From NCBI GenBank assembly GCA_913030825.1, contig CAJWCU010000012.1, positions 62,001-126,000 of the forward strand: a DNA stretch of 64,000 nucleotides, in the 5' to 3' direction. The notes under the pieces are model-generated. The model made no database searches, was not told the DNA's origin, and worked only from the letters and a program-made list of their open reading frames with translations. This document shows positions 1 to 64,000 of the stretch, in pieces (position 1 is the stretch's first letter; each line of letters opens with the position of its first letter). The stretch comes from an uncultured Rhodospirillaceae bacterium (GTDB lineage: Bacteria > Pseudomonadota > Alphaproteobacteria > Rhodospirillales > Casp-alpha2). A program made the translations under genes and the position numbers.

Positions 1-196
1 GCTGGACGCCATCGCGGCGCGCATGGAGATCGAAATCGAAGGCCGCCATACGGCGCTGGGTGACAGCATCGTCACGGCCAAGGTCTTCCTGCGCATGCTC
101 GACATGCTGGAAGCCCGCGGCATCACCACCCTGCGCCAGGCGGTCGATGCCTCGATCAAGATGGAGCATGTGCGGGAGATGCAACGCCAATTCTAG
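1..196 (+). CDS. DnaQ-like 3'-5' exonuclease, C-terminal fragment (partial at window edge)
   Basis: Only the last 64 codons are inside the window, read in frame from base 2 to a TAG at 194-196. The peptide contains EGRHTALGDSIVTAKVF followed by a leucine-rich helix and RGITTLRQA. This matches the end of the exonuclease domain of DnaQ/PolC-type 3'-5' exonucleases, where the H and D of H-x4-G-D are the last two catalytic metal-binding residues. The enzyme would degrade single-stranded DNA or RNA from the 3' end. In many proteobacteria such a gene lies near a CBS/DUF294 gene like the one at 1224-2690. Here the two are on opposite strands with an aldo/keto reductase between. The family call rests on a short fragment. 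Confidence 0.7.
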   Translation, partial: LDAIAARMEIEIEGRHTALGDSIVTAKVFLRMLDMLEARGITTLRQAVDASIKMEHVREMQRQF

Positions 197-230
197 CCCA
201 CTTGGGGTTGGCCGGGTCGGCCAAGTGGGC
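196..230. terminator. Hairpin between convergent genes
   Basis: Perfect 10-bp arms, GCCCACTTGG at 196-205 and CCAAGTGGGC at 221-230, enclose a 15-nt GC-rich loop. The hairpin sits in the 47-nt gap between the exonuclease stop and the aldo/keto reductase stop, which converge. There is no clear T tract on either strand, so it is a terminator-like structure, not a textbook intrinsic terminator. Confidence 0.5.
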
Positions 231-243
231 GTCCTTAGAGGAC

Positions 244-1155
244 TCAAAGACTCTCCACATACTCAACCAACTTCCGCCGCATGTCCTCGTCCGGCATCGC
301 CCCGAAGGCCGCCCCCATGTTCTCTTTCATATGATCGACCCGCGTGGTCGCCGGAATGGCGCAGGTCACGGCCGGGTGGGAGACGATGAATTTCAGCAAA
401 ACCTGTGCCCAGTTCTTGGCGCCGATGTCGGCTGCGAAGGGCGGCAGGGGCCGGCCCTGGAAATGGTCGATCAGGGCGCCGCGCTGGAACGGCCGGTTGA
501 CGATCACGGCGATGCCCCGTTCACGGGCCAGCGGCAGTAGGTGATCCTCGGCCTCGCGGTCGGCGATGTTGTAGGTCAGCTGCACGAAGTCGATGGGCTC
601 CCGGTCCATGATCTCGGCCAGGTCGCCGTGGCGCCGCCCGTGCGAGGTGGTGATGCCGATCTGGCGGACGCGGCCTTCGGCGCGCCAGGCCTTGAGCGTT
701 TCCAGATGCCTTTCCCAGCCGAGCAGATTGTGGATCTGCAGGACATCGAACCGGTCGATCCCCCATTTGCGGCGCGAGGCTTCCATCTGGCGGATGCCGT
801 GGTCCTGGCCCGGCGTCCAGACCTTGGTCGCGGAGATCAGGCCGGGCGGCTGTCCCAAGGCGGCGAGGCCGCGGCCGATGACGTCCTCCGACGTGCCGTA
901 CATGGGCGAGGAATCGATCAGGCCGCCGCCCATGGCGAAGAAGGTCTTGAGAACCTCGTTGCGTTGCGTCTGGGCCGCCGCATCGTCGCCGATGTCGAAG
1001 GTCAGCCAACTGCCCATGCCGATGACGGGGATGCGCAGGTTCGTCGAGGGCACGGCCTTGGTGCGCGGCCGCGGTGCCGCATGGGCAAGGCGCGGCAAGG
1101 CGGCGGTAAGGCCGGCGGCGCCCGTGGCGATCAGGAAACGGCGGCGTGTCGGCAT
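244..1155 (-). CDS. Tat-exported aldo/keto reductase
   Basis: Predicted 303-aa protein starting MPTRRRFLIATGAAG, a twin-arginine signal (TRRRFL plus hydrophobic stretch ending ALPRLAHA). The mature enzyme would therefore be periplasmic. The rest is an aldo/keto reductase barrel. Tetrad candidates are D and Y in DSSPMYGTSEDVIG, K in ISATKVWTPG and H in the VLQIHNLL strand. The family reduces carbonyls with NAD(P)H. Export of an NADPH enzyme is unusual, and Tat export (folded, cofactor loaded) fits it. ATG at 1155 has GAGG 12 nt upstream; an in-frame TTG at 1173 would add six residues with no ribosome site. Substrate unknown. Confidence 0.85.
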   Translation of the reverse strand: MPTRRRFLIATGAAGLTAALPRLAHAAPRPRTKAVPSTNLRIPVIGMGSWLTFDIGDDAAAQTQRNEVLKTFFAMGGGLIDSSPMYGTSEDVIGRGLAALGQPPGLISATKVWTPGQDHGIRQMEASRRKWGIDRFDVLQIHNLLGWERHLETLKAWRAEGRVRQIGITTSHGRRHGDLAEIMDREPIDFVQLTYNIADREAEDHLLPLARERGIAVIVNRPFQRGALIDHFQGRPLPPFAADIGAKNWAQVLLKFIVSHPAVTCAIPATTRVDHMKENMGAAFGAMPDEDMRRKLVEYVESL

Positions 1156-1223
1156 GGTCGGACTGTACCTCAAACCGCGCGGGCGATCATCTCACATCCT
1201 CGGGAGCGGGGGTGTGGCCGGGT

Positions 1224-2690
1224 CTACATCACGTCGCCCGTGAACTCGCCGCGCAGGCGGTCCTGCAGCCTTCGGATCGCTTCGAAACCGTCCTTCAAAA
1301 TGTCGGTCTCGCGCCGCGTCAGGCTGCTTGGGTGGACGTAGTTGGTGACCGGTTTGCCGGATTTGAAATCGGCGATCTGCCGGCGCAGCAGCAGACGGGA
1401 AATATGGTGATAGGCCCCTTCCAGATAGTCGGCTTCGTCGGCGTCCAGGATGCCGCGTTCGCGGAGTGCGGCCATACGGTCCAGGGTCGGGTTGATCGTC
1501 AGACCTTCGCGCAGACTGAGCAGACGCATGGCCTCGACCAAGGGAAGGGTGCCGGAATGCTTCAGGTTGAGATAGCCCTTGTAGCCGGCGGCGTCGCTCT
1601 CCTTCATGGTGATGAAGCGGCGGAACCAGCCGAGGGCCGGGCCGTGGTCCTTGTCGTCCTCATACATTTCGCGGAGGAAGGCATGATTGCCCTGGGCCGT
1701 TTGGGTGACGTGCCGGCGCAGGTCGTCGGCCAGGTTGTCCTGTCCCCAGGCGGAACGGAAGTCGAAGAAGATGTCGCACAGCCGCAGCATGGTCGTGCCG
1801 CGCTTGCGCGACCACAGGCGGATCTGTTCCTTCCATTGGCTGATCGTCTTGCGCCACAGCGGATTGGTCGCCATGACATAGCCCTTGCACAGCGGCAATC
1901 CGATGGCGTCCAGGTCGGCGACCATGCGTTCGGCCAGGGCGATGAACCAGGCGTCGATCTCCCCGTGCCGGTCGTCGGGGTAGTCTTCGAGGATGAAGCC
2001 ATTGTCCTGGTCGGGGAACAGGAAGCTTTCACCGCGCCCGCCCGAGCCCATGACGATGACCGAAAAACCGACCGGCGGCGGGCCTTTGCCGGCGTCGGCC
2101 AGGGCCTTGACGTTGCGATCGACCACGCGGTGATAGAGATCGAGATTGATATGGCTCAGCAGTGCCTGGATTTCGGTCGCCCGGGCGTTGTCATGGAACA
2201 ACTGGTCGGCGAGGTCGATCTGCGCCCGCTTGATCTCGGCCAGGCCCGCGATGTCGTCGTCCCGGGTCAGGCTGTCGATCTGTTCCATCAGCGTTCGGGT
2301 CGCCGTGCCCAGGGTGTCGTGCAGGGTCAATAATCCGACCAGCAACCCGGCGCTGTCGACCACCGGCATGTGACGCAGGCCCGTGCGGCGCATGCGGGCG
2401 ATGGCTTGATAGACGTAATCGTCGTCACGGGTCGTCATCGGCGGCTGGGTCATGACCTCCGATACGGGCGTTTCGGGGGGCAGGCGGAAGGCGGCCTTCC
2501 GCGCGATGTCGTGTTCTGTGACGATGCCCAGCGGCCGCCCGTCGCCGTCCACGATCACCACGCCCGACGCCTGGGCCCGCACCATCAGGCCGACGATTTC
2601 GCCGAGTGGCGTCGCGGGCCCGACATGGGGCGGCGCGGCGCCCATGGCGTCCCGCACCCGCAGGCGGAATATGGCGGTTCTCGGTTCCAT
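1224..2690 (-). CDS. CBS-pair / DUF294 putative nucleotidyltransferase
   Basis: 488-aa cytosolic protein. Residues about 10-130 form two CBS repeats (RDAMGAAPP..., then VSEVMTQPPMTTRDDDYVYQA...), an adenylate-sensing module. About 150-290 is a DUF294 nucleotidyltransferase-like domain with GSGGRGESFLFPDQDNG, which carries the G-S and D-x-D pattern of GlnE/GlnD-type transferases. The C-terminal half is the DUF294 substrate-binding region. Many relatives have an extra N-terminal cyclic-nucleotide-binding domain; it is absent here. ATG at 2690 was chosen because AAGGAGG lies 13 nt upstream and the CBS homology starts at once. The modified target is unknown. Confidence 0.82.
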   Translation of the reverse strand: MEPRTAIFRLRVRDAMGAAPPHVGPATPLGEIVGLMVRAQASGVVIVDGDGRPLGIVTEHDIARKAAFRLPPETPVSEVMTQPPMTTRDDDYVYQAIARMRRTGLRHMPVVDSAGLLVGLLTLHDTLGTATRTLMEQIDSLTRDDDIAGLAEIKRAQIDLADQLFHDNARATEIQALLSHINLDLYHRVVDRNVKALADAGKGPPPVGFSVIVMGSGGRGESFLFPDQDNGFILEDYPDDRHGEIDAWFIALAERMVADLDAIGLPLCKGYVMATNPLWRKTISQWKEQIRLWSRKRGTTMLRLCDIFFDFRSAWGQDNLADDLRRHVTQTAQGNHAFLREMYEDDKDHGPALGWFRRFITMKESDAAGYKGYLNLKHSGTLPLVEAMRLLSLREGLTINPTLDRMAALRERGILDADEADYLEGAYHHISRLLLRRQIADFKSGKPVTNYVHPSSLTRRETDILKDGFEAIRRLQDRLRGEFTGDVM

Positions 2691-3502
2691 CCCCAGGGTC
2701 AAACCTCCTTGCTCGTCCCCGTCGTTATTCCTAGCCCTTGGAATGCGAGTTCTTGGTATTCGCATATGACCGCGCCGGGCGGCGGCATGTGTGGAAAACC
2801 TAGCGTAGGGCGCCGGGCGAAACAAACGTCTCGCCGCCCGTATTGGGGGCGACTCCATCGAATCCGTCGGAAAAGGGCGGTGCAAGAAACGGATGCGGCT
2901 ATCTCCCTCAGCCGAGTGTCAAATTTTTCACAAGCGATAAATATGAAATAGAAAAATTTGTGAAAGAATTAATCGGCCCATTTTTACTGAGTTTTTCTTT
3001 GTGTGCGCTGCAGCAAAAGTGAGGGTGTTATGGGGGGCTTTATTTGTGCCGATTTCCCCTTGTCTCTGATAGTTGTGCGAAATTGCGGAAAATGTTATTA
3101 GATTCGCAACTTCGTATACCGGACGAGGAGAGTGTTTTCGGTCTGCGAAGGAAACGGAAACGATAATAAGAAACGTTCCGCCAAGGATGCACGAGCGCCT
3201 GAAACGGCGTGGGAGGCGTACCATCCTGTTCCATATCTCCAGTGTTTGTGTGTCCGGCCTGTCGAGGGGGTTTCCGCTCGCCCGGCCTATGGTTTTCTCG
3301 AAAGCCTGACGGCGGCGCCTTTCTTATAAGAGGACAGGGGGCCCAAGGGTTCCGGAGGTTCCTGGTCTTCGATCGTTTCACCACATGCGGCATGCGGGGG
3401 TGGTCTCCGGGTGTCGCCTGTTTCGGTGTTTCGACCGGTGCCGGATTTCGGGTTAACGACCGCACGGCGCCAAGACACCGAACAGAAGGGGAGAAATGAA
3501 TC
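2691..3502. other. Long intergenic region, no supported gene
   Basis: About 810 bases between the divergent DUF294 and symporter genes. Bases 2925-3110 are AT-rich against a GC-rich background. Reading frames here have no recognisable domain, no ribosome site and atypical codon use. A weak possible promoter for the symporter is TTGTGC at 3073-3078 with TTATTA at 3095-3100 (16-nt spacing). This would leave a leader of roughly 390 nt. I see no convincing riboswitch fold by eye, but a leader of this length could hold regulation. Confidence 0.5.
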
Positions 3503-5476
3503 TTGTCAGCTAAAGTTGTGTGGCTGTTCGTATTCGTTGCGCTTTATTGGGCCTACTGCATCTACTGGGGCATCAAAGGCGCGCGGATGTCGAAAACCGC
3601 CAGCGATTACTTCATCTCGGGCCGCTCGCTCGCGATGTGGGTCTTCGTGCTGGCCGCCACGGCGACATCCTTCTCGGGATGGACCTTCATGGGTCACCCG
3701 GGTCTGATTTACCGTGACGGTTTCCAGTATGCCTATGCGTCGTTCTACGCGATCACCATTCCGTTCACGGGCGTTATGTTCCTGAAGCGGCAATGGATGC
3801 TCGGGAAACGCTTCGGCTTCGTGACGCCGGGTGAAATGCTTGCCACCTATTTCCAAGGTGACGGCATCCGCCTTTTGGTCGTTCTCGTGGCCTTGCTGTT
3901 CTCGATCCCGTATCTCGGATTGCAGCTTCGCGCATCGGGCTTCCTGTTCAACGTCTTGACCGACAACCTGCTGTCCGTCGAAGTCGGCATGTGGGTGCTG
4001 TCCGCGGTCGTCTTCGTCTATGTGGCGTCCGGCGGTCTGCGCGCCGTCGCTTACGTCGACACCGTTCAGTGCCTGATGTTGGCCTTCGGCATCGTCGCCA
4101 TCGGCATCATCGCCTATGCGGAGTTGGGCGGCTGGACGGCGTTCGGCGAGAAATTGGCCGCGCTCGGCCAGACCGGCATCGGTAAATGGAAGACAACCCA
4201 AGGATGGGGCGGCGGCGATTACAACGCCTACCTCGCCATTCCGGGCGTCATCCAGTTCACCGCCGGTCTCGGCAAGGAAACGCCAGTCGGCGGTCTCTGG
4301 ACCGGCATCATGGTGTTGACCTACATGTTCGCGCTCATGGGCATCCATTCCGCCCCGGCGTTCACCATGTGGTCGTTTTCCAACGCCAACCCGCGCCCGT
4401 TCGCACCCCAGCAGGTCTGGGCGTCGAGCTTCGGCATCGGCCTGATCCTGTTCTTCTTCACCGCCGCCCAAGGCATGGGCGCCCACTTCCTGGGCGCCAC
4501 GCCGGAAGCGACGGCGTTGGTGAACGGGGCCAACATGATGCCGGACCTGACGGCCAACAAGCAGGGTGGCCTTGTGCCGCACTACATCAACACGGTGGGC
4601 GATGCCGCACCCTGGCTGGTCGGCCTTCTGGCCGTCTGCGCCTTGGCGGCGATGCAGTCCACCGGTGCGGCCTATATGTCCACCGCCGGCGGTATGCTGA
4701 CGCGTGACTTGTACAAGCGCTACCTCAACCCCAGCGCCGACCATGCCACGCAGAAACTGTTCGGCCGTATCGGCGTTCTGGTCATCGTGCTCTCCGCCCT
4801 TGTGGTGGCGACCACGGCGAAGGACGCGCTGGTGCTGTTGGGTGGCCTTGCGGTTGCCTTCGGCTTCCAGATGTGGCCGTCGCTGGCGGCCATCTGCTGG
4901 TTCCCGTGGATCACCCGTCAGGGTGCGACGCTGGGCCTGGCGGCCGGTCTGATCGCCGTTATCTTTACCGAAAACTTCGGCGCCTCGATCGCCGGCTTCT
5001 TCGGTATCGAGCTTGGCTGGGGCCGGTGGCCCTGGACGATCCATTCGGCCGGGTGGGGGATGATCTTCAACCTCACCGTCTGTCTGGTCGTTTCGGCCAT
5101 GACGCAAGACGAAGGGGCAACTCAGCATCGCATGAAGTATCACAACTTCCTGCGTGAACATGCCTCGCTGCCGGAATCCAAGAAGGGTCTGGTCCCCGTC
5201 GCTTGGGGGATCACGCTCATCTGGCTGTTCTTCGGCATCGGCCCGGGCGCCGTTATCGGCAACGATATCTTCGGTGCTCCGAATGCCGGTATGGAGAACT
5301 GGACCTTCGGCATCCCGTCCATCTGGGCCTGGCAGATCCTGTGGTGGGCCATCGGCGTCTTCATGATGTGGTTCTTGGCCTACAAAATGGAGATGTCCAC
5401 GGTTCCCGATCGCGAGATCGAATCCCTGGTGGACGATATCGGCGATGCCGCCCCCGCCCAAAGCGGTGGCGACTAA
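3503..5476 (+). CDS. Sodium:solute symporter (SSS family)
   Basis: 657-aa polytopic inner-membrane protein. It starts at TTG 3503 with GGGGAG 9 nt upstream; the nearby ATG at 3496 is out of frame and stops after five codons. It opens with a TM helix, then SDYFISGRSLAMWVFVLAATATSFSGWTFMG, the typical SSS segment whose Ser/Thr-rich helix contributes to sodium and substrate sites. At least 12 hydrophobic helices are visible. The family couples sodium entry to uptake of organic acids, amino acids or sugars. At 657 residues it is longer than common 450-550-residue members. Genes around it give no clue to the substrate. It is a single-gene unit, with a long leader before it and a strong terminator after. 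Confidence 0.88.
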   Translation: MSAKVVWLFVFVALYWAYCIYWGIKGARMSKTASDYFISGRSLAMWVFVLAATATSFSGWTFMGHPGLIYRDGFQYAYASFYAITIPFTGVMFLKRQWMLGKRFGFVTPGEMLATYFQGDGIRLLVVLVALLFSIPYLGLQLRASGFLFNVLTDNLLSVEVGMWVLSAVVFVYVASGGLRAVAYVDTVQCLMLAFGIVAIGIIAYAELGGWTAFGEKLAALGQTGIGKWKTTQGWGGGDYNAYLAIPGVIQFTAGLGKETPVGGLWTGIMVLTYMFALMGIHSAPAFTMWSFSNANPRPFAPQQVWASSFGIGLILFFFTAAQGMGAHFLGATPEATALVNGANMMPDLTANKQGGLVPHYINTVGDAAPWLVGLLAVCALAAMQSTGAAYMSTAGGMLTRDLYKRYLNPSADHATQKLFGRIGVLVIVLSALVVATTAKDALVLLGGLAVAFGFQMWPSLAAICWFPWITRQGATLGLAAGLIAVIFTENFGASIAGFFGIELGWGRWPWTIHSAGWGMIFNLTVCLVVSAMTQDEGATQHRMKYHNFLREHASLPESKKGLVPVAWGITLIWLFFGIGPGAVIGNDIFGAPNAGMENWTFGIPSIWAWQILWWAIGVFMMWFLAYKMEMSTVPDREIESLVDDIGDAAPAQSGGD

Positions 5477-5502
5477 GCCGGTCTAACCAATCGGAACCCG
5501 GT

Positions 5503-5540
5503 CGGGGGAAGGGCTTAGGTCCTTCCCCCGATCTTTTTTT
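5503..5540 (+). terminator. Intrinsic terminator of the symporter gene
   Basis: Ten-base perfect arms, CGGGGGAAGG at 5503-5512 and CCTTCCCCCG at 5521-5530, with an 8-nt loop, then ATC and seven T (5534-5540). It starts 27 nt after the symporter stop codon. One of the strongest terminators in the window. Confidence 0.93.
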
Positions 5541-5581
5541 GCCGGCCGCTCCGGTTCGGCGTCAAATTCTCGCCGCAAAAA

Positions 5582-5614
5582 CCTTGGATGATCCAAGGCG
5601 ATCCTTGGTATGAT
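5582..5614 (+). promoter_or_regulatory. Palindromic operator and probable promoter for the 5669-6539 pair
   Basis: CCTTGGAT at 5582-5589 and ATCCAAGG at 5591-5598 form a 17-nt inverted repeat. CCAAGG (5593-5598) also pairs with CCTTGG (5603-5608), giving two overlapping palindromes. TATGAT at 5609-5614 is a good -10, and TTGGAT at 5584-5589 could be a -35 at 19-nt spacing, so the palindrome would lie between the promoter boxes. The binding protein is unknown. Confidence 0.45.
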
Positions 5615-5668
5615 CCCGGCCAAGTCGAAAACGATAAAAACGGCAACATCCAAAGCGTCTCATAACCC

Positions 5669-5908
5669 ATGCAAAGCCTTTTCACGCCCGAATACCGCTG
5701 GCTCTGGACCATCGCGCTGATGCTTGCGCTGTTCCTGCCCGTGCGGCATCTGATCTGGGTGCTGACGGTGCGGCGCGCCATTGAAAAGGGCGGGCAGGAA
5801 AACGTCGACGACGCCGAGCAGCAGCGCCTCAAGCGCCGGGCCGGTTTCACCGCGGTGCTGCTGTGTTTCGTGTTTTCTTATTTCTACGTCCAGACCTGGT
5901 TCCAATAG
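5669..5908 (+). CDS. Small two-helix inner-membrane protein
   Basis: 79-aa protein starting MQSLFTPEYRWLW. Two hydrophobic segments are clear: residues about 11-33 (WTIALMLALFLPVRHLIWVL) and about 58-78 (AGFTAVLLCFVFSYFYVQTWF). They are joined by a charged cytoplasmic-looking loop (RRAIEKGGQENVDDAEQQRLKRR). No family recognised. It ends 7 nt before the TPR protein start and is probably cotranscribed with it, which suggests a shared membrane role. Codon use is normal for the window. Confidence 0.7.
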   Translation: MQSLFTPEYRWLWTIALMLALFLPVRHLIWVLTVRRAIEKGGQENVDDAEQQRLKRRAGFTAVLLCFVFSYFYVQTWFQ

Positions 5909-5915
5909 GCTCCCG

Positions 5916-6539
5916 ATGGCAGGCATTTCCGATCCCCGCGTCCTCAAGCGCTTTATCATTTATCTCGCGATGCTGACCTTCGTGATGTTCGGGGTCTGGT
6001 CGTTCTGGGGCACTTTCGTCGAAACGCCGGCGGGCGATTTCGAGGTCCGCGCCGGCGACATTCATCTGTCCGGCGGCGAATACGAAGAAGCGATCGAGGA
6101 TTTCGACAACGCCCTGGCGGCGCAGCCCAATCATCGCGGTGCGCTGTTGGGCAAGGCGGCGGCGTTGATCCAACTGGAACGCTATGACGAGGCCGAACGG
6201 GTTCTGACCTCGGCCATCGGTTTCCTCAAGGCCAATCTGGACCCGGACGATCCGACCGGGCGCGGCGCCCTGGCGGCGGCCTACGGCAACCGCGGGATCG
6301 TCAACGACCGCCAAGGGCGATATGAACAGGCGCTCGCCGACTATATCGAATCGCTCAAAACCGACGCCGAATCCGTCGAAGGCCCCGGCGTGGTCGAACG
6401 TCTGCTGTACCACGACGAAAAGCCGTCCTCGATCCGCGATCGCGCAGAATACCTCTACAAGCAACTGCAGCTTCCAGAGGATCAGCGCCTTCTGCGCCTG
6501 CCCGAGAAAGACGACCTGCAGCGCATGCACAAGCCATAA
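5916..6539 (+). CDS. Membrane-anchored TPR protein
   Basis: 207-aa protein. Residues about 10-30 are a single TM anchor (FIIYLAMLTFVMFGVWSFWG). TPR-like repeats follow: FEVRAGDIHLSGGEYEEAIEDFDNAL, then ALLGKAAALIQLERYDEAERVLTSAI, then AAYGNRGIVNDRQGRYEQALADYIESL. TPR arrays mediate protein-protein contacts. With an N-terminal anchor the repeats probably face the periplasm. ATG at 5916 was chosen because the helix begins just after it. It follows the small membrane protein by 7 nt. Partner unknown. Confidence 0.75.
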   Translation: MAGISDPRVLKRFIIYLAMLTFVMFGVWSFWGTFVETPAGDFEVRAGDIHLSGGEYEEAIEDFDNALAAQPNHRGALLGKAAALIQLERYDEAERVLTSAIGFLKANLDPDDPTGRGALAAAYGNRGIVNDRQGRYEQALADYIESLKTDAESVEGPGVVERLLYHDEKPSSIRDRAEYLYKQLQLPEDQRLLRLPEKDDLQRMHKP

Positions 6540-6559
6540 GGCACCGATATCGGGTATTT

Positions 6560-6575
6560 CCCCGGGTGCCCGGGG
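6560..6575 (+). terminator. Short GC hairpin after the TPR gene
   Basis: CCCCGGG at 6560-6566 and CCCGGGG at 6569-6575, with a 2-nt centre, lie 21 nt after the TPR stop. There is no T tract (ATGTGATTGC follows), so termination is only suggested. Confidence 0.35.
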
Positions 6576-6690
6576 ATGTGATTGCACAAAAAATAGACTG
6601 AGCACATTTTCCGCTTAAAATTTATGCGAAATGTCCGGGCGACGCCTCGGTGCATTTCCTTATTGTATTGAAATATAACGGGAAATTTTC

Positions 6691-6723
6691 TGGCATTCTC
6701 CTTGCATACAATCTTGCATGCAA
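6691..6723 (+). promoter_or_regulatory. Sigma-54-like promoter overlapping a TTGCATGCAA operator
   Basis: TGGCATTCTCCTTGCA at 6691-6706 fits the -24/-12 consensus TGGCAYRNNNNTTGCW with one non-core mismatch, and GG and GC are exactly 12 bases apart. Two palindrome-like boxes follow: TTGCATACAA (6702-6711, sharing the -12 element) and TTGCATGCAA (6714-6723). Nearly the same pair precedes the GntR gene at 18673-19317. Transcription would start near 6717, inside the second box, so a bound repressor should block it. The upstream 90 bases are AT-rich, as is common for enhancer-dependent promoters. The first gene starts at 6772 behind AGGAGGTG. Confidence 0.55.
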
Positions 6724-6771
6724 TCTCAGTTGGCCGACGATTGCACAATTATTTTCCAGGAGGTGTTCACC

Positions 6772-8394
6772 ATGGACCGCAGAAAATTCATCAAAACCGC
6801 TGGAGCAACGGCGCTCAGTGCAAACGTTCTTCCGTTCCTGAAGTTCTCGACCGCCGAAGCCGCTCCCGCAGGGACTGCCGTCGTGGTGATCGGGCAGACG
6901 CTCAACTCCCTCGACCTGCACCGCAAGGGCACCAACCGGCCGAGCTACCAGATCTCCGTCAACTGTTACGACCGGCTGGTTTCCTTTGGCACCAAGAAGA
7001 TGCCGGACGGCTCGCTGTCCTACGATTATTCGGTGCTCAAGCCGGACCTGGCCGAAAGCTGGGAGCAGACCGCCGACGGCAAGTCCCTGATCTTCAAGCT
7101 GCGCGCCGACGCCGTGTTCTCCGACGGCTCGCCGGTCACCGCGGCCGATGTCAAATGGTCGCTCGACCGCGCGGTTTCGCTCGGCGGTTTCCCGGCGGTC
7201 CAGATGAAGGCGGGCTCGCTGATCAAACCGGAACAGTTCGTCGCCGTGGACGAGAAGACCTTCAAGATCGACCTGATTCGCCCGTCCAAGCTGACCCTGC
7301 CCGACCTCGCCGTGCCGGTGCCTTTCATCATCAACTCAAAGGTCGCCAAGGAACACGCGACCAAGGACGATCCCTGGGCCACGGAATATCTGCACCGCAA
7401 CGTCGCCGGCTCCGGCGCCTACAAGGTCACCCGTTGGGATCCGGGCCAACAGCTGGTGTACGAACGCAACGAGAAATGGACCAGCGGCCCGCTGCCGGGC
7501 GTCAAGCGCGTGATCGTCCGCGAAGTGCCGTCGGGTGCGACCCGCCGGGCCCTGATCGAACGCGGAGACGTCGACATGTCGTTCGGCGTCTCGGACAAGG
7601 ACGCCAAGGAACTGGCCGAGAAGAAGGGCGTTTCGGTGGTCGCCACGCCCATCGAAAACTGCATCTACTGCCTCTGCCCGAACTTGGGTTTCGAACCGTT
7701 CCAGGACAAGAAGGTCCGCCAGGCCGTCGCCTTCACCGTGCCGTACGAAGAAATTTTCAAGGTCGCGGCCTACGGTCAGGGTGTTCCCATGTGGGGCGGC
7801 AAGGCCGCGAGCCCGACCGATATCTCCTGGCCGCAGCCGTTCCCCTATTCGACCAATATCGAAAAGGCCAAGGCGCTGCTCGCCGAAACCAAATACAAGG
7901 ACGGTTTCGAAGTGCCGCTGTCGATCAACCTGTCGCTCGCCAGTTGGATGGAACCGGCGGCCCTTCTGATTCAGGAAGGTCTCGCCAAGGTCGGCATCAA
8001 GACGACCATCGAGAAAATTCCGGGTGCGAACTGGCGTTCGCAGGCCCTGGTCGAAAAGAAACTGCCACTGCACTTGGAAAACTTCGGCGGCTGGCTGAAC
8101 TACCCCGACTACTACTTCTTCTGGGCCTATTTGAAGGGCCACCTGTTCAACTCGTCCAACTACGACAACCCGGAAGTCGCCAAGCTGGTCGATGAGACCC
8201 TGCACATGGAGGTCTCCGATCCGGCCTACGCGCCCAAGATCAAACGCCTTCTGGAAATCGCCTTCGACGACGTGCCGCGCATCCCGCTGTGGCAGCCGAC
8301 GTTGAATTCGGCCATGTCGAGCAAGCTGACCGGGTACGAGTACTGGTTCCATCGCCAGCTCGACGCCCGCAAGCTCGGCAAGGTCGGGGCGTAA
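6772..8394 (+). CDS. ABC importer substrate-binding protein, peptide/opine family 5, Tat signal
   Basis: 540-aa protein starting MDRRKFIKTAGATALS, a twin-arginine-like signal, so it is probably exported folded to the periplasm. ATG 6772 has AGGAGG about 7 nt upstream; an in-frame ATG at 6718 lies over the operator and lacks a ribosome site. The mature part shows the family-5 pattern: LAESWEQTADGKSLIFKLRADAVFSDGSPVTAADVKWSL near the N-terminus, then repeated alpha/beta units. Family members bind di/oligopeptides, nickel, opines or other amides and deliver them to Dpp-type permeases. It is followed by both permeases, a double ATPase and allophanate hydrolase. The ligand may therefore be a nitrogen-rich compound; that is inference. 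Confidence 0.9.
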   Translation: MDRRKFIKTAGATALSANVLPFLKFSTAEAAPAGTAVVVIGQTLNSLDLHRKGTNRPSYQISVNCYDRLVSFGTKKMPDGSLSYDYSVLKPDLAESWEQTADGKSLIFKLRADAVFSDGSPVTAADVKWSLDRAVSLGGFPAVQMKAGSLIKPEQFVAVDEKTFKIDLIRPSKLTLPDLAVPVPFIINSKVAKEHATKDDPWATEYLHRNVAGSGAYKVTRWDPGQQLVYERNEKWTSGPLPGVKRVIVREVPSGATRRALIERGDVDMSFGVSDKDAKELAEKKGVSVVATPIENCIYCLCPNLGFEPFQDKKVRQAVAFTVPYEEIFKVAAYGQGVPMWGGKAASPTDISWPQPFPYSTNIEKAKALLAETKYKDGFEVPLSINLSLASWMEPAALLIQEGLAKVGIKTTIEKIPGANWRSQALVEKKLPLHLENFGGWLNYPDYYFFWAYLKGHLFNSSNYDNPEVAKLVDETLHMEVSDPAYAPKIKRLLEIAFDDVPRIPLWQPTLNSAMSSKLTGYEYWFHRQLDARKLGKVGA

Positions 8395-8398
8395 TCCC

Positions 8399-9430
8399 AT
8401 GGCCGCCCCGACATCCCGTCTGAGCACGATCGCCCGCCGCCTGGGCCAGGCATTGCCCGCGTTGTTCGGCGTGATTGTCGTCACGTTCCTTTTGACGCGG
8501 GCCTTGCCCGGCGACCCGGCGGCCTATTTCGCCGGGCCGGCGGCGGACGCCAAATCGATCGCCCAGATCCGGGAGTCGCTCGGCCTCGACCGGCCGCTTC
8601 CTGAACAGTTCCTTTTGTACCTGAAGGACCTGGCCCGGGGGGAAATGGGGAACTCCATCTCGACCGGCCAGCCGGTGGCGGAAGAATTGATTCGCCGCCT
8701 GCCGGCGTCGTTGGAGCTCACGTTCTTCGCGCTCCTGCTGTCGCTGGCCATCGCCGTTCCGATGGGTGTGCTGGCGGCGACCCACCCCGGCAAGCCCATC
8801 GATCATATCTGCCGGTTTATCGTCACGGCCGGGGTCTCCCTGCCGACCTTCTTCACCGGCCTGGCCTTGGTCTTCGTCTTCTATTACCTGCTCGGTTGGG
8901 CGCCGTCGCCCCTGGGCCGGTTGGATTTCGCCTATGTCTCGCCGCCGACGGTCACCGGCTTCTACGTCATCGACGCCTTGCTGATCGGCGATCTCGAAAC
9001 GGCCTGGGCGGCGCTTGCACAGCTCACATTGCCGGCGATCACCTTGGCATTGTTCACCCTGGCGCCGCTGGCGCGGATGACGCGGGCCTCGATGCTGCAG
9101 GTCCTCTCCAGCGAATTCATCCGGACGGCGCGGGCGGCGGGGCTGTCGGGGGCGACGGTTCTCGGCACCTATGCCTTCCGGAATGCGGTCCTGCCGGTCA
9201 TCACGACGCTGGGGATGGTGTTCTCCTTCACGCTCGGCGCCAACGTGCTGGTCGAAAAGGTCTTCGCCTGGCCGGGCATCGGCTCTTACGCGGTGGAGGC
9301 GCTGGTCGTTTCGGACTACGCCGCCGTGCAGGGCTTCGTGCTGTCCATGGCGGTGCTGTTCGTGGCGCTCAACCTGGTCATCGACATTCTCTACACCCTC
9401 ATCGATCCCCGAATTCAGTTGGACGACTGA
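8399..9430 (+). CDS. ABC permease, DppB type
   Basis: 343-aa inner-membrane protein with the N-terminal signature of DppB/OppB subunits (GVIVVTFLLTRALPGDPAAYFAG) and about six TM helices. The ATPase-contacting EAA-like loop reads RTARAAGLSGATVLGTYAFRNA. It starts 4 nt after the binding-protein stop. With the DppC-type subunit it forms the channel through which the substrate of the upstream binding protein enters. Specificity cannot be read from the sequence. Confidence 0.92.
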   Translation: MAAPTSRLSTIARRLGQALPALFGVIVVTFLLTRALPGDPAAYFAGPAADAKSIAQIRESLGLDRPLPEQFLLYLKDLARGEMGNSISTGQPVAEELIRRLPASLELTFFALLLSLAIAVPMGVLAATHPGKPIDHICRFIVTAGVSLPTFFTGLALVFVFYYLLGWAPSPLGRLDFAYVSPPTVTGFYVIDALLIGDLETAWAALAQLTLPAITLALFTLAPLARMTRASMLQVLSSEFIRTARAAGLSGATVLGTYAFRNAVLPVITTLGMVFSFTLGANVLVEKVFAWPGIGSYAVEALVVSDYAAVQGFVLSMAVLFVALNLVIDILYTLIDPRIQLDD

Positions 9431-9497
9431 CCCCCGGGAATCCCTTTGCGGGATGGTCAACGGCGACCGTTCACCTGAACGACGAAAGAACGCAACC

Positions 9498-10412
9498 ATG
9501 ACCGAGACAACCCTGAACGCCGCCGCCGGATTGCCGGAGATCGACGAACGATCTCTCGGCATGCGGATCAAGACCCAGGTCAAGCACATCCGCTATGTGC
9601 TGACCTCCAACCCGGTGACGCTGCTGGCCTTCACCCTGTTCGTGATGATCGTCATCCTGGGCATCTTCGGGCCCTGGATCGCGCCCTACGATCCATTGGC
9701 GACAAACGCCTCCATCGCCCTCCAGCCGCCCAGCTGGTCCCATTGGTTCGGCACGGACCAGTTGGGCCGCGACGTGCTGTCGCGGGTCATCGTGGCGACG
9801 CGGCTGGATTTGCTGATCTCGGTCTGCGCCGTCGCGATCTCCTTCGTCGCCGGATCGGTCGTCGGCTCCATCGCGGGGTACTACGGCGGCTGGTTCGACA
9901 AGATCTCGGGCCGCTTCATCGACACCATCATGGCCTTTCCGCTGTTCGTCCTGGCCATGGGTATTGTTGCGGCGCTGGGCAATACGGTCGAAAACATCGT
10001 CTACGCCACGGCGATCATCAACCTGCCGTTCTACGCCCGCGTCGCCCGGGCCGAGGTCAACATCCGGCGCAATGCGGGCTTCGTCCAGGCGGCTAAGCTT
10101 TCCGGCAATTCGGATGCCCGCGTGCTGGCCTGTCACATCTTCCCCAACGCCCTGCCGCCGATGATGGTGCAGATTTCCCTGAACATGGGTTGGGCGATCC
10201 TGAACGCCGCCGGCCTGTCGTTCATCGGCCTGGGCGTCCGGCCGCCGACCCCGGAATGGGGCATCATGGTCGCCGAGGGGGCGAACTTCATCGTCTCCGG
10301 CGAATGGTGGATGGCGATCTTCCCGGGGGCGGCGCTGATGCTCGCCGTGTTCACCTTCAACCTGCTGGGCGACGGTCTGCGCGATATCGTCGACCCGCGC
10401 CAGCGCACTTAG
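9498..10412 (+). CDS. ABC permease, DppC type
   Basis: 304-aa inner-membrane protein. ATG 9498 begins MTETTLNAAAGLPEIDERS, a cytosolic tail before the first TM (NPVTLLAFTLFVMIVILGIFGP). IAPYDPLATN and HWFGTDQLGRDVLSRVI are standard DppC/OppC motifs, and the EAA-like loop is QAAKLSGNSDARVLACHIFPNA. Open frame continues upstream of 9498 but lies in the shadow of the DppB gene and has no membrane-protein character. Second half of the channel, same operon. Confidence 0.92.
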   Translation: MTETTLNAAAGLPEIDERSLGMRIKTQVKHIRYVLTSNPVTLLAFTLFVMIVILGIFGPWIAPYDPLATNASIALQPPSWSHWFGTDQLGRDVLSRVIVATRLDLLISVCAVAISFVAGSVVGSIAGYYGGWFDKISGRFIDTIMAFPLFVLAMGIVAALGNTVENIVYATAIINLPFYARVARAEVNIRRNAGFVQAAKLSGNSDARVLACHIFPNALPPMMVQISLNMGWAILNAAGLSFIGLGVRPPTPEWGIMVAEGANFIVSGEWWMAIFPGAALMLAVFTFNLLGDGLRDIVDPRQRT

Positions 10413-10429
10413 AAGGGGAGGAATAAGCC

Positions 10430-12199
10430 ATGTCCCCCGATGCAACCAACTTCGGAAAGACGATCATGGAACCGGACAAGAAGACGTCGAAGAACCTGGT
10501 CGAGGTCGACAACCTGACCGTCGAATTCACCACCCGAAACGGTATCGTCCAGGCCGTCAGCGACGTCAGCTTCCACATCGCCAAGGGCGAGACCCTGGGC
10601 ATCGTCGGCGAGTCGGGGTCGGGCAAATCCGTGACCTCCTACGCCCTGATGCGCATCTTAGAGGCCAACGGCATGATCGCTTCGGGCGACATGGTCTACG
10701 GCGGCATCGATCTGAAGAACGCTTCCAATTCGACCATGCGGGAAATCCGCGGGCGGGAAATCTCGATGATTTTCCAGAACCCGCGCGCGGCCTTGAACCC
10801 GATCCGCAAGGTCGGCAAGCAGCTGGAAGACGTCATGCGCCAGCACGGCTTCGCGACGCGCCAAAACGCCAAGGCGAAAGCCATCGAGCTTTTGAAGATG
10901 GTCCGCATCAACAATCCGGAAGACCGCTACCATTCCTATCCGCATGAATTGTCCGGCGGCATGTGCCAGCGCATCGTCATCGCCGTCGCCATCGCCTGCC
11001 AGCCGCGCCTGCTGATCGCGGACGAGCCGACGACGGGCCTGGACGTGACGACGCAGAAGGCGGTGCTCGACTTGGTCGGGGAACTGACCAAGGCGCAGGG
11101 CATGTCGACTATTCTGATCACCCACGACCTGGGCCTGGCATCGGCCTATTGCGACCGCCTGATCGTCATGGAAAAGGGCCGCGTCGTGGAAAGTGCGGGG
11201 GCGGCCGACATGTTCGCCCGCCCGGCCCATCCCTATACCCAGAAACTGATCCGCGCGACGCCACGCCTGGGCGCCGATATCCGCGACCTGCTGCCCGAGG
11301 ACGCAGAGCCGCGCACCCCGTCCGAGCCCAAGGCCCCGGCGGTCCATCCCGAAGGTCAGCCCTTGCTGCAGGTCACGGATCTGGTCAAGGACTTCCCCCT
11401 GAAGGCCCCGGTCAAGAAGCTGCGCGACATGTTCAAGACCGCCAAGGCCCCCGACGACGAACCCACGGTGTTCCGTGCCGTCGACACCCTGAACATGACC
11501 ATCGACTACGGCGAAAGCGTCGGTTTGGTGGGCGAATCCGGCTGCGGGAAGTCGACGACGTCGTCGATGGTCATGCGGCTGCTGGACCCGACATCGGGCT
11601 CGATCGTCTTCGACGGCGTCGATATCGGCGCCATGCCGGCCAAGGACTTCGCGACCTCGGAATACCGCTCCAAATTGCAGATGGTGTTCCAGGATCCGAC
11701 GGATTCCCTGAACCCCCGGTTCACGGCCCGGCAATCCATTGCCGACCCGCTCTTCCGCTTGGGCGGGCCGGAGGTGCGGCGCGATGCCGACAGACGGGTG
11801 GCCAGGCTGGCCGACATGGTCGGCCTGCCCAAGAGCCTGCTGGAGAGGTTTCCGCACCAACTCTCCGGCGGGCAAAAGGCCCGCGTCGGCATCGCCCGCG
11901 CCATCGCTTTGGACCCCAAGCTGCTGATCCTGGACGAACCGACGGCGGCGCTCGACGTTTCGGTCCAGGCGGTGGTCCTCAACCTGCTGCTCGACCTCAA
12001 GGACGAACTGGACATGAGCTACTTGTTCGTCTCCCATGACCTGAACGTGGTGCGCCTGCTCTGCGAAAAGGTCGTGGTCATGCGCGGCGGCAGGATCGAA
12101 GAAACCGGCGAGACCGAAGCCCTGATGTCGAACCCGCAAACCGAGTACACCCGCATGCTGCTCAGCGCCATTCCCCATCCGCCGGAAATGGCCGCCTGA
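10430..12199 (+). CDS. Double-ATPase ABC subunit (DppD-DppF fusion)
   Basis: 589-aa cytosolic protein with two complete nucleotide-binding domains. The first (about 20-260) has Walker A GESGSGKS, signature LSGGMCQR and Walker B LLIADEP. The second (about 305-580) has Walker A GESGCGKS, signature LSGGQKAR and Walker B LLILDEP. Each is followed by a His-containing switch (ITHDLG, VSHDLN). The Asp/Pro-rich linker (EDAEPRTPSEPKAPAV) joins what are separate DppD and DppF proteins in enteric bacteria. ATG 10430 sits behind GGGGAGG; ATG 10466 is an alternative. It powers the importer encoded just upstream. Confidence 0.92.
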   Translation: MSPDATNFGKTIMEPDKKTSKNLVEVDNLTVEFTTRNGIVQAVSDVSFHIAKGETLGIVGESGSGKSVTSYALMRILEANGMIASGDMVYGGIDLKNASNSTMREIRGREISMIFQNPRAALNPIRKVGKQLEDVMRQHGFATRQNAKAKAIELLKMVRINNPEDRYHSYPHELSGGMCQRIVIAVAIACQPRLLIADEPTTGLDVTTQKAVLDLVGELTKAQGMSTILITHDLGLASAYCDRLIVMEKGRVVESAGAADMFARPAHPYTQKLIRATPRLGADIRDLLPEDAEPRTPSEPKAPAVHPEGQPLLQVTDLVKDFPLKAPVKKLRDMFKTAKAPDDEPTVFRAVDTLNMTIDYGESVGLVGESGCGKSTTSSMVMRLLDPTSGSIVFDGVDIGAMPAKDFATSEYRSKLQMVFQDPTDSLNPRFTARQSIADPLFRLGGPEVRRDADRRVARLADMVGLPKSLLERFPHQLSGGQKARVGIARAIALDPKLLILDEPTAALDVSVQAVVLNLLLDLKDELDMSYLFVSHDLNVVRLLCEKVVVMRGGRIEETGETEALMSNPQTEYTRMLLSAIPHPPEMAA

Positions 12200-12268
12200 T
12201 CCCGGCCTAATACTCCCGGCCCATTACCCAATGACGCCTCTTCCTCAATGCCGAAGGATACTTTCTCC

Positions 12269-14089
12269 ATGACAAGCCTCCCCGACGCCCTGACCATCGA
12301 CGACCTTCACCGGGCCTATGCGGACGGTATGACCGCCGCCGAGGTGATCGAAGAGGTCTTCCGGCGCATCGCAGCGGTGGATGATCCGGGCATCTTCATT
12401 CATCTGCCGGAAATCGCATCGGTCCTGGCCGAGGCCGAAGCGTTGGGGGCATACGACCCCGTGGCGAAGCCGCTTTGGGGCGTTCCCTTCGCGGCGAAGG
12501 ACAACATCGACGTTCGCGGCATGCCGACCACGGCGGCCTGTCCGGCCTTCGAATACATACCCGATGAAGATGCCCAGGTTGTGCGCCGCCTGCGCGATGC
12601 GGGGGCCATCGTCATCGGCAAGGCCAACCTGGATCAGTTCGCGACGGGCCTGGTCGGCACGCGCACGCCCTATCCGGTCCCGCGCAATTCGTTGGACGCG
12701 GACCTGGTGCCGGGGGGATCGTCCTCCGGTTCCGCCGTCGCGGTGGCGCAGGGGATCGTTCCTTTCGCGCTCGGCACGGACACGGCGGGCTCGGGTCGGG
12801 TGCCGGCAGGATTGAACGGTTTGGTCGGCTGGAAACCGTCGCTGGGCGCGATGTCGACGCGGGGCGTTGTCCCGGCCTGCCGGACGCTCGATTGTGTGTC
12901 CGTCTTCGCCCATTCCATCGGCGACGCCAAGCGCGTGTTCGATGTCGCCCGCGCCTTCGATGCCCAGGACGCCTATTCCCGGCCCTGGGCAGGCGAGGGG
13001 CGCGCGGACTGGGATGGGGCGGCACCCCGCATCGGCGTGCCCGCCGCGCAGGACCGCAAGTTCTTCGGCGACGGGGCGGCCCAGGCGTCTTATGAGGCGA
13101 CGCTGGCGGACCTCAAAGAACGAGGGGCGGAAATCGTCGAGGTGCCGTTCCAGCCGTTCTACGATATCGCCCTTTTGCTGTACGAAGGCCCCTGGGTCGC
13201 CGAACGCTACGCCGCCATCGACGCCTTCATCGAAACGAACGAGGCCGACCTGCATCCGGTGACGCGCGAGATCACGATCAAGGCGCGGAATTTTTCGGCG
13301 ACGGACACTTTCAAGGCGATCTACAAGCTGGCCGATCTCAAGCGCCGCTGCGGCATGTTGATCGAGGGGGTGGACATGCTTTGCGTGCCGACGGCGCCGA
13401 CCTGGTACACGGTCGCGGAAAACCTCGCCGACCCCATCGGCACCAATTCGCGGCTCGGCACCTATACAAACTTCGTCAACCTGATGGGGATGTGCGGCCT
13501 GACCCTGCCGACCGGGCAGCAATCTAACGGGCGGCCCGCCAGCGTCACCTTCCTCGCCCCCGACGGCGGCGATCATTTCCTGGCCGGCGTCGGCGAGACG
13601 TTTCGATCGGGGGCGGCCTTCGGCGGCGGTGCCGCACCTGTTCAATCGAAAAGTGGCGACGGCGGCGGCATCGAAATCGCCGTCGTGGGCGCGCATCTGA
13701 AGGGCCTGCCACTGAACGGCGAACTGACGGCCCTGGGGGCGCAGTACCTGCGATCGGCGCGTACGCGGGCCGACTACCGGCTCTATGAATTGCCGGGCTC
13801 GGCCCCGCGCAAACCGGGCCTGCTCCGCGTCGCGGAAGGCCAGGGCCACGCCATCGAGGTCGAGGTATGGTCGCTCACGCCCGATGCCTTCGGGAAATTC
13901 GTCGCGGCCATTCCGGCCCCTCTGGGCATGGGAACGCTGCGCCTGGACGACGGCACGGCGACCAAGGGGTTCATCGTCGAAAACGAAGGCATCAAGGACG
14001 CCCGCGATATTTCATCCTTCGGCGGTTGGCGCAATTACATCGCTCAGGCGGGCGGTTCGGACGCGACCCGGAAAGGGGCCGTCGCTTGA
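12269..14089 (+). CDS. atzF: Allophanate hydrolase
   Basis: 606-aa two-domain enzyme. Residues about 1-440 are an amidase-signature domain with the Ser-cisSer-Lys triad in AAKDNIDVRGMPTTAACP (Lys), PGGSSSGSAVAVAQG and DTAGSGRVPAGLNGLVGWKP. Residues about 465-600 match the allophanate-hydrolase C-terminal domain, from GIEIAVVGAHLKGLPLN to FIVENEGIKDARDISSFGGWR. The family splits allophanate to ammonia and CO2, the last step of urea-amidolyase, biuret and cyanurate pathways. No urea carboxylase or biuret hydrolase gene is in the window. ATG 12269 is preceded by AAGGA at 10 nt; ATG 12248 is the alternative. Probably cotranscribed with the ABC importer, ending only 18 nt from the convergent tctA. 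Confidence 0.9.
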   Translation: MTSLPDALTIDDLHRAYADGMTAAEVIEEVFRRIAAVDDPGIFIHLPEIASVLAEAEALGAYDPVAKPLWGVPFAAKDNIDVRGMPTTAACPAFEYIPDEDAQVVRRLRDAGAIVIGKANLDQFATGLVGTRTPYPVPRNSLDADLVPGGSSSGSAVAVAQGIVPFALGTDTAGSGRVPAGLNGLVGWKPSLGAMSTRGVVPACRTLDCVSVFAHSIGDAKRVFDVARAFDAQDAYSRPWAGEGRADWDGAAPRIGVPAAQDRKFFGDGAAQASYEATLADLKERGAEIVEVPFQPFYDIALLLYEGPWVAERYAAIDAFIETNEADLHPVTREITIKARNFSATDTFKAIYKLADLKRRCGMLIEGVDMLCVPTAPTWYTVAENLADPIGTNSRLGTYTNFVNLMGMCGLTLPTGQQSNGRPASVTFLAPDGGDHFLAGVGETFRSGAAFGGGAAPVQSKSGDGGGIEIAVVGAHLKGLPLNGELTALGAQYLRSARTRADYRLYELPGSAPRKPGLLRVAEGQGHAIEVEVWSLTPDAFGKFVAAIPAPLGMGTLRLDDGTATKGFIVENEGIKDARDISSFGGWRNYIAQAGGSDATRKGAVA

Positions 14090-14107
14090 CGGCGCTTTTC
14101 GGGCGGT

Positions 14108-15640
14108 CTAATCGCCGGCCGGGTTCGCCGCCTCCTGCGCGGCCTGTTTCCGGTTCTTGACCCCGCGCCAGATCATCGCCGCCAGGGTCAGCGCCGCCAG
14201 CAACACGAAGACCAGCGAGATCGGGCGTTCGACGAAGATCATCGGACTGCCGCCCGACATGATCATGGCGCGGCGTACGCCGTCTTCCAGCAACGGCCCT
14301 AACAGGAATGCGATCAGCATGGGCAGGGGCGAGAACCCGGCCCGGCGCATGACGTAGCCCAGCACCCCGAAGGCGTACATCACGCCGACGTCGAAGATCT
14401 GGCGCGTCGTCGCATAAACGCCGATGGTCGCGACCAGAAGGATCACCGGGAACAGAACCCGTTTATCGATGGCCAGCGCATAGCGCGCGATATGGATGAA
14501 GCCGAAGCCCATGGAGATCAGCAACAGGTTGGCGACGATCAGGCTCATGAAAATCGCGTAGAGCAGCGGGCCCTGCTGTTCCATCAGGAACGGCCCCGGC
14601 GTCAGGCCGTGGATCATGAACGCCCCCAGGACCAGGGCGGCCTCGATATTGCCGGGGATACCCAGGGTGACCAGGGGGATCAGGTTGGCGCCGGTGCCGG
14701 CACTATTGCCGGCCTCGGCGGCGGCGATGCCTTTCAGGCCGCCTTGGCCGATCTTGTCTTCCGGTTTCGAGAGACGCTTCGCCGTCAGATAGGACAGGAA
14801 CGCGCCGACCGTCGCCCCCAATCCCGGCGTCGCGCCGACGAAGGTGCCGATGGCGCCGGAGCGAAGAATGGTCGGTAGAAGTTCCCAGACCTCGGACAAT
14901 TTCAGGCGCTCGCCCCCCTGGGCGCGGTCCATCCCGGTCAGGGCGATTTCCTCGTGCCCGCCGGCGACTTCCTTGCGCAATTGCACGAAGGCTTCGGAGA
15001 ACACGAGAAGACCCAACAGGATCGGCACGATGGCGAAACCGTCGTCCAGGTTGGGGATATCGAAAGTGAACCGCGCCTTGGCGGTGAACAGATCGCGCCC
15101 GACGGTGCCGATCAACAGGCCGAATCCGGTCGAGATCATACCCTTGATGGGGGACGATCCGACCATCGCGCCGATGATCAGCAGCGCGAACAGGACGATC
15201 GCGGCGTATTCGGGCGGCCCGACCTTCAACGCTACGGCGGCGATCGGGGCGGCGACCAGCAGCAGCACGATATCGGAGAACAAGTCGCCGATCACCGAGG
15301 CATAAAGCGCCGTGTGCAGCGCTTTTTTCGGCTTGCCCTGCTGGGTCAGCTGATGGCCGTCGATAGCGGTGAAGCTCGCCTGCGAGGTGCCGGGCATGTT
15401 CAACAGGATCGCCGGGATGCTGCCGCCGAAACTGGTGCCTTTACCGATCGCCAGCAGGCAGACGATGCCGACTACCGGGTCCAGGTAGTAGGTGAAGGGG
15501 ATCAACAGGCCGATGGCCACGTTGCCGCCGATGCCCGGCAAGGCGCCGAACAAAAAGCCCAGGACGATGCCCAGACAGGCGAAAATCAGGTTTTGAACGG
15601 TGGCAACTAACTCTATAGCTGCGGCGAAATTTTCGAGCAA
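14108..15640 (-). CDS. tctA: Tripartite tricarboxylate transporter large permease TctA
   Basis: 510-aa membrane protein. It starts at TTG 15640 behind AGAGG at 5 nt; the ATG 14 nt upstream is out of frame. Typical TctA features are visible: GIVLGFLFGALPGIGGNVAIGLLIPFTYYLDP near the N-terminus, GKGTSFGGSIPAILLNMPGTSQASFTAIDGHQL, and the repeated motif GATPGLGATVGAFLSYLTAKRLS with TLGIPGNIEAALVLGAF. The family imports citrate, tartrate or other carboxylates with TctB and a TctC-type binding protein. The partners are usually downstream in one operon. Here they are divergent, with a 460-base control region between. Confidence 0.92.
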   Translation of the reverse strand: MLENFAAAIELVATVQNLIFACLGIVLGFLFGALPGIGGNVAIGLLIPFTYYLDPVVGIVCLLAIGKGTSFGGSIPAILLNMPGTSQASFTAIDGHQLTQQGKPKKALHTALYASVIGDLFSDIVLLLVAAPIAAVALKVGPPEYAAIVLFALLIIGAMVGSSPIKGMISTGFGLLIGTVGRDLFTAKARFTFDIPNLDDGFAIVPILLGLLVFSEAFVQLRKEVAGGHEEIALTGMDRAQGGERLKLSEVWELLPTILRSGAIGTFVGATPGLGATVGAFLSYLTAKRLSKPEDKIGQGGLKGIAAAEAGNSAGTGANLIPLVTLGIPGNIEAALVLGAFMIHGLTPGPFLMEQQGPLLYAIFMSLIVANLLLISMGFGFIHIARYALAIDKRVLFPVILLVATIGVYATTRQIFDVGVMYAFGVLGYVMRRAGFSPLPMLIAFLLGPLLEDGVRRAMIMSGGSPMIFVERPISLVFVLLAALTLAAMIWRGVKNRKQAAQEAANPAGD

Positions 15641-16101
15641 GGAAGCCTCTTCATCTTTTTGTTCTGAAGCTTTCCTCCAACCATGCCGTCGGCGTTCTTT
15701 GGCGGCGCCGTTCGACCTGACCGTTTTCCGATCTATTATTTAATCGCGTAATATCAGTATATTACGTCGAATCTGTCATCCGTTTTCGAATGTTTGTCCG
15801 GATTCTCGTCCGCCGCTGGCCGGGGCGGGCCGCGATGCCCGCCGTAAATCCTGGCGACATGATTACGGATTTCGGGACGGCTTGACAATCAAAAAAACTA
15901 TGGTGTAATTCGCCATCAGAAGGTCGTTGAACGACCCATGGATCGGCGCCAATACGCCGCGGAAACCTCCATACAAACCGACAGGAGAGCGTCTTCGGGC
16001 GAATACACCTCTATTCAATCGACAGATGCGGTGACGCAACGCGGCGGCCGCCAGGGGCTCCTTTGTTAAAAAAAGCAACCCTTACTCGGAGAGTTTCGAA
16101 T
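15641..16101. promoter_or_regulatory. Divergent control region of the tct genes
   Basis: About 460 bases between tctA and tctC. A perfect inverted repeat, CGTAATAT-CAGT-ATATTACG, lies at 15747-15766 in an AT-rich patch and is a good operator candidate for the GntR regulator at 17736-18638. Toward tctC, TTGACA at 15882-15887 and TGTAAT at 15904-15909 (16-nt spacing) make a sigma-70-type promoter with a leader of about 190 nt. tctC has GGAGAG 8 nt before its ATG at 16102. I saw no reading frame worth calling. Confidence 0.6.
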
Positions 16102-17076
16102 ATGGCTTCCACGCGTTTCCGCCGCCTTTTCGGCGCCATGGCCGTCGCCGCCATGGGCCTTGCGGCTTCCCTCAATCCCGCCCCGGCCCAAGCGGCCTTC
16201 CCTGAAAAACCCATCACCATCCTGGTCGGCTACGGCGCGGGCGGCATGACCGACGTCTCGACGCGGGTCCTCGCCGAAAAGCTGGAGAAGATCCTGGGCG
16301 TCGACATCATCGTTGAAAATAAGCCGGGTGCCGGCGGCACGCTCGCCTGGGCGGCACTGCTGGAACGTCCCGCCGACGGCTACACGATCACCAGCTTCGG
16401 GTCTTCCGCCTACGTCACGGCGGTCATGCTCGACCGCAAGATCGGCCTGGACGATTTCTCCCCCATCGGCCGCTTCATGGTGCAGCAGCGCGTGCTGTTC
16501 GCGCGCAAGGACATGCCCTTCAAAACGCTTGAAGACATGATGGCCTATGCCAAGGACAAGCCGGTGACCTTCGCCGACGGTGGCGCCTATTGGGCGGCCC
16601 GTTCGGTCGAGGCCTTTGCCAAGCAGTTCGACCTGAAAATCCGCCTGGTGCCCTTCCGCAGCGGCGCCGAAGGCTCCGCCGCCATCCTGGGCGGCCATGT
16701 CGCGACCGCCGAAACCGGCGTCGGCACGGGTGCCTGGCTGGGTGCGACCCGCGAAGGCAAGTTGAACATCCTGGGCGTGCTCAGCCCCGGCAACTTGGAC
16801 GAAGTCGGCCAGCCTGGCGTGAAGAGCATTTCCGAGGTCGGCGCCAAGCATCTGGTTGAAATGACCTACGGCTACGCCGCCAAGGCCGGCACGCCGGCGG
16901 ACCGTATGAAGATCCTGGCCGCCGCCGTGGAAAAGGCCCTGGCCGATCCGGATTCACAGAAAAAGTTCAAGGCCCGCGACCTGATTCCCGGTTGGAGCCC
17001 CGGTGACGAATACATGAAGTACCTCACCGGCCTGACCACCGAGGCCAAGGAACTGAAGGCGTATCTGGGCAAATGA
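16102..17076 (+). CDS. tctC: Bug-family substrate-binding protein TctC
   Basis: 324-aa periplasmic protein with a Sec signal: MASTRFRRLFGAMAVAAMGL, cleavage after ALA-like PAQA, mature AFPEKPITILVGYGAGG. The mature start F-P-x-K-P-I-x-I-x-V-x-x-x-x-G-G is diagnostic of Bug/TctC proteins. The carboxylate-binding loops are visible as GAGGTLAWAALLERPADGYT and GGHVATAETGVG. They bind dicarboxylates, tricarboxylates or aromatic acids for the TctAB permease. An upstream in-frame TTG at 16063 lacks a ribosome site. The stop overlaps the tctB start by 4 nt. Confidence 0.92.
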   Translation: MASTRFRRLFGAMAVAAMGLAASLNPAPAQAAFPEKPITILVGYGAGGMTDVSTRVLAEKLEKILGVDIIVENKPGAGGTLAWAALLERPADGYTITSFGSSAYVTAVMLDRKIGLDDFSPIGRFMVQQRVLFARKDMPFKTLEDMMAYAKDKPVTFADGGAYWAARSVEAFAKQFDLKIRLVPFRSGAEGSAAILGGHVATAETGVGTGAWLGATREGKLNILGVLSPGNLDEVGQPGVKSISEVGAKHLVEMTYGYAAKAGTPADRMKILAAAVEKALADPDSQKKFKARDLIPGWSPGDEYMKYLTGLTTEAKELKAYLGK

Positions 17077-17594
17077 CGCCCACGGCCACCCGGTCGGAGA
17101 GATTGCGTGACGCCGGTGCCGGCGTCACGCTTCTCGCCTTCTCGCTCGCCCTTTGGTTCGTGCTTATCCCGCTGTATGCCGGGGGGCACGGCGACCATAC
17201 GACCCTGGCGGAAATCGCCGCCATCGTGATCGGATCGCTCTCGGCGTTGTTGATTCTGTTGGCGGCCCTGGGCATTCCCAGCGCCTCAGCGACGGCGGCC
17301 GAGGACGACCCGTTTCTCGATATCGGGGGCGAGGCAGAACCGCCGCGCCTGATCCTTCTGGCGGCGGTTTGGGGCCTGTTCGTCGTCGGCCTGACCTACA
17401 TCGGGTTCTACATCAGCGGCGGCCTGGCCGTGTCGATCTCCTTCCTTCTGCTGGGCATCCGTCAGCCGGTCCGGATCGTTCTCTGGACGGCCGGATCATT
17501 GGTCGTCAGTTATCTGCTGTTCGACCTGGGCTTCAAGCTGTCCCTGCCGACGGGCCGCCTGATTGACGCCCTCTTGTGGGCGGGCGGAAGCTGA
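17073..17594 (+). CDS. tctB: Tripartite tricarboxylate transporter small permease TctB
   Basis: 173-aa membrane protein with four hydrophobic helices, as usual for TctB: about 20-38 (LLAFSLALWFVLIPLY), 50-68, 92-115 (RLILLAAVWGLFVVGLTYIGFY) and 145-165. The hydrophilic loop in the middle (ATAAEDDPFLDIGGEAE) is acidic. ATG overlaps the tctC stop (ATGA), which suggests translational coupling. It completes the transporter with the divergent TctA. Confidence 0.85.
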   Translation: MTPTATRSERLRDAGAGVTLLAFSLALWFVLIPLYAGGHGDHTTLAEIAAIVIGSLSALLILLAALGIPSASATAAEDDPFLDIGGEAEPPRLILLAAVWGLFVVGLTYIGFYISGGLAVSISFLLLGIRQPVRIVLWTAGSLVVSYLLFDLGFKLSLPTGRLIDALLWAGGS

Positions 17595-17735
17595 CCGCGC
17601 CGCAAGAGGAAGGGCATCGGATTTCGCCCGCTTCGTCGGACGGTGTTCCTGCCGTCGTTTCGCGTTATAGTGGTCGCCGCAGGCCCGGAGAGGCCGCGAG
17701 ACCACAAGAATTGATATCAGCAGGGAGCTCCACCG

Positions 17736-18638
17736 ATGGCCCGAGGCGAGGCCGAACCCTTGACCGATCCCGATACGGCATCTGCCGCCGCTTCCGATCC
17801 GGACCCTGATCTGTCGGCCGGTTCCGTGCGGCGCGCCGCCGCCAAACCGTCGGTGCCGTCGGACCTGGACCGGTTGGCCCAGGACGAACGTATTCAAACC
17901 CTGCGGGACGCCTTGACGCGGGCGGTGGCGCAGCGGGGCGAATCGAAAATCCATACCCTGAGCGACGCCCTGTTCAACCTGATCGAACGGGGTTTTTGGC
18001 GGCCGGGCGACAAACTGCCGGGGGAGAAAGAGCTCAGCCTCGTCCTGGAATTGAGCCTCGGCACGGTGCAGGCTGCCCTTCGCGAGCTCGTCAACGCGCA
18101 GCTTCTGGAACGGCGCCGGGGGGCGGGGACCTTCGTCGCCGACGCCAAGGAACTGGGCTCCAGCATCTGGCATTTCCGCTTTCGCACGCTCGACGGCAAG
18201 AACCTATTGCCCTGGGGCAGCAAGGTCCTATCCATCGACGAAGTCGACGATCAGGGACCCTGGTCGGAATTTCTCGGTTTCGCGCCGACCTACATCCGCG
18301 TCCGCCGGATCAACGACCTGGGCGAATTCAAGGTCTATTCGGAAATGCACCTGGACGGATCGCGGTTTCGCCCGCTGCTGGACGTGCCCTTGGATTTGCT
18401 GGCGCAGAAGAACATTCGTGTGTTCCTGCACGAACGCTATAACGCGCCGACCTTTCGGGGCATCCACCGGGTGCGGTCGACCGTCGTCGATGCCGATATC
18501 GCCCCCTTGATCGATGTCCAGCCGGGCTCGCACGGATTGCTGATCAAAGCGCTCGGTTTCACCTTCCGCGATGCGCCGATCTCCTATCAGACGATCGTCG
18601 TTCCCGAGACGCCCTACGAATTGGAAATTCTCGGCTGA
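17736..18638 (+). CDS. GntR-family regulator with UTRA-type effector domain
   Basis: 300-aa cytosolic DNA-binding protein. The first 65 residues are a low-complexity Asp/Ala/Pro extension (DPDTASAAASDPDPD). Residues about 68-130 form the GntR winged helix (GDKLPGEKELSLVLELSLGTVQAALREL, then LERRRGAGTFVA). The rest resembles a UTRA/HutC effector domain. It lies 141 nt after tctB, in the same direction, so it is the likely regulator of the tct genes, acting perhaps through the palindrome at 15747-15766. AGGGAG precedes its ATG by about 8 nt. The effector is presumably the transported carboxylate; this is inference. Confidence 0.85.
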   Translation: MARGEAEPLTDPDTASAAASDPDPDLSAGSVRRAAAKPSVPSDLDRLAQDERIQTLRDALTRAVAQRGESKIHTLSDALFNLIERGFWRPGDKLPGEKELSLVLELSLGTVQAALRELVNAQLLERRRGAGTFVADAKELGSSIWHFRFRTLDGKNLLPWGSKVLSIDEVDDQGPWSEFLGFAPTYIRVRRINDLGEFKVYSEMHLDGSRFRPLLDVPLDLLAQKNIRVFLHERYNAPTFRGIHRVRSTVVDADIAPLIDVQPGSHGLLIKALGFTFRDAPISYQTIVVPETPYELEILG

Positions 18639-18672
18639 TCCCGGCGCGGGCCCGTTCCAGAGGCGGGTCCGC

Positions 18673-19317
18673 TCAGGGCTCGGTGATGTCGTGGACCGCG
18701 CCGCGCACCAATTTCAGATGGCCGTTCATGGCCTGCTGCGCACCTTCGCCGTCGCCGCGCAGGATCGCCTGCACCACGGCGTCGTGTTCCCGGTAGGACA
18801 GGTCCAGGCGGCCGGTGACGCGGAATTGAGCCCGTCGATAGGGCGCCACGCGGCGCCGCACGTGCAGGGTCAGCTCCTCAAGGAACGAGTTATGGGTCCC
18901 CGAATAGATGCAGGCGTGGAATTGGGTGTTGAGTTCGTAATACCGCTCCACGTCGTCCGCTTCCGCCGCCAGGCGCGATCCTTCGTGAATTTGCAACAGG
19001 CCCTCGTGATCGGCGGGCGTCATGTTGTCGGCGGCGATGCGCGAACACAGGCCCTCCATCTCGGCCATGACCAGGAACATTTCGTCCAGGCGTTCGTCCG
19101 TGATGGTGGCGACGACGGCGCCCCGGCGGGGCCGCGCGTCGGCGAATCCGAAGGCTTCCAATTGGCGGATGGCTTCGCGGATCGGGGTGCGGGATACGCC
19201 GAACCGGTCGGCCAGGGTGACCTCGTCCAGCGCCGCGCCCGGCCCCAATCGGCCCCGCGCGATCTCGTCGGCGAGTTCGTCACGGATGCGCTCGGTGCGG
19301 GTTTTGCGGTCGGACAA
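18673..19317 (-). CDS. GntR-family regulator with FCD domain
   Basis: 214-aa regulator. The start is TTG 19317 (SDRKTRTERIRDELADEIARG) behind GAGAGGGG; a further upstream ATG at 19419 would place the operator inside the gene. The winged helix spans about 8-70 (LGPGAALDEVTLADRFGVSRTPIREAIRQLEAFG), then an all-helical FCD domain (MAEMEGLCSRIAADNMT... and HACIYSGTHNSF). FCD proteins sense small acids, often through bound metal. Convergent with the UTRA regulator and downstream of korB. The TTGCATGCAA site 50 nt upstream suggests autoregulation, and the same sequence sits in front of the ABC-atzF operon. Confidence 0.88.
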   Translation of the reverse strand: MSDRKTRTERIRDELADEIARGRLGPGAALDEVTLADRFGVSRTPIREAIRQLEAFGFADARPRRGAVVATITDERLDEMFLVMAEMEGLCSRIAADNMTPADHEGLLQIHEGSRLAAEADDVERYYELNTQFHACIYSGTHNSFLEELTLHVRRRVAPYRRAQFRVTGRLDLSYREHDAVVQAILRGDGEGAQQAMNGHLKLVRGAVHDITEP

Positions 19318-19340
19318 GGGCGCCCCTCTCGGTCGGTTAG

Positions 19341-19380
19341 ATGCATACAAAATCACATTAATCCCTGATTGCATGCAATC
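19341..19380 (-). promoter_or_regulatory. Operator pair upstream of the FCD GntR gene
   Basis: GATTGCATGCAATC at 19367-19380 is a perfect 14-nt palindrome. ATGCATACAA at 19341-19350 resembles the TTGCATACAA box at 6702-6711. Both lie in the 139-nt gap between korB and the regulator gene. Perfect symmetry, location and recurrence at 6702-6723 support a GntR/FadR-type operator; the assignment to this regulator is inference. Confidence 0.6.
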
Positions 19381-19456
19381 GTTAAATGGCCCGCCGCCGA
19401 ACGAATCGGGGCGGGCCATCGCCGGAGAGGCAACGCTTTAAGCGGCGGCAGCTGCC

Positions 19457-20497
19457 TTAGGACACGGTCCAGGTCTTGCCGGCCGACAGCAGGCGGGAAA
19501 GACCCGCGCGGTCCATGGTCCGGGTGGGATCGTCTTCACGCAGGTCGGTGAAGCTTGCGCCCGGCGCGTGATAGACCACGCCCAGGGCGACCGGCAGGTC
19601 CGGGCCTTCCATGCGGGCGAGAATGGTCGCCAGCGCAAGGTTGGTCTGATCGTGGACGGTGACCTCATCGGCAGCGGCGCCGTCGCCCACCGGCACGACG
19701 CGGGCCGTACCCGTGGCCCAATCGACATGGATGCCCTTGTCGGCGTTCGCGCCGAAGATCAGCGGCTTGCCGTGTTCGACGCGGATCGTCCGCTCGGCCC
19801 CCGTGGCCTTGTCCTTGACCGCGTCGAAGGCGCCGTCGTTGAACACCACGCAGTTCTGCAGGATCTCGACGAACGAGGTCCCCCGGTTGGCATGGGCGGC
19901 CTTGAGCACGCCCGGCAGGTGGTCCTGCAGGGTATCGGCAGACCGCGCGACGAAGCGGGCACCCGCCCCCAGGGCCAACATGGCCGCGTTGACGGGTGCT
20001 TCGACCGAGCCGCCCGGCGACGAGGGCGAGCGCATGCCCGTCGCCGACGCCGGCGAATACTGGCCCTTGGTCAGGCCGTAGACCGCGTTGTTCGGCATCA
20101 GGAGATTGAGATCGACGTTGCGGCGAAGCGCGTGCATCAGATGATTGCCGCCGATCGACAGGAAATCCCCGTCGCCGCCGACGACCCAGACGTCCAGGTC
20201 CGGATTGGCCATCTTGACGCCCGTCGCGACGGCGGGGGCGCGGCCATGGATGGTGTGGAAGCCGTAGGAGGCGAGGTAATAGGGGAACCGCGCGGCGCAG
20301 CCGATGCCGGACACGAAGACGACGTCCTCGGGCCGGCGGCCGACGTCGGCCAGGGTCGCGCGGACGGCCTTCAGGATCGCGTAATCGCCGCAGCCGGGGC
20401 ACCAACGAACTTCCTGGTCCGAGGTGAAGTCGCGGGCGGTCAGCGGGGTAGTGGTATCGGCCTCGGGGGCGACGATGTCGGGATTCATGACGTTCAT
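19457..20497 (-). CDS. korB: 2-oxoacid:ferredoxin oxidoreductase, beta (ThDP) subunit
   Basis: 346-aa cytosolic protein. WCPGCGDYAILKA near residue 30 and the ThDP/Mg motif VVGGDGDFLSIGGNHLMHALRRNVDLNLLMPNNAVYG (GDG to NN) identify the beta subunit. With KorA it oxidatively decarboxylates a 2-oxoacid, most likely 2-oxoglutarate, to the acyl-CoA and reduces ferredoxin. The ATG at 20497 has GGGAG at 8 nt; a more upstream start would overlap korA. It follows korA by 13 nt. No ferredoxin subunit is encoded alongside, so a separate ferredoxin must accept the electrons. Confidence 0.9.
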   Translation of the reverse strand: MNVMNPDIVAPEADTTTPLTARDFTSDQEVRWCPGCGDYAILKAVRATLADVGRRPEDVVFVSGIGCAARFPYYLASYGFHTIHGRAPAVATGVKMANPDLDVWVVGGDGDFLSIGGNHLMHALRRNVDLNLLMPNNAVYGLTKGQYSPASATGMRSPSSPGGSVEAPVNAAMLALGAGARFVARSADTLQDHLPGVLKAAHANRGTSFVEILQNCVVFNDGAFDAVKDKATGAERTIRVEHGKPLIFGANADKGIHVDWATGTARVVPVGDGAAADEVTVHDQTNLALATILARMEGPDLPVALGVVYHAPGASFTDLREDDPTRTMDRAGLSRLLSAGKTWTVS

Positions 20498-20510
20498 GGC
20501 GGGGGCTCCC

Positions 20511-22385
20511 TTAGAAGTCTTCGCGAAGGGCGGCATCGATCTCCGCCACGGTGAAGGGCTGGCCGGTGACCTTGTTCAGGCCCCGGAACGGGATGTGCGG
20601 GAAACGGGCGCGCAGTTCGTCCAGCAACTGTCCCGAATTCAATTCGGCGACCACAATGCTGTCGAACAGGCCGAAAGTTTCCTCCAGCCCGCGCGGTAAC
20701 GGCGACAAGTTGCGCAGGTGCATATGGCCGACGGCATGGCCTTCGGCGTTCAACTCCTCGACCGTGGACTTGAGCACGCCGCGCGTCGATCCCCAGCCGA
20801 CGACCAGGACGCGGCCCGCGTCGTCGCCGGTTTCGATCTTGGCCGCGGGCAGGAAGTCGCGGATGCGGTCCAGCTTGGCGGCGCGCAGGTCGGTCATTTC
20901 CTGGTGGTTGTCGGGATCGTAGGAAATATGCCCCGATCCGGCCGACCGTTCGATGCCGCCCAGGCGATGGGCCAGGCCGGGCATGCCGGGCACGGCCCAG
21001 GCGCGGGCCAGGGTGTCTTGGTCACGGCGGAAGGGGTGGAAGCCTTCCGGATCGATGTCGCGGTTGATCGCGATATCGGCCATCGCGTCGACGTCCGGCA
21101 GGCGCCATGGTTCCGCCGCGTTGGCCGTATAGGCATCGGACAGCAGGATCACCGGCGTCATGAAGGTGGTCGCCACGCGGGCGGCTTCCAGGACTGTATC
21201 GAACGAATCGCCGGGGCCGGCGGCGGCGAAGACGGGCAGGGGGGCTTCGCCGTGGCGGCCCTTCAGGGCCATGTTCAGATCGGCCTGTTCGACCTTGGTC
21301 GGCATGCCGGTCGACGGCCCGGCGCGCTGCACATCGACGACGATCAGCGGCAGTTCGGCGGCGGCGGCTAGGCCCAGGGCCTCGGCCTTCAACGCCATGC
21401 CGGGGCCCGACGTGCCGGTCACGCCCAGGCCGCCCGCGAAGGACGCGCCGATGGCGGCGGTGGCGGCGGCGATCTCGTCTTCCGCCTGGAAGGTTGCGAC
21501 GCCTTCGCCTTCCAGCTTGGCGAGGCCGTGGAGGATCGCCGACGCAGGGGTGATGGGGTAGGAGCAATAATGCAGGCGCAGGCCCGACAGGGCGGATGCC
21601 GCCGTGAGGCCCAGTACGATACCGTCGATGCCGGTCAGTGTCTTGTAGGTGCCGGGCTTGGGCTGGGCCGCCGCAAGGGTGCGCAGGCGCGTCGGCGGGG
21701 CCATGTCGGTGACGTCGCCGTAGGTATGCCCGGCATCCAGCGCCGCGACGTTGGCCGCCGCAATCTCGGGCCGCTTGCCGAACTTCGTGCCGAGCCAGGC
21801 CGCCGTCGCCGACCGGTCCTGTTCGAACATCCAATAGACCAGACCGAGCGCCCAGAAGTTGCGGGCCTTGTCGGCGTCCTTCTTGGTCACGCCGGCCTCG
21901 GCGCGGCCGTCGGCCAGCGCCGCCTCGCGGGTCAGGCGGGAAATCTCGATGGCTTCGACGCGGTAATCGTCCAGGCTGCCGTCTTCCAGCGGGTTCGTCT
22001 CGTAGCCCGCTTTTTCCAAGCCGCGCTTGTTGAACGCGTCGGTGTCGATGAGCAGCAAGCCGCCCGGGCGCAGGGAGGGAAGGTTGGTCTTCAGCGCCGC
22101 CGGGTTCAGGGCGACCAGCACGTCGACCGTATCGCCGTGGGTCTTCACCGCGTCGCCGCCGATCTGAATCTGAAAGGCCGAGACGCCGAAGGTCGTGCCG
22201 GCGGGGGCGCGGATTTCCGCCGGGAAATCGGGGAAGGTCATGAAACCATGTCCGGCCAGGGCGGAGGATTTGGTGAATTCCGATCCCAGCGTCTGGATGC
22301 CGTCGCCGGAATCGCCGGCGAAGCGGACGACCGCGGCCGCCGTGCCGGTGGCGGGAAGATCGGAAGCGAAAGGTTGGTCGAGCAT
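20511..22385 (-). CDS. korA: 2-oxoacid:ferredoxin oxidoreductase, fused gamma-alpha subunit
   Basis: 624-aa protein. The gamma domain occupies about 1-190 (VVRFAGDSGDGIQTLGSEF, then DFPAEIRAPAGTTFGVSAFQIQIGG). The alpha pyrimidine-binding domain follows from about 255 (YCSYPITPASAILHGLAKL, FQAEDEIAAATAAIGASFAGG, TGTSGPGMALKAEALGLA). This gamma-alpha order is typical of KorA in aerobic and facultative bacteria. The start is ATG 22385 behind AAGGA. Together with korB it gives a CoA-dependent, NAD-independent route through a 2-oxoacid. Divergent from the DUF971 gene. Confidence 0.9.
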   Translation of the reverse strand: MLDQPFASDLPATGTAAAVVRFAGDSGDGIQTLGSEFTKSSALAGHGFMTFPDFPAEIRAPAGTTFGVSAFQIQIGGDAVKTHGDTVDVLVALNPAALKTNLPSLRPGGLLLIDTDAFNKRGLEKAGYETNPLEDGSLDDYRVEAIEISRLTREAALADGRAEAGVTKKDADKARNFWALGLVYWMFEQDRSATAAWLGTKFGKRPEIAAANVAALDAGHTYGDVTDMAPPTRLRTLAAAQPKPGTYKTLTGIDGIVLGLTAASALSGLRLHYCSYPITPASAILHGLAKLEGEGVATFQAEDEIAAATAAIGASFAGGLGVTGTSGPGMALKAEALGLAAAAELPLIVVDVQRAGPSTGMPTKVEQADLNMALKGRHGEAPLPVFAAAGPGDSFDTVLEAARVATTFMTPVILLSDAYTANAAEPWRLPDVDAMADIAINRDIDPEGFHPFRRDQDTLARAWAVPGMPGLAHRLGGIERSAGSGHISYDPDNHQEMTDLRAAKLDRIRDFLPAAKIETGDDAGRVLVVGWGSTRGVLKSTVEELNAEGHAVGHMHLRNLSPLPRGLEETFGLFDSIVVAELNSGQLLDELRARFPHIPFRGLNKVTGQPFTVAEIDAALREDF

Positions 22386-22637
22386 GGCCGAGGTCCTTTG
22401 CAATTGCCGGTGCTGTGCGCCGGTCTTGAAACGGAGATCGCCGGGGGCCGGAATCGGGCTTCGGCGAGGTTGGCCGGACTATGCCCGCGCGGCCGCCCTC
22501 CGTTCCGTCAATTAATTGCCGGGGAAAAATAAAGTCGGTTCTGTCAACGAATTGCTTTTCCGAAACAGGGTGCGGGTCTTGGATGGAGGCTGGAATTGCG
22601 GGAGCCCATCCCCCCATACGTTTTGAGGAGCCCGACC

Positions 22638-22991
22638 ATGCAGCCCACCGGTATCACCGTTCCCGCCGACCGTTCGTCGCTGGAAATCACCTGGCCCGAC
22701 GGCCTGCGCCAGAGCCTGAGCGCGCCCACCCTGCGTCAGATGAGCCGCTCCGCCCGATCAGAAGGTGCGCGCCTGAAAGGCTGGGACGTTCCCGCCGACG
22801 AGGATCTGACCATCACGGGCGTCGAGGCCGTCGGCGTCTACGCCATCAACATCGTCTTCTCGGACGGATACGCGAAAGGCATCTACCCCTGGGAAATGCT
22901 GCGCGGCGCCATCGGCGCGCTCGCCTTCAAAGGCATCGATACGGCCGTCGTCAACGCAATCGATGGGGCCATCGACGGCATTGGCAATTAG
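22638..22991 (+). CDS. DUF971 protein
   Basis: 117-aa protein starting at ATG 22638 behind GAGGAG. The sequence LEITWPDGLRQSLSAPTLRQMSRSA followed by DLTITGVEAVGVYAINIVFSDGYAKGIYPWEMLR is the DUF971 domain. This domain also forms the N-terminus of gamma-butyrobetaine hydroxylase-like proteins and occurs beside Fe-S assembly genes. The Cys residues found in many members after the LR motif (CPCAxC) are replaced here (MSRSARSEG). Its position just ahead of an iron-sulfur flavoprotein module suggests a role in its assembly, but only from context. Confidence 0.78.
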   Translation: MQPTGITVPADRSSLEITWPDGLRQSLSAPTLRQMSRSARSEGARLKGWDVPADEDLTITGVEAVGVYAINIVFSDGYAKGIYPWEMLRGAIGALAFKGIDTAVVNAIDGAIDGIGN

Positions 22992-23167
22992 TTGACAGAC
23001 AGCCGGTCATGGTGCGGTGCACCATGACGATAGAAACAAGTTACCTGAGGTGAAGGCACCCGCCGCGCCAAAGGCAGACAAGACCGACCAGACGTCCCCC
23101 CGCGTCGCATTGTACTTCAAGACATATGTGACCCAGGGGAGGCGCCAAAGACCGAAAGGACCGACCC
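22992..23167 (+). promoter_or_regulatory. Control region before the AprA-like gene, with a 23-nt palindrome
   Basis: A consensus -35 hexamer TTGACA lies at 22992-22997, directly after the DUF971 stop. No good -10 is found at 16-18 nt. Instead a hairpin/operator occupies 23006-23028: GTCATGGTGC, spacer GGT, then GCACCATGAC, ten perfect base pairs. This arrangement suggests regulator-controlled transcription of the AprA-like operon. Candidates are the GntR regulator at 26215 or the Crp/Fnr protein at 34037. Nothing else is seen up to AAAGGA before ATG 23168. Confidence 0.5.
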
Positions 23168-24907
23168 ATGGACGAAATCACCGAAGGCACCTCGCAAGTC
23201 GATTGCGACATCCTCGTCATCGGCGGCGGCACGGCCGGCCCGATGGCCGCCTATAAAGCCAAGAAGAAAAATCCCGACGCCAAGGTCATCCTCTTGGAAA
23301 AGGCCAATGTGAAGCGCTCCGGCGCCATCTCCATGGGTATGGACGGCCTGAACAACGCCGTCATCCCCGGCCATTCCACGCCCGAGCAGTATGTGAAGGA
23401 AATCACCGTCGCCAACGACGGCATCGTCGATCAGGCGGCGGTCCTGAAATACGCCGAGAACTGCTACGAAATCATTCAGGAGCTGGATAACTTCGGCATC
23501 CGTTTCCAGAAGGACGAGAACGGCGACTTCGACGTCAAGAAGGTGCACCACATCGGCACCTACGTCCTGCCCATGCCGAACGGCGACACCGTGAAGAAGG
23601 CGCTTTATCGCCAGCTCAAGCGGGCGCGTCTGCTGATCTCCAACCGCTACATGGCGACCCGCCTGCTGACCGGTAAGGACGGCCGCATCGCCGGCGCCAT
23701 CGCCGTCAACACGCGCAACGCCGAATTCCTGGTCGTTCGCGCCAAGGCCGTGATCCTCTGCATGGGGGCCGCCGGGCGTTTGGGCCTGCCGACCTCCGGA
23801 TACCTCTACGGCACGTATGAGAACGCCGCCAACTCGGGGGACGGTTACGCCATGGCGTATCATGCGGGTGCGGGCCTGGCGAACCTGGAATGCTTCCAGA
23901 TCAATCCGCTGATCAAGGACTACAACGGGCCCGCCTGTGCCTATGTGGCCGGGCCCTTCGGTGGCTATACGGCCAACAACGAAGGCATGCGCTTCATCGA
24001 ATGCGATTACTGGTCCGGCCAGATGATGCAGGAGTTCTACAACGAACTGCAGTCGGGCAAGGGGCCGGTCTTCCTGAAGCTCAACCACCTGGCCGACGAG
24101 ACGATCTCGGAAATCGAAACCATCCTGCACGAGGTCGAACGCCCGACCCGTGGCCGGTTCCAGGTCAATCGCCACAACGATTACCGCCACGGCATGATCG
24201 AGATGCATATTTCGGAAATCGGCTTCTGCTCGGGCCATTCGGCGTCCGGCGTCTATGTCGACGACAACGCCTGCACCACGGTGCCGGGCCTGTATGCCGC
24301 CGGCGACATGGCCAGCGTGCCGCATAACTACATGCTGGGGGCCTTCACCAACGGTGCGGTCGCCGGTGAACACGCCGTCGACTTCGTGAACGAGGTCGAT
24401 TTCGCCGACATCGACGAGGATTTCATCGCCGCCGAGAAGAAGCGCGTTCTGGCGCCGACCCTGCGCGACGACGGCATTCCGCCGAACCAGATCGAGTACA
24501 AGACCCGCCGCCTGGTCAACGACTACCTGCAGCCGCCCAAGGTCACCCGCAAGATGCAGCTGGCCCAGGATCGCTTCGCTGAAACGCGCGAGGCCATGGA
24601 AAACGAAATGGCCGTGACCAACGCCCACGAACTGATGCGCTCTCTCGAGGTCGCGTCGATCATGGACTGCGCCGACATGGCGGCCTTCGCCTCGCTGTTC
24701 CGCACGGAAAGCCGCTGGGGTCTTTATCACAACCGCGCCGATTATCCGGAACGGGACAACGAGAATTGGTTCTGCCACTCGATCCTGTCCAAGGACGACG
24801 CCGGTCAGATGACGATCCGCAAGAAGGAAGTCGATCCCTACGTCATCCCCATCGATGAAGACGAAAAGGACGCCTACGACAAACAGCGCATCAAGGCCCA
24901 GGCCTGA
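23168..24907 (+). CDS. AprA-like FAD flavoprotein (fumarate reductase / APS reductase superfamily)
   Basis: 579-aa cytosolic flavoprotein. The N-terminal dinucleotide fold is DCDILVIGGGTAGPMAAYKA with acidic EKANVKRSGAISMGMDGLN. The V-x-RSGA-x-x-MG-x-x-x-x-N segment and LDNFGIRFQKDENGDF match dissimilatory adenylylsulfate reductase alpha more closely than succinate dehydrogenase. The C-terminal FAD contact is TTVPGLYAAGDMASVPHNYMLGAFTNGAVAGEHA. An AprB-like ferredoxin follows 39 nt downstream. I cannot see the AprA sulfite/AMP site with confidence, and sat and dsr genes are absent. A role in oxidising a sulfur compound is plausible but unproven; the alternative is a 2-electron dehydrogenase of unknown substrate. 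AAAGGA precedes the ATG by 7 nt. Confidence 0.75.
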   Translation: MDEITEGTSQVDCDILVIGGGTAGPMAAYKAKKKNPDAKVILLEKANVKRSGAISMGMDGLNNAVIPGHSTPEQYVKEITVANDGIVDQAAVLKYAENCYEIIQELDNFGIRFQKDENGDFDVKKVHHIGTYVLPMPNGDTVKKALYRQLKRARLLISNRYMATRLLTGKDGRIAGAIAVNTRNAEFLVVRAKAVILCMGAAGRLGLPTSGYLYGTYENAANSGDGYAMAYHAGAGLANLECFQINPLIKDYNGPACAYVAGPFGGYTANNEGMRFIECDYWSGQMMQEFYNELQSGKGPVFLKLNHLADETISEIETILHEVERPTRGRFQVNRHNDYRHGMIEMHISEIGFCSGHSASGVYVDDNACTTVPGLYAAGDMASVPHNYMLGAFTNGAVAGEHAVDFVNEVDFADIDEDFIAAEKKRVLAPTLRDDGIPPNQIEYKTRRLVNDYLQPPKVTRKMQLAQDRFAETREAMENEMAVTNAHELMRSLEVASIMDCADMAAFASLFRTESRWGLYHNRADYPERDNENWFCHSILSKDDAGQMTIRKKEVDPYVIPIDEDEKDAYDKQRIKAQA

Positions 24908-24946
24908 TCCACCCCGTCGTAGACAGATAACACCAGGAGAATTCCC

Positions 24947-25180
24947 ATGCCTCTCGCACAACAATCCTCTTCCGTCCCGGTCGTCGTCGATGACGACAAG
25001 TGCATCGCCGACAAGGGCTGCACCGTCTGCGTCGATGTCTGCCCGCTGGACGTGCTGCGCATCTCGGATCAGACCGGCAAGGCGTTCATGAAGTACGACG
25101 AATGCTGGTACTGCATGCCCTGCGAGGCCGATTGCCCGACGGGTGCCGTGTCCGTGCATATCCCCTTCCTGCTGCGCTAA
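24947..25180 (+). CDS. AprB-like ferredoxin with two [4Fe-4S] clusters, tail-less
   Basis: 77-aa protein. Cluster motifs are C-x5-C-x2-C-x3-C-P (CIADKGCTVCVDVCP) and C-x2-C-x2-C-x3-C-P (CWYCMPCEADCP). The spacing in the first motif and the W-Y-C/W-E-C-type second motif resemble AprB, the electron-transfer partner of AprA. True AprB has about 150 residues with a long C-terminal tail wrapping AprA; here the protein ends just after the second cluster (AVSVHIPFLLR). It should carry electrons to or from the upstream flavoprotein. It is followed after 20 nt by the HEAT-repeat gene. Confidence 0.85.
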   Translation: MPLAQQSSSVPVVVDDDKCIADKGCTVCVDVCPLDVLRISDQTGKAFMKYDECWYCMPCEADCPTGAVSVHIPFLLR

Positions 25181-25200
25181 TCGATAAGGAGCCCGAGACC

Positions 25201-26163
25201 ATGTCCGCATTCGAGCCCTTCGAGCAGTTCGACGAAGTCGAAGATATCGTTGACCGTCTGGACGATCCCGATCCGGGGACCCGCCGGGTCGCCGTCATGG
25301 ATCTGGCCGACAGCGCCGACCCTTCGGCCGTGACCTATCTGAAAAAGGCGCTTGGTGACGAAGCCCGCGAAGTGCGGCTTCAGGTCGCCTTGGCGCTGGC
25401 CGAATTCGACGGCCCGGAAACGGCCGACGCCTTGGTCGTTGCCGTGGTCGACGAGGACGCGGGAGTCGCCCAGGCGGCCGCCGATTCCATGGCCGAATTG
25501 AAAGACCCGGCCGCCGCCGATCCGATCTTGCCCTTCGTGACCCACGAAAGTGCGTTCGTTCGCGCCGCTTCGCTGCGGGCCCTTCGCGAATTGAAGCGGA
25601 CCGAAAGCCTGAAGCCGGCACTCGACGCCTTCGGTGATGTCGACGCGACGGTTCGCTCCGAAGCGATCAGCGTCGTCGGCTATCTCAAGACCGAAGACGC
25701 CCTGCCGGCCCTGATGTCCATGTTGAAGGACGTGGAGCCTGCCGTGCGGCGGACCGCCGCCGGCGCGCTCGGATTTTCCGTGACGACGGCCGCCGCCGAG
25801 GCGCTGGCTCAGTCGCTGACCGACAGCGATTGGCAGGTTCGCGAAATTGCCGCCGAAACGCTGTGCAAGGTGCAGTCGACGGTCGCGGCCCCGGCCCTTC
25901 GCGCCGCCTTGACCGACGAATACTGGCAGGTCCGCCAGAAGGCGATCCGCTCGCTCGGCAAGCTGGGCGTGGCCGAGGCGGTGCCTGAAATCATCCCGTC
26001 GCTCGACCACGACATTTCCAACCTGCGCAAGGAAGCGGCGGCGGCTCTCGGCGAGATCGAAGCCCCCGAAGCCATTCCGGCGCTGGAAGCCCATCTCGAC
26101 GATCCCGATCCCGACGTCCGCAAGAACATCCGCTGGGCGCTCGGCCGGATCCGCAGCGAATAA
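25201..26163 (+). CDS. HEAT-repeat protein
   Basis: 320-aa soluble protein made almost entirely of about ten 30-residue helical repeats. Examples are DPDPGTRRVAVMDLADSADPSAVTYLKKAL, DEAREVRLQVALALAEFDGPETADALV, and D-x-x-x-x-VR-x-x-A-x-x-ALG patterns to the end. PBS-lyase/HEAT repeats make solenoid scaffolds. In this operon it may hold the flavoprotein and ferredoxin together, or replace the missing AprB tail; this is inference. ATG 25201 follows the ferredoxin stop by 20 nt with AAGGAG upstream. No signal peptide, so cytosolic. Confidence 0.88.
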   Translation: MSAFEPFEQFDEVEDIVDRLDDPDPGTRRVAVMDLADSADPSAVTYLKKALGDEAREVRLQVALALAEFDGPETADALVVAVVDEDAGVAQAAADSMAELKDPAAADPILPFVTHESAFVRAASLRALRELKRTESLKPALDAFGDVDATVRSEAISVVGYLKTEDALPALMSMLKDVEPAVRRTAAGALGFSVTTAAAEALAQSLTDSDWQVREIAAETLCKVQSTVAAPALRAALTDEYWQVRQKAIRSLGKLGVAEAVPEIIPSLDHDISNLRKEAAAALGEIEAPEAIPALEAHLDDPDPDVRKNIRWALGRIRSE

Positions 26164-26214
26164 GCGGAGCCACTTCACCGCCGATACCCCGAAACATTCG
26201 ACCCGTTCCCCGTT

Positions 26215-26967
26215 ATGAACCACGTGATCCAGAATATCGTGACCCAGGAAAGAGAGACCCTTCCGAAATACGTCGTGGTTCGCGATTGGCTGGCGCGGCG
26301 GATCAACGCCGGGGAGATTCAGCCGGGCTCGCGCCTGCCGTCGGAACATTCGCTGGTGGCCAAGTTCGGGGTCTCGCGGGTCACGGTGCGTCACGCGCTC
26401 GACGCCCTCAAGAAATCCGGCATGGTCGAAAGTCATCAGGGCCAGGGCCATTTCGTGCGCGGGGTCAAGGCGGAGTTGGACATGCGCCGGCTTCAGGGTT
26501 TGGGCGAAGCGCTCGGCCCGAACGGCATCGCCGCGACGGCGCGGCTGATCGAACGGACCGAGGTCAAAGCCAATACCCAGGTTCGCCAGGCCCTCGGCCT
26601 TGCGGCGGGAACGGCGGTGACCGCGGTCCGCCGCCTGCGTCTCGCGAACGGCGCGCCGGTCTGCCACGAAGAGCGGTTTCTTCTGAACGAAGTCACCAGC
26701 CCCCTGACCGACCGCGATCTGGAATCCAGCGACGTCTGCACCTTGCTTGAACGGTCGCGCGGCGTGCCGATCGCTTTCGGTGACGTGATCATGGATATGG
26801 TCAAGGCCGCCCCCCGGATGGCGGCGATGCTCGACATCGAACCGGGCGACACCGTCGTCCGCACCGAACAGGTGAACTTCGACGTCAACGGCGTCGCCAT
26901 CGATTTCTGCATTCGCCACGCGGTCGCCGAGGCGTTCCGTTACCGCACCCGCATCGGCCGTTGGTAG
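26215..26967 (+). CDS. GntR-family regulator, HutC/UTRA type
   Basis: 250-aa regulator. The winged helix is about residues 17-83 (INAGEIQPGSRLPSEHSLVAKFGVSRVTVRHALDALKKSGMVESHQGQGHFV). The UTRA domain follows (ARLIERTEVKANTQVRQALGLAAGTAVTAVRRLRLANGAPVCHEERFLL), a chorismate-lyase-like fold that binds small ligands. It lies 51 nt after the HEAT gene and 10 nt before tlpA, inside the AprA-like/ABC block, so it is the best candidate local regulator. Possible sites are the palindromes at 23006-23028 and 27794-27807. The effector may be the substrate of the NitT/TauT-type importer. Confidence 0.87.
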   Translation: MNHVIQNIVTQERETLPKYVVVRDWLARRINAGEIQPGSRLPSEHSLVAKFGVSRVTVRHALDALKKSGMVESHQGQGHFVRGVKAELDMRRLQGLGEALGPNGIAATARLIERTEVKANTQVRQALGLAAGTAVTAVRRLRLANGAPVCHEERFLLNEVTSPLTDRDLESSDVCTLLERSRGVPIAFGDVIMDMVKAAPRMAAMLDIEPGDTVVRTEQVNFDVNGVAIDFCIRHAVAEAFRYRTRIGRW

Positions 26968-26977
26968 GGCGTCGGCG

Positions 26978-27553
26978 ATGCGCCGCCCGCCCCGCCGCCA
27001 AACTCTCATCTTTCTTCGGAATTCCGTTTTATCCGCTGCTCTTCTGATCGGTGCCGCCGGTGCCGAATGTGTTGCCGCCGGGCACGAGCCAATGGCCCAG
27101 GCGCCGCAATCCATTTCGGCCCCGGACCTGAACCTGCCCGATCTCGAGGCTGCCGCCTTTTCGCTGCACGACCGGAAGGGACGATTCACCCTGGTGAATT
27201 TCTGGGCCTTGTGGTGTGCGCCTTGCCGGATCGAGATGCCGGCGCTTGGAAAATTGCAGGCGCGGCTGGCGCCCAGGGGGTTGCGCGTGGTCGCCGTGAA
27301 CCTGGGCGACAAAAGGTCCGGGATCGACCGTTTCTTGAAACAAGTCGATGTCGGCGATTTGACCATTCTGCTCGACGCCGACGGCGTGGCAGGACGCGAT
27401 TGGCACGTCGGCGGCCTGCCCGCGACGTATCTGGTCGGGCCGACGGGCGAGATCACCCATGCCGCGCTCGGCGCGCGGGAATGGGCGGATGATGCGACCG
27501 TTTCCTGGTTTGAGAATATCCTCGCGTCGGCGCCGAAAGGGGCCGGGCAATGA
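26978..27553 (+). CDS. TlpA-like periplasmic thioredoxin
   Basis: 191-aa protein. A hydrophobic stretch (FLRNSVLSAALLIGAAGAECVAAG) gives a Sec signal or anchor; the Cys in this stretch is not a clear lipobox. The thioredoxin fold has the active site NFWALWCAPCRIEMPALGKL and cis-Pro in GLPATYLVG. TlpA/ResE-type proteins reduce periplasmic disulfides, including Cu-centre cysteines of SCO and cytochrome oxidase and apocytochrome c. That fits the downstream SCO, PCuAC and cytochrome c genes. It ends 327 nt before the binding-protein gene. Confidence 0.88.
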   Translation: MRRPPRRQTLIFLRNSVLSAALLIGAAGAECVAAGHEPMAQAPQSISAPDLNLPDLEAAAFSLHDRKGRFTLVNFWALWCAPCRIEMPALGKLQARLAPRGLRVVAVNLGDKRSGIDRFLKQVDVGDLTILLDADGVAGRDWHVGGLPATYLVGPTGEITHAALGAREWADDATVSWFENILASAPKGAGQ

Positions 27554-27880
27554 TGGCCGGACGGCATTTTCAGCCGTGTTCGGGCACCGATCCGATACGC
27601 CGGCGCGGGGCATTTTCAGCCGATCGCACCGCTGCCGTAAAGGCAACTTGTATCTTCGAGCCGGCGGACTCTGTGACTAAAAATTATACAGAAATATGGC
27701 GGAGATTAAAAAATCACCACTTGCTATGCGCGATGCAACAAAAATCCACAAAAAACCTATTTTTCTTCTTTAAAAACAATAACTTAAAATTACTTCGCAG
27801 ATGCGAAAACTGGCAAGCTAATTGCAGTTATATAGGGTGAAACGAGACAACTTTGATGCAGAGCAAAGGAGAATTTAACA
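27554..27880 (+). promoter_or_regulatory. AT-rich control region with sigma-54-like promoter
   Basis: 327 bases, strongly AT-rich from about 27660 to 27840. TGGCAAGCTAATTGCA at 27811-27826 matches the sigma-54 consensus except one non-core base, with GG and GC 12 apart. TTCGCA-GA-TGCGAA at 27794-27807 is a perfect inverted repeat just upstream. TTGC...GCAA at 27721-27736, containing GATGCAA, is about 80-90 nt upstream of the -24 box, where an enhancer-binding protein could sit. The start would be near 27837, giving a 44-nt leader to ATG 27881 behind AAAGGAG. No sigma-54 activator gene is in the window. Confidence 0.55.
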
Positions 27881-29245
27881 ATGCTCAGGCACATTACTCA
27901 GGGACTCGCGTTGGGGGCCGTACTGGCGCTCACGGCAATGGCGCCGGCCCAGGCGAAGACCATCAAGGTCGCCATCGGCCACCAAAGCATGTGCACGGAT
28001 ACCTATACCGCGGGTATCGTGGTCAAGGAGCTCAAGCTTCTTGAGAAGTACCTGCCGAAAGACGGCAAGTACAAGGACGTCGAATACGACATCAGCTGGG
28101 CCGACTATTCCTCGGGCGGCCCGATCACCAACCAGATGATGGCCAACAAGCTGAACATCGGCGTGATGGGCGATTATCCGCTGATCGTCAACGGTGCCAA
28201 GTTCCAGGCCACCGACAGCCTGCGCACCTATTACGTCGCGGGCACCGGCTACAACCTCAAGGGCTCGGGCAACGCCATCGTGGTTCCCGTGAAATCCGAT
28301 CTCTATAAGATCGGCGACCTCGAAGGTAAGGCCGTGTCGACCCCCGTCGGCTCCGCCGCCTGGGGCATGCTGCTCAAGGCCGCGCAGGACAACAACATCA
28401 AGTTCCAGTTGAAGAACCAGAGCCCGGCCGTGGGTGCGGCGAACATTGCCGCCGGCAAGATCGACGCCCACTCGGATTTCTGCCCCTGGTCCGAAATCAT
28501 GGAATTCCGCGGCACCGGCCGCAAGATCTACGACGGCTCGGAAGCCGGCGTTCCCTATCTGCACGGCGTCGTCGTGCGCAAGGATCTCGCCGACGATTAT
28601 CCGGAAGTCGTTCAGGCCTTCATCAAGGCCGTCTACGCCGCCGGCAAGTGGATCAAGGAAGACCCCATGCGGGCCACCGACCTGATGGAAAAGTGGACCG
28701 GCGTCGAGAAAGAGGTGCTGTTCATCTACTTCTCCGAAGGCGGTCACCTGACCCTCGATCCGACGATCAAGCCCAAGTGGACGGAAGCGTTGAAGTTCGA
28801 CCACACGGTCCTGGTCAAGGAAAAGGCCATCCCGCCGTTGGATTTCGACGACTGGATCGACGAGAAGTACATCAAGGCCGCCTACAAGGACATGGGCGTC
28901 GACTACGAGGCCGACAAAGCCGCGATCGTCGATCCCAAGGTCGCCAATGCGGGCCTGCCGAACCAGATCTGGCACGCGCGTGACGGGATCAAGGAATTCA
29001 AAACCCTTCCCGAATTCCTGACCGCGGTCGCCAAGTTCCGTGCGACGGGCGCCAAGATCAATTCGACCTACGTCTACGACGTCGAAACGGGCCTCAAGCT
29101 GTTCGGTAAGACCGCCTTCTGGGTCGTCACGCCGAAGGGTGAGTTTTCGACCTTCCTGCGCCGTGGCGAAGCCGAAAAGTTCGCGGCCTCGTCGGGTGGC
29201 AAGGTCATCGACTTCGACGAAGCCATCGCGATGAAGTCGAGCTAA
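27881..29245 (+). CDS. NitT/TauT-type ABC substrate-binding protein with NosL-like C-terminus
   Basis: 454-aa protein with a Sec signal (LALGAVLALTAMAPAQA, mature KTIKVAIG). Residues about 26-340 match NitT/TauT/SsuA binding proteins: GGPITNQMMANKLNIGVMGDYPLIV, GKAVSTPVGSAAWGMLLKA, DYPEVVQAFIKAVYAAGKWI. Those normally total 320-340 residues. The extra C-terminal part, about 375-450, reads STYVYDVETG..., TAFWVVTPKGEFSTF and AEKFAASSGGKVIDF, close to the second half of NosL, the copper chaperone of N2O reductase. The CGM copper motif of NosL is not present. Cys38 and Cys201 are in the binding-protein part. Ligand unknown; sulfonate, nitrile or a metal complex are options. Confidence 0.82.
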   Translation: MLRHITQGLALGAVLALTAMAPAQAKTIKVAIGHQSMCTDTYTAGIVVKELKLLEKYLPKDGKYKDVEYDISWADYSSGGPITNQMMANKLNIGVMGDYPLIVNGAKFQATDSLRTYYVAGTGYNLKGSGNAIVVPVKSDLYKIGDLEGKAVSTPVGSAAWGMLLKAAQDNNIKFQLKNQSPAVGAANIAAGKIDAHSDFCPWSEIMEFRGTGRKIYDGSEAGVPYLHGVVVRKDLADDYPEVVQAFIKAVYAAGKWIKEDPMRATDLMEKWTGVEKEVLFIYFSEGGHLTLDPTIKPKWTEALKFDHTVLVKEKAIPPLDFDDWIDEKYIKAAYKDMGVDYEADKAAIVDPKVANAGLPNQIWHARDGIKEFKTLPEFLTAVAKFRATGAKINSTYVYDVETGLKLFGKTAFWVVTPKGEFSTFLRRGEAEKFAASSGGKVIDFDEAIAMKSS

Positions 29246-29259
29246 TCACACGCCAGAAT

Positions 29260-29300
29260 GGCGGGGCGGCGATTATCCGACCGTCGCCCCGCCGCTTTTT
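29260..29300 (+). terminator. Intrinsic terminator/attenuator after the binding-protein gene
   Basis: Arms GGCGGGGCGGCG (29260-29271) and CGTCGCCCCGCC (29282-29293), one mismatch, 10-nt loop, then GC and TTTTT (29296-29300). Partial readthrough would yield more binding protein than permease, as is common for ABC importers. The remaining 200 nt before ATG 29510 shows no clear promoter. Confidence 0.85.
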
Positions 29301-29509
29301 CCTAACCGCTTGCCGCGCCGCCCGGAAACGGGCGGCACGGTTCGCGGAAAGACCGGAAATCCCGGCAGCCGACCGAACGAATCGCCCCCACGGGCCGACC
29401 GACGACCAAGACCTCTAACCTGCGCAGGCGGTGACGCTTGCAACCCGCCGGCCCCAAGTCCGGCGCAGCCAAAAACGAAGAAAACCGAATTCCAAGGAGC
29501 CATGGCGCA

Positions 29510-30451
29510 ATGAATGCTTCCCCCCCCGATACGCAGGCGACCGCAGGTGCCGTCGCCACGGCTGCGCCCGACGGCGCGCCCGAAGCCATGGATGCCGCCG
29601 AAGGCGAAGCCGATCGTCCGGTGACCCCGCGCGAGGCCGTCTCGGTCCTGATCGCCGCCGCCTTGAAACCGAAGGCGGTCAAAGCCTTCGCCAAATCCTG
29701 GTCGATCCGCCTGACCGCCTTGGCCGTCGGGGTCCTGATCTGGCAATGGGCGACCGCGATCAACTTCAACTACTTCATCAATTTCGAGAACATCCCGTCG
29801 CCGGTGAAGGTCTGGACGGCCTTCGTCGCGCATGTTCAATCGACCGAGTTCTACATTCACATCGCGGTGTCGATGCAGCGCATCTTCATCGGCTACATGA
29901 GCGCCGTCGGCCTGGGCATTCTGCTCGGCCTGGTGATCGGCCGCTCGCGCCTGGCCCGCGATGTGATCTCGCCCTATATCGAAATTCTTCGCCCGATCCC
30001 GGCCGTCGCCTGGATCCCGCTGGCCATCCTGATGTGGCCGACCGAGGAAAGCTCGATCATCTACATCACGTTCCTGGGCGCCCTGTTCCCGATCATCCTG
30101 AACACCGCCCATGGGGCGGAGCTGACGCCGGACGTCCTGATCCGCGCCGCCAAGTCGCTGGGCGCCAACCGGCGCGAGATTTTCTGGCACGTCGTCATTC
30201 CGGCGGCTCTGCCGTCGATCACGGCGGGCCTCGCCATCGGCATGGGGGTTTCTTGGTTCTCGCTACTGGCCGGCGAAATCATTTCGGGCCAGTACGGTAT
30301 CGGCTACTTCACCTGGAACGCCTACTCCCTGATCAACTATCCCGACATCGTCGTCGGGATGCTGATGATCGGCGGTCTGGGTACGCTCTCGACCTATGCC
30401 GTGCGCCTGGCCACCCGGCCGCTGCTGAGTTGGCAGAGGAGATCGCGATGA
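29510..30451 (+). CDS. ABC permease, NitT/TauT (SsuC/TauC) type
   Basis: 313-aa inner-membrane protein with a 50-residue Ala/Pro-rich cytosolic tail, then six TM helices. The coupling loop is AAKSLGANRREIFWHVVIPAALPSI, preceded by EILRPIPAVAWIPLAILMW, both typical of SsuC/TauC. ATG 29510 has AAGGAG at 10 nt; the nearer ATG 29502 opens only a three-codon frame (ends TGA at 29513) that overlaps the start and might tune initiation. The stop overlaps the next start by 4 nt. It transports the ligand of the binding protein at 27881. Confidence 0.9.
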   Translation: MNASPPDTQATAGAVATAAPDGAPEAMDAAEGEADRPVTPREAVSVLIAAALKPKAVKAFAKSWSIRLTALAVGVLIWQWATAINFNYFINFENIPSPVKVWTAFVAHVQSTEFYIHIAVSMQRIFIGYMSAVGLGILLGLVIGRSRLARDVISPYIEILRPIPAVAWIPLAILMWPTEESSIIYITFLGALFPIILNTAHGAELTPDVLIRAAKSLGANRREIFWHVVIPAALPSITAGLAIGMGVSWFSLLAGEIISGQYGIGYFTWNAYSLINYPDIVVGMLMIGGLGTLSTYAVRLATRPLLSWQRRSR

Positions 30452-31178
30452 CCGCCGCCGTCTTGAATTCGCCCCGCCTGCATCGCATCCGCGAGGCCGT
30501 CGCCGCTCGGCCGCGTCTCTGGCTGGCGGTGACGCTTGGTTTTCCCGTGGTCTATTACCTGGGCATGTTCGCGGCCCTGTTGATCCGGTTCCAGGCGCTG
30601 CCCAATTACACGGAAACCTTCGATTGGTTCGGCAACGTCGCGGAGATCGTCCGATCGACCCCCGACTGGTCCGACATCTGGCCGATCATCGGCCAGGAAT
30701 GGTTGTTCGAGGTCGGGCGCATGAATTACGACTACGGCGCCGGGATTTCCGAATGGAGTCTCTACATCAATCCGACCAAGTTCGGCCTGATCCTGATCCT
30801 GGGCGGCCTGACGGCGACGGCCTTTAATCTGATGCTGGCCCGCCGCGCGGCCTGTTCGGCCTCGCGCCTGAATGGTGGCGCCGCCGCCGGCGGCCTGGGT
30901 GCCGCTCTGGTCGGCATGACCAACGTGACCCTTGCCTGGGTCGTCTGTTGCGCGACGCCCAACTGGGTCGTCGGCTTGGCGATCCTGGGTCTCGGCGTTT
31001 CCACTTCGCTGTGGCTGGAACAGTTCGGCTGGTGGATCGAATACGCCGGCTTCGGCCTGTTGCTGGCCTCGCTCTATGTCTTGTCCGGCGAGCCGAAGGC
31101 CCCCGGCGGCAAACCGGCGGACAGTGCCGGTGGCCACGATGATCACCATTATCCGAATACAGCCATGGGAGCCTCCCG

Positions 31179-31182
<4 letters not shown>
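30448..31182 (+). CDS. Orphan polytopic membrane protein inserted in the ABC operon
   Basis: 244-aa protein I do not recognise. Helices are visible at about 25-45 (LWLAVTLGFPVVYYLGMFAALLI), 112-130 (FGLILILGGLTATAFNLML), 145-170 (AAGGLGAALVGMTNVTLAWVVCC), 173-190 and 197-215. A 60-residue loop after helix 1 (LPNYTETFDWFGNVAE...) is rich in Trp, Tyr and Asp and probably periplasmic. A C-terminal His/Asp tail (GGHDDHHYP) could bind metal. It has no permease coupling loop. 4-nt overlaps with the permease before and the ATPase after imply tight coexpression, so it is probably a transporter subunit or adjoining membrane redox/metal protein. Confidence 0.7.
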
Positions 31183-32051
<869 letters not shown>

Positions 32052-32097
32052 TCCGAAAGCCATACGCTCCAGCCCTCATAGACCCAAAGGCCCCGCC

Positions 32098-32727
32098 ATG
32101 ATCCGCCCGCTTTCCTTCGTCTTCGTCCTGATCGCCGTCGTCGGCTTCGGCATGAGTTGGGGGGCGGCAGGCGCGCAAGCGGGCGCGCTTCGCGTGGTCG
32201 AGCCGGACCCGCCCGCGGCCCTGCCGGAATTCGCCTTGAAGGATCACCGGGGCAAGCCCTTCACGGCGGAGCGGTTCAAGGGCAAATGGACGCTTCTGGC
32301 CATCGGTTTCACGTCCTGCCCGGACGTCTGTCCGTTCGTGCTGTCGAACCTGGACGCGGTCGTCACCCAGTTATCGACCCGGGTTCGCCCCGACAACCTG
32401 CCCCAGGTGATCTTCGTTGCCGTCGACCCGAAGCGGGACGCGCCGGTGTTGGGCGAATACGTGCGTCATTTCAACGACGACTATCTGGGCGTCACCGGCA
32501 GTCACGACGAATTGAAGAAATTCGTCGTCGGTATCGACGGCTTCTACCGCATCGGAAAGCCGGACAAGGACGGCGACTACGAGGTCCAGCATAGCGCCAG
32601 CGTGATCGTCATCGGCCCCGACGCCCGCATTCACGCCAAGTTGTCGCCGCCGTTGCCGCCCGGCGAAGTCGCCGAGTACATCGCGCAAAAGCGCATCCTC
32701 TTCGCTCGGGAACAAAGGACCAACTGA
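32098..32727 (+). CDS. SCO1/SenC copper chaperone
   Basis: 209-aa protein with an N-terminal membrane anchor/signal (LSFVFVLIAVVGFGMSW) and a thioredoxin-like fold. The copper site is complete: C-x3-C in GFTSCPDVCPFVL and the distal His in EVQHSASVIVIGP. SCO proteins deliver Cu or reduce CuA cysteines during cytochrome oxidase assembly, and related proteins serve other Cu enzymes. It is directly followed, without gap, by the PCuAC gene. TlpA upstream (26978) could act as its reductant. Confidence 0.92.
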   Translation: MIRPLSFVFVLIAVVGFGMSWGAAGAQAGALRVVEPDPPAALPEFALKDHRGKPFTAERFKGKWTLLAIGFTSCPDVCPFVLSNLDAVVTQLSTRVRPDNLPQVIFVAVDPKRDAPVLGEYVRHFNDDYLGVTGSHDELKKFVVGIDGFYRIGKPDKDGDYEVQHSASVIVIGPDARIHAKLSPPLPPGEVAEYIAQKRILFAREQRTN

Positions 32728-33285
32728 ATGACCCGCTCCGTTTCCAACTCCTGCCTGGGGTGCCTCGCCGGTGCCGCGCTGGCCGTTCTTGCCACAGTGC
32801 CGTTGGCCCCTGCCCAGGCTTGCGAAGCGCACGCCGCGTATAAGACCGAATTGGCCGAAGCCGAGAGCGCCGTCATGGCGATGGACGCTTGGGTGCCGCT
32901 GGCACCTCCCGGGCTGAAGGCGCATGCGGCCTATCTGATTCTGATGAACCATGGGACCGAGGCCCGCGCCGTTACGGCGGTCTCCAGCCCACAGTACAAA
33001 TCCGCGATGCTGCACCTCAGTTCCATGAAGGACGGCGTCGCCATGATGCAGCATCTGGCCCAGGTCGATATCCCGGCCGGCGGCAAGGTGGCGTTCGAAC
33101 CTCACGGCCTGCACATCATGCTGATGGGCCCCAAAGGTCCGCAGGCCGAGGGCGACACCGTGGATCTGTCCTTCACCCTGGACGACGGATCGACGCTTGA
33201 GGTCGCGGCCAAGGTGATGAAGCGGGCGGACGCCCCGGCCCCCATGGATCACGGTGCCATGGGCCATGGCCACAAAGGCATGTGA
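32728..33285 (+). CDS. PCuAC-type periplasmic copper chaperone
   Basis: 185-aa protein with a Sec signal (LAGAALAVLATVPLAPAQA). The PCuAC site is H-x3-M (LHLSSM), M in MMQHL and H-x-M in GLHIMLMGPKG. The C-terminus adds a Met/His tail (MDHGAMGHGHKGM), a second likely Cu site seen in some members. PCuAC passes Cu(I) to SCO and CuA in cytochrome oxidase. ATG directly follows the SCO stop. An atypical N-terminal Cys pair (SCLGC) lies within the signal. The downstream cytochrome gene starts inside its 3' end. Confidence 0.92.
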   Translation: MTRSVSNSCLGCLAGAALAVLATVPLAPAQACEAHAAYKTELAEAESAVMAMDAWVPLAPPGLKAHAAYLILMNHGTEARAVTAVSSPQYKSAMLHLSSMKDGVAMMQHLAQVDIPAGGKVAFEPHGLHIMLMGPKGPQAEGDTVDLSFTLDDGSTLEVAAKVMKRADAPAPMDHGAMGHGHKGM

Positions 33286-33967
33286 CCGCACCGCCTTGAC
33301 CGAGCAATCCTCCCGACAGTTCGTCCTGCCGCAAGCGACTTGGATCGCCTGGGCCGCTTGGGCGGCCCTGGTCGTCTTGGCGGTCCTGGTCGCGGCAATG
33401 CCCGCGCGCGCCGGCATGATCGACGAAAGCGGCCTGCAACCTTGGGAGAATTGTGCGCTGTGCCATTCCCTGGACGGCGTCTCGCGCATGGCCAAGTTTC
33501 CCAAGTTGGCGGCCCAGGTGCCGGCCTATATCGAAAAGCAGATCCATGATTTTCGCGAAGGCCGCCGCACCAACGACGGCGAACAGATGCAGGCCATGGC
33601 CGGGCTGATTGCCGAGAAAGACATTCCCATCGTCGCCAAATATTTCGGCGGCCTGCCGCCGCCGCCGCCCGCCGAAATGCCGCCCCCGGCCGAGGCCGAA
33701 TTGGGCGCATCCCTGTTCCTGAAGGGCGATCCGGCACGGGACCTGCCCGCCTGTGTTTCCTGTCACGGCAAGGACAAGGTCGCATCCTCCGGGGCGGCCC
33801 GGTTGGAGGCACAGCACGCGGACTATGTTATAAAGCAGGTGACGGACTTCCGGTCGGGGGCGCGGGCCAACGATCCGAAGGGCGTCATGTCCGCCGTCGC
33901 GGCGAAGTTGACGGACGCGGATATCCGGGCCGTCGGCGGCTTCATCGCCGCCCAGGAACGGAAATAA
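33266..33967 (+). CDS. Diheme cytochrome c (c4-like)
   Basis: About 233-aa protein with a long N-terminal anchor/signal (ATWIAWAAWAALVVLAVLVAAMPARAG). There are two heme sites: CALCHSLDG and CVSCHGKDK, in duplicated domains separated by a proline stretch (LPPPPPAEMPPPAEAE). Met ligands are likely in the QMQAMAGL and GVMSAVAA segments. Such proteins carry electrons to oxidases in the periplasm. The start is uncertain: ATG 33266 overlaps PCuAC, GTG 33254 and TTG 33296 are in frame, and none has a good ribosome site, so coupling to PCuAC translation is likely. Confidence 0.85.
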   Translation: MATKACDRTALTEQSSRQFVLPQATWIAWAAWAALVVLAVLVAAMPARAGMIDESGLQPWENCALCHSLDGVSRMAKFPKLAAQVPAYIEKQIHDFREGRRTNDGEQMQAMAGLIAEKDIPIVAKYFGGLPPPPPAEMPPPAEAELGASLFLKGDPARDLPACVSCHGKDKVASSGAARLEAQHADYVIKQVTDFRSGARANDPKGVMSAVAAKLTDADIRAVGGFIAAQERK

Positions 33968-34036
33968 CGTCGGCTCATGGCGGATGTCAGGGGCAAATTG
34001 CGGCTGGTCGCGGACAGGACGGCAGGAAACGCGGAT

Positions 34037-34756
34037 ATGACGACGGACGAACCCCTTTCCGCGCTGTTCCTGTCGGAAAGCATGGCGGATTTGAACGAGG
34101 GCGCGACCTTCCTCGACCGTCTCAGCATGGAAGAGGTCACCTTCATCCGGTCGCGCGGTTCCACCATCAAGGCATCGCGGGGCGAAGGCATCTTTCACCA
34201 AGGCGACCCCCACGAAGGCATCTTCCTGATTGAAAGTGGGCGCGTGCGAACCTTCTGCACCGGGCCGTCGGGGCGCGAACTGACGCTCGCCTATTGGACG
34301 CCCGGCCATTTCATCGGCGGGCCCGAGGTCTTTGGCGGGACCCATTTGTGGTCCGGCGAGGCGATGGAGGATTCCCGGGTCATGGCGCTGTCGGGCACGG
34401 TCGTCCGCGACCTGATCGAACGCATGCCGATCTTCGCGCTCTGCCTGATCGACGGTCTGGTCGCCAAGGGAAAATGTTATTCCCAACTGGTTCAGATGCT
34501 GGGCACCCGATCGGTCAGCCAGCGCCTGGCGCAATTGCTGAAGATCATGGGCGAAGTCCACGGCACGCCCGACGACGACGGCCTTCTGATCGACCGGCGG
34601 GTCACCCATGACCAATTGGCGGACATCGTCGGCTCGACGCGGCAATGGGTCACGACGACCCTGGACCGCTGGCAGAAAGACGAGATCATCCTGATCCGTG
34701 GACGCATGATCGTCATCCGCCAATCCGACACTTTGGAAGACCTGGCGGACTCCTGA
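34037..34756 (+). CDS. Crp/Fnr-family regulator
   Basis: 239-aa regulator. The cyclic-nucleotide-type beta barrel is about 20-140 (FLDRLSMEEVTFIRSRG..., GIFHQGDPHEGIFLIESGRVRTF). The long helix and winged helix follow (RLAQLLKIMG..., VTHDQLADIVGSTRQWVTTTLDRWQKDEII). There is no Cys cluster like that of Fnr, so it is not a standard oxygen sensor. AGGAAA precedes ATG 34037 by 7 nt; ATG 33977 would add 20 residues with no ribosome site. It closes the copper/cytochrome run and may regulate it. Confidence 0.87.
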   Translation: MTTDEPLSALFLSESMADLNEGATFLDRLSMEEVTFIRSRGSTIKASRGEGIFHQGDPHEGIFLIESGRVRTFCTGPSGRELTLAYWTPGHFIGGPEVFGGTHLWSGEAMEDSRVMALSGTVVRDLIERMPIFALCLIDGLVAKGKCYSQLVQMLGTRSVSQRLAQLLKIMGEVHGTPDDDGLLIDRRVTHDQLADIVGSTRQWVTTTLDRWQKDEIILIRGRMIVIRQSDTLEDLADS

Positions 34757-34913
34757 CGGCGCGTTGCTATCCGGTCCAAAAGTGAGCCGCATAGCGGGAC
34801 GTGGCGGATTCTCTGCATTTCCCGGCTTCCCCAGGCGGCGAAAGCCGGGCTAGAAAGGTCGTGGAACGACCGGGCCGCCTTAATCGCCCGGCGCCGGAGG
34901 ACACCCAACCGCC

Positions 34914-35891
34914 ATGGCCGAGCGCCCGAAAATCCTGTTGACCAGCCCCGTGCATCCCGACGCTCAGGCGTTGTTGGACCGGCACGCCGAAACGGTTGTC
35001 GCTCCCGATACGTCCGGCGCGACGCTGAACGCACTCGCCGGCGACGTGGACGGCATTCTGGTGCGCAACAAGTTGCCCGACGATATCTGCGACCACGCAC
35101 CGCGCCTGCGCGGCATCGTCCGCCACGGCGTTGGGTTGGATTTCATTCCCGTCGCGGCGGCGACGGCGCGGGGCATTCCCGTTGCGAATCTTCCGGGGGT
35201 CAACGCGCGGACCGTCGCCGAATACTGCATCGCCGCAGTCCAGCACCTGCGCCGCCCGATCGTCCATGCCGACCGGGATTTGAAGTCCGATGGCTGGGAG
35301 GCCGCCCGTGCCGTTGCGTCGGACTACGCCGAAATGGGCGAGGCGACGATCGGCATCGTCGGCGTCGGCAGCATCGGCCGTGCCCTGGCGCAGATCGCGG
35401 GGCAGGGCTTCGGCATGACCGTGCTGGGCGCGTCGCGCCGGTCCGGGCGCATGCCGGATGGGGTCGAGGAAACGCCGTTGGACGAATTGTTCCGACGCGC
35501 CGACGCGGTCGTGCTCTGCTGTCCCCTGACCGAGGAAACGCGGGGCCTGGTCGATGCGCGGCGGTTGGCGCTGATGAAACGGACCTCTGTCCTGGTCAAC
35601 GTCTCCCGGGGCGCCGTGGTGGTCACGGACGACCTGATCGCGGCACTCAAGGACGGCGTGATCGCGGGAGCGGCGACGGACGTCTACGACACCCATCCCC
35701 TGGCTCCGGATCATCCGCTGATGACCTGCCCCAACGTTCTGCTGACGCCGCATCTGGCCGGGATCACCGCGACCAGCGCGCACATCACGGGGATCCGCGC
35801 GGCGGAGGACCTGCTGCGCATCCTGCGCGGCGAAAACCCTGAAAACCTCGCGAACCCGGAATACCGGGACGCAACGAACGAAAAGACCTAG
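34914..35891 (+). CDS. D-isomer-specific 2-hydroxyacid dehydrogenase
   Basis: 325-aa NAD(P) enzyme. The Rossmann motif is GIVGVGSIGRALAQIA. The catalytic Arg is in VLVNVSRGAVV and the His in LTPHLAGIT; the acidic partner is in ATDVYDTHPLAPDHPL. It interconverts a 2-oxoacid and a D-2-hydroxyacid. It begins a three-gene plus-strand run with an enolase-superfamily dehydratase and an L-gulonate-dehydrogenase-like enzyme, which suggests sugar-acid or hydroxyacid catabolism. Specific substrate unknown. Confidence 0.88.
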   Translation: MAERPKILLTSPVHPDAQALLDRHAETVVAPDTSGATLNALAGDVDGILVRNKLPDDICDHAPRLRGIVRHGVGLDFIPVAAATARGIPVANLPGVNARTVAEYCIAAVQHLRRPIVHADRDLKSDGWEAARAVASDYAEMGEATIGIVGVGSIGRALAQIAGQGFGMTVLGASRRSGRMPDGVEETPLDELFRRADAVVLCCPLTEETRGLVDARRLALMKRTSVLVNVSRGAVVVTDDLIAALKDGVIAGAATDVYDTHPLAPDHPLMTCPNVLLTPHLAGITATSAHITGIRAAEDLLRILRGENPENLANPEYRDATNEKT

Positions 35892-35904
35892 GAGCATCCA
35901 CCCC

Positions 35905-37044
35905 ATGAAGATCACCCGTATTCAGGCCGTGCCGCTGTCCTTCCGCGTGCCGGAAGGCCAGAACGTGACGCTGGGCATCGGCCGCGCCGTGAAACGCGAC
36001 GCCGTCCTGGTCCGTGTCGAAACCGACGAAGGCATCACCGGCTGGGGCGAGGCCCATCACGGCCGCGCCCCCGGCGCCGTCGCCCGCCTGATCGACAGCA
36101 CCATTTCCGAATTGGCGCTCGGCATGGATGCGCTGGATACCGTCGGTGTGTGGCAGAAAATCTACCGCATGCAGTTGTCCAGCCACGGCATGGGCTACGC
36201 CGCCGTGATGGCGCTCAGCGGATTGGACATGGCGCTTTGGGATATTCGCGGCAAGGCGCAGAACATGCCGCTCTACCGTCTTCTGGGCGGCGGGCCGCGC
36301 GCGGCCAAGGCCTATGCCGGCGGTATTTCGCTGGGTTATCAGGAACCGTCGTCCCTGGCCGAGGAAGCGCAGCAATACGTCGATCAGGGCTACCGCGCGG
36401 TCAAGCTGCGGGTCGGCGACACGCCCGCCAACGACATCGCCCGCGTGCGCGCCGTGCGCAAGGCACTTGGCGACGAGATCGAAATCCTGACCGACGCCAA
36501 TACGGGATACAGCCTGGACGACGCGCGCCGCGTCATGCCCGCGTTCGAGGAATGCGGCGTCGGCTGGCTGGAAGAACCGTTCCCGGCCCAGGACTACCGC
36601 GATTACAAAATCGCCGCCGGGTTCGCCCGCGTGCCGCTGGCCGCCGGGGAAAACCATTTCACCCGGTTCGAGTTTACCCGCCTGTTGGAAGACAACGCTG
36701 TGCGCTTCGCCCAGCCCGATGTTTCCAAGACCGGTGGCGTGACGGAAATCATGCGCATCGCCGCCATGTGTTCGGCCTGGAAAGTCACGGTAAATCCGCA
36801 CACTCTGCTGACCGGCATCAATATGGCCGCCTGTATCCATGTACTGGCGGCGGTCGATAACCCGGGATATTTCGAAGGCGACGTCGCCCATCACAACCCG
36901 TTCCGCGATCATCTGGGCGGCAAGCCGTACGAGTTGAACGCCGACGGCCGGGTCGCCCCCCTGGAAGGCCCCGGCATCGGGATCGACGTGGACGAAGATT
37001 TCATCGCCGCCCATCCGCTGATCGACGGCCCGTGCTACGTCTGA
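35905..37044 (+). CDS. Mandelate racemase / muconate lactonizing superfamily enzyme
   Basis: 379-aa protein. The N-terminal capping domain contains VRVETDEGITGWGEAHHG. The barrel has K-x-R in AVKLRVGD, and metal ligands D in EILTDANTGY, E in GWLEEPFPAQDY and E in AAGENHF; VNPHT supplies a His. The K-x-R/His pattern fits the mandelate-racemase-type subgroup, whose members racemise or dehydrate acid sugars. Starts 14 nt after the hydroxyacid dehydrogenase. Exact reaction not predictable from motif alone. Confidence 0.88.
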   Translation: MKITRIQAVPLSFRVPEGQNVTLGIGRAVKRDAVLVRVETDEGITGWGEAHHGRAPGAVARLIDSTISELALGMDALDTVGVWQKIYRMQLSSHGMGYAAVMALSGLDMALWDIRGKAQNMPLYRLLGGGPRAAKAYAGGISLGYQEPSSLAEEAQQYVDQGYRAVKLRVGDTPANDIARVRAVRKALGDEIEILTDANTGYSLDDARRVMPAFEECGVGWLEEPFPAQDYRDYKIAAGFARVPLAAGENHFTRFEFTRLLEDNAVRFAQPDVSKTGGVTEIMRIAAMCSAWKVTVNPHTLLTGINMAACIHVLAAVDNPGYFEGDVAHHNPFRDHLGGKPYELNADGRVAPLEGPGIGIDVDEDFIAAHPLIDGPCYV

Positions 37045-37084
37045 TCACGCGATCTGAAAAACAAAGAAAAAGAGGAATCCAAGA

Positions 37085-38053
37085 ATGACGACAACCGTCC
37101 AATTACCTGACGACCCCATCATTTCCCTGGTCGGCGCGGGCACCATCGGCATGGCCTGGGCCGTGGTGTTTTCCACCGGCGGCATGCGGGTGAAGTTATA
37201 CGACAGCCAGCCGGGCGCCTTGGAAACGACCTTGGCCAAGGCGCGCGCGCGGCTGGGCGATCTGGCCCGTCACGGCCTGATCCCGCAGGACGGCGGGGTC
37301 GAGGACGCCATGGCCCTGATCGAGCCGGTCACCGATCTGGGCGAAGCCCTGGACGGCGCCAGCCTGATCCAGGAAAACGTGCCCGAATTCGTCGACCTGA
37401 AGCGCGACCTGCTGGCCCAGGTCGCCGAATTGGCACCGGAGAATTGCGCCATCGCCAGTTCGACCTCGTTCATTGAACCGTCGCGCATCTTCGATCATGT
37501 GAAGGGCCGCGAACGCTGCCTGGTTCTGCACCCGGGCAACCCGCCGTTCCTGATCCGCGTGGTCGAGGTCGTGCCCGCCCCATTCACGTCTCAGGAAGCG
37601 GTCGATATCGGCGCCGGACTGATGGCCCGCGCCGGGATGACGCCGGTCCATGTGAACAAGGAAGTCGAAGGCTTTGTGCTCAACCGTCTGCAGGGAGCCT
37701 TGCTGCGCGAGGCCTATTGCCTGGTCCGCGACGGCGTGACCTCGGTCGAGGATATCGACCGCATCGTGCGCGACGGCTTGGGCTTCCGCTGGTCCTTGAT
37801 CGGCCCGTTCGAAAGCGTCGATCTAGGCACACGCGGCGGCATCGCCGGCCACGCGGAACGCATGGGCCCGTCCTACGAACGTCAGGGGGCCGAACGCGGC
37901 CAGCACGATCCCTGGACCCCCGACCTGGTGGAAAAGGTCGTCGCCGCGCGGCGCGCGATCCTGCCGCTGGATAAATGGGAAGAACGCGGTGCCTGGCGGG
38001 ACGAAGGCCTGATGCGGCTGTTGCGCACCAAACGCGACATCAACAACGGCTAG
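37085..38053 (+). CDS. 3-hydroxyacyl-CoA dehydrogenase-type / L-gulonate 3-dehydrogenase-like
   Basis: 322-aa protein. The N-terminal NAD-binding motif SLVGAGTIGMAWAVVFSTGG and the catalytic pair region (NCAIASSTSFIEPS, LVLHPGNPPFLIRVVEVVP) match the lambda-crystallin/L-gulonate dehydrogenase branch of the family. This branch acts on free hydroxyacids instead of CoA esters. H-P-G-N-P-P is characteristic. The C-terminal domain (EVEGFVLNRLQGALLREAYCLV) is complete. It fits the preceding two genes as part of a sugar-acid pathway. Confidence 0.87.
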   Translation: MTTTVQLPDDPIISLVGAGTIGMAWAVVFSTGGMRVKLYDSQPGALETTLAKARARLGDLARHGLIPQDGGVEDAMALIEPVTDLGEALDGASLIQENVPEFVDLKRDLLAQVAELAPENCAIASSTSFIEPSRIFDHVKGRERCLVLHPGNPPFLIRVVEVVPAPFTSQEAVDIGAGLMARAGMTPVHVNKEVEGFVLNRLQGALLREAYCLVRDGVTSVEDIDRIVRDGLGFRWSLIGPFESVDLGTRGGIAGHAERMGPSYERQGAERGQHDPWTPDLVEKVVAARRAILPLDKWEERGAWRDEGLMRLLRTKRDINNG

Positions 38054-38074
38054 GTATCTTTGCGGGCGTAGCTT

Positions 38075-39310
38075 CTAATCGCGGGGCGGCAGGTCCGGCC
38101 CCGCGATGGCCCCGGCGCGGGCCAGGGCGTCGATCTCGTCCGCGCCGAAACCGGCGTCGGTCAACACGCGGCGCGTGCTGTCGCCGGGGTTTTCCGGCTG
38201 CGGCAGGGGGCGTCGGTCCCAAGCATCGGAGGTAAAGCCCAGGCCCGGGATCTTCACCGGACCATCCAGCCCCGGCAGGGGCAGGTCGTCCAGGCATCCC
38301 GTCGCCGCGGTCTGCGGATGAGCGAGGATTTCGCCCAGGTTCCGCACCTTGCCCGCCGGCACATTGGCTTCGGCTAAAATCTCTTCCCATTCCGTCGCGG
38401 CCTTGGTGCGGAACACACGGTCCAGCGCCGCCGCGACCTCGGCTTTCTGATCGTCGTTCAAGGCATCGGGCGCGGTATCGCCCGCCATCCCGGCCAGATC
38501 GTCCAGGCCCAGGGCGGCGACCATGCGGGCGGCCTGGGCCGCCGTATTGGCGGTGACGACGATGTAGCCGTCCGAGGTATCGAACCGTCCGGCGAAGGGG
38601 CTGCCGGAAAACGGCATGTTGCCCTGCAGGCCCCGTTCGCGGCCCGCCGTCTGCTGGTCGATGGCGAAGACCCCCATCATCGACAATACCGACGACAGCA
38701 TGGGCACGATCAGGTGCTGACCCTGGCCGGTCTGGCGCAACTGATGCAGGGCGCCGGAAATGGCGAGCGCCCCGGTCAGTCCAGCGATGTAATCGGTGAT
38801 CGGCAGGCCGACGCGCTGCGGCCCCTGGTCGGGCGTGCCGGTCATGCTCATCAACCCCGACATCCCCTGGACGATATGGTCGTAGGCAGGAGCGCCGGAA
38901 AGCGGCCCCTCGGGCCCGTAGCCGGTCAGCGAGCAATAGATGATGTCGGGCTTCACGGCCCGGACATCTTCGTACCCGCAGCCCAGCCTGTCCATCGCCC
39001 CTGGGCGGTAGTTCTCCATGACCACGTCCGATTGCTGGGCCAGGCGCAAAAACGTCTCGCGCCCGCCTGGCGCCTTCAGGTCCATGAGGATGCAGGCCTT
39101 GCCCGCGTTCTGGGCCGAGAACGATCCGCCCATTCCGGCGGCCCGCAGGTCGTCCGAGCCCCCATGGCGGCGCACGAAATCGTCGCCGCCGATGCGTTCG
39201 ATGCGGGTCGCCTGCGCACCCATGAGACAGAGTTGATAGGTGGCGTAGGGACCGGCGAGGACATGGCTGGCGTCCAGCACGCGCACGCCGTCGAGCGGCA
39301 GACCGGCCAT
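38075..39310 (-). CDS. CaiB/BaiF (family III) CoA-transferase homologue, catalytic Asp replaced
   Basis: 411-aa protein with the family architecture: LDGVRVLDASHVLAGPYATYQL at the N-terminus, MDLKAPGGRETFLRL, VVMENYRPGAMDRLG and YCSLTGYGPEGPLSGAPAYDH. Active members carry an Asp nucleophile in G-Q-x-V-D-x-S. Here the segment is GQGQHLIVPMLSSVLS, so Ile201 stands at that place. The protein may be inactive, or work by a different mechanism. It converges on the gulonate-dehydrogenase-like gene and follows the metallophosphoesterase gene by 2 nt in one operon. Confidence 0.82.
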   Translation of the reverse strand: MAGLPLDGVRVLDASHVLAGPYATYQLCLMGAQATRIERIGGDDFVRRHGGSDDLRAAGMGGSFSAQNAGKACILMDLKAPGGRETFLRLAQQSDVVMENYRPGAMDRLGCGYEDVRAVKPDIIYCSLTGYGPEGPLSGAPAYDHIVQGMSGLMSMTGTPDQGPQRVGLPITDYIAGLTGALAISGALHQLRQTGQGQHLIVPMLSSVLSMMGVFAIDQQTAGRERGLQGNMPFSGSPFAGRFDTSDGYIVVTANTAAQAARMVAALGLDDLAGMAGDTAPDALNDDQKAEVAAALDRVFRTKAATEWEEILAEANVPAGKVRNLGEILAHPQTAATGCLDDLPLPGLDGPVKIPGLGFTSDAWDRRPLPQPENPGDSTRRVLTDAGFGADEIDALARAGAIAGPDLPPRD

Positions 39311-39312
39311 GA

Positions 39313-41277
39313 TCAGGCTCCGGCGATCCAGATGGCGGGGCCGTCGCCGGCGTTCAGGGCATCACGTGCACCCGGCCGACGTTCGCCGGTCGTCAGGTCG
39401 ATGATCGTGCCGTCGCCCGACGCCTCTCCGGAAACGGCACCGCCGTCCCCGGCGGCCAGGGCCCAACCCGCGTCACCGGCCTGCATCAAGGCCCCCGTCA
39501 GGTGGCGCAGGACATGGAAGCCCCGGCGCGGGTTATAGAGCCGGTCGACCACGCCCTGGCGCGGGAAGTAACCGCGGTCGACGTCGGAAAAGGTATCGCA
39601 GAAGACATGCAGGCCTTCGGCGGATTGCGCCGTGGCCAGGGCCTGGGCGGCGCGGGCGGCGACCCAATCGTCGTCGGCCTGGCCTGCGCCCGGGCTGCCG
39701 ATCGACATGCGGATGTGCAGCGACGCCTTCAGCCCATGATCCTTGACGGCGGCCAGTGCCCCGGCGGCGGCTTCGCCCGGCGGGGTTTCACCGGCGACGC
39801 GGAAGACCAGTCCCGCGACGCCGTCGATGGCGGCGGCCTGGGCGATCTGGTCGCCTTCGTCCGGCGTGAAGCCGTGGTTGATCATGTGATAGTACTTCTC
39901 GCCGCCTTTCTCCATTTCGTCCTTGGACCGCAGCTTGGAGATATAAAGCGCTGCGCCCGCGGCCTCCGCCGCCGGTTTCGCGGCGGCCACGACGGCGGGC
40001 AGGTCGGCGAGATTCTGGGCGATTTCCCAGGAATCGATCAGCCCCTTGGCGCCCTTCACGGCGGCGATCATTTCATCGTCCGGCACATCGAAGGAAAACA
40101 GGGTGAACAGGAAGCCGAGGCCCGACAATTCGTCCAGCCGCGCGCGGTGCGCGGGGTCGAGCAGATCGCGCCCCGGAATGCGCAGGCGCTTGATCCCCAT
40201 TTCCATCAAGGCCATCAGGGCATAGTCGTTGCGCGTCCGTTTGCGGTCGAATTCGTCCAGGCCGCCCGACGGCGGGATTTCGATGACTTCCAGCCAGTTC
40301 TGGCGCATGTCGAAGCCGAACCGGGTGACGGGGCTTTCCTTCGGGTGGACAGGCGGGATGGTGTCCGGCGTGTTGGCGACCGGCGATCCCGGCTCCGCCA
40401 CCCGGCCGTAGGTGCGGACGACCTCGCACAGATGGCCATTTTCGTGCACGTGGACGACGAAGTAGCCCAGCTTGTTCCAATCGTTGCGGCCGTATTCGAA
40501 TTCGGCCGGCGGGGCCGCGCGATACATTTCCGAATAGTCCTGACGCACGAAGGCCGTGGACGGCAGCAGCCAGCATTGCGTCGGCCCGTGGCGGTGGTAC
40601 CAGAAGTTATGGACGTGCCCGGCGAACATCGCCTCGACCTTGTGCTTTTCCAGAAGCTCCAGCAGCCAGGTCCGGCCCGGCTCGCCCATGTTGTCGTAAT
40701 GCTCGTCCTCGTCGCGGAAGGTCAGGTAGGGCGGATAATGGGTGTTCAGGAAGACCCGCAGGCCCTTCGCTTCGGCATCGGCCAATTGGGCTTCCAGCCA
40801 TTCCTTTTGTTCTGTCTCGGCGGCCAGGCCCGAATTGACGATCTGCGCGTCGATCAGGATGAAGCGGATGCCATTGTGATCGAAGGCCTGGTAATGCGGC
40901 CCGAAGTGTTCGTCCCAGAGTGCCAGGAAATCGTCGCGGACCATGCCGGCCGGGCACCAGTCGACGGGCTTGTCGCCGACGTCGTGGTTGCCGGGAATGA
41001 CGTAGAGCTTGTGGCGCAGGTCCTTGACCTGATCCTTGAAGTTCTGGGCGGCCTGCTCATAAAGATGCGGGATGGCGGGCACGGGGTGCAGAAGGTCGCC
41101 CAGATGCAGCACGAAATCGACCTCGCGGGTGTTCAGATCGCGGATCACATGCCGCATCCGCCCGTTGGCCATCTTATTGGCCTCGAACGGCGAATTGCAT
41201 TCTGTCTCGCCCTGGTTCAGGTGGGTGTCGGTGATGACCGCATAGGTAAAAAGCCGGGGGCCCAAGTCGTTGTTCAT
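39313..41277 (-). CDS. Two-domain metallophosphoesterase
   Basis: 654-aa cytosolic protein. The N-terminal 290 residues are a calcineurin-like phosphoesterase with all metal motifs: D17-x-H19, G60-D61, G-N-H-D at 96-99, H180, and G-H-V-H at 220-223. The last 300 residues are an unrecognised alpha/beta region with barrel-like strands (MGIKRLRIPGRDLLD, FLFTLFSFDVPD, LIDSWEIAQN, GVAGLVFRVAGE, LKASLHIRMSIG, LHVFCDTFSDVDRGYF). ATG 41277 was chosen because AGGA lies 5 nt upstream and homology begins there. Its target may be a phosphodiester, nucleotide or phosphorylated catabolite. No signal peptide. Confidence 0.8.
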   Translation of the reverse strand: MNNDLGPRLFTYAVITDTHLNQGETECNSPFEANKMANGRMRHVIRDLNTREVDFVLHLGDLLHPVPAIPHLYEQAAQNFKDQVKDLRHKLYVIPGNHDVGDKPVDWCPAGMVRDDFLALWDEHFGPHYQAFDHNGIRFILIDAQIVNSGLAAETEQKEWLEAQLADAEAKGLRVFLNTHYPPYLTFRDEDEHYDNMGEPGRTWLLELLEKHKVEAMFAGHVHNFWYHRHGPTQCWLLPSTAFVRQDYSEMYRAAPPAEFEYGRNDWNKLGYFVVHVHENGHLCEVVRTYGRVAEPGSPVANTPDTIPPVHPKESPVTRFGFDMRQNWLEVIEIPPSGGLDEFDRKRTRNDYALMALMEMGIKRLRIPGRDLLDPAHRARLDELSGLGFLFTLFSFDVPDDEMIAAVKGAKGLIDSWEIAQNLADLPAVVAAAKPAAEAAGAALYISKLRSKDEMEKGGEKYYHMINHGFTPDEGDQIAQAAAIDGVAGLVFRVAGETPPGEAAAGALAAVKDHGLKASLHIRMSIGSPGAGQADDDWVAARAAQALATAQSAEGLHVFCDTFSDVDRGYFPRQGVVDRLYNPRRGFHVLRHLTGALMQAGDAGWALAAGDGGAVSGEASGDGTIIDLTTGERRPGARDALNAGDGPAIWIAGA

Positions 41278-41512
41278 GCCTGTCCTATTCCTTTGATGTT
41301 TCGTCCCCATCATAGCGGGGAATTTCTTTTCGTTTCCATGATCTTGGCAAGGAGAAGACCGTTCTCCCAGGGCCAATTCCCGCCGACCGGTGGGCCTTCC
41401 GCCTTTGCCCGCTTGACGCCGGGGTGCCGGTCCTGTTCATTGACAGGGCCAATCGGGGGGCATGGCCAATAAAAGATATAAAGGCAAGAAAACCGACAGC
41501 GGAGGATCGACC

Positions 41513-42772
41513 ATGCCCAATTCCGGAAGCGCCATCACGGCCATCCGTCACCGTACTGTTTTCGACAGCCGCGGTGTTGAAACCCTGGAAATCGATATGC
41601 AGTTGGAGGCCGGCTTTTCGCGCATGGCGGCCCCTTTCGGCGCCCCCGGCAGCCGCGGCGAGTTCGAGGCCCCGGCCTATGCCCCGGCGGGGATCGAAGC
41701 GACCAGGAAGCTTCTCGACGACGAACTCATCCCGGCCCTGATCGGTATGGACGCCGCCGACCAGGAAGCCATCGACGAGCGCCTGATCGAAATCGACGGC
41801 ACCGCCAATTTTGAACGCATCGGCGGCAATACCTCGACCATCCTGTCGTTGGCGGCGGCCAACGCCGCCGCCCAGGCCCTGGGCAAGCCGTTGTACGAAC
41901 ATCTTCATGCCGTCGACGGCTGGACCCTGCCGGTGCCGCTGGGCAACGTTGTCGGTGGCGGGGCGCATAGCCTGGGCCCGGCGCCCGATATGCAGGAACA
42001 TCTGGTCGTGCCCGTCGGGGCGAAGACCGTGCGGGAAGCGATCGAAGTCAATCTCGCGGTTCATGCCGAGGCCGGGCGTATTCTGGAGCGCAAGGGCCGC
42101 GGCTTCGCCGGCGGCATGGACGATGAAGACGCTTGGGCCGCCGATCTGACCGATTTCGAGGCCTTCGAGGTCGTCGAGCAAGCCAAGAAGACCATCGAGG
42201 ACCGCACCGGCGTTGAAATCCGCATCGGCACGGACCTTGCCGCCGACCGGCTCTACGACAAGGAAAAAGACGTCTACGTCTACGACCGCGAAGGCGTCTC
42301 GCGAAGCCGCGCGGAACAACTCGAATTCGTGCTCGGCCTGATCGACCGGTTCGACATGGCCTATGTCGAGGATGCCTTCGACTCGAACGATTACGACGCC
42401 TTCGCCGAATTGAATGCGGCCGCACCCGAACGCTGCCTGATCTCCGCCGACGACGTCTTCGCCAGCAACGTGTCGCGGACTCAGGTCGGAATCGGCAAGA
42501 ACGCCGCCCGCCTGATGATCGTCAAGCCGAACCAGGTCGGCACCCTGACCGGGGCCCGGCGCACGGCGGACTTGGCGCGGGCCAACGGCATCCGGCCGAT
42601 CATTTCCAACCGGTCGGGCGAGACCGTGGATTGTTCCATCGCGCATCTGGGCGTCGCCTGGGGTACGGTGGGGATCAAGGCCGGCATTCGCGGCGGCGGA
42701 CGGATCATCAAGCTGAACGAGCTGATCCGCATCGAACAAGAGAAAGAAGGCATCCGGCTCGCAGCGTGGTGA
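41513..42772 (+). CDS. Enolase paralogue with altered active site
   Basis: 419-aa protein. The enolase fold is clear: FDSRGVETLEIDMQLE (FDSRGNPTVEV in enolase), VVGGGAHSLGPAPDMQEH, KPNQVGTLTGARRTADLA and SNRSGETVDCSIAHL. Metal ligands D241, E286, D313/D314 and catalytic lysines K338 and K389 are kept. Two catalytic residues are not: the G-D-E-G-G motif holding the acid/base Glu211 (yeast numbering) is GRGFAGG, and His373 of S-H-R-S-G is Asn366. It is therefore unlikely to be glycolytic enolase. GGAGG precedes ATG 41513 by 7 nt. It pairs with the ThDP enzyme 63 nt downstream. Confidence 0.85.
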   Translation: MPNSGSAITAIRHRTVFDSRGVETLEIDMQLEAGFSRMAAPFGAPGSRGEFEAPAYAPAGIEATRKLLDDELIPALIGMDAADQEAIDERLIEIDGTANFERIGGNTSTILSLAAANAAAQALGKPLYEHLHAVDGWTLPVPLGNVVGGGAHSLGPAPDMQEHLVVPVGAKTVREAIEVNLAVHAEAGRILERKGRGFAGGMDDEDAWAADLTDFEAFEVVEQAKKTIEDRTGVEIRIGTDLAADRLYDKEKDVYVYDREGVSRSRAEQLEFVLGLIDRFDMAYVEDAFDSNDYDAFAELNAAAPERCLISADDVFASNVSRTQVGIGKNAARLMIVKPNQVGTLTGARRTADLARANGIRPIISNRSGETVDCSIAHLGVAWGTVGIKAGIRGGGRIIKLNELIRIEQEKEGIRLAAW

Positions 42773-42835
42773 GCGGAGCGCAATTTAACGGCGGCGATGC
42801 CGCATTTCGACTGAATACCAGGAGGACTTGAATAC

Positions 42836-44437
42836 ATGCGAGGCGCAGACCTGTTAGTGAAAACCCTGCATCAGGCGGGGGTCGAGGTCATCTTCACCCT
42901 GTCGGGCAACCAGATCATGCCGGTGTTCGACGCCTGCCTTGACGCCGGAATTCGGCTGATCCACGTGCGCCACGAGGGGGCCGCGACCTATATGGCGGAA
43001 GCCTATGCGCAGCTGACGGGCAAGTTGGGCGTCGCGCTGATTACAGCGGCGCCCGGGTATACCAGCGGCGTCGGCCCGCTTTACATGTCCCGCATGTCGG
43101 AAAGCCCGATCCTGTTGCTTAGCGGCGATTCTCCGGTGGGCCAGGACGGCATGGGCGCCTTTCAGGAATTGGACCAGGTCGCCGTGTCCAGCCCGCTAAC
43201 CAAGTTCTCGGCCCGGCCGAAGACCCCGGCGGAAATGGGTCCCGTTGCCGCCGAGGCGATCCGCACCGCCCTGTCGGGGCGCCCGGGTCCGGCGCATCTG
43301 GCGCTCGCCTTCGATGCGCTGGAGGGCGACACCGACGGCGCACCGGTCCCGTCGGCGGCCGATCTCGCCCCCGCGGTCGCCGAACCGTCGGGCGATGCGA
43401 TCACCACGATCCTGGATGCCGTCGCCGGTGCCGAGCGTCCGGTGATATTGACCGGTCCGCGCCTGAACCCGACGCGCGCCCAGGGCGGCCTGGCCAAGCT
43501 GGCCGATGCGCTGGACGCGCCGGTCGTTCCCATGGAAAGCCCGCGCGGCCTGAAGGATCCGTCTCTGGGCGATATCGCCGAGGTCCTGCCGAAGGCCGAT
43601 CTGGTGGTCAGCCTGGGCAAGAACATGGATTTCACCACTGGGTTCGGCCAATCCTTCCCGGCCGATTGTAAATTCCTGATGGTCGATCCCGAGGCCGATA
43701 TCCTGGCCCGTGCCGAACGGGCCATGGGCGAGCGCGTGGCGCTGGTTCATCAGGCCGACGCACCGGCGGCCCTGACGGCAATGATCGCCAAGGGGCCGGG
43801 CGGCAATGCCCGCGCCACATGGCGGGAAGAGGTTGCAGCGGCAGCGGCCAAGCGCACCCTGGCCACCGACCCGGGGCAGAAACCGATCCATCCGAGCGTC
43901 CTGGCCGACGCCGTCAACCGGTTGCTGGAGGGGGCCGATGACCCCATCGCAATCATCGACGGCGGCGAGAGCGGGCAATGGGCCCAGGCCGGGATCAACG
44001 TGCCGACGCGCATCATCAACGGCCCGGGCGGCGCCATCGGCGGCTGTCTCTGCTATGCGGTGGCGGTCAAGGTCGCGCGGCCCGACGCCACGGTCGTCGT
44101 GGTCATGGGCGACGGCACGGCGGGCTTCCATTTCGCCGAGTTCGAAACGGCCAACCGCTACGGCGCCGACTTCACCGCCGTCATCGCCCATGACGCCCGG
44201 TGGAACGCGGAATATCAGATCCAGCTTCGCGAATACGGCGCCCAGCGCACGTACGAGTGCGAATTGGATGAAACCCGCTACGACCTGGCCGCCGCCGGGT
44301 TCGGTTGTCACGGCGAATACGTGACCGACCCGAAGGAACTGGATGCCGCCCTCAAGCGTGCCGACGACAGCGGCAAGGCGGCCTGCGTCGTCGCCATGAT
44401 CGACGGCCTACCGGCCCCGGCGGGCTCCGCGCACTAA
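42836..44437 (+). CDS. ThDP-dependent enzyme, acetolactate-synthase-like
   Basis: 533-aa protein with three domains. The pyrimidine domain has the activating Glu in VRHEGAATYMAEAYAQLTGK. The central domain resembles that of acetolactate synthase and oxalyl-CoA decarboxylase. The diphosphate domain has GDG followed 24 residues later by H-D where canonical enzymes have N-N (GDGTAGFHFAEF... AVIAHDARWNAE). Asp can still bind Mg2+, so activity is plausible. Family reactions are decarboxylation or carboligation of 2-oxoacids. It may use the product of the upstream enolase-like enzyme; substrate unknown. Confidence 0.85.
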   Translation: MRGADLLVKTLHQAGVEVIFTLSGNQIMPVFDACLDAGIRLIHVRHEGAATYMAEAYAQLTGKLGVALITAAPGYTSGVGPLYMSRMSESPILLLSGDSPVGQDGMGAFQELDQVAVSSPLTKFSARPKTPAEMGPVAAEAIRTALSGRPGPAHLALAFDALEGDTDGAPVPSAADLAPAVAEPSGDAITTILDAVAGAERPVILTGPRLNPTRAQGGLAKLADALDAPVVPMESPRGLKDPSLGDIAEVLPKADLVVSLGKNMDFTTGFGQSFPADCKFLMVDPEADILARAERAMGERVALVHQADAPAALTAMIAKGPGGNARATWREEVAAAAAKRTLATDPGQKPIHPSVLADAVNRLLEGADDPIAIIDGGESGQWAQAGINVPTRIINGPGGAIGGCLCYAVAVKVARPDATVVVVMGDGTAGFHFAEFETANRYGADFTAVIAHDARWNAEYQIQLREYGAQRTYECELDETRYDLAAAGFGCHGEYVTDPKELDAALKRADDSGKAACVVAMIDGLPAPAGSAH

Positions 44438-44450
44438 GGAAGAAAAGGAA

Positions 44451-44487
44451 CGTGGTTCAGGCGCGCCGCTTGGCCGCCTGAACCACG
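44451..44487. terminator. Bidirectional hairpin overlapping the end of yaiI
   Basis: Thirteen perfect base pairs: CGTGGTTCAGGCG (44451-44463) and CGCCTGAACCACG (44475-44487), 11-nt loop. It begins 13 nt after the ThDP gene stop and includes the last ten codons and stop of the convergent yaiI. On the minus strand it is followed by a T-rich run (TTCCTTTTCTTCCTT). A terminator stem built into coding sequence. Confidence 0.75.
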
Positions 44488-44909
44488 GTTTCCATCCGAT
44501 CGAGAAAGCGCGATCGGTCGGCCTTGGAAAAGGGGCGCGGGCCGCCGGTGATCTCGCCGGTTTCGCGCAGACCCTGCATCAACTCGCGGCCCGCCAGGGC
44601 CATGCCGATGCCATCCTCGGTAAATTCCTCGCCGTTGGGGCGGATCGCCGCCGCCCCCTTTTCCAGGCAGCGCGCGGCCAGCGGGATATCGTTCGTCACG
44701 CAGACGTCCGCGCCCGTGATGTGTTCGGCGATCCAATCGTCGGCGGCGTCGGCCCCCTGGGCGACGATGATCACGTCGACCATCGGATCGCGCACCGGAC
44801 GCAGGCCGCCGTCGGTGACCATGCGGGTTTTCAGGCCGTGGCGCCCGGCGACCCGCAGGACTTCCTCCTTCACGGGGCAGGCGTCGGCATCGACGTAAAT
44901 CTCGACCAT
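44457..44909 (-). CDS. yaiI: YaiI/YqxD family protein (DUF188)
   Basis: 150-aa cytosolic protein. VEIYVDADACPVKEEVLRVA at the N-terminus, DVIIVAQGADAADDWIAEHI, ADVCVTNDIPLAARCLEKG and GPRPFSKADRSRFLD are hallmark segments of UPF0178. The fold is PIN-like (conserved D-x-D, T-N-D), which suggests a nuclease, but no activity is established for the family. Length is normal. It is a single gene, convergent with the ThDP gene, with a terminator hairpin in its 3' end. Confidence 0.9.
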   Translation of the reverse strand: MVEIYVDADACPVKEEVLRVAGRHGLKTRMVTDGGLRPVRDPMVDVIIVAQGADAADDWIAEHITGADVCVTNDIPLAARCLEKGAAAIRPNGEEFTEDGIGMALAGRELMQGLRETGEITGGPRPFSKADRSRFLDRMETVVQAAKRRA

Positions 44910-45019
44910 GGCGCATCCTAGCCCGCCGCCCGGCTCAGGGAAACGGCGCGGGACATGCCATCGGATTTTTTAACAATCCGCCTTCGGTTTGCCATGAAGG
45001 CTCTGCTAATCTTGCGGGC

Positions 45020-46081
45020 ATGAGGGTTCGATCAGGATCAGGGTCTCGGTTTTTCGCCGTCGCCGTTGCGGCGGCGTTCGCCTTTGCGCCCGTATCCGGC
45101 GCCCGGTCGGACGATGCGGAGACGGCCCAGAACACCCCGGTGGAAGACTATGCCGACAAGCGCCCCGGGACATTCGTCCTACAGGTCGAGAACGATCTGT
45201 TCGGCGCCGGCACCGACCAGTACTACACCCAGGGCATTCAGCTGACCTTCGTGCCCAAGGACGAATGGGAACCGGTCTGGTTCAAGGAATTGATGGGCAT
45301 GGTGCCCGGTGTCGACATGGACGGGGAATCGACCTACGTGGTCGCCTTGGGCCAACAGATGTTCACGCCCGAGGACACGACCCTGACGAACCCGGACCCG
45401 ACGGACCGGCCTTATGCGGGTTGGTTGTTCGCGACGGTCGGGGCCATCGTCGAAAAGCCAGAGACCAATGTGCTGCGCAACGTCTCGCTGGATGTGGGCA
45501 TGGTCGGCCCGGCGTCGCTCGGCGGTTATACCCAGCGGCGCTGGCATTCTTTGATCGGCGTCGGCCTGCCGCGCGGCTGGGGCAAGCAATTGCATAATGA
45601 GCCGGGCATCGTTCTGTCCTATCAGGCGCGCCGCCGGTTCGAATTGATCGGGGCCGGGAACTTCCTGGAACTGGACGTCTCGCCGTCCATGGGGGTTGCC
45701 GTCGGCAACGTTCTGACCCAGGGCACGGTCGGCGCCTCGATCCGGTTGGGCCAGCACCTGGACTTGACCTACGGCCCGCCGTTCATCCGCCCGTCGCTGC
45801 CCGCCGCCGCCATCGTGCGCAAACGCGGGGAGTTCGGCTGGAACCTGTTCGCCGCGATCGAGGGCCGGGCCGTCGGACGCAACATCTTTCTCGACGGTAA
45901 TACCTTCGGCGACAGCCGCAGCGTGGAAAAGAACAACTTCGTCCTGGATATCCAGGGCGGTATCGAATTCACCCTGGGCGTGACGCGCATCTCCTTCACC
46001 CAAATCTACCGGACCCGGGAATTCCAGGGGCAGCGGGTACCGAGCCAGTTCGGCTCGATCTCGATCTCCGCCATTTTCTAA
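45020..46081 (+). CDS. LpxR-like outer-membrane lipid A deacylase family protein (DUF2219)
   Basis: 353-aa protein with a Sec signal (FFAVAVAAAFAFAPVSGARS). The mature part begins FVLQVENDLFGAGTDQYYTQGIQLTF; E-N-D and T-D-x-x-Y-T-x-G are LpxR landmarks. GQQMFTPEDTTLTNPDPTDRPYAGWLF is the other hallmark. Alternating amphipathic strands continue to a C-terminal Phe (SISAIF), as in outer-membrane barrels. LpxR removes the 3' acyloxyacyl group of lipid A with Ca2+; the activity of this member is not proven. Monocistronic between yaiI and a convergent CoA-transferase gene. Confidence 0.83.
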   Translation: MRVRSGSGSRFFAVAVAAAFAFAPVSGARSDDAETAQNTPVEDYADKRPGTFVLQVENDLFGAGTDQYYTQGIQLTFVPKDEWEPVWFKELMGMVPGVDMDGESTYVVALGQQMFTPEDTTLTNPDPTDRPYAGWLFATVGAIVEKPETNVLRNVSLDVGMVGPASLGGYTQRRWHSLIGVGLPRGWGKQLHNEPGIVLSYQARRRFELIGAGNFLELDVSPSMGVAVGNVLTQGTVGASIRLGQHLDLTYGPPFIRPSLPAAAIVRKRGEFGWNLFAAIEGRAVGRNIFLDGNTFGDSRSVEKNNFVLDIQGGIEFTLGVTRISFTQIYRTREFQGQRVPSQFGSISISAIF

Positions 46082-46092
46082 GTGCCGCCCGG

Positions 46093-47322
46093 TTAAATCG
46101 CGCCCGATTTACGCAGTGCGTCCAGGCGCCCGGCGTCCAACCCCATTTCATCGCCGAAAATCTCGGCATTGTCGGCCCCCTTGTCGCGGCCGGTGAACAG
46201 CACCTTGCCGTCCGTCCGGGACAGCCGGGGCATGACGTTGTGCACCGTCAGGTTGCCCAGGTCCGGATCGGGAACGGAGACCAGGGCCTGGCGCGCCTTG
46301 TAATGCGGGTCGGCGAACAGGTCGGCGACATCGTAGACCGGCCCGGCGGCGACATGGTTGGCGCGCAGGATTTCGACGGCCTCGTCGCGGGGGTGTTGTT
46401 TCATCCAATCGGCGATCAGATTGTCCAGGTCTTCGATGTTGGCGACCCGGTCGGCGTTGGTGGCGAAGCGCGGATCGCCCGCCAGCTCCGGCCCGCCGAT
46501 GACCTCCAGCAAACGCATGGCGACGGGCTGGGCGCTGCCGGAAAGGGCGACGTACTTGCCTTTCTCCGCACTTTCATAGGCGCCGCGGGGGGCGGCGTCG
46601 GGCAGGCGGTTGCCATGGCGTTGGCGTACCGCGCCCAACTGGTCGTATTCCAGATAGACGCTTTCCAGAAGCCGCGACATGCTTTCGCAGATGCTGGCGT
46701 CCACCACCTGGCCGCGGCCCTCCGGGTCGGCGTCGCGGGCGTGCAGCGCGACCATCACACCGTAGGCGCCGAAGGCGCCGCAGACGCCGTCGGCCAGCGC
46801 CAGTTGCGGCAACAGGGGCGGGGTGTCCGGTGTGCCGGTGATCGAGGCGAAGCCGCTCATCGCTTCGGCCAGGGTGCCGAAGCCGGGCAGCGACGAATAG
46901 GGTCCGGTCTGCCCGAAGCCCGTGGTCCGCAGCATGACCAGGCCCGGATTGACCTTGGCCAGTTCGTCGTAGCCGATGTTCCATTTCTCCAGGGTGCCGG
47001 GGCGGAAGTTCTCAACCACCACGTCGGCGGTCTTGACCAGTTCCTTCAAGACCTCCTGCCCCTCGGCACTTTTAAGGTTCAGGGTGACCGCCCGCTTGTT
47101 GCGGCTGATGGTCTTCCAGAACAGGGAGATACCGTCCTTCTTCATGCCGAAGGCGCGGATGTGGTCGCCGTTTTCCGGATGTTCGACCTTGATCACGTCG
47201 GCCCCGAAATCGGCGAGGAAGGTCGCGGCCAACGGCCCCGCGCCCATGGTCGCGATGTCGAGGACCCGCACGTTCGAAAGGGGCATGCCCGCGCGGGGGT
47301 TGGCCGTTCCGGGCTTAGTCAT
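46093..47322 (-). CDS. CaiB/BaiF (family III) CoA-transferase
   Basis: 409-aa protein: LSNVRVLDIATMGAGPLAATFLADFGADVIKVEHPENGD at the N-terminus, VTLNLKSAEGQEVLKEL, VVENFRPGTLEKWN, and the catalytic Asp in GRGQVVDASICESM. It should transfer CoA between carboxylic acids through a glutamyl/aspartyl anhydride mechanism. It overlaps the end of the CitE-like gene by 8 nt and is cotranscribed with it. Activation of an acid followed by C-C lyase cleavage is the likely sequence, as in citramalate, itaconate or malate-type pathways. Confidence 0.9.
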   Translation of the reverse strand: MTKPGTANPRAGMPLSNVRVLDIATMGAGPLAATFLADFGADVIKVEHPENGDHIRAFGMKKDGISLFWKTISRNKRAVTLNLKSAEGQEVLKELVKTADVVVENFRPGTLEKWNIGYDELAKVNPGLVMLRTTGFGQTGPYSSLPGFGTLAEAMSGFASITGTPDTPPLLPQLALADGVCGAFGAYGVMVALHARDADPEGRGQVVDASICESMSRLLESVYLEYDQLGAVRQRHGNRLPDAAPRGAYESAEKGKYVALSGSAQPVAMRLLEVIGGPELAGDPRFATNADRVANIEDLDNLIADWMKQHPRDEAVEILRANHVAAGPVYDVADLFADPHYKARQALVSVPDPDLGNLTVHNVMPRLSRTDGKVLFTGRDKGADNAEIFGDEMGLDAGRLDALRKSGAI

Positions 47323-48187
47323 TGTCGCTGCCTCCGGTCATTTGCCCGGCGCGGGCGAGAACCTGCTCCGCCATCAGGGCGATATCGACCGCGACGAAAT
47401 CGCCGTCGACCATGAACACGCCCTGTCCCGTTCCCTTGGATGCTTCGTAGGCATCCAGGATTTTCCGGGCATGGGCGATTTCCTCGGCCGAGGGGGTGAA
47501 GACGTCGTTCACCGGACCGATCTGATTGGGATGGAATACGACCTTGCCGGTGAAGCCCAGCGCGCGGGCGTCCTTGGCGTCCTGGCGGGCGAGGTCCGGG
47601 TCCTTCACATCCTTGAAATAGGCGACGTCGACCGATTGCAGACCGTTGGCCGCCGCCGCCACGGCAATCCGCGAGCGGGGATAAAGCAGCGTTTCCGAGG
47701 AAATCTCGATCCCGGTCGAGAGCTTGTAATCGCCCGAGCCGAAGAACAGGCCCGCAAGGCCCTGGGCCGCCGCGATCTCCTCGACCTTGGTCAGGCCCAG
47801 CGCCGTTTCGATGGTCGCGTAGATCGCAGTCCCCGAAAGGCCCCTGGCGGTTCCCGCCAAATGATCCATCAACTCGGCGATCTGGTCGGCGCTTTCGACC
47901 TTGGGGATGTAGAGGCCCTCAACCGGCAGGCCGTTCAACGCCGCCAGGTCGTCCTTCCACAGGTCCGTGTCGATGCCGTTGATCCGCACCATGCGTTCGC
48001 GCCCGCCGTAATCGACGGTGGCGAGTGCTTCGCGGATGCCGTCGCGGGCGGCCTGTTTGTGGGTTGGCGGCACGCCGTCCTCGATATCGAAGATCACGGC
48101 GTCGACGGCCAGGGTCGCGGCCTTGGCGGTCTTGCGCGGCTCGTGGCCGGGCAGCAAAAGGAATGTGCGGCGGGGGCCTTGGGGCAT
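47315..48187 (-). CDS. HpcH/HpaI-CitE-like acyl-CoA lyase
   Basis: 290-aa protein of the CitE/malyl-CoA lyase family. RRTFLLLPGHEPRKTAKAATL, VIFDIEDGVPPTHK (metal-adjacent D and E), YATIETALGL (metal Glu), FFGSGDYKLSTGI (metal Asp) and GKVVFHPNQIGPVNDVF are all characteristic. The enzyme cleaves or condenses 3-hydroxyacyl-CoA esters such as malyl-CoA or citramalyl-CoA. It is first gene of the minus-strand pair with a CoA-transferase and is divergent from a LysR gene, which is the usual arrangement for its regulator. Confidence 0.9.
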   Translation of the reverse strand: MPQGPRRTFLLLPGHEPRKTAKAATLAVDAVIFDIEDGVPPTHKQAARDGIREALATVDYGGRERMVRINGIDTDLWKDDLAALNGLPVEGLYIPKVESADQIAELMDHLAGTARGLSGTAIYATIETALGLTKVEEIAAAQGLAGLFFGSGDYKLSTGIEISSETLLYPRSRIAVAAAANGLQSVDVAYFKDVKDPDLARQDAKDARALGFTGKVVFHPNQIGPVNDVFTPSAEEIAHARKILDAYEASKGTGQGVFMVDGDFVAVDIALMAEQVLARAGQMTGGSDND

Positions 48188-48287
48188 GGTGTCCTCCCGG
48201 GATGAAGTTGCGTCGGGCGGCGTTGACCACGCCCGTTCCCTTCCTGCTATCAGGCGCCGGAAATCCTGGAAAACAGTCTCTCGGGAT

Positions 48288-48312
48288 GGAAATATAGGAT
48301 TTCCTTATGGAA
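48288..48312. promoter_or_regulatory. Divergent operator between CitE-like and LysR genes
   Basis: GGAAAT-ATAGG-ATTTCC at 48288-48304 is a perfect inverted repeat. TTCC at 48301-48304 also pairs with GGAA at 48309-48312 across TTAT. A GGAAA motif recurs at 48259-48263. Overlapping dyads between divergent genes are typical of LysR binding regions. Confidence 0.5.
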
Positions 48313-48341
48313 GAGCGTGGAATGAAAGGGCGGAGGCGGTC

Positions 48342-49265
48342 TTGGAAACCCGGCGGTTGGAGTATTTCGTGCGGATCGTCGATGCCGGCAGCATTTCCCG
48401 CGCCGCCCAGGACCTGGGCCTGGCGCAGCCGGCGCTGAGCCAGCAACTGGCGATCATCGAACAGGACGTGAAGGCGACCCTGCTGCACCGTTCGCGCCAA
48501 GGCGTTGCGCCGACGGCGGCGGGCCGCCAGTTCTACCGCCAGGCCCGCGTGATCCTGCGTCAGGTCGAGGAAGCCCGCGCCCTGGTCCGGGCCGCCGAGG
48601 AAAGCCTGGCGGGCACGGTTTCCGTGGGGTTCCCCAACGGGGCGGCGGCGATCCTCTGTCTGCCGTTGATCGAACGGCTGACGTCCGCCCATCCGCAGAT
48701 CGATCTGCAGATCGTCGAAGGCTACAGCGCCAACCTGACGGATATGACCGGCCGGGGGCAGTTGGATATCGCCGTCCTGTACCAGGAAACGGCGCCGCCG
48801 GGCATGGACGCGATTTCCTTATGGGAGGAAGACCTGCTGCTGGTCGGTCCGCCCGGCGCGGGCTTGGGGGGCGCGGTTCCGCTGGACACGGTCGCGGGCC
48901 TGCCGATGATGGTTCCTGGCAAGGCGAACAGTGCGCGGATCGTCCTCGACCGCGCCTTGGCCGAACGCGGCGTCACGGCCAATCTGTCGGTCCAGGCGGA
49001 TTCCCTGGTCACGCTCAAGAAAGCGGTGCAGCGGGGCATGGGCTACACCATCCTGTCCTGGCCCGCCGTCGCCGAAGAGGCGGAGGCGGGCCTTCTGACC
49101 GTCGCCGGCTTTTCCGACGCCAAGCTGAAACGGACGGTGGCGCTTTGTACGCCCCATGCCGTACCTTCGACACCGGCCCGCGATCTGGTCGCGGAAACGA
49201 TCCGCGCGGTCGCGTCGGCGGCGCTTGCCGAGGGGCGCAATCCGGGCATGCGGCCGGCCCCGTAA
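48342..49265 (+). CDS. LysR-family transcriptional regulator
   Basis: 307-aa regulator starting at TTG 48342, with GGAGG 5 nt upstream. Open frame extends further upstream but would cover the operator. The HTH is LEYFVRIVDAGSISRAAQDLGLAQPALSQQLAIIEQDVKATLLHRSRQGVAPTAAG. The effector domain begins AGTVSVGFPNGAAAILCLPLIERL. It is divergent from the CoA-transferase/CitE-like operon, which it probably controls. It resembles Nac/CynR-like members in that the motif ends G-V-A-P-T-x-A-G. Ends 22 nt before sdaA. Confidence 0.9.
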   Translation: METRRLEYFVRIVDAGSISRAAQDLGLAQPALSQQLAIIEQDVKATLLHRSRQGVAPTAAGRQFYRQARVILRQVEEARALVRAAEESLAGTVSVGFPNGAAAILCLPLIERLTSAHPQIDLQIVEGYSANLTDMTGRGQLDIAVLYQETAPPGMDAISLWEEDLLLVGPPGAGLGGAVPLDTVAGLPMMVPGKANSARIVLDRALAERGVTANLSVQADSLVTLKKAVQRGMGYTILSWPAVAEEAEAGLLTVAGFSDAKLKRTVALCTPHAVPSTPARDLVAETIRAVASAALAEGRNPGMRPAP

Positions 49266-49287
49266 GATCGGTCATTGGGGGAAGAGA

Positions 49288-50697
49288 ATGTTCCTGAGCG
49301 TCTTCGACATTTTCAAGATCGGCATCGGCCCGTCGTCGAGCCATACGGTCGGCCCCATGCTGGCCGCCAATCGCTTTGTGCGCCGCATGGAACGCCAGGG
49401 CACGTTGATGCAGGTCACCCGCATGCGGGCGACGCTTTACGGCTCCCTCGCCTTCACCGGCAAGGGCCATGCGACGGACCAGGCGGTGATCCTGGGCCTG
49501 TTGGGCGAAACGCCCGACGGCATCGACCCCGATGCCGTGCCGGGCCTGATCGCGGGCGTGACCAAAAGCCACCGGCTGAAGCTGGGCGGCGGGCCGGAGA
49601 TCGCCTTCGAGCCCGAGGCCGATATCGTTTTCGACTACGGCCCGGCCCTGCCGCAGCATGCCAACGGCATGGTCATGGCGGCCTGGATGGGCGAGGGCGA
49701 CCCCTCGCGCCCGCCGGACAAGGAACGCGCATACTATTCCATCGGCGGGGGCTTCATCGCGACGGACGACGAATTCGCGGCCGCCGAGGAAACGGCGGAT
49801 ATCGCCGGATCGGAAGAACCGGACAAAGTGCCCTATCCCTTCGCCAGCGCCGCCGAGATGCTGGAGATGGGCGGGGCGTCCGGTCTGGGCATCGCGGCCA
49901 TGAAGCGGACCAATGAGGAAACCCGCATGGACCGGGCCGATCTGGATGCCGGGCTGGACCGCATCTGGGCTGCCATGAACGCCTGCATCGAACGCGGCGT
50001 GACCCAGGGCGGCGAGCTTCCGGGCGGCCTGCAGGTCAAACGCCGGGCCAAGCAGATCTGGGACGGCCTGCAAAAGGACAAGCAGAACAATTTCCGCCTG
50101 GAACATACGGTGATGGATTGGATCAGCGTCTATGCCCTGGCGGTGAACGAAGAAAACGCCGGCGGCGGGCGCGTCGTCACCGCACCCACCAACGGTGCGG
50201 CGGGGATCGTGCCGGCGGTCGGGCGGTACTATTTGGATTTTTGTCCGGATGCCTCCATGGAGGGCATCCGCGACTACCTGCTGACCGCCGCCGGAATCGG
50301 CGGGATCATCAAGGCCAATGCCTCGATCTCCGGCGCCGAGGTCGGCTGCCAGGGCGAGGTCGGATCGGCCAGCGCCATGGCGGCGGCGGGTCTGGCCGCC
50401 GTTCTGGGCGGCACCAACGCGCAGATCGAAAACGCCGCCGAGATCGCCATGGAACACCACCTGGGCATGACCTGCGACCCGGTCGGGGGGCTGGTTCAGG
50501 TCCCCTGCATCGAGCGTAACGCCATGGGGGCGGTCAAGGCGATCAACGCGGCCAGTCTGGCGTTGAAGGGCGACGGCACGCATTTCGTGCCGCTCGACAA
50601 TTGCATCGAGACCATGCGCCAGACCGGGCAGGATATGCTGTCGAAGTACAAGGAGACATCGGAAGGCGGGTTGGCGGTCAATCTCACCGCTTGCTGA
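49288..50697 (+). CDS. sdaA: L-serine ammonia-lyase (iron-sulfur type)
   Basis: 469-aa single-chain enzyme. [24 protein letters not shown] starts the beta domain. The alpha domain shows [21 protein letters not shown] and [23 protein letters not shown]. Cys in CQGEV, MTCDP and VPCIE are the family's [4Fe-4S] ligands. It converts L-serine to pyruvate and ammonia. ATG 49288 is preceded by GGGGGAAG. It lies 22 nt after the LysR gene in the same direction. The next gene converges. Confidence 0.95.
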
Positions 50698-50705
50698 GTT
50701 CTCTT

Positions 50706-51482
50706 CTAGAAGCGGGCCAAGAACCCGCCGTCCACGGCGATCACCTGTCCCGTCACATAGGACGCTTCGTCCGACACCAGGAACCGCACCGCCCCCGCGA
50801 TCTCCGGCGGCTGTCCCCAGCGGCCGAGCGAGGTCCGTTGCGCCAGCCAGGCGTTGGTGTCGGCGTCTTCCGCCATCGCACGATTGGCTTCGGTCGCGAA
50901 ATAGCCGGGGGCGACGGCGTTGACGGTGATTCCGTCCACGCCCAGTTCGGCGGCGAGGGCCCGGACCAGGCCGGTCAGCCCGGCCTTCGACGCCGTATAG
51001 GCGGCATCGTTCGCCCGCGCCACATGGCCCGCGATCGAGGTGATATGGACGATCCGTCCCTTGCCCTTGGCGCGCATCTGCGCCGCCGCCGCGCGGGACA
51101 GGGTGAAGGCGGAAATCAGGTTGGTTTCCATCAGGGCGCGCAGGCCGGCGGCGTCGAAACCGTCCTGCGGTCCGCGCAGGCGTCCGCCCACGGCGTTGAC
51201 CAGAATGTCCAGGCCCCCACCCGGCGCATCTTCCAAATCTTCCACGGCGGCCAGGGTCTGGGCCTCGTCCGTCGCGTCGAAAGGCAGGGGCCGGGCCCGG
51301 CCGCCCGCCTGGGTGATCTCGTTGCAGGCATCGTCCAGCGCCGGCAGGTCACGCCCGCCGAGATAGACCGTGGCACCCCCGGCGCCCAAAGACTTGGCGA
51401 TCTCCAGGCCCAGGCCACGGCTGGCCCCGGTCACCAGGGCGGTGCGGCCGGTCAGGTCGAAGGCGGGGGCGGGATCGGTCAT
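50706..51482 (-). CDS. Short-chain dehydrogenase/reductase
   Basis: 258-aa SDR. Cofactor motif ALVTGASRGLGLEIAKSLG, N-A-V-G in ILVNAVGGRL, catalytic Ser in VHITSIAGHV and Y-x3-K in AAYTASKAGL; the C-terminus SYVTGQVIAVDGG is also standard. The first glycine loop followed by GRD suggests NADP preference, though this is weak. Related to gluconate 5-dehydrogenase and 3-oxoacyl-ACP reductase types. It is alone on the minus strand, convergent with sdaA. Confidence 0.9.
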   Translation of the reverse strand: MTDPAPAFDLTGRTALVTGASRGLGLEIAKSLGAGGATVYLGGRDLPALDDACNEITQAGGRARPLPFDATDEAQTLAAVEDLEDAPGGGLDILVNAVGGRLRGPQDGFDAAGLRALMETNLISAFTLSRAAAAQMRAKGKGRIVHITSIAGHVARANDAAYTASKAGLTGLVRALAAELGVDGITVNAVAPGYFATEANRAMAEDADTNAWLAQRTSLGRWGQPPEIAGAVRFLVSDEASYVTGQVIAVDGGFLARF

Positions 51483-51661
51483 GGCATGCTCTTAATCAGG
51501 AAAATATGACGGCGAGGCGTCCGAGACGGGGAGCCTACCCGATCGCTCCCTGAAATGTGAGGTGCTTCCTATTGCATTGGGTGAAAATAGGTCACAAGCT
51601 ATGACCATAAAGACGTTGGGTGGGGACGATCACTTCTTTCTATAAGGAGACGCCCCAACAA
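51483..51661. promoter_or_regulatory. Divergent region, SDR and 51662 gene
   Basis: 179 bases. GGTCA at 51590-51594 and TGACC at 51602-51606 form a 5-bp inverted repeat spaced 7. AAGGAG at 51644-51649 lies 12 nt before ATG 51662. No clear promoter hexamer pair. Confidence 0.3.
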
Positions 51662-52180
51662 ATGACCGGATTCTTCGAAACCCTTCTTCGCCCGGACAAG
51701 GACGAAGTCGAAAACATGGACCGGCGCGAAGTCGGCCAGGCCGCCAATATTCTCCAGGTCGGCGAATTTCAGCTTCTGCAGCTTGCCTACCGCGAATGGC
51801 ATGGCGCGGACCTGCCGGAAGACCAAGTCGACCGCCTGTTCCACCATTACATGATCGACAGCAGTGTGCCCCATTGGGCGCGCCATTACGCACGCCAGAT
51901 CATCCGCCTGAACGACGCCGGGCGGGTCGCCGATACGGCGCCGCATTATCATCGCTACGACGACGATTACGGCCCATCGGCGCCGCCCCATGGGCTCCGC
52001 CGGTTTCTCGTCGCGACGGGGATCGTGGTGTTGGTGGTCGGCAGCGGCGTGATGGGGGCCGTCATGTCGACCGGCGAAGCGGCGACCCAGTTCCCGCCCT
52101 ACGTCTCGCAAGAGGACCTGCAGGCCAACGCGACGCCGGACGAGATCGTCTTGAAGGCGAGCCGCTCGGTCCTGCCCTGA
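51662..52180 (+). CDS. Hypothetical protein with one C-terminal membrane helix
   Basis: 172-aa protein, not recognised. The N-terminal 110 residues are soluble, helical and charged (MTGFFETLLRPDKDEVENMD, LQLAYREWHGADLPEDQVDRLFHHYM, VPHWARHYARQIIRLNDAGR). A His/Tyr/Asp patch follows (PHYHRYDDDYGP). One TM helix spans about 115-138 (FLVATGIVVLVVGSGVMGAVM), then a short tail. The pattern of cytosolic domain plus C-terminal anchor suggests a peripheral membrane role. ATG 51662 was preferred to GTG 51620, which has no ribosome site. Confidence 0.7.
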   Translation: MTGFFETLLRPDKDEVENMDRREVGQAANILQVGEFQLLQLAYREWHGADLPEDQVDRLFHHYMIDSSVPHWARHYARQIIRLNDAGRVADTAPHYHRYDDDYGPSAPPHGLRRFLVATGIVVLVVGSGVMGAVMSTGEAATQFPPYVSQEDLQANATPDEIVLKASRSVLP

Positions 52181-52183
52181 CGG

Positions 52184-52199
52184 CCTGCCGTAAGGCAGG
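52184..52199 (+). terminator. Short hairpin after 51662 gene
   Basis: CCTGCC (52184-52189), GTAA loop, GGCAGG (52194-52199), 4 nt after the stop. Only TT follows, so termination is uncertain. Confidence 0.35.
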
Positions 52200-52242
52200 T
52201 TGACCGCTTGCCACCGGGCGGGCGGGCGGCTACCTTTTCGCC

Positions 52243-52455
52243 ATGTTCTTGGATCTCGGACTGCCCGCCGAATTGGAGCCCATCGTCAACATCGTGTTTC
52301 TCGCGGTGACGGGGTTCATCGCCCTACACGGCATCCGCTATCGGGATGAGGACGGCAAGCAGGATTTCGTCCGTCTGCTGTTCGGCTCCATCGCCGCCGT
52401 GTTCTTTTTCCTGGTTCTGTTCCAGGACGTATTGGGCGTCGTCAGCTTCAGCTAA
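52243..52455 (+). CDS. Small two-helix membrane protein
   Basis: 70-aa protein: MFLDLGLPAELEPIVN, helix 1 about 14-30 (IVNIVFLAVTGFIALHGI), a charged turn (RYRDEDGKQDF), helix 2 about 43-65 (LLFGSIAAVFFFLVLFQDVLGVV). No family recognised. The hydrophobic pattern and normal codon use support a real gene. It ends 3 nt from the convergent GntR gene, so the two share their 3' region. Confidence 0.6.
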   Translation: MFLDLGLPAELEPIVNIVFLAVTGFIALHGIRYRDEDGKQDFVRLLFGSIAAVFFFLVLFQDVLGVVSFS

Positions 52456-52458
52456 CCG

Positions 52459-53166
52459 TCAATCCGCCGCGTCGTCGCATGCCGGCAGGGTCGCCATGGC
52501 GGCCTTGGCGGCGTTCTCGACATGCCGCAGGACCGCTTTGCGCGCCCCCGCCGCGTCGCGCTTGGCCAGGGCCCGGATCAGGGCGTCGATCTCGGCGATC
52601 GAGGAGGTCCGCCGCGCCTCGGTCATCAGGGACCGGCCGCGCAGCTGCGTGACCTGGGAATTGAGGCGGGTCAGCAGATCCAGAACCAGGGGGTTGCCGG
52701 CCCCGGTGCAAAGCCCGTCGTAGAAATCCTTCTTGGCATTCAGGATCGTGCGCAGGTCGTTCGACGAATAGGCCCGGCGCAGGGTCTCCGCCCGCGCTTT
52801 CAGGTCGGCGAGTGCTTCGGCATTCGCCCCCTGGGCGAATTGTTCGACGATTAGGGCTTCCAGGGCCGCACGCACGCGATAAACGTTCTCCGCCTCGGCC
52901 CGGGTGATGCGCGAGACCACCAGACCCTTGTGCGCCTGATGGGTGACCAGGCCCTCGGCCTCAAGTTCGCGGAGCGCCTCGCGCAGCGACGTGCGGCTGA
53001 CGTTCAGATCGGTGCAAAGGTCTTTTTCGACCAGACGCGCGCCCGGCGGCAGTTTGCCGACCTCGATGGCATCGCGGATCGCGGCGGCAACGCGCCGCCG
53101 AAGCGGCGCGTTTTCCAGGGCGACCGGCGTCAGCACGCCGGAGGTTTGGGCCTGGGGTTCCGCCAT
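52459..53166 (-). CDS. GntR-family regulator with FCD domain
   Basis: 235-aa regulator. The winged helix is about 20-85 (IEVGKLPPGARLVEKDLCTDLNVSRTSLREALRELEAEGLVTHQAHKGLVV), then an FCD domain (ENVYRVRAALEALIVEQFAQ, NAKKDFYDGLCTGAGNPLVLDLLTRLNSQV). It is the last gene of the minus-strand Cox-like operon, 15 nt after the alpha/beta hydrolase, and probably regulates it in response to the substrate. Operator not identified. Confidence 0.88.
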   Translation of the reverse strand: MAEPQAQTSGVLTPVALENAPLRRRVAAAIRDAIEVGKLPPGARLVEKDLCTDLNVSRTSLREALRELEAEGLVTHQAHKGLVVSRITRAEAENVYRVRAALEALIVEQFAQGANAEALADLKARAETLRRAYSSNDLRTILNAKKDFYDGLCTGAGNPLVLDLLTRLNSQVTQLRGRSLMTEARRTSSIAEIDALIRALAKRDAAGARKAVLRHVENAAKAAMATLPACDDAAD

Positions 53167-53181
53167 GATCCGCCCCCGCCG

Positions 53182-53964
53182 TTATCCGGCGGCCTTGGCC
53201 GCGAGGAAGGGATCGACGGCGGCGTGGAAGCCGGACGGATTGTCCAGGTTCGACAGGTGAGCCGCATCGGGGATCATCTTCAACTCGGCACCCGGGATGA
53301 TCTCGGCGATCTTTTCCGAGGCCGCCGGTGGCGTGCGGTCGTCCTTGTCGCCGCAGACGACCAGCACCGGTGCGGTGATGGCGGCCATTTCGGCGCTGAC
53401 GTCGGAGGTGAAGACCGACCGCGTGGTCTGCAGATAGTTTTCTTTCTCCATGGCCGCGATGCCGCCCGCAAGCTTCTTGCGAAGATCGTCGCCGGTCGTC
53501 GGCAGCAGGGTCTCGCCCGCGTAGGCGGCGCCCCAGTCCTCCATGCTCATCGGCACGATCCGGCCTTCCATGGCCGCGACCTTTTCTGGCCCGGCGGCGC
53601 CCAGGGCCGAGAAGCTGTCGGCGATGACGATGCTTTTGACGCGTTCGGGCGCGGCGGCGTTGATATGGGCGGAAATCAGCCCGCCCATGGAAATGCCGAG
53701 GAAGGTCGCCTCGCCGACGCCCAAGGCGTCCAACGCGGCCAGGATATCGGCCGCCACGTTTTTCATGGTCACGCCGCCGTTGTTGGTCGATCCGCCGTGC
53801 CCGCGGGCGTCGAAGGCGATGACGTCGAAATCGGATTTCCAGCGCGTGATCTGGTCCGCCCAAAGCCAGGAATTGGTGCCCAGGCTGTGGATCAGGACCA
53901 GGGCCGGGCCGCTGCCGGCGCGCTCGTAAGCCAGGGTTTCGCCGTTGGCGTCGATGGTGGGCAT
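53182..53964 (-). CDS. Alpha/beta hydrolase (3-oxoadipate enol-lactonase-like)
   Basis: 260-aa cytosolic hydrolase. The oxyanion region is LVLIHSLGTNSWLW, the nucleophile elbow LGISMGG, Asp in VVCGDKDDRTP and His in PDAAHLSNLD. The overall sequence resembles PcaD-type enol-lactonases, but these motifs are shared by many C-C and ester hydrolases. Between enoyl-CoA hydratase and GntR in the operon; it may open a lactone or hydrolyse a ring-cleavage product made by the molybdenum hydroxylase pathway. Confidence 0.87.
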   Translation of the reverse strand: MPTIDANGETLAYERAGSGPALVLIHSLGTNSWLWADQITRWKSDFDVIAFDARGHGGSTNNGGVTMKNVAADILAALDALGVGEATFLGISMGGLISAHINAAAPERVKSIVIADSFSALGAAGPEKVAAMEGRIVPMSMEDWGAAYAGETLLPTTGDDLRKKLAGGIAAMEKENYLQTTRSVFTSDVSAEMAAITAPVLVVCGDKDDRTPPAASEKIAEIIPGAELKMIPDAAHLSNLDNPSGFHAAVDPFLAAKAAG

Positions 53965-54000
53965 GGAAGGGTACTCCTGTTGGTCTGGTGGTGGTCTGGT

Positions 54001-54738
54001 TTATTCGTCCGGCGACGATAGCACGACGGGCAGCATGGCTTCCGCCATTGTCGCGGCGGCGGCGGTATCCACATGGGGCGCCGTCGCAAGGTATTGCTTG
54101 ATGGTCTCCAGTGCCGGGCGGCGGCGGTCGACCAATTGGCCGATGATGTGGTCGGTGCGGGCGTTCAAATCCTCCGGCTCGCAGACCTCGCCGACCAAGC
54201 CGAACATCAAGGCTTCCTGGGCGGAAATCTTTTCCCGCGTATAGACCAGATGGGTCAGCTTCTTGATCGGAACCTTGCCCAGAACGGCCGAGATCGCCAA
54301 GGTCGGCGGCAGGTTCACATCCATTTCCGGCATCGAGAAGGTCGCGTTCGACGATGCGATCGCAAGATCGCATTGCCCGGTGAAGGCACAGCCGAAGCCC
54401 CGGGCCTCGCCCTGAACCACGGCCAGCACGGGCACGGGCGTCGCCCGCACGTTGGCATAAAGGCCCATGATCGGGCCGGTGACTTTTTCCTGCAGCGTCA
54501 GGGCCGAGGGCGGGGTGTCCTTCTTCGGCGTCGGGATGCGGCCCAGGCAGAAATCGTCGCCTTCGGCGCGGATCACGACGACGCGGGCGGCGGCGTCCTC
54601 GCCGGCGGCGCGGACCGCATGGCCCAGGGCCGTGATGTCGTCACCGGTCAACCGGTTGCCGTCCGCCGAATTTGTCAGCCAGATGGTGGGGGCGGCGCCC
54701 CCCATTTCCGTTTCGATCATGAAGGGGGTGCGGGTCAT
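54001..54738 (-). CDS. Enoyl-CoA hydratase/isomerase family protein
   Basis: 245-aa crotonase-fold protein. AARVVVIRAEGDDFCLGRIP gives the first oxyanion loop, and VQGEARGFGCAFTGQCDLAIAS the second. FSMPEMDVNLPP follows. The usual catalytic Glu positions are not both evident, so the precise reaction is unclear; hydration, isomerisation or hydrolysis of an acyl-CoA are possible. Its start overlaps the molybdenum-subunit stop by 4 nt, so it is cotranscribed and coupled. Confidence 0.85.
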   Translation of the reverse strand: MTRTPFMIETEMGGAAPTIWLTNSADGNRLTGDDITALGHAVRAAGEDAAARVVVIRAEGDDFCLGRIPTPKKDTPPSALTLQEKVTGPIMGLYANVRATPVPVLAVVQGEARGFGCAFTGQCDLAIASSNATFSMPEMDVNLPPTLAISAVLGKVPIKKLTHLVYTREKISAQEALMFGLVGEVCEPEDLNARTDHIIGQLVDRRRPALETIKQYLATAPHVDTAAAATMAEAMLPVVLSSPDE

Positions 54739-57083
54739 GAAGCCTCCTGAGTGTTTTGGCGGGCCGCGTCGATCAATTCACAAATACGTTCGGGCAGGAT
54801 CGGCGCTTCGTCGATCTGCACGCCGAAGGGGCGCAACGCATCCTCCACCGCCGAGACGACGGCGGCGGCGGCGGGAATGGTGCCGCCTTCGCCGGCCCCT
54901 TTGACGCCCAGCGGGTTGTGCGGGGCCGGGGATTCCACGTGATAAATCTCGGCCGTCGGCACGTTGTCCGCATCGGGCAACAGATAGTCGGCCAGGGTCG
55001 TCGTCACCGGGTTGGCGTCGTCGTCGTAACGCATCTTTTCCAGGAACGCATTGCCGATGCCATGGGCGAGGCCGCCTTGAATCTGGCCTTCGACCAGCAG
55101 CGGATTGACCATCCGCCCGCAGTCGTGGACGACGATGTAGCGGGCGATGCGGACGATCCCGGTTTCCGGATCGACCTCGACCTCCACGGCGTGGCTGCCG
55201 TTTGCATAGGCGGCCTGCGGCGGGGAGAAATAATGCGTCGCGAACAGGCCCGGTTCCTGGCCGCCCGGCAGGACGTAGCCGGGCATGCCGCTAGCCATCT
55301 GAGCCATCTCGCCGAAGGTCAGGGACGGGCCCTGGTCGCCGGTCACCCGGACGGTGCCGTCGACCAGTTCCAGATCGTCCTCGGAAACCTCGAAGGCCGC
55401 GGCGGCGATCTTCTTCATTTTGGTCACCACGGTGCCCGCCGAGACGTTGATCGCCGACCCGGCGTTGACCATCAGGCGGCTGGCGAAGGCGCCGACGCCG
55501 ATGGGGATCTTGCCCGTGTCGCCCAGTTCCACATCGACCTGGGAGATGTCGACGTTGAAGGCTTCGGCTGCGACCTGGGCATAGACCGTGCGGTTGCCCT
55601 GGCCCTGACCGGCGGCACCCGTTTTGATCAGGATACGGCCCGACGGCAGAACCTGCGTGGTCGCCCCCTCGAACGGGCCCAGGCCCGTGCCTTCGACGTA
55701 ATTGGCGATGCCCAGCCCGATGTAGCGCCCTTCGCGCAACGCGGCCTCGCGCCGGGCCGGGAAATCGGCCCAACCGGATTTTTCCTCGGCGATCTGCTGG
55801 CAACGGGGGTAATCGCCGCTGTCGTAGATCAGGGGCTGGCCGTCGCGGAAGATCAGGCCCACGGAATAGGGCATGGCTTCCGCCGGGATCAGGTTGCGGC
55901 GGCGCAGATCCGCCCGGTCCAACCCCATTCTGTCGGCGGCCAGGTCGAACAGGCGTTCCATGGCGAATACGGCCTGCGGCCGACCGGCCCCGCGGAGGGG
56001 TGCTGTCGGCACCTTGTTGGTGAACATCACCTGGGTTTCCAGGTCATAGGCCGGCAGGACGTAGGGTCCCGGCATGGTGACGGTGGAGATATAGGGCGCG
56101 ATCACGCCCCAGGGCAGATAGGCGCCCTGATCGTGCCGCATCCGCCCGCGCACGCCCAGCAATTTGCCCTCGGCATCCAACGCCATTTCGACGGACCAGG
56201 TCTGATCCCGTTCCTGCACGGTGCACAGAAGATGTTCGCGCCGATCCTCGATCCATTTCACGGGCACGCCCAGCATCTGGGCGCAGATCGGAATGACGAA
56301 TTCCTCGGGATAGGCTTGAACCTTGGGGCCGAAGCCGCCGCCGACGTCCGGCGCGATGACGCGGATATCCGTTTCCGCCATTTCCAGCATGTCGACCAGG
56401 GCGCGGCGCAGGATGTGCGGCGCCTGGGTCGCGGACCAGACGGTGATGCCGCCGTCCAGCGCGTTGGGCGCCGACAGCACGGCGCGGCCTTCCATGGGAT
56501 TGCCGGTGCCGCGATGCTGGTCGAGCGTCACCGACACCGTATGGGCGGCATCGCGGAACGCGCTTTCGATATCGCCGTAGCCGACATGGATGCGGGCCGC
56601 GACGTTGTCGGCCAGATGGGGGTGGACCTTGTCGGCGCCGGGCGCCGTGGCCTGGGCCAGGTTGGCGACGGTGGGCAGGGGGTCGTAATCGACCATGACC
56701 ATCTCCGCCGCGTCCTCGGCGATGGCGCGGCTGTCGGCGACGACGACCGCGACGGCCTCGCCGGCGAAGGCGACGCGTTCGCTGACTAGGGGTTCCTGGG
56801 TGATCGGATCGACGATCGCCGGGTTCGGCACCTGCAACAGGATGCGTTTGCCCTTGGCGGGGGCGGGCAGGTCCGCCGCCGCCATCACCAGATGCACGCC
56901 CGGCAGCTCGCGGGCTGCGTCCAGGTCGATGCCCGTGATGCGGGCATGGGCGAAGGGGGCGCGGACGAAAGCCACATGCAGGGTGCCCGGCAATTTGATG
57001 TCGTCGGTGAAACTGCCCTTGCCGGTGAGAAGGTCCTTGTCCTCGACCCGCTGGATCGGCTTGCCGACCATTTGCGTCGTCAT
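54735..57083 (-). CDS. Form-II CoxL-like molybdenum hydroxylase large subunit
   Basis: 782-aa molybdopterin subunit of the xanthine oxidase family. Visible sites: VRAPFAHARITGID, VVADSRAIAEDAAEMV, the GFGPK loop near VIAPDVGGGFGPKVQAYPEE, PLRGAGRPQAVFAMER, GQGQGNRTVYAQVA and the active-site Glu in GVKGAGEGGTIPAAAAV. The A-x-R-G-A-G-R motif marks form II; true CO dehydrogenase has AYRCSFR with the Cu-binding Cys, which is absent. It should hydroxylate an aromatic heterocycle, aldehyde or similar. The operon also supplies the 2Fe-2S, FAD and CoxG subunits. Confidence 0.92.
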   Translation of the reverse strand: MTTQMVGKPIQRVEDKDLLTGKGSFTDDIKLPGTLHVAFVRAPFAHARITGIDLDAARELPGVHLVMAAADLPAPAKGKRILLQVPNPAIVDPITQEPLVSERVAFAGEAVAVVVADSRAIAEDAAEMVMVDYDPLPTVANLAQATAPGADKVHPHLADNVAARIHVGYGDIESAFRDAAHTVSVTLDQHRGTGNPMEGRAVLSAPNALDGGITVWSATQAPHILRRALVDMLEMAETDIRVIAPDVGGGFGPKVQAYPEEFVIPICAQMLGVPVKWIEDRREHLLCTVQERDQTWSVEMALDAEGKLLGVRGRMRHDQGAYLPWGVIAPYISTVTMPGPYVLPAYDLETQVMFTNKVPTAPLRGAGRPQAVFAMERLFDLAADRMGLDRADLRRRNLIPAEAMPYSVGLIFRDGQPLIYDSGDYPRCQQIAEEKSGWADFPARREAALREGRYIGLGIANYVEGTGLGPFEGATTQVLPSGRILIKTGAAGQGQGNRTVYAQVAAEAFNVDISQVDVELGDTGKIPIGVGAFASRLMVNAGSAINVSAGTVVTKMKKIAAAAFEVSEDDLELVDGTVRVTGDQGPSLTFGEMAQMASGMPGYVLPGGQEPGLFATHYFSPPQAAYANGSHAVEVEVDPETGIVRIARYIVVHDCGRMVNPLLVEGQIQGGLAHGIGNAFLEKMRYDDDANPVTTTLADYLLPDADNVPTAEIYHVESPAPHNPLGVKGAGEGGTIPAAAAVVSAVEDALRPFGVQIDEAPILPERICELIDAARQNTQEAS

Positions 57084-57595
57084 CGGCTGCCTCCCATCCC
57101 GCTCGCGGCGGCTTCTTTATATGCCTGGGCGGCGGCCAGGGCGGCGCGGACGATCCCGGCGTAGCCGGTACAGCGGCAAAGGTTACCCGACAATTCCTTG
57201 CGCAGGTCTTCCTCGCCGATATCCGGGTTTTCCATCAACAACTGGGTCAATGACGTCAGGAAGCCCGGCGTGCAGTAGCCGCATTGCAGACCGTGAAATT
57301 CACGGAACGCCGCCTGAATCGGCGACAGGCCGTCGTCCCCGCCGGTCTCTGGGGCCAGGCCCTCGACGGTCACGACCTCCGCGCCATCGGCCTGGACCGC
57401 CAGCATCAAACAACTGCGTACCGCCTGGCCGTCGACCAGAACGGTGCAGGCGCCGCAGACGCCGTGCTCGCAACCCAGGTGCGTGCCGGTCAGGCCGATC
57501 CCGTGGCGCAGGAAATCGGCGAGATGCGTGCGCGGTTCGACCTCTTGTTCGACGGTCTTGCCGTTGACGGTGAGGGAAATGGATTTCGTGGTCAT
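57080..57595 (-). CDS. CoxS-like 2Fe-2S subunit
   Basis: 171-aa subunit with both [2Fe-2S] clusters. The plant-type cluster is CEHGVCGACTVLVDG plus RSC, and the second is QCGYCTPGF with NLCRCTGYAGIV. This set is constant in small subunits of the xanthine oxidase family. It passes electrons from the molybdenum centre to FAD. Start and stop overlap its neighbours by 4 nt each. Confidence 0.94.
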   Translation of the reverse strand: MTTKSISLTVNGKTVEQEVEPRTHLADFLRHGIGLTGTHLGCEHGVCGACTVLVDGQAVRSCLMLAVQADGAEVVTVEGLAPETGGDDGLSPIQAAFREFHGLQCGYCTPGFLTSLTQLLMENPDIGEEDLRKELSGNLCRCTGYAGIVRAALAAAQAYKEAAASGMGGSR

Positions 57596-58461
57596 CTGCG
57601 GTCTCCTCCCGCGCGCGTCGCCGCGTCGGCCAGCGCCCGGCGGGTCAGCACGCCGGCAAGGCGGCGGCGATAGGCCGCGCTCGCCATGGCGTCGGTGGTG
57701 TAGTCGAGGTCGTCCAAAGCGTCGCCTGCGGCGCGGTAGAGATCGTCGCCCGGCGTCTGCCCGGCCAGCAGGTCTTCGGCGGCGCGGGCGCGCTGCGGCG
57801 CCATGCCGATGCCGAAGACGGTGATCGCCGTGCGGGAAACCGTCCCGCCCGCGAGTTCCATCAAGGCCGCGACGCCGCAGACGGCGAAATCGCCATGGCG
57901 CTGGGCGTGTTCATGAAAGCCCCAGCCGTGCCCTTCGGCGGGAAGGGCGAAGGTGACGCCGGTGATCATTTCATCCATTTCGATCGCCGGGGTCATATAG
58001 GCCATGGGGTAATCGGCGATGGAAAGAGTGCGGGTCCGAGCCTTGGACTGCACCTCGACCTCGGCATCCATCAGGGTGGCCAGTGCCATCAATTCCGCCG
58101 ACGGGTCCATATGGCCCAGGCTGCCGCCGACCGTGCCCCGGTTGCGGGTCTGGAAATGGCCGACGTAGTCCAGGGCGGCGGCGAAGATCGGCGCGCGGGC
58201 GGCGAGCGCCGTATCGTCCTTGACCGCGCGCTGGCGGGTCATCGCACCCAGGCGCAGGCGGTCGCCGGTCATCTCGATCCCGGCAAGGTCCGAGACATGG
58301 TTCAGGTCGATCAGGTGATCGACGATGGCGTAGCGCATGTTCAACATGGCGACCAGGGATTGGCCGCCCGCCAGAAACTTGGCGTTGTCCAGGCTGCCCG
58401 CCATGTCCAGGGCCTCGGCCCGGTTCGCCGGGCGGTGGTAATCGAATGCCGCCGCCTTCAC
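57592..58461 (-). CDS. CoxM-like FAD subunit
   Basis: 289-aa FAD-binding subunit. It starts at GTG 58461, overlapping the CoxG stop (GTGA), because the homology begins with VKAAAFDYHRPANRAEAL. Open frame upstream is out-of-frame coxG. FAD motifs are FLAGGQSLVAMLNMR and TVGGSLGHMDPSAELMALA; the C-terminal domain follows. It accepts electrons from the Fe-S subunit and passes them to NAD or a respiratory carrier. Confidence 0.92.
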   Translation of the reverse strand: MKAAAFDYHRPANRAEALDMAGSLDNAKFLAGGQSLVAMLNMRYAIVDHLIDLNHVSDLAGIEMTGDRLRLGAMTRQRAVKDDTALAARAPIFAAALDYVGHFQTRNRGTVGGSLGHMDPSAELMALATLMDAEVEVQSKARTRTLSIADYPMAYMTPAIEMDEMITGVTFALPAEGHGWGFHEHAQRHGDFAVCGVAALMELAGGTVSRTAITVFGIGMAPQRARAAEDLLAGQTPGDDLYRAAGDALDDLDYTTDAMASAAYRRRLAGVLTRRALADAATRAGGDRR

Positions 58462-59105
58462 GACGTGCCCCCGGAGATCCAGCGTTTGAAGGCGCGCCAG
58501 AGAATGGCGAACAGGGATGGCGGCTTGCTCGCCGGGGCGGGCGCGGGGGCTTCTGTCTTGGCCTCCGGTTCGGGGCGCGGCGTTTCCGTCGTCTGCGGCG
58601 GCACGGCGGGGGTGGCCTCGGCCTTGGTCTCGGCGACGCGGTCCCGGTCGAGCAGGCCCTTCAGCGTTTCGGCGAAGTCGTCGATCATCACCTGGGCCGT
58701 CGCTTCGATCATGCCGCCGCCCCGCGCGTATTGCGCGATGGAACCGGCAAGGGTCAAATCCGTGTCGATCAGGACGCGCGATCCCGGCGCCCCGTCGACG
58801 TCTTCCGCTTCGATGCGGAAATCGACGTCGGCGCTGGCGGTGCCGCGGTTGCGGGCCTCGTTGCCCTTGGCCTGGGCGCGCAGTTTGTGATTGTCGTTGT
58901 CGACCTCGACGTAGGAGGCGGTGCCCTTGAACGTCAGAGCCACCGGCCCGAGACGCAATGAGACCGTGCCGACGAAGCTGCCGTCGTCCTTGACCTCGAG
59001 AAGTTTTGCGCCGGGGAAGCAGGGGGCGACACGCTCCACCTGCAGAAGAAGGTCCCAGGCCGCCACCGGCGGCAGGGGGACCGTGAATTCGTTGTGCAGT
59101 TTCAT
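58458..59105 (-). CDS. CoxG-like SRPBCC membrane-recruitment protein
   Basis: 215-aa protein. Residues about 1-145 are a START/CoxG domain (MKLHNEFTVPLPPVAAWDLLLQVERVAPCFPGAKLL, VSLRLGPVALTFKGTASYVEVD, IAQYARGGGMIEATAQVMIDDF). A Pro/Glu/Ala-rich linker (150-195) leads to an amphipathic C-terminal anchor (SLFAILWRAFKRWISGG). CoxG tethers the CO dehydrogenase-type enzyme to the membrane and may deliver quinone. ATG 59105 was chosen by homology; GGGTTGGG is a weak ribosome site. First gene of the minus-strand operon. Confidence 0.88.
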   Translation of the reverse strand: MKLHNEFTVPLPPVAAWDLLLQVERVAPCFPGAKLLEVKDDGSFVGTVSLRLGPVALTFKGTASYVEVDNDNHKLRAQAKGNEARNRGTASADVDFRIEAEDVDGAPGSRVLIDTDLTLAGSIAQYARGGGMIEATAQVMIDDFAETLKGLLDRDRVAETKAEATPAVPPQTTETPRPEPEAKTEAPAPAPASKPPSLFAILWRAFKRWISGGTS

Positions 59106-59429
59106 CCCAACCCGTTCTGTTACGGCCGAGAGGCGGCCTGTCGTGATCGTGGCCGGCTTCTGGCGGGGCGGATGCGGGGCGGCGGGCATGGTTCGGCGCG
59201 CGGCGGCGCCGACCGTTCCCAGGATGCCTCCCTTTGCCCGACACGCCGGTGCCGGTTGTTGTTCTTGTCCGGCGCTTGATGCGCTGGTTTATTATGAGAT
59301 TGTCATGCAATCACACAATCGCGCCCCGGGGCAAGCCCATGGAGAGATTGTTCTGTTTTTCGGAATTTATGTTCTATATACTGGAACCAACAAGAATAGA
59401 CGACCTTCTCAAAACCACGAGGTCAGAGG
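59106..59429. promoter_or_regulatory. Divergent control region of the Cox-like and GrdB-like operons
   Basis: About 324 bases. GATTG...CAATC at 59298-59312 (centre TCATG) resembles the 14-nt palindrome at 19367-19380. Toward the plus strand, TATACT at 59377-59382 is a strong -10 without a good -35. It is flanked by GTTC (59371-59374) and GAAC (59384-59387), a dyad suitable for the IclR regulator encoded at 61618. No strong ribosome site was seen right before ATG 59430; AGAGG lies 5-6 nt upstream. No reading frame supported here. Confidence 0.45.
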
Positions 59430-60416
59430 ATGACATCGAGTAAAGCCCCGACCGGCGGCAAGCCCGGTCGCGGCGCGATCTTCGCGCCGGAATTGGATCA
59501 GCCCGTTCCTTATATGCGCCGGACCCGCGAATGGTATCTCGCGCTCGGTTACGACAACCCCTACGTCTGGGCCCATTACATCGACGTGCCTTTCACGCCT
59601 CTGAAAAAGCCGCTCGCTGAATCGAAGGTGACCTTCATCACCACGGCCGCGCCCTATCAGCCGGACAAGGGCCCGCAGGGACCCGGCGCACCCTATAACT
59701 CCGCCGCCAAGTTCTATCAGGTCTATTCCGGTGACACGTCGGAAGAGCACGATTTGCGCATCTCCCATGTCGGGATCGACCGCATTCATACCTCGATGGA
59801 AGATGCCCGCGCCTGGTTCCCGCTGGCCGCCCTTCGCGACGCCGTGGCGGCCGGGCGGATCGGTGGGCTGACGCCGCGCTTCCACGGCGCACCGACCAAT
59901 CGCAGCCAGCAGCATACGTTGGACATCGATTGCCCGGAGATCTTCAAGCGCTGCCGCGAGGACGGCGCCGAGGTGGCAATCCTGATCCCCAACTGTCCGA
60001 TCTGTCATCAGACCCTCTGCCTGATCGCGCGCCATCTGGAAGCCAACGGCATTCCGACGGTCGTCATGGGCTGCGCCAAGGACATCGTCGAATATTGCGG
60101 TGTCCCGCGTTTCCTGTTCAGCGATTTTCCCCTGGGCAACGCCGCCGGCCGGCCGCATGACCCCGCGTCCCAGGCCGAAACCCTGGAACTGGGCCTGCGC
60201 GTTCTGGAAAGCGCCATTGGCCCGCGCACCACGGTGCAATCGCCGCTGCGCTGGTCCGACGATCCGGACTGGAAGGGCGATTACTGCAACATCGACCGCC
60301 GCTCGCCGGAAGAGGTCGAAGCCCTTCGCGCCGAGGCGGAAAACGCCCGTATCGTCGCCAAGGAACTGCGCGAGAAGGAATTGAAGAAAAAGGCCGCCGC
60401 CGGAGGTGGGGCATGA
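59430..60416 (+). CDS. GrdB/PrdB-like reductase family protein, Cys instead of Sec
   Basis: 328-aa cytosolic protein related to the B subunits of glycine, sarcosine/betaine and D-proline reductases. Landmarks are EEHDLRISHVGIDRIH, IPNCPICHQTLCLIARHLEANGIPTV and PRFLFSDFPLGNAAGRPHDPASQAETLELGLRVLE. In the selenoprotein members the first residue of C/U-P-x-C is selenocysteine; here Cys189 is encoded by TGT (59994-59996) with Cys192. The activity would be reductive cleavage of a C-N or similar bond, or a thiol-based variant, but is unknown. First gene of an operon with CoA-transferase, IclR, cysteine-dioxygenase-like and enoyl-CoA hydratase genes. Confidence 0.8.
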   Translation: MTSSKAPTGGKPGRGAIFAPELDQPVPYMRRTREWYLALGYDNPYVWAHYIDVPFTPLKKPLAESKVTFITTAAPYQPDKGPQGPGAPYNSAAKFYQVYSGDTSEEHDLRISHVGIDRIHTSMEDARAWFPLAALRDAVAAGRIGGLTPRFHGAPTNRSQQHTLDIDCPEIFKRCREDGAEVAILIPNCPICHQTLCLIARHLEANGIPTVVMGCAKDIVEYCGVPRFLFSDFPLGNAAGRPHDPASQAETLELGLRVLESAIGPRTTVQSPLRWSDDPDWKGDYCNIDRRSPEEVEALRAEAENARIVAKELREKELKKKAAAGGGA

Positions 60417-61621
60417 CCGGCACCGGCCCACGCCCGTTCGAGGGGATCAAGGTTCTCGACTTCACCCGCTTCTTCGCCGGGCCGTTCGGGACCTATCAGT
60501 TCGCCCTGTTGGGCGCCGACGTCGTCAAGATCGAACCCATCGGCGGCGAGGACAACCGGCGTGCGCAGCTCAGCCAGGAATGGGTCGACCGCAACATGGC
60601 GCCGGCCTTCATGTCGATCAACGCCAACAAGCGCAGCCTGACGCTGGATTTGAAAAAGCCCGAGGCCCAGGAAATTGTCAAACGCCTGGTCGAAGACGCC
60701 GACATCGTCTGGGAAAATTTCCGCCCGGGCGTCATGGACCGCTTCGGTCTGGGGTATGAGACGCTGAAGACGATCAATCCGAAACTGATCTATTGCGCCG
60801 TTTCCGGCTTCGGCCATTCAGGGCCGGAAAGTGCCCAGGCCGCTTTCGACGGCAAGATCCAGGCCATGTCCGGCATCATGTCGATCACCGGCGAGCCCGA
60901 GGGCGGGCCCATGCGCGCGGGCTTCGCCGCCTGCGACATGATCGGCGGGATGACCGGCGCCTTCGCCGTCTCCGCCGCCCTGCATCAGCGGACGATGACC
61001 GGCGAGGGTCAGTTCGTCGACGTCGCGATGCTGGATTCGACCCTTAATTTCCTGGCTCAGCACGTCACGGAATACACTGTCGCCGGCTTCGTGCAGCGGC
61101 AATACGGCAACCTTTCGGTGACCCGCAAGGTTACGGCCGACCGCTTCCGCTGCGGCAACGGCTACATCATCCTGGCGATCCTGTTGGAAAAGCAGTTCGT
61201 CAACCTGATGAAAGCGTTGGGCCGCGAGGACGCGCTGGACGACCCCCGCTTCGCCGATTGGACGACGCGGACGGAGAACGCGGGCGCCCTGCGGGATGTG
61301 ATCGAGGGCGCCATGCGCGACGGCGATCCCGAAACCTGGGAAAAACGTCTGACCGAGGCCGACGTGCCCTGCGCCACGGTCAAGGGCATCGACGAAGTCG
61401 CCGAACACCCCCAGGTCGCGGCGCGCGACCTGCTGCAGGAAGTGGACTCGGCCCATGGCCCGCTGCGCCTGGTCGGTCCGGGGTTCAAGCTGGCCCACGG
61501 GTCGGGCGGCATCGACAGCGCCCCGCCCCAGGTCGGCGAACATTCCGACGAGATCCTGGCCGAGGCCGGGTTCAGCGCCGACGAGATCGCCGGCTGGCGG
61601 GCCGGGGGCGTGGTGGCATGA
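60413..61621 (+). CDS. CaiB/BaiF (family III) CoA-transferase
   Basis: 402-aa protein: GIKVLDFTRFFAGPFGTYQFALLGADVVKIEPIGGED, LTLDLKKPEAQEIVKRL, WENFRPGVMDRFG and the catalytic Asp in GEGQFVDVAMLDST. A working CoA-transferase is expected. ATGA overlap with the GrdB-like stop and with the IclR start. It probably activates the operon's substrate as a CoA ester, with enoyl-CoA hydratase (63112) acting later. Confidence 0.92.
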   Translation: MTGTGPRPFEGIKVLDFTRFFAGPFGTYQFALLGADVVKIEPIGGEDNRRAQLSQEWVDRNMAPAFMSINANKRSLTLDLKKPEAQEIVKRLVEDADIVWENFRPGVMDRFGLGYETLKTINPKLIYCAVSGFGHSGPESAQAAFDGKIQAMSGIMSITGEPEGGPMRAGFAACDMIGGMTGAFAVSAALHQRTMTGEGQFVDVAMLDSTLNFLAQHVTEYTVAGFVQRQYGNLSVTRKVTADRFRCGNGYIILAILLEKQFVNLMKALGREDALDDPRFADWTTRTENAGALRDVIEGAMRDGDPETWEKRLTEADVPCATVKGIDEVAEHPQVAARDLLQEVDSAHGPLRLVGPGFKLAHGSGGIDSAPPQVGEHSDEILAEAGFSADEIAGWRAGGVVA

Positions 61622-62484
61622 ACAACACGTTGGTCAACGGCATGGCGCTTTTGGAAGTCCTCGCCCATAGCGACCGCGCGCTCGGCGTGTCGGAATTGGC
61701 GGCGCGGGTCGATCTGGGCAAAAGCAACGCTCATCGTCTGCTGCAGACCCTGACCGAACTGGGCTACGTCCGGCGCGACGCGGCGACCGGAACCTATGCC
61801 GCGGCGATCCGCCTGTGGGAATTGGGCACGGCGATGATCGACCACCTGGACCTGCGCCAACTGGCGCTTCCGGCCATGGAGGCATTGCTCGCGCGGACGC
61901 GGGAAAGCGTCCATCTTTCGGTTCTCGACGGGGACGAGGTCGTCTACCTGCATAAGCTGGAAAGCCCCGAGCCAGTGCGCGCCTATTCGAAAATCGGTGG
62001 CCGCGCGCCCGCGCGCTGCGTCGCCACGGGCAAGGCCCTGTTGGCGGCCCAGGGTGAGGCGGCGCTTAAGGGCTTGGCCGAAACCCTGCACGGGTTCACG
62101 CCCAAGAGCATCACAGATGCCGACGCCTTTCTTCAGGAAATGGCGGGCATCCGCACGCGCGGCTACGCCACCAACGCCGGCGAATGGCAGGAAACGGTTT
62201 GCGGCGTCGCGGCGCCGATCCATGATCCGGCGGGCGGCGTGATCGCCGCCATCGGCGTTTCGGGCCCGGCAGAACGCCTGCGGCCCGGCCGGTTCAAGGC
62301 CCTGGGCAGCGAGGTCGTCGCCGCCGCCGACGCGGTCGAACGCGCCCTGGCGGGTGACGCCGATACGGCCGCCGCTCCTTTCGATCCTTGCGCCATCGGT
62401 TCCGGCGGCGCATCTCTGTCACCGGCTCCCGGCCGTCCCACCCCTCACCCCCAACAGGAAGAAAAACGGAGGGCATCCGAATGA
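61618..62484 (+). CDS. IclR-family regulator
   Basis: 288-aa regulator. N-terminal HTH: LVNGMALLEVLAHSDRALGVSELAARVDLGKSNAHRLLQTL. The IclR effector domain includes SVHLSVLDGDEVVYLHKLES, RAPARCVATGKALLA and GYATNAGEWQETVCGVAAPI. It has an extra 35-residue Pro/Ala tail (CAIGSGGASLSPAPGRPTPH). Starts and ends with 4-nt overlaps, so it sits inside the operon it likely controls. A candidate operator is the GTTC/GAAC dyad at 59371-59387. Confidence 0.9.
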   Translation: MNNTLVNGMALLEVLAHSDRALGVSELAARVDLGKSNAHRLLQTLTELGYVRRDAATGTYAAAIRLWELGTAMIDHLDLRQLALPAMEALLARTRESVHLSVLDGDEVVYLHKLESPEPVRAYSKIGGRAPARCVATGKALLAAQGEAALKGLAETLHGFTPKSITDADAFLQEMAGIRTRGYATNAGEWQETVCGVAAPIHDPAGGVIAAIGVSGPAERLRPGRFKALGSEVVAAADAVERALAGDADTAAAPFDPCAIGSGGASLSPAPGRPTPHPQQEEKRRASE

Positions 62485-63107
62485 CCGCTTCCACCGACAC
62501 CATCGCGCCGCTGCGCGACTTCGTCATCGGCATGACGAACCTTGTTTCCAAGACCGACGACGAACCCACCCTGATCGCCGAGGGCCGCAAGCTTCTGGGC
62601 ACCCTGGTCTCGCGCGACGACTGGCTGCCCGAGGAATTCGCCCAGCCACATCCCGAATATTATCAGCAGTACCTTTTGCACGCCGATCCGCTGGAACGGT
62701 TCTCGGTCGTCAGCTTCGTCTGGGGCCCGGGCCAGAAGACGCCCGTCCACGACCATATGGTCTGGGGGCTGATCGGCATGCTGCGCGGTGCGGAAAAGGA
62801 AGTCCGCTTCGAACAGGACGCCGACGGCAAGCTGACCCAGGTCGGCGGCGAAGCCGAATTGAAGCCGGGTCAGGTCGAGGCCGTGTCACCGACCATCGGC
62901 GATATTCACGTCGTTGCCAATTCCTTCGACGACAAACCGTCGATCAGCATCCATGTTTACGGCGCCAACATCGGGGCGGTTTCGCGCCACGTGTTCAAAC
63001 CGGACACGAACGAGGTCGTTCCCTTCGTCTCGGGTTATTCCTCGGCCAAGGTGCCGAACCTTTGGGACCGCTCGGCGACCGTTCGGGCCGGCCTGTCGGC
63101 CGCCTGA
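62481..63107 (+). CDS. Cysteine dioxygenase-family (cupin) protein
   Basis: 208-aa cupin. Iron ligands are H-x-H in TPVHDHMVWGLIGML and a later His in GDIHVVANSF, as in cysteine dioxygenase type I and 3-mercaptopropionate dioxygenase. The first cupin motif ends in Gly (HMVWG), the bacterial form that lacks the Cys-Tyr crosslink of mammalian CDO. Family members oxidise a thiol to a sulfinate with O2. Within this operon it hints at an organosulfur substrate. ATG overlaps the IclR stop (ATGA). Some relatives act on other small carboxylates, so the substrate is open. Confidence 0.85.
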   Translation: MTASTDTIAPLRDFVIGMTNLVSKTDDEPTLIAEGRKLLGTLVSRDDWLPEEFAQPHPEYYQQYLLHADPLERFSVVSFVWGPGQKTPVHDHMVWGLIGMLRGAEKEVRFEQDADGKLTQVGGEAELKPGQVEAVSPTIGDIHVVANSFDDKPSISIHVYGANIGAVSRHVFKPDTNEVVPFVSGYSSAKVPNLWDRSATVRAGLSAA

Positions 63108-63111
63108 CCCG

Positions 63112-63855
63112 ATGACCGAAACGCTGATCACCACCAAGGACGGTGGGGCGACCGTCGTCACCCTGAACAAGATGGACCGGGCCAACGCGCTTGGCCCGGA
63201 ATTGGTCGAGGCCCTGTTGGACGCCGTTACGGCGGCGTCCACCGACGGCACGCGGCTGCTGGTCTTGAAGGGCGAGGGCAAGAGCTTCTGTTCCGGCTTC
63301 GACCTTTCGGACCTGGCCGAGGTCACCGACGGCGATCTGGTCAACCGGCTGATCCGCATCGAAACCCTGTTGCAGGCCGTCTACCACGCGCCCATGCCGA
63401 CGGTGGCCTTGGCGCATGGCCGGGTGTTCGGGGCGGGGGCGGATCTGTTCTGCGCCTGCAGTTCGCGCATCGCGGCCCCCGGCACCTCGTTCCGCATGCC
63501 GGGGCTGGGCTTCGGCATCGTGCTCGGCACGCGGCGGCTCAAGGTTCGGGTCGGCGAGGACCAGGCCCGGCGTATCCAGAATTCCGGCCTGACCTTCAAG
63601 GCCGAGGAAGCGCTCGACCTCGGCTTCGCCACCGGCGTCATCGATCAAGACGGCTGGGACGGCGAGATCGAGGCGGCCCGCGCGGCCGCCCATACCCTGA
63701 CGCCCACGGCCACGGCCGATCTGTTCCGCGTCACCGTGACCGACACGCGGGACGCCGACATGGCGGATATCGCGCGTACGGCCTCGGTCCCCGGCCTGAA
63801 GGACCGCATCACCGCCTACCGCGAGGCGGCATTGAAGGCGGCGGGCAAGAAGTAA
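63112..63855 (+). CDS. Enoyl-CoA hydratase/isomerase family protein
   Basis: 247-aa crotonase-fold protein. Oxyanion loops are LLVLKGEGKSFCSGFDLSDL and VALAHGRVFGAGADLFCACSSRIAA. The second loop keeps the G-G/A-A frame, and FRMPGLGFGIVLG follows where a catalytic Glu is often Pro-adjacent, so hydratase versus isomerase cannot be decided. Start 4 nt after the cupin stop; last gene of the operon before a hairpin terminator. Confidence 0.87.
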   Translation: MTETLITTKDGGATVVTLNKMDRANALGPELVEALLDAVTAASTDGTRLLVLKGEGKSFCSGFDLSDLAEVTDGDLVNRLIRIETLLQAVYHAPMPTVALAHGRVFGAGADLFCACSSRIAAPGTSFRMPGLGFGIVLGTRRLKVRVGEDQARRIQNSGLTFKAEEALDLGFATGVIDQDGWDGEIEAARAAAHTLTPTATADLFRVTVTDTRDADMADIARTASVPGLKDRITAYREAALKAAGKK

Positions 63856-63894
63856 TCGGCCCGGGCCTTTCGTCAGCCCGATCCTGAAACGAAA

Positions 63895-63919
63895 ACACCC
63901 CGCCCAATGGGCGGGGTGT
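63895..63919. terminator. Bidirectional hairpin terminator
   Basis: ACACCCCGCCC (63895-63905), AAT loop, GGGCGGGGTGT (63909-63919): 11 perfect pairs. On the minus strand it is followed by TTTTCGTTTC, so it best terminates the leftward gene ending at 63958, while also lying 40 nt after the enoyl-CoA hydratase stop. Confidence 0.8.
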
Positions 63920-63957
63920 CGTCGTATGCGGCGGGTGGTCCGCCGGCGTTCGTACGG

Positions 63958-64000
63958 TTACTTGAACTTCTGGATCTCGCCGCTTTTGATGCGGGCGAAA
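63958..64000 (-). CDS. C-terminal end of an unidentified gene (partial at window edge)
   Basis: Minus-strand reading frame ending FARIKSGEIQKFK then TAA at 63958-63960. Only 13 residues are visible, too few to identify a family. The end lies beside the bidirectional terminator, which supports a real convergent gene end. Confidence 0.5.
   Translation of the reverse strand, partial: FARIKSGEIQKFK

Follow-up and report, generated by a model that had tools for sequence, protein, structure and literature searches.

The DNA analysed here, a window of 64 kb, carries three consecutive genes for an FAD subunit, a short two-cluster ferredoxin and a HEAT-repeat protein. Together with an ABC importer they make up a cassette that is widespread among bacteria, unstudied, and bears the misleading name fumarate reductase. 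Residue, score and tree tests indicate that its flavoprotein is AprA-like yet not an APS reductase. As the best-fitting function we tentatively propose that a sulfonate-type compound is imported and then reduced at the expense of NADPH, with sulfite set free, and the cassette may be an unrecognised bacterial way of taking sulfur from organic compounds. Sequence comparison establishes the constancy of the parts, the kinship with AprA and PAPS reductase, the conserved Trp, the absence of both the SDH residues and Arg265, the sulfonate type of the binding protein, and ferredoxin-reductase, FdxA and sulfite-exporter genes nearby in some relatives.

The FAD subunit, a 579-aa protein assigned to the NF006131/PRK08275 family and to the AprA class by its NCBIfam score, tree position and active-site columns, is encoded at positions 23168..24907. 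It is followed at 24947..25180 by a 77-aa ferredoxin with two [4Fe-4S] motifs and a tail-less AprB-like core, recognised by Pfam Fer4 matches, the CWxC Trp54 and a length survey, and at 25201..26163 by a 320-aa HEAT-repeat subunit (Pfam HEAT_2, 188 bits; PRK13800 match). All three open reading frames lie in a row on the plus strand, as the sequence-only reading had described for 23168-26163, and the ATG of the ferredoxin and of the HEAT frame is each preceded by a purine-rich AGGAG-like stretch. A DUF971 / GBBH-like_N protein encoded at 22596..22991 on the plus strand (PF06155, 69 bits; DUF971 near 63 of 105 loci) is perhaps an Fe-S maturation factor. The GntR/UTRA protein at 26215..26967, also on the plus strand (PF07702 and PF00392), is the probable regulator of the cassette, and a similar gene occurs in 33 of 100 loci. 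A promoter and terminator scan of 22300-32200 gave one promoter-like and seven terminator-like sites, which is not above shuffled sequences. The divergent 2-oxoacid:ferredoxin oxidoreductase genes (19457-22403, minus strand) were rejected as electron donor, because a korA match was found in 1 of 100 loci, the window's own.

Of 105 loci, 104 have the ferredoxin close to the flavoprotein and 102 the HEAT protein; of the three loci with no separate HEAT gene, two encode HEAT-flavoprotein fusions and one is a 4.3-kb contig. Among the 90 loci having 6 kb on both sides, flavoprotein, ferredoxin, HEAT and ABC importer occur together in 79, while part of the set is absent in 11. The neighbourhood survey suggested in the sequence-only reading therefore reveals a conserved arrangement, and the constancy of the trio neighbourhood exceeds chance. 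A scan of genome contigs returned at least 589 stretches matching the cassette, and matches were present in 52 plasmid records. The operon Bphy_7232-37 of Paraburkholderia phymatum on pBPHY01, taken from the available part of PMC8305402, was dropped as a candidate copy, since the pBPHY01 record belongs to the plasmid collection scanned and yet is not among the matches listed.

The flavoprotein scores 1066 bits with NF006131 (cut-off 587) and is a member of this family, whose annotation is only “fumarate reductase/succinate dehydrogenase flavoprotein subunit”; with the AprA model TIGR02061 it reaches 157 bits, below the cut-off of 642. Its best PDB matches are PAPS reductase alpha (208 bits) and then AprA (141 bits), and a profile search against the PDB gave 278 and 201 bits, respectively. 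The identity to the PAPS reductase of Methanothermococcus thermolithotrophicus (MtPAPSR) is about 28%. In two midpoint-rooted trees the flavoprotein forms a clade of its own (100/100 and 99/98), which adjoins AprA and the PAPS reductase of the methanogen and is removed from SDH; leaving one long-branched row of its own genome out of the second tree did not change the groups. The four PF02910 proteins of this genome (95.9% complete) fall outside the AprA group, and the APS-reductase C-terminal Pfam had no match in the genome, although as a control it matched nowhere at all. The idea of a variant oxidoreductase agrees with these trees, in which the protein is kin of AprA and lies neither within SDH nor within the rows labelled L-aspartate oxidase. 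A fold search with the predicted structure ranked MtPAPSR first; because the model has a low pLDDT (mean 67, and below 50 in several stretches such as 242-271 and 346-357), we treat this ranking as supportive only.

Alignment columns point to a changed active site. Arg265 and Trp234 (A. fulgidus numbering), substrate-site residues of AprA, are retained in 4/4 AprA rows and in MtPAPSR, but are replaced by Leu and Tyr in all 23 family members compared, so the AprA mechanism is not transferable as a whole. Together with the TIGR02061 score, the Leu at position 265 argues against placing the protein within AprA itself. Asn74, the Lys-Asp pair and the SE..GH His of AprA are retained in 23/23 members. 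Of two landmarks earlier read as shared with APS reductase alpha, V-x-RSGA holds, appearing as KRSGA here and as RSGA or RSGC in the four AprAs and the PAPS reductase. The other, KDENG, occurs in the window and in 8a8o, the PAPS reductase, but was abandoned as a trait of AprA or of the family: 11 of 23 relatives have E, and at this site MRNPKTG, MKDPETG or MKNPETG stands in the four AprA rows. The binding and catalytic residues of E. coli SdhA (FAD His, His242, Thr254, Arg286, His354 and Arg399) are absent in 23/23 members, with Gly at the FAD His position. R275 of the window protein was ruled out as the SDH catalytic Arg286, which has no counterpart in the alignment.

Could the trio serve assimilation by reducing APS or PAPS, in the manner of MtPAPSR, next to a separate sulfonate transporter that shares only its regulation? 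MtPAPSR is the closest solved protein and comes first in the fold search, and a PF01507 (CysH/CysD family) match is missing from 5 of 21 cassette genomes. However, four of these five hold a true AprA, and PF01507 proteins occur in 16 of the 21, including the genome of the window. Moreover, the Arg/Trp pair kept by MtPAPSR and four AprAs is Leu/Tyr in 23/23 proteins here, and an importer, which accompanies the trio in 79/90 loci, would be needless for intracellular APS or PAPS. We regard this explanation as improbable.

Trp54 in the CWxC motif of the ferredoxin is invariant (29/29), and four AprBs carry CWEC at the same Trp; the cluster motifs are AprB-like, as had been claimed, and so is the Trp. 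The absence of the AprB tail is borne out as well. The ferredoxin measures 75-81 aa in all 99 loci measured and is tail-less throughout, against AprB open frames of at least 157 aa (three loci have 157-173 aa; the fourth has 246 aa, which includes a long upstream run-in). The HEAT protein is a constant partner of the flavoprotein: in two actinobacteria both are joined in a single protein, its match to PRK13800, a model of such a flavoprotein-HEAT fusion, covers model positions 623-872, and its distances follow those of the flavoprotein with r 0.86. We can only guess at its role: it might hold the short ferredoxin in place as a scaffold, or offer the electron donor a site to dock. The suggestion of the sequence-only reading that it may replace the AprB tail is likewise conjecture, and shortness of the beta subunit by itself does not demand a replacement, because that of the methanogen PAPS reductase also has just 104 aa.

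The importer genes lie on the plus strand and encode a substrate-binding protein of the SsuA/TauA type with a NosL-like C-terminal domain (27881..29245; assigned from the SsuA family model, PDB matches and pocket), a permease (29438..30451; PF00528, 85 bits) and an ATPase (31179..32051; PF00005, 117 bits). Between the latter two, an open reading frame at 30430..31182 on the same strand has no Pfam match, and a similar one occurs in 9 of 100 loci. The binding protein reaches 103 bits with the NCBIfam SsuA model (cut-off 163.5) and is likewise below the cut-offs of the TauA models. Its nearest solved structures, by profile search and by structure model, are SsuA and TauA, which take ranks 1 to 8 in the structural search with the predicted model, with a CmpC domain at rank 10 and NrtA at rank 16. 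In 21/21 binding proteins the Gln and Gly that bind sulfonate are unchanged, and the amine-binding residues of TauA are replaced (Asp205 by His, Glu106 by A, G, S or M); the imported substrate probably lacks the amine of taurine. Sulfur genes adjoin several cassette copies, which, with the SsuA/TauA matches, favours the earlier suggestion of a sulfur compound brought in by the importer at 27881-32051. Several other copies have no evident sulfur neighbour, and the importer distances follow those of the reductase weakly (r 0.45); both observations count against desulfonation.

It is conceivable, yet in our view unlikely, that another imported anion or organic compound is reduced, for example at a C=C or N-O bond, and that the sulfur genes are incidental. 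The superfamily of this importer includes transporters of nitrate, bicarbonate and pyrimidines, with CmpC and NrtA among the structural matches, the flavoprotein pocket is strictly conserved and unlike that of AprA, and some copies lack a sulfur neighbour. On the other hand, the first eight structural matches are SsuA or TauA, with Gln and Gly invariant in 21/21; sulfite-type exporters stand near 32 of 105 loci; and the catalytic Arg and the dicarboxylate-binding residues of SDH/FRD are lost.

These exporters are YeiH (29/105 loci) and TauE (5/105), both treated as sulfite exporters in PMC12423496, and 21 of the 32 loci bearing either one are from Bradyrhizobium. A ferredoxin reductase (FNR) is near 48/105 loci and FdxA near 31/105, with either near 57/105; in M. 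radiotolerans JCM 2831 both genes are adjacent to the cassette, which lies on pMRAD01. The release of sulfite is disfavoured by the 48/105 loci with neither FNR nor FdxA nearby and by the 73/105 with neither exporter, and the 64-kb window has no match to FNR, FdxA, YeiH, TauE or Mrp. The enzyme might instead run oxidatively, as AprAB does in sulfur oxidisers, and oxidise sulfite, or a different sulfur compound, with the ferredoxin as electron acceptor; true AprA is also found in 4 of 20 cassette genomes. In those four genomes, however, it is a separate gene, FNR and FdxA neighbours fit a reductive role better, and the exporters suggest that sulfite is made rather than consumed. We judge this direction improbable.

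According to the favoured reductive reading, the three genes would form one soluble AprA-class enzyme of FAD subunit, two-cluster ferredoxin and HEAT solenoid, supplied by the importer with a sulfonate-type anion. Electrons would pass from NADPH to the ferredoxin reductase, FdxA, the 77-aa ferredoxin and finally the FAD, with the conserved Trp of the ferredoxin subunit as the likely path into the flavin. The reduced flavin would then strip the imported compound of its sulfo group, in the way in which APS reductase acts on APS. The released product, presumably sulfite, could be used for growth through the sulfite reductase of the cell or exported via YeiH or TauE. A carbon leaving group is poorer than AMP for flavin N5 chemistry, which counts against this scheme.

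Aerobic desulfonation is thought to depend on oxygenases and lyases. A wider account, possible though doubtful, is an oxygen-compatible sulfur assimilation among aerobic proteobacteria, cyanobacteria and actinobacteria. In it the AprA-class flavin enzyme with HEAT would remove the sulfo group of an imported organosulfonate by reduction, would replace the usual oxygenases, and would have spread as an often plasmid-borne cassette, also on plasmids of root-nodule bacteria. If the enzyme desulfonates, the organosulfur cycle of soil, sea and root nodules would gain a reductive, oxygen-independent step, and the AprAB machine, usual in sulfate breathing and sulfur oxidation, would have received a new pocket and a new scaffold. 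The cassette genes may be taken for aprA or sdhA in loose homology searches. The available text of reports on Advenella (PMC5373536), Gordonia (PMC7661421) and Rhodococcus (PMC8557817) contains nothing on the cassette; PRK13800 is named once in that of PMC8401276.

Among known systems, MtPAPSR (PDB 8a8o) resembles the trio in its FAD alpha subunit, its two-cluster ferredoxin beta and the Trp between cluster and FAD, according to the accessible part of PMC10322725, which places its genes among sulfate-activation genes. Its beta subunit, with 104 aa, is also short. It differs in the Arg265/Trp234 equivalents, Leu/Tyr here, and in the HEAT protein and importer found here. AprAB shares the alpha fold, the RSGA stretch, Asn74, the Lys-Asp pair, the SE..GH His, the AprB cluster core and the CWxC Trp, whereas in the cassette the substrate Arg and Trp are replaced, the AprB tail is missing, and a HEAT partner and an importer are present. 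NF010374/PRK13800 of actinobacteria is a single chain uniting the same two parts, flavoprotein (826 bits) and HEAT (86 bits), for which the window has two separate genes. Succinate dehydrogenase and fumarate reductase have in common with the flavoprotein the FAD-binding fold and C-terminal domain, but the six SdhA residues named above, from the FAD His to Arg399, are all lost here. SsuABC and TauABC have the binding-protein fold in common with the importer, as well as the Gln and Gly that bind sulfonate. In contrast to them, the position of TauA Asp205 is His and that of Glu106 is small here, the binding protein has an extra NosL-like C-terminal domain, and the genetic partner of the importer is a reductase, not SsuD or TauD. 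A functional parallel would be the isethionate reductase IsrBHDK of Rhodobacter capsulatus, for which reductive sulfite release from an imported sulfonate has been proposed; it is nitrogenase-like and anaerobic with a radical SAM partner, and the available part of its description names no NF006131-type flavoprotein (PMC11423573).

The flavoprotein gene (23168-24907, encoding a FAD protein of 579 aa), the gene of a 77-aa ferredoxin with two [4Fe-4S] motifs (24947-25180) and that of a 320-aa HEAT protein (25201-26163), each an open reading frame with a family match, lie consecutively on the plus strand and form what we call the trio. Among the NCBIfam models the flavoprotein belongs to NF006131/PRK08275 (1066 bits, cut-off 587), a family whose name is generic only and for which searches of the open-licence literature found no paper. 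The second-best model, PRK13800 (826 bits, cut-off 1196), has 898 positions with a flavoprotein part at 1-568 followed by HEAT repeats, and the separate HEAT protein of the window aligns to its positions 623-872. The models for adenylyl-sulfate reductase alpha (PRK06854, 282 bits, cut-off 557), for succinate dehydrogenase/fumarate reductase (SDH/FRD; TIGR01812, 172 bits, cut-off 567) and for the dissimilatory APS reductase subunit AprA (TIGR02061, 157 bits, cut-off 642) were matched below their cut-offs.

By bit score, the nearest solved relatives of the flavoprotein are the alpha subunit of the PAPS reductase of Methanothermococcus thermolithotrophicus (MtPAPSR; 208 bits), A. fulgidus AprA (141) and E. 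coli SdhA (97), and a profile of 30 relatives ranks these structures in the same order (278, 201 and 128 bits). Our first tree comprised 41 proteins: 23 family members, four AprAs, MtPAPSR, six SDHs, three SDH-like proteins and four rows labelled NadB from a PF02910 match and motifs, not by family call. In this tree the flavoprotein family forms its own branch (support 100/100), AprA and MtPAPSR stand on a separate branch (100/99), and these 28 proteins together are split from the remaining 13 (100/99). Without one long-branched row, a second tree recovered the three groups at 99/98, 100/100 and 100/100. With the root placed at the midpoint, the flavoprotein family is likely to be the sister of AprA. 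A PDB fold search with the AlphaFold model of the flavoprotein, which has a mean pLDDT of 67 and is poor around the active site, put PAPS reductase at rank 1 and AprA at rank 3, with SDH and FRD close behind.

Active-site columns were read on a 40-row alignment containing 23 family members, with A. fulgidus AprA residue numbers counted from pairwise and profile alignments. The SDH set is absent from all 23 members: Asn stands in place of His242, Ala in place of Thr254, and Ile (21) or Val (2) in place of His354; nothing corresponds to Arg286 or Arg399, and Gly occupies the column of the FAD-linking His. Kept across the family are the equivalent of AprA Asn74, the Lys-Asp pair that follows Arg265 and the SE..GH histidine. 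At the positions of Arg265 and Trp234 themselves, 23/23 members have Leu and Tyr, while MtPAPSR and the four AprA rows retain Arg and Trp. Because the AprA residues are partly kept and these two are replaced throughout, the flavoprotein is built like AprA around a different, strictly conserved pocket. Of MtPAPSR, a passage in its description states that the catalytic residues are retained and there says nothing further on them (PMC10322725).

Excluding our own, 105 loci were compared: the best 80 of at least 589 confirmed genome-contig stretches, 22 plasmid loci and three from a class survey in which four of 289 genomes, the window's included, carry the gene. The full cassette, that is the trio plus the binding protein, permease and ATPase of the ABC importer (27881-32051 in the window), is present at 79 of the 90 loci flanked by 6 kb or more on each side and at 87/105 overall. 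The 11 incomplete loci comprise two fusions, six without a detected binding protein, permease or ATPase, and three lacking one or two parts; at one of the six, from Nostoc (L088), an annotated sulfonate-binding protein adjoins the flavoprotein and scored below threshold. HEAT was detected at 102/105 loci; two actinobacterial records (L090 and L100) instead encode fused flavoproteins of 893 and 939 aa, and the third (L070) is a contig of 4.3 kb. Pairwise distances among 28 representatives, which include shared ancestry and a few binding-protein rows that are partial or of another type (L087, L088), correlate at 0.86 for flavoprotein and HEAT protein, 0.76 for flavoprotein and ferredoxin, 0.74 for binding protein and ATPase, and just 0.45 for flavoprotein and binding protein. 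High values within the trio and a low one between flavoprotein and binding protein fit a single three-part enzyme served by an exchangeable importer. In the closest named relative (L005, a Rhodospirillaceae MAG, 82% identity) the flavoprotein gene (9001-10734) has an in-frame stop, reflecting either a pseudogene or an assembly error; this genome also holds a true AprA.

At 1e-5, a profile of the importer's binding protein (27881-29245) had four PDB sequences as its only matches: TauA, the SsuA of E. coli, a putative Methylobacillus SsuA and a sequence called nitrate transport protein, the entries of which bear the title alkanesulfonate-binding SsuA. The first eight structural matches of its model (pLDDT 88) are SsuA or TauA; a bicarbonate-transporter domain ranks 10, the desulfinase DszB 11 and nitrate-binding NrtA 16. 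At pocket positions counted by hand from alignments, the Gln aligned to that of SsuA (IGYQ) corresponds, by PMC6906117, to Gln30 of TauA, which binds the sulfonate; it is conserved in 21/21 binding proteins, the Gly61 equivalent is kept in 21/21, and that of Gly79 is split between Gly (13) and Ala (8). Both amine-binding residues of TauA are exchanged, Asp205 for His in 21/21 and Glu106 for Ala, Gly, Ser or Met (residue roles as given in an excerpt of PMC6906117). The cargo is likely a sulfonate that has no amine where taurine carries one.

The C-terminal 90 residues of the binding protein (28925-29242) are NosL-like in 13/21 members at E 0.05, with one fragment above the Pfam cut-off and the window's domain below it; since most members have few Cys and Met there, copper binding by this domain is doubtful. 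Between permease and ATPase, a 250-aa ORF (30430-31182) has a relative in 9/100 loci and no Pfam match. The A+T-rich stretch ahead of the binding-protein gene (27680-27870) showed no promoter-like site and a single terminator-like one (27793-27808, minus strand), whose set is no larger than in shuffles. Behind the importer (32098-34756) stand SCO1/SenC, a PCu(A)C copper chaperone, a cytochrome c and a Crp-type regulator, and similar genes follow it in about 10 of 100 loci (SCO 10, cytochrome 9, PCuAC 8). Divergent minus-strand genes at 19457-22403, called 2-oxoacid:ferredoxin oxidoreductase-like from ORF reading and not by family call, are not conserved beside the cassette in relatives.

Matches occur in 52 plasmid records, 13 of them typed conjugative. 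The cassette is common on plasmids of rhizobia (L085, L092, L098, L099, L103, L105, L106), several of these being conjugative and from nodule isolates, and a 44-kb Acinetobacter baumannii plasmid (L093, 11238-18449) holds it in full with a GntR regulator and DUF971. Sulfur genes beside several plasmid copies include tauA with ssuD, 3-mercaptopropionate dioxygenase with rhodanese, sulfate and sulfonate importers with TauD, and metX with O-acetylhomoserine sulfhydrylase; other cassette copies have no evident sulfur neighbour. PF01077, which covers sulfite and nitrite reductases alike, was matched in 20/21 cassette genomes and PF01507, covering CysH and CysD alike, in 16/21, our own included in both; true AprA occurs in 4/20, all four among the five without PF01507. 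By this distribution of AprA and PF01507, the flavoprotein is no substitute for AprA, and most genomes have another candidate for (P)APS reduction besides it.

Near the 105 loci, with neighbour families Pfam-confirmed on one representative apiece, we found DUF971 at 63, FNR at 48 and the 7Fe ferredoxin FdxA at 31 (either 57, both 22), YeiH at 29 and TauE at 5 (either 32), and Mrp/NBP35 at 4; the 29 loci named Bradyrhizobium do not count as independent and account for 21 of the 32 exporter loci. FdxA and FNR are adjacent at a Methylobacterium cassette locus, YeiH and TauE are annotated next to cyanobacterial cassettes, TauE lies near that of Aquabacterium, and the neighbour pattern recurs in roseobacters and one Burkholderiales MAG. 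Our best reading, to which we give slightly less than an even chance, is a conserved, often plasmid-borne cassette whose importer takes up a sulfonate-type compound and whose AprA-class enzyme of three parts processes it reductively. The reductive direction is suggested by the FNR and FdxA neighbours in relatives, and sulfite as product by YeiH and TauE, both treated as sulfite exporters in a section of PMC12423496. Reductive sulfonate cleavage has a precedent in a nitrogenase-like isethionate reductase, as outlined in part of PMC11423573. FNR, FdxA, YeiH, TauE and Mrp had no match within the window's 64 kb, so for this genome the electron and exit steps are transferred from relatives. On the Acidithiobacillus caldus plasmid pTcM1 (L087, 10574-14035), FdxA and a 1153-aa FAD-dependent oxidoreductase, possibly an alternative electron donor, directly follow the trio. 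A gene beside a cyanobacterial cassette (L089, 7388-9424) joins a LysR regulator to an NMT1-type binding domain, and its product may sense what the importer brings in; in L094 and L104, too, long LysR proteins are annotated.

The ferredoxin measures 75-81 aa at all 99 loci measured, our own included, and the second of its cluster motifs reads CW-x-C in 29/29 aligned sequences. AprB is alike in this motif (CWEC in four AprBs), and Trp42 of MtPAPSR, the counterpart of the CW-x-C Trp, has a proposed part in electron transfer to FAD according to a passage of PMC10322725. AprB open frames span 157, 172 and 173 aa in three loci; that of a fourth locus, which includes an upstream run-in, spans 246 aa. 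The beta subunit of MtPAPSR has 104 aa.
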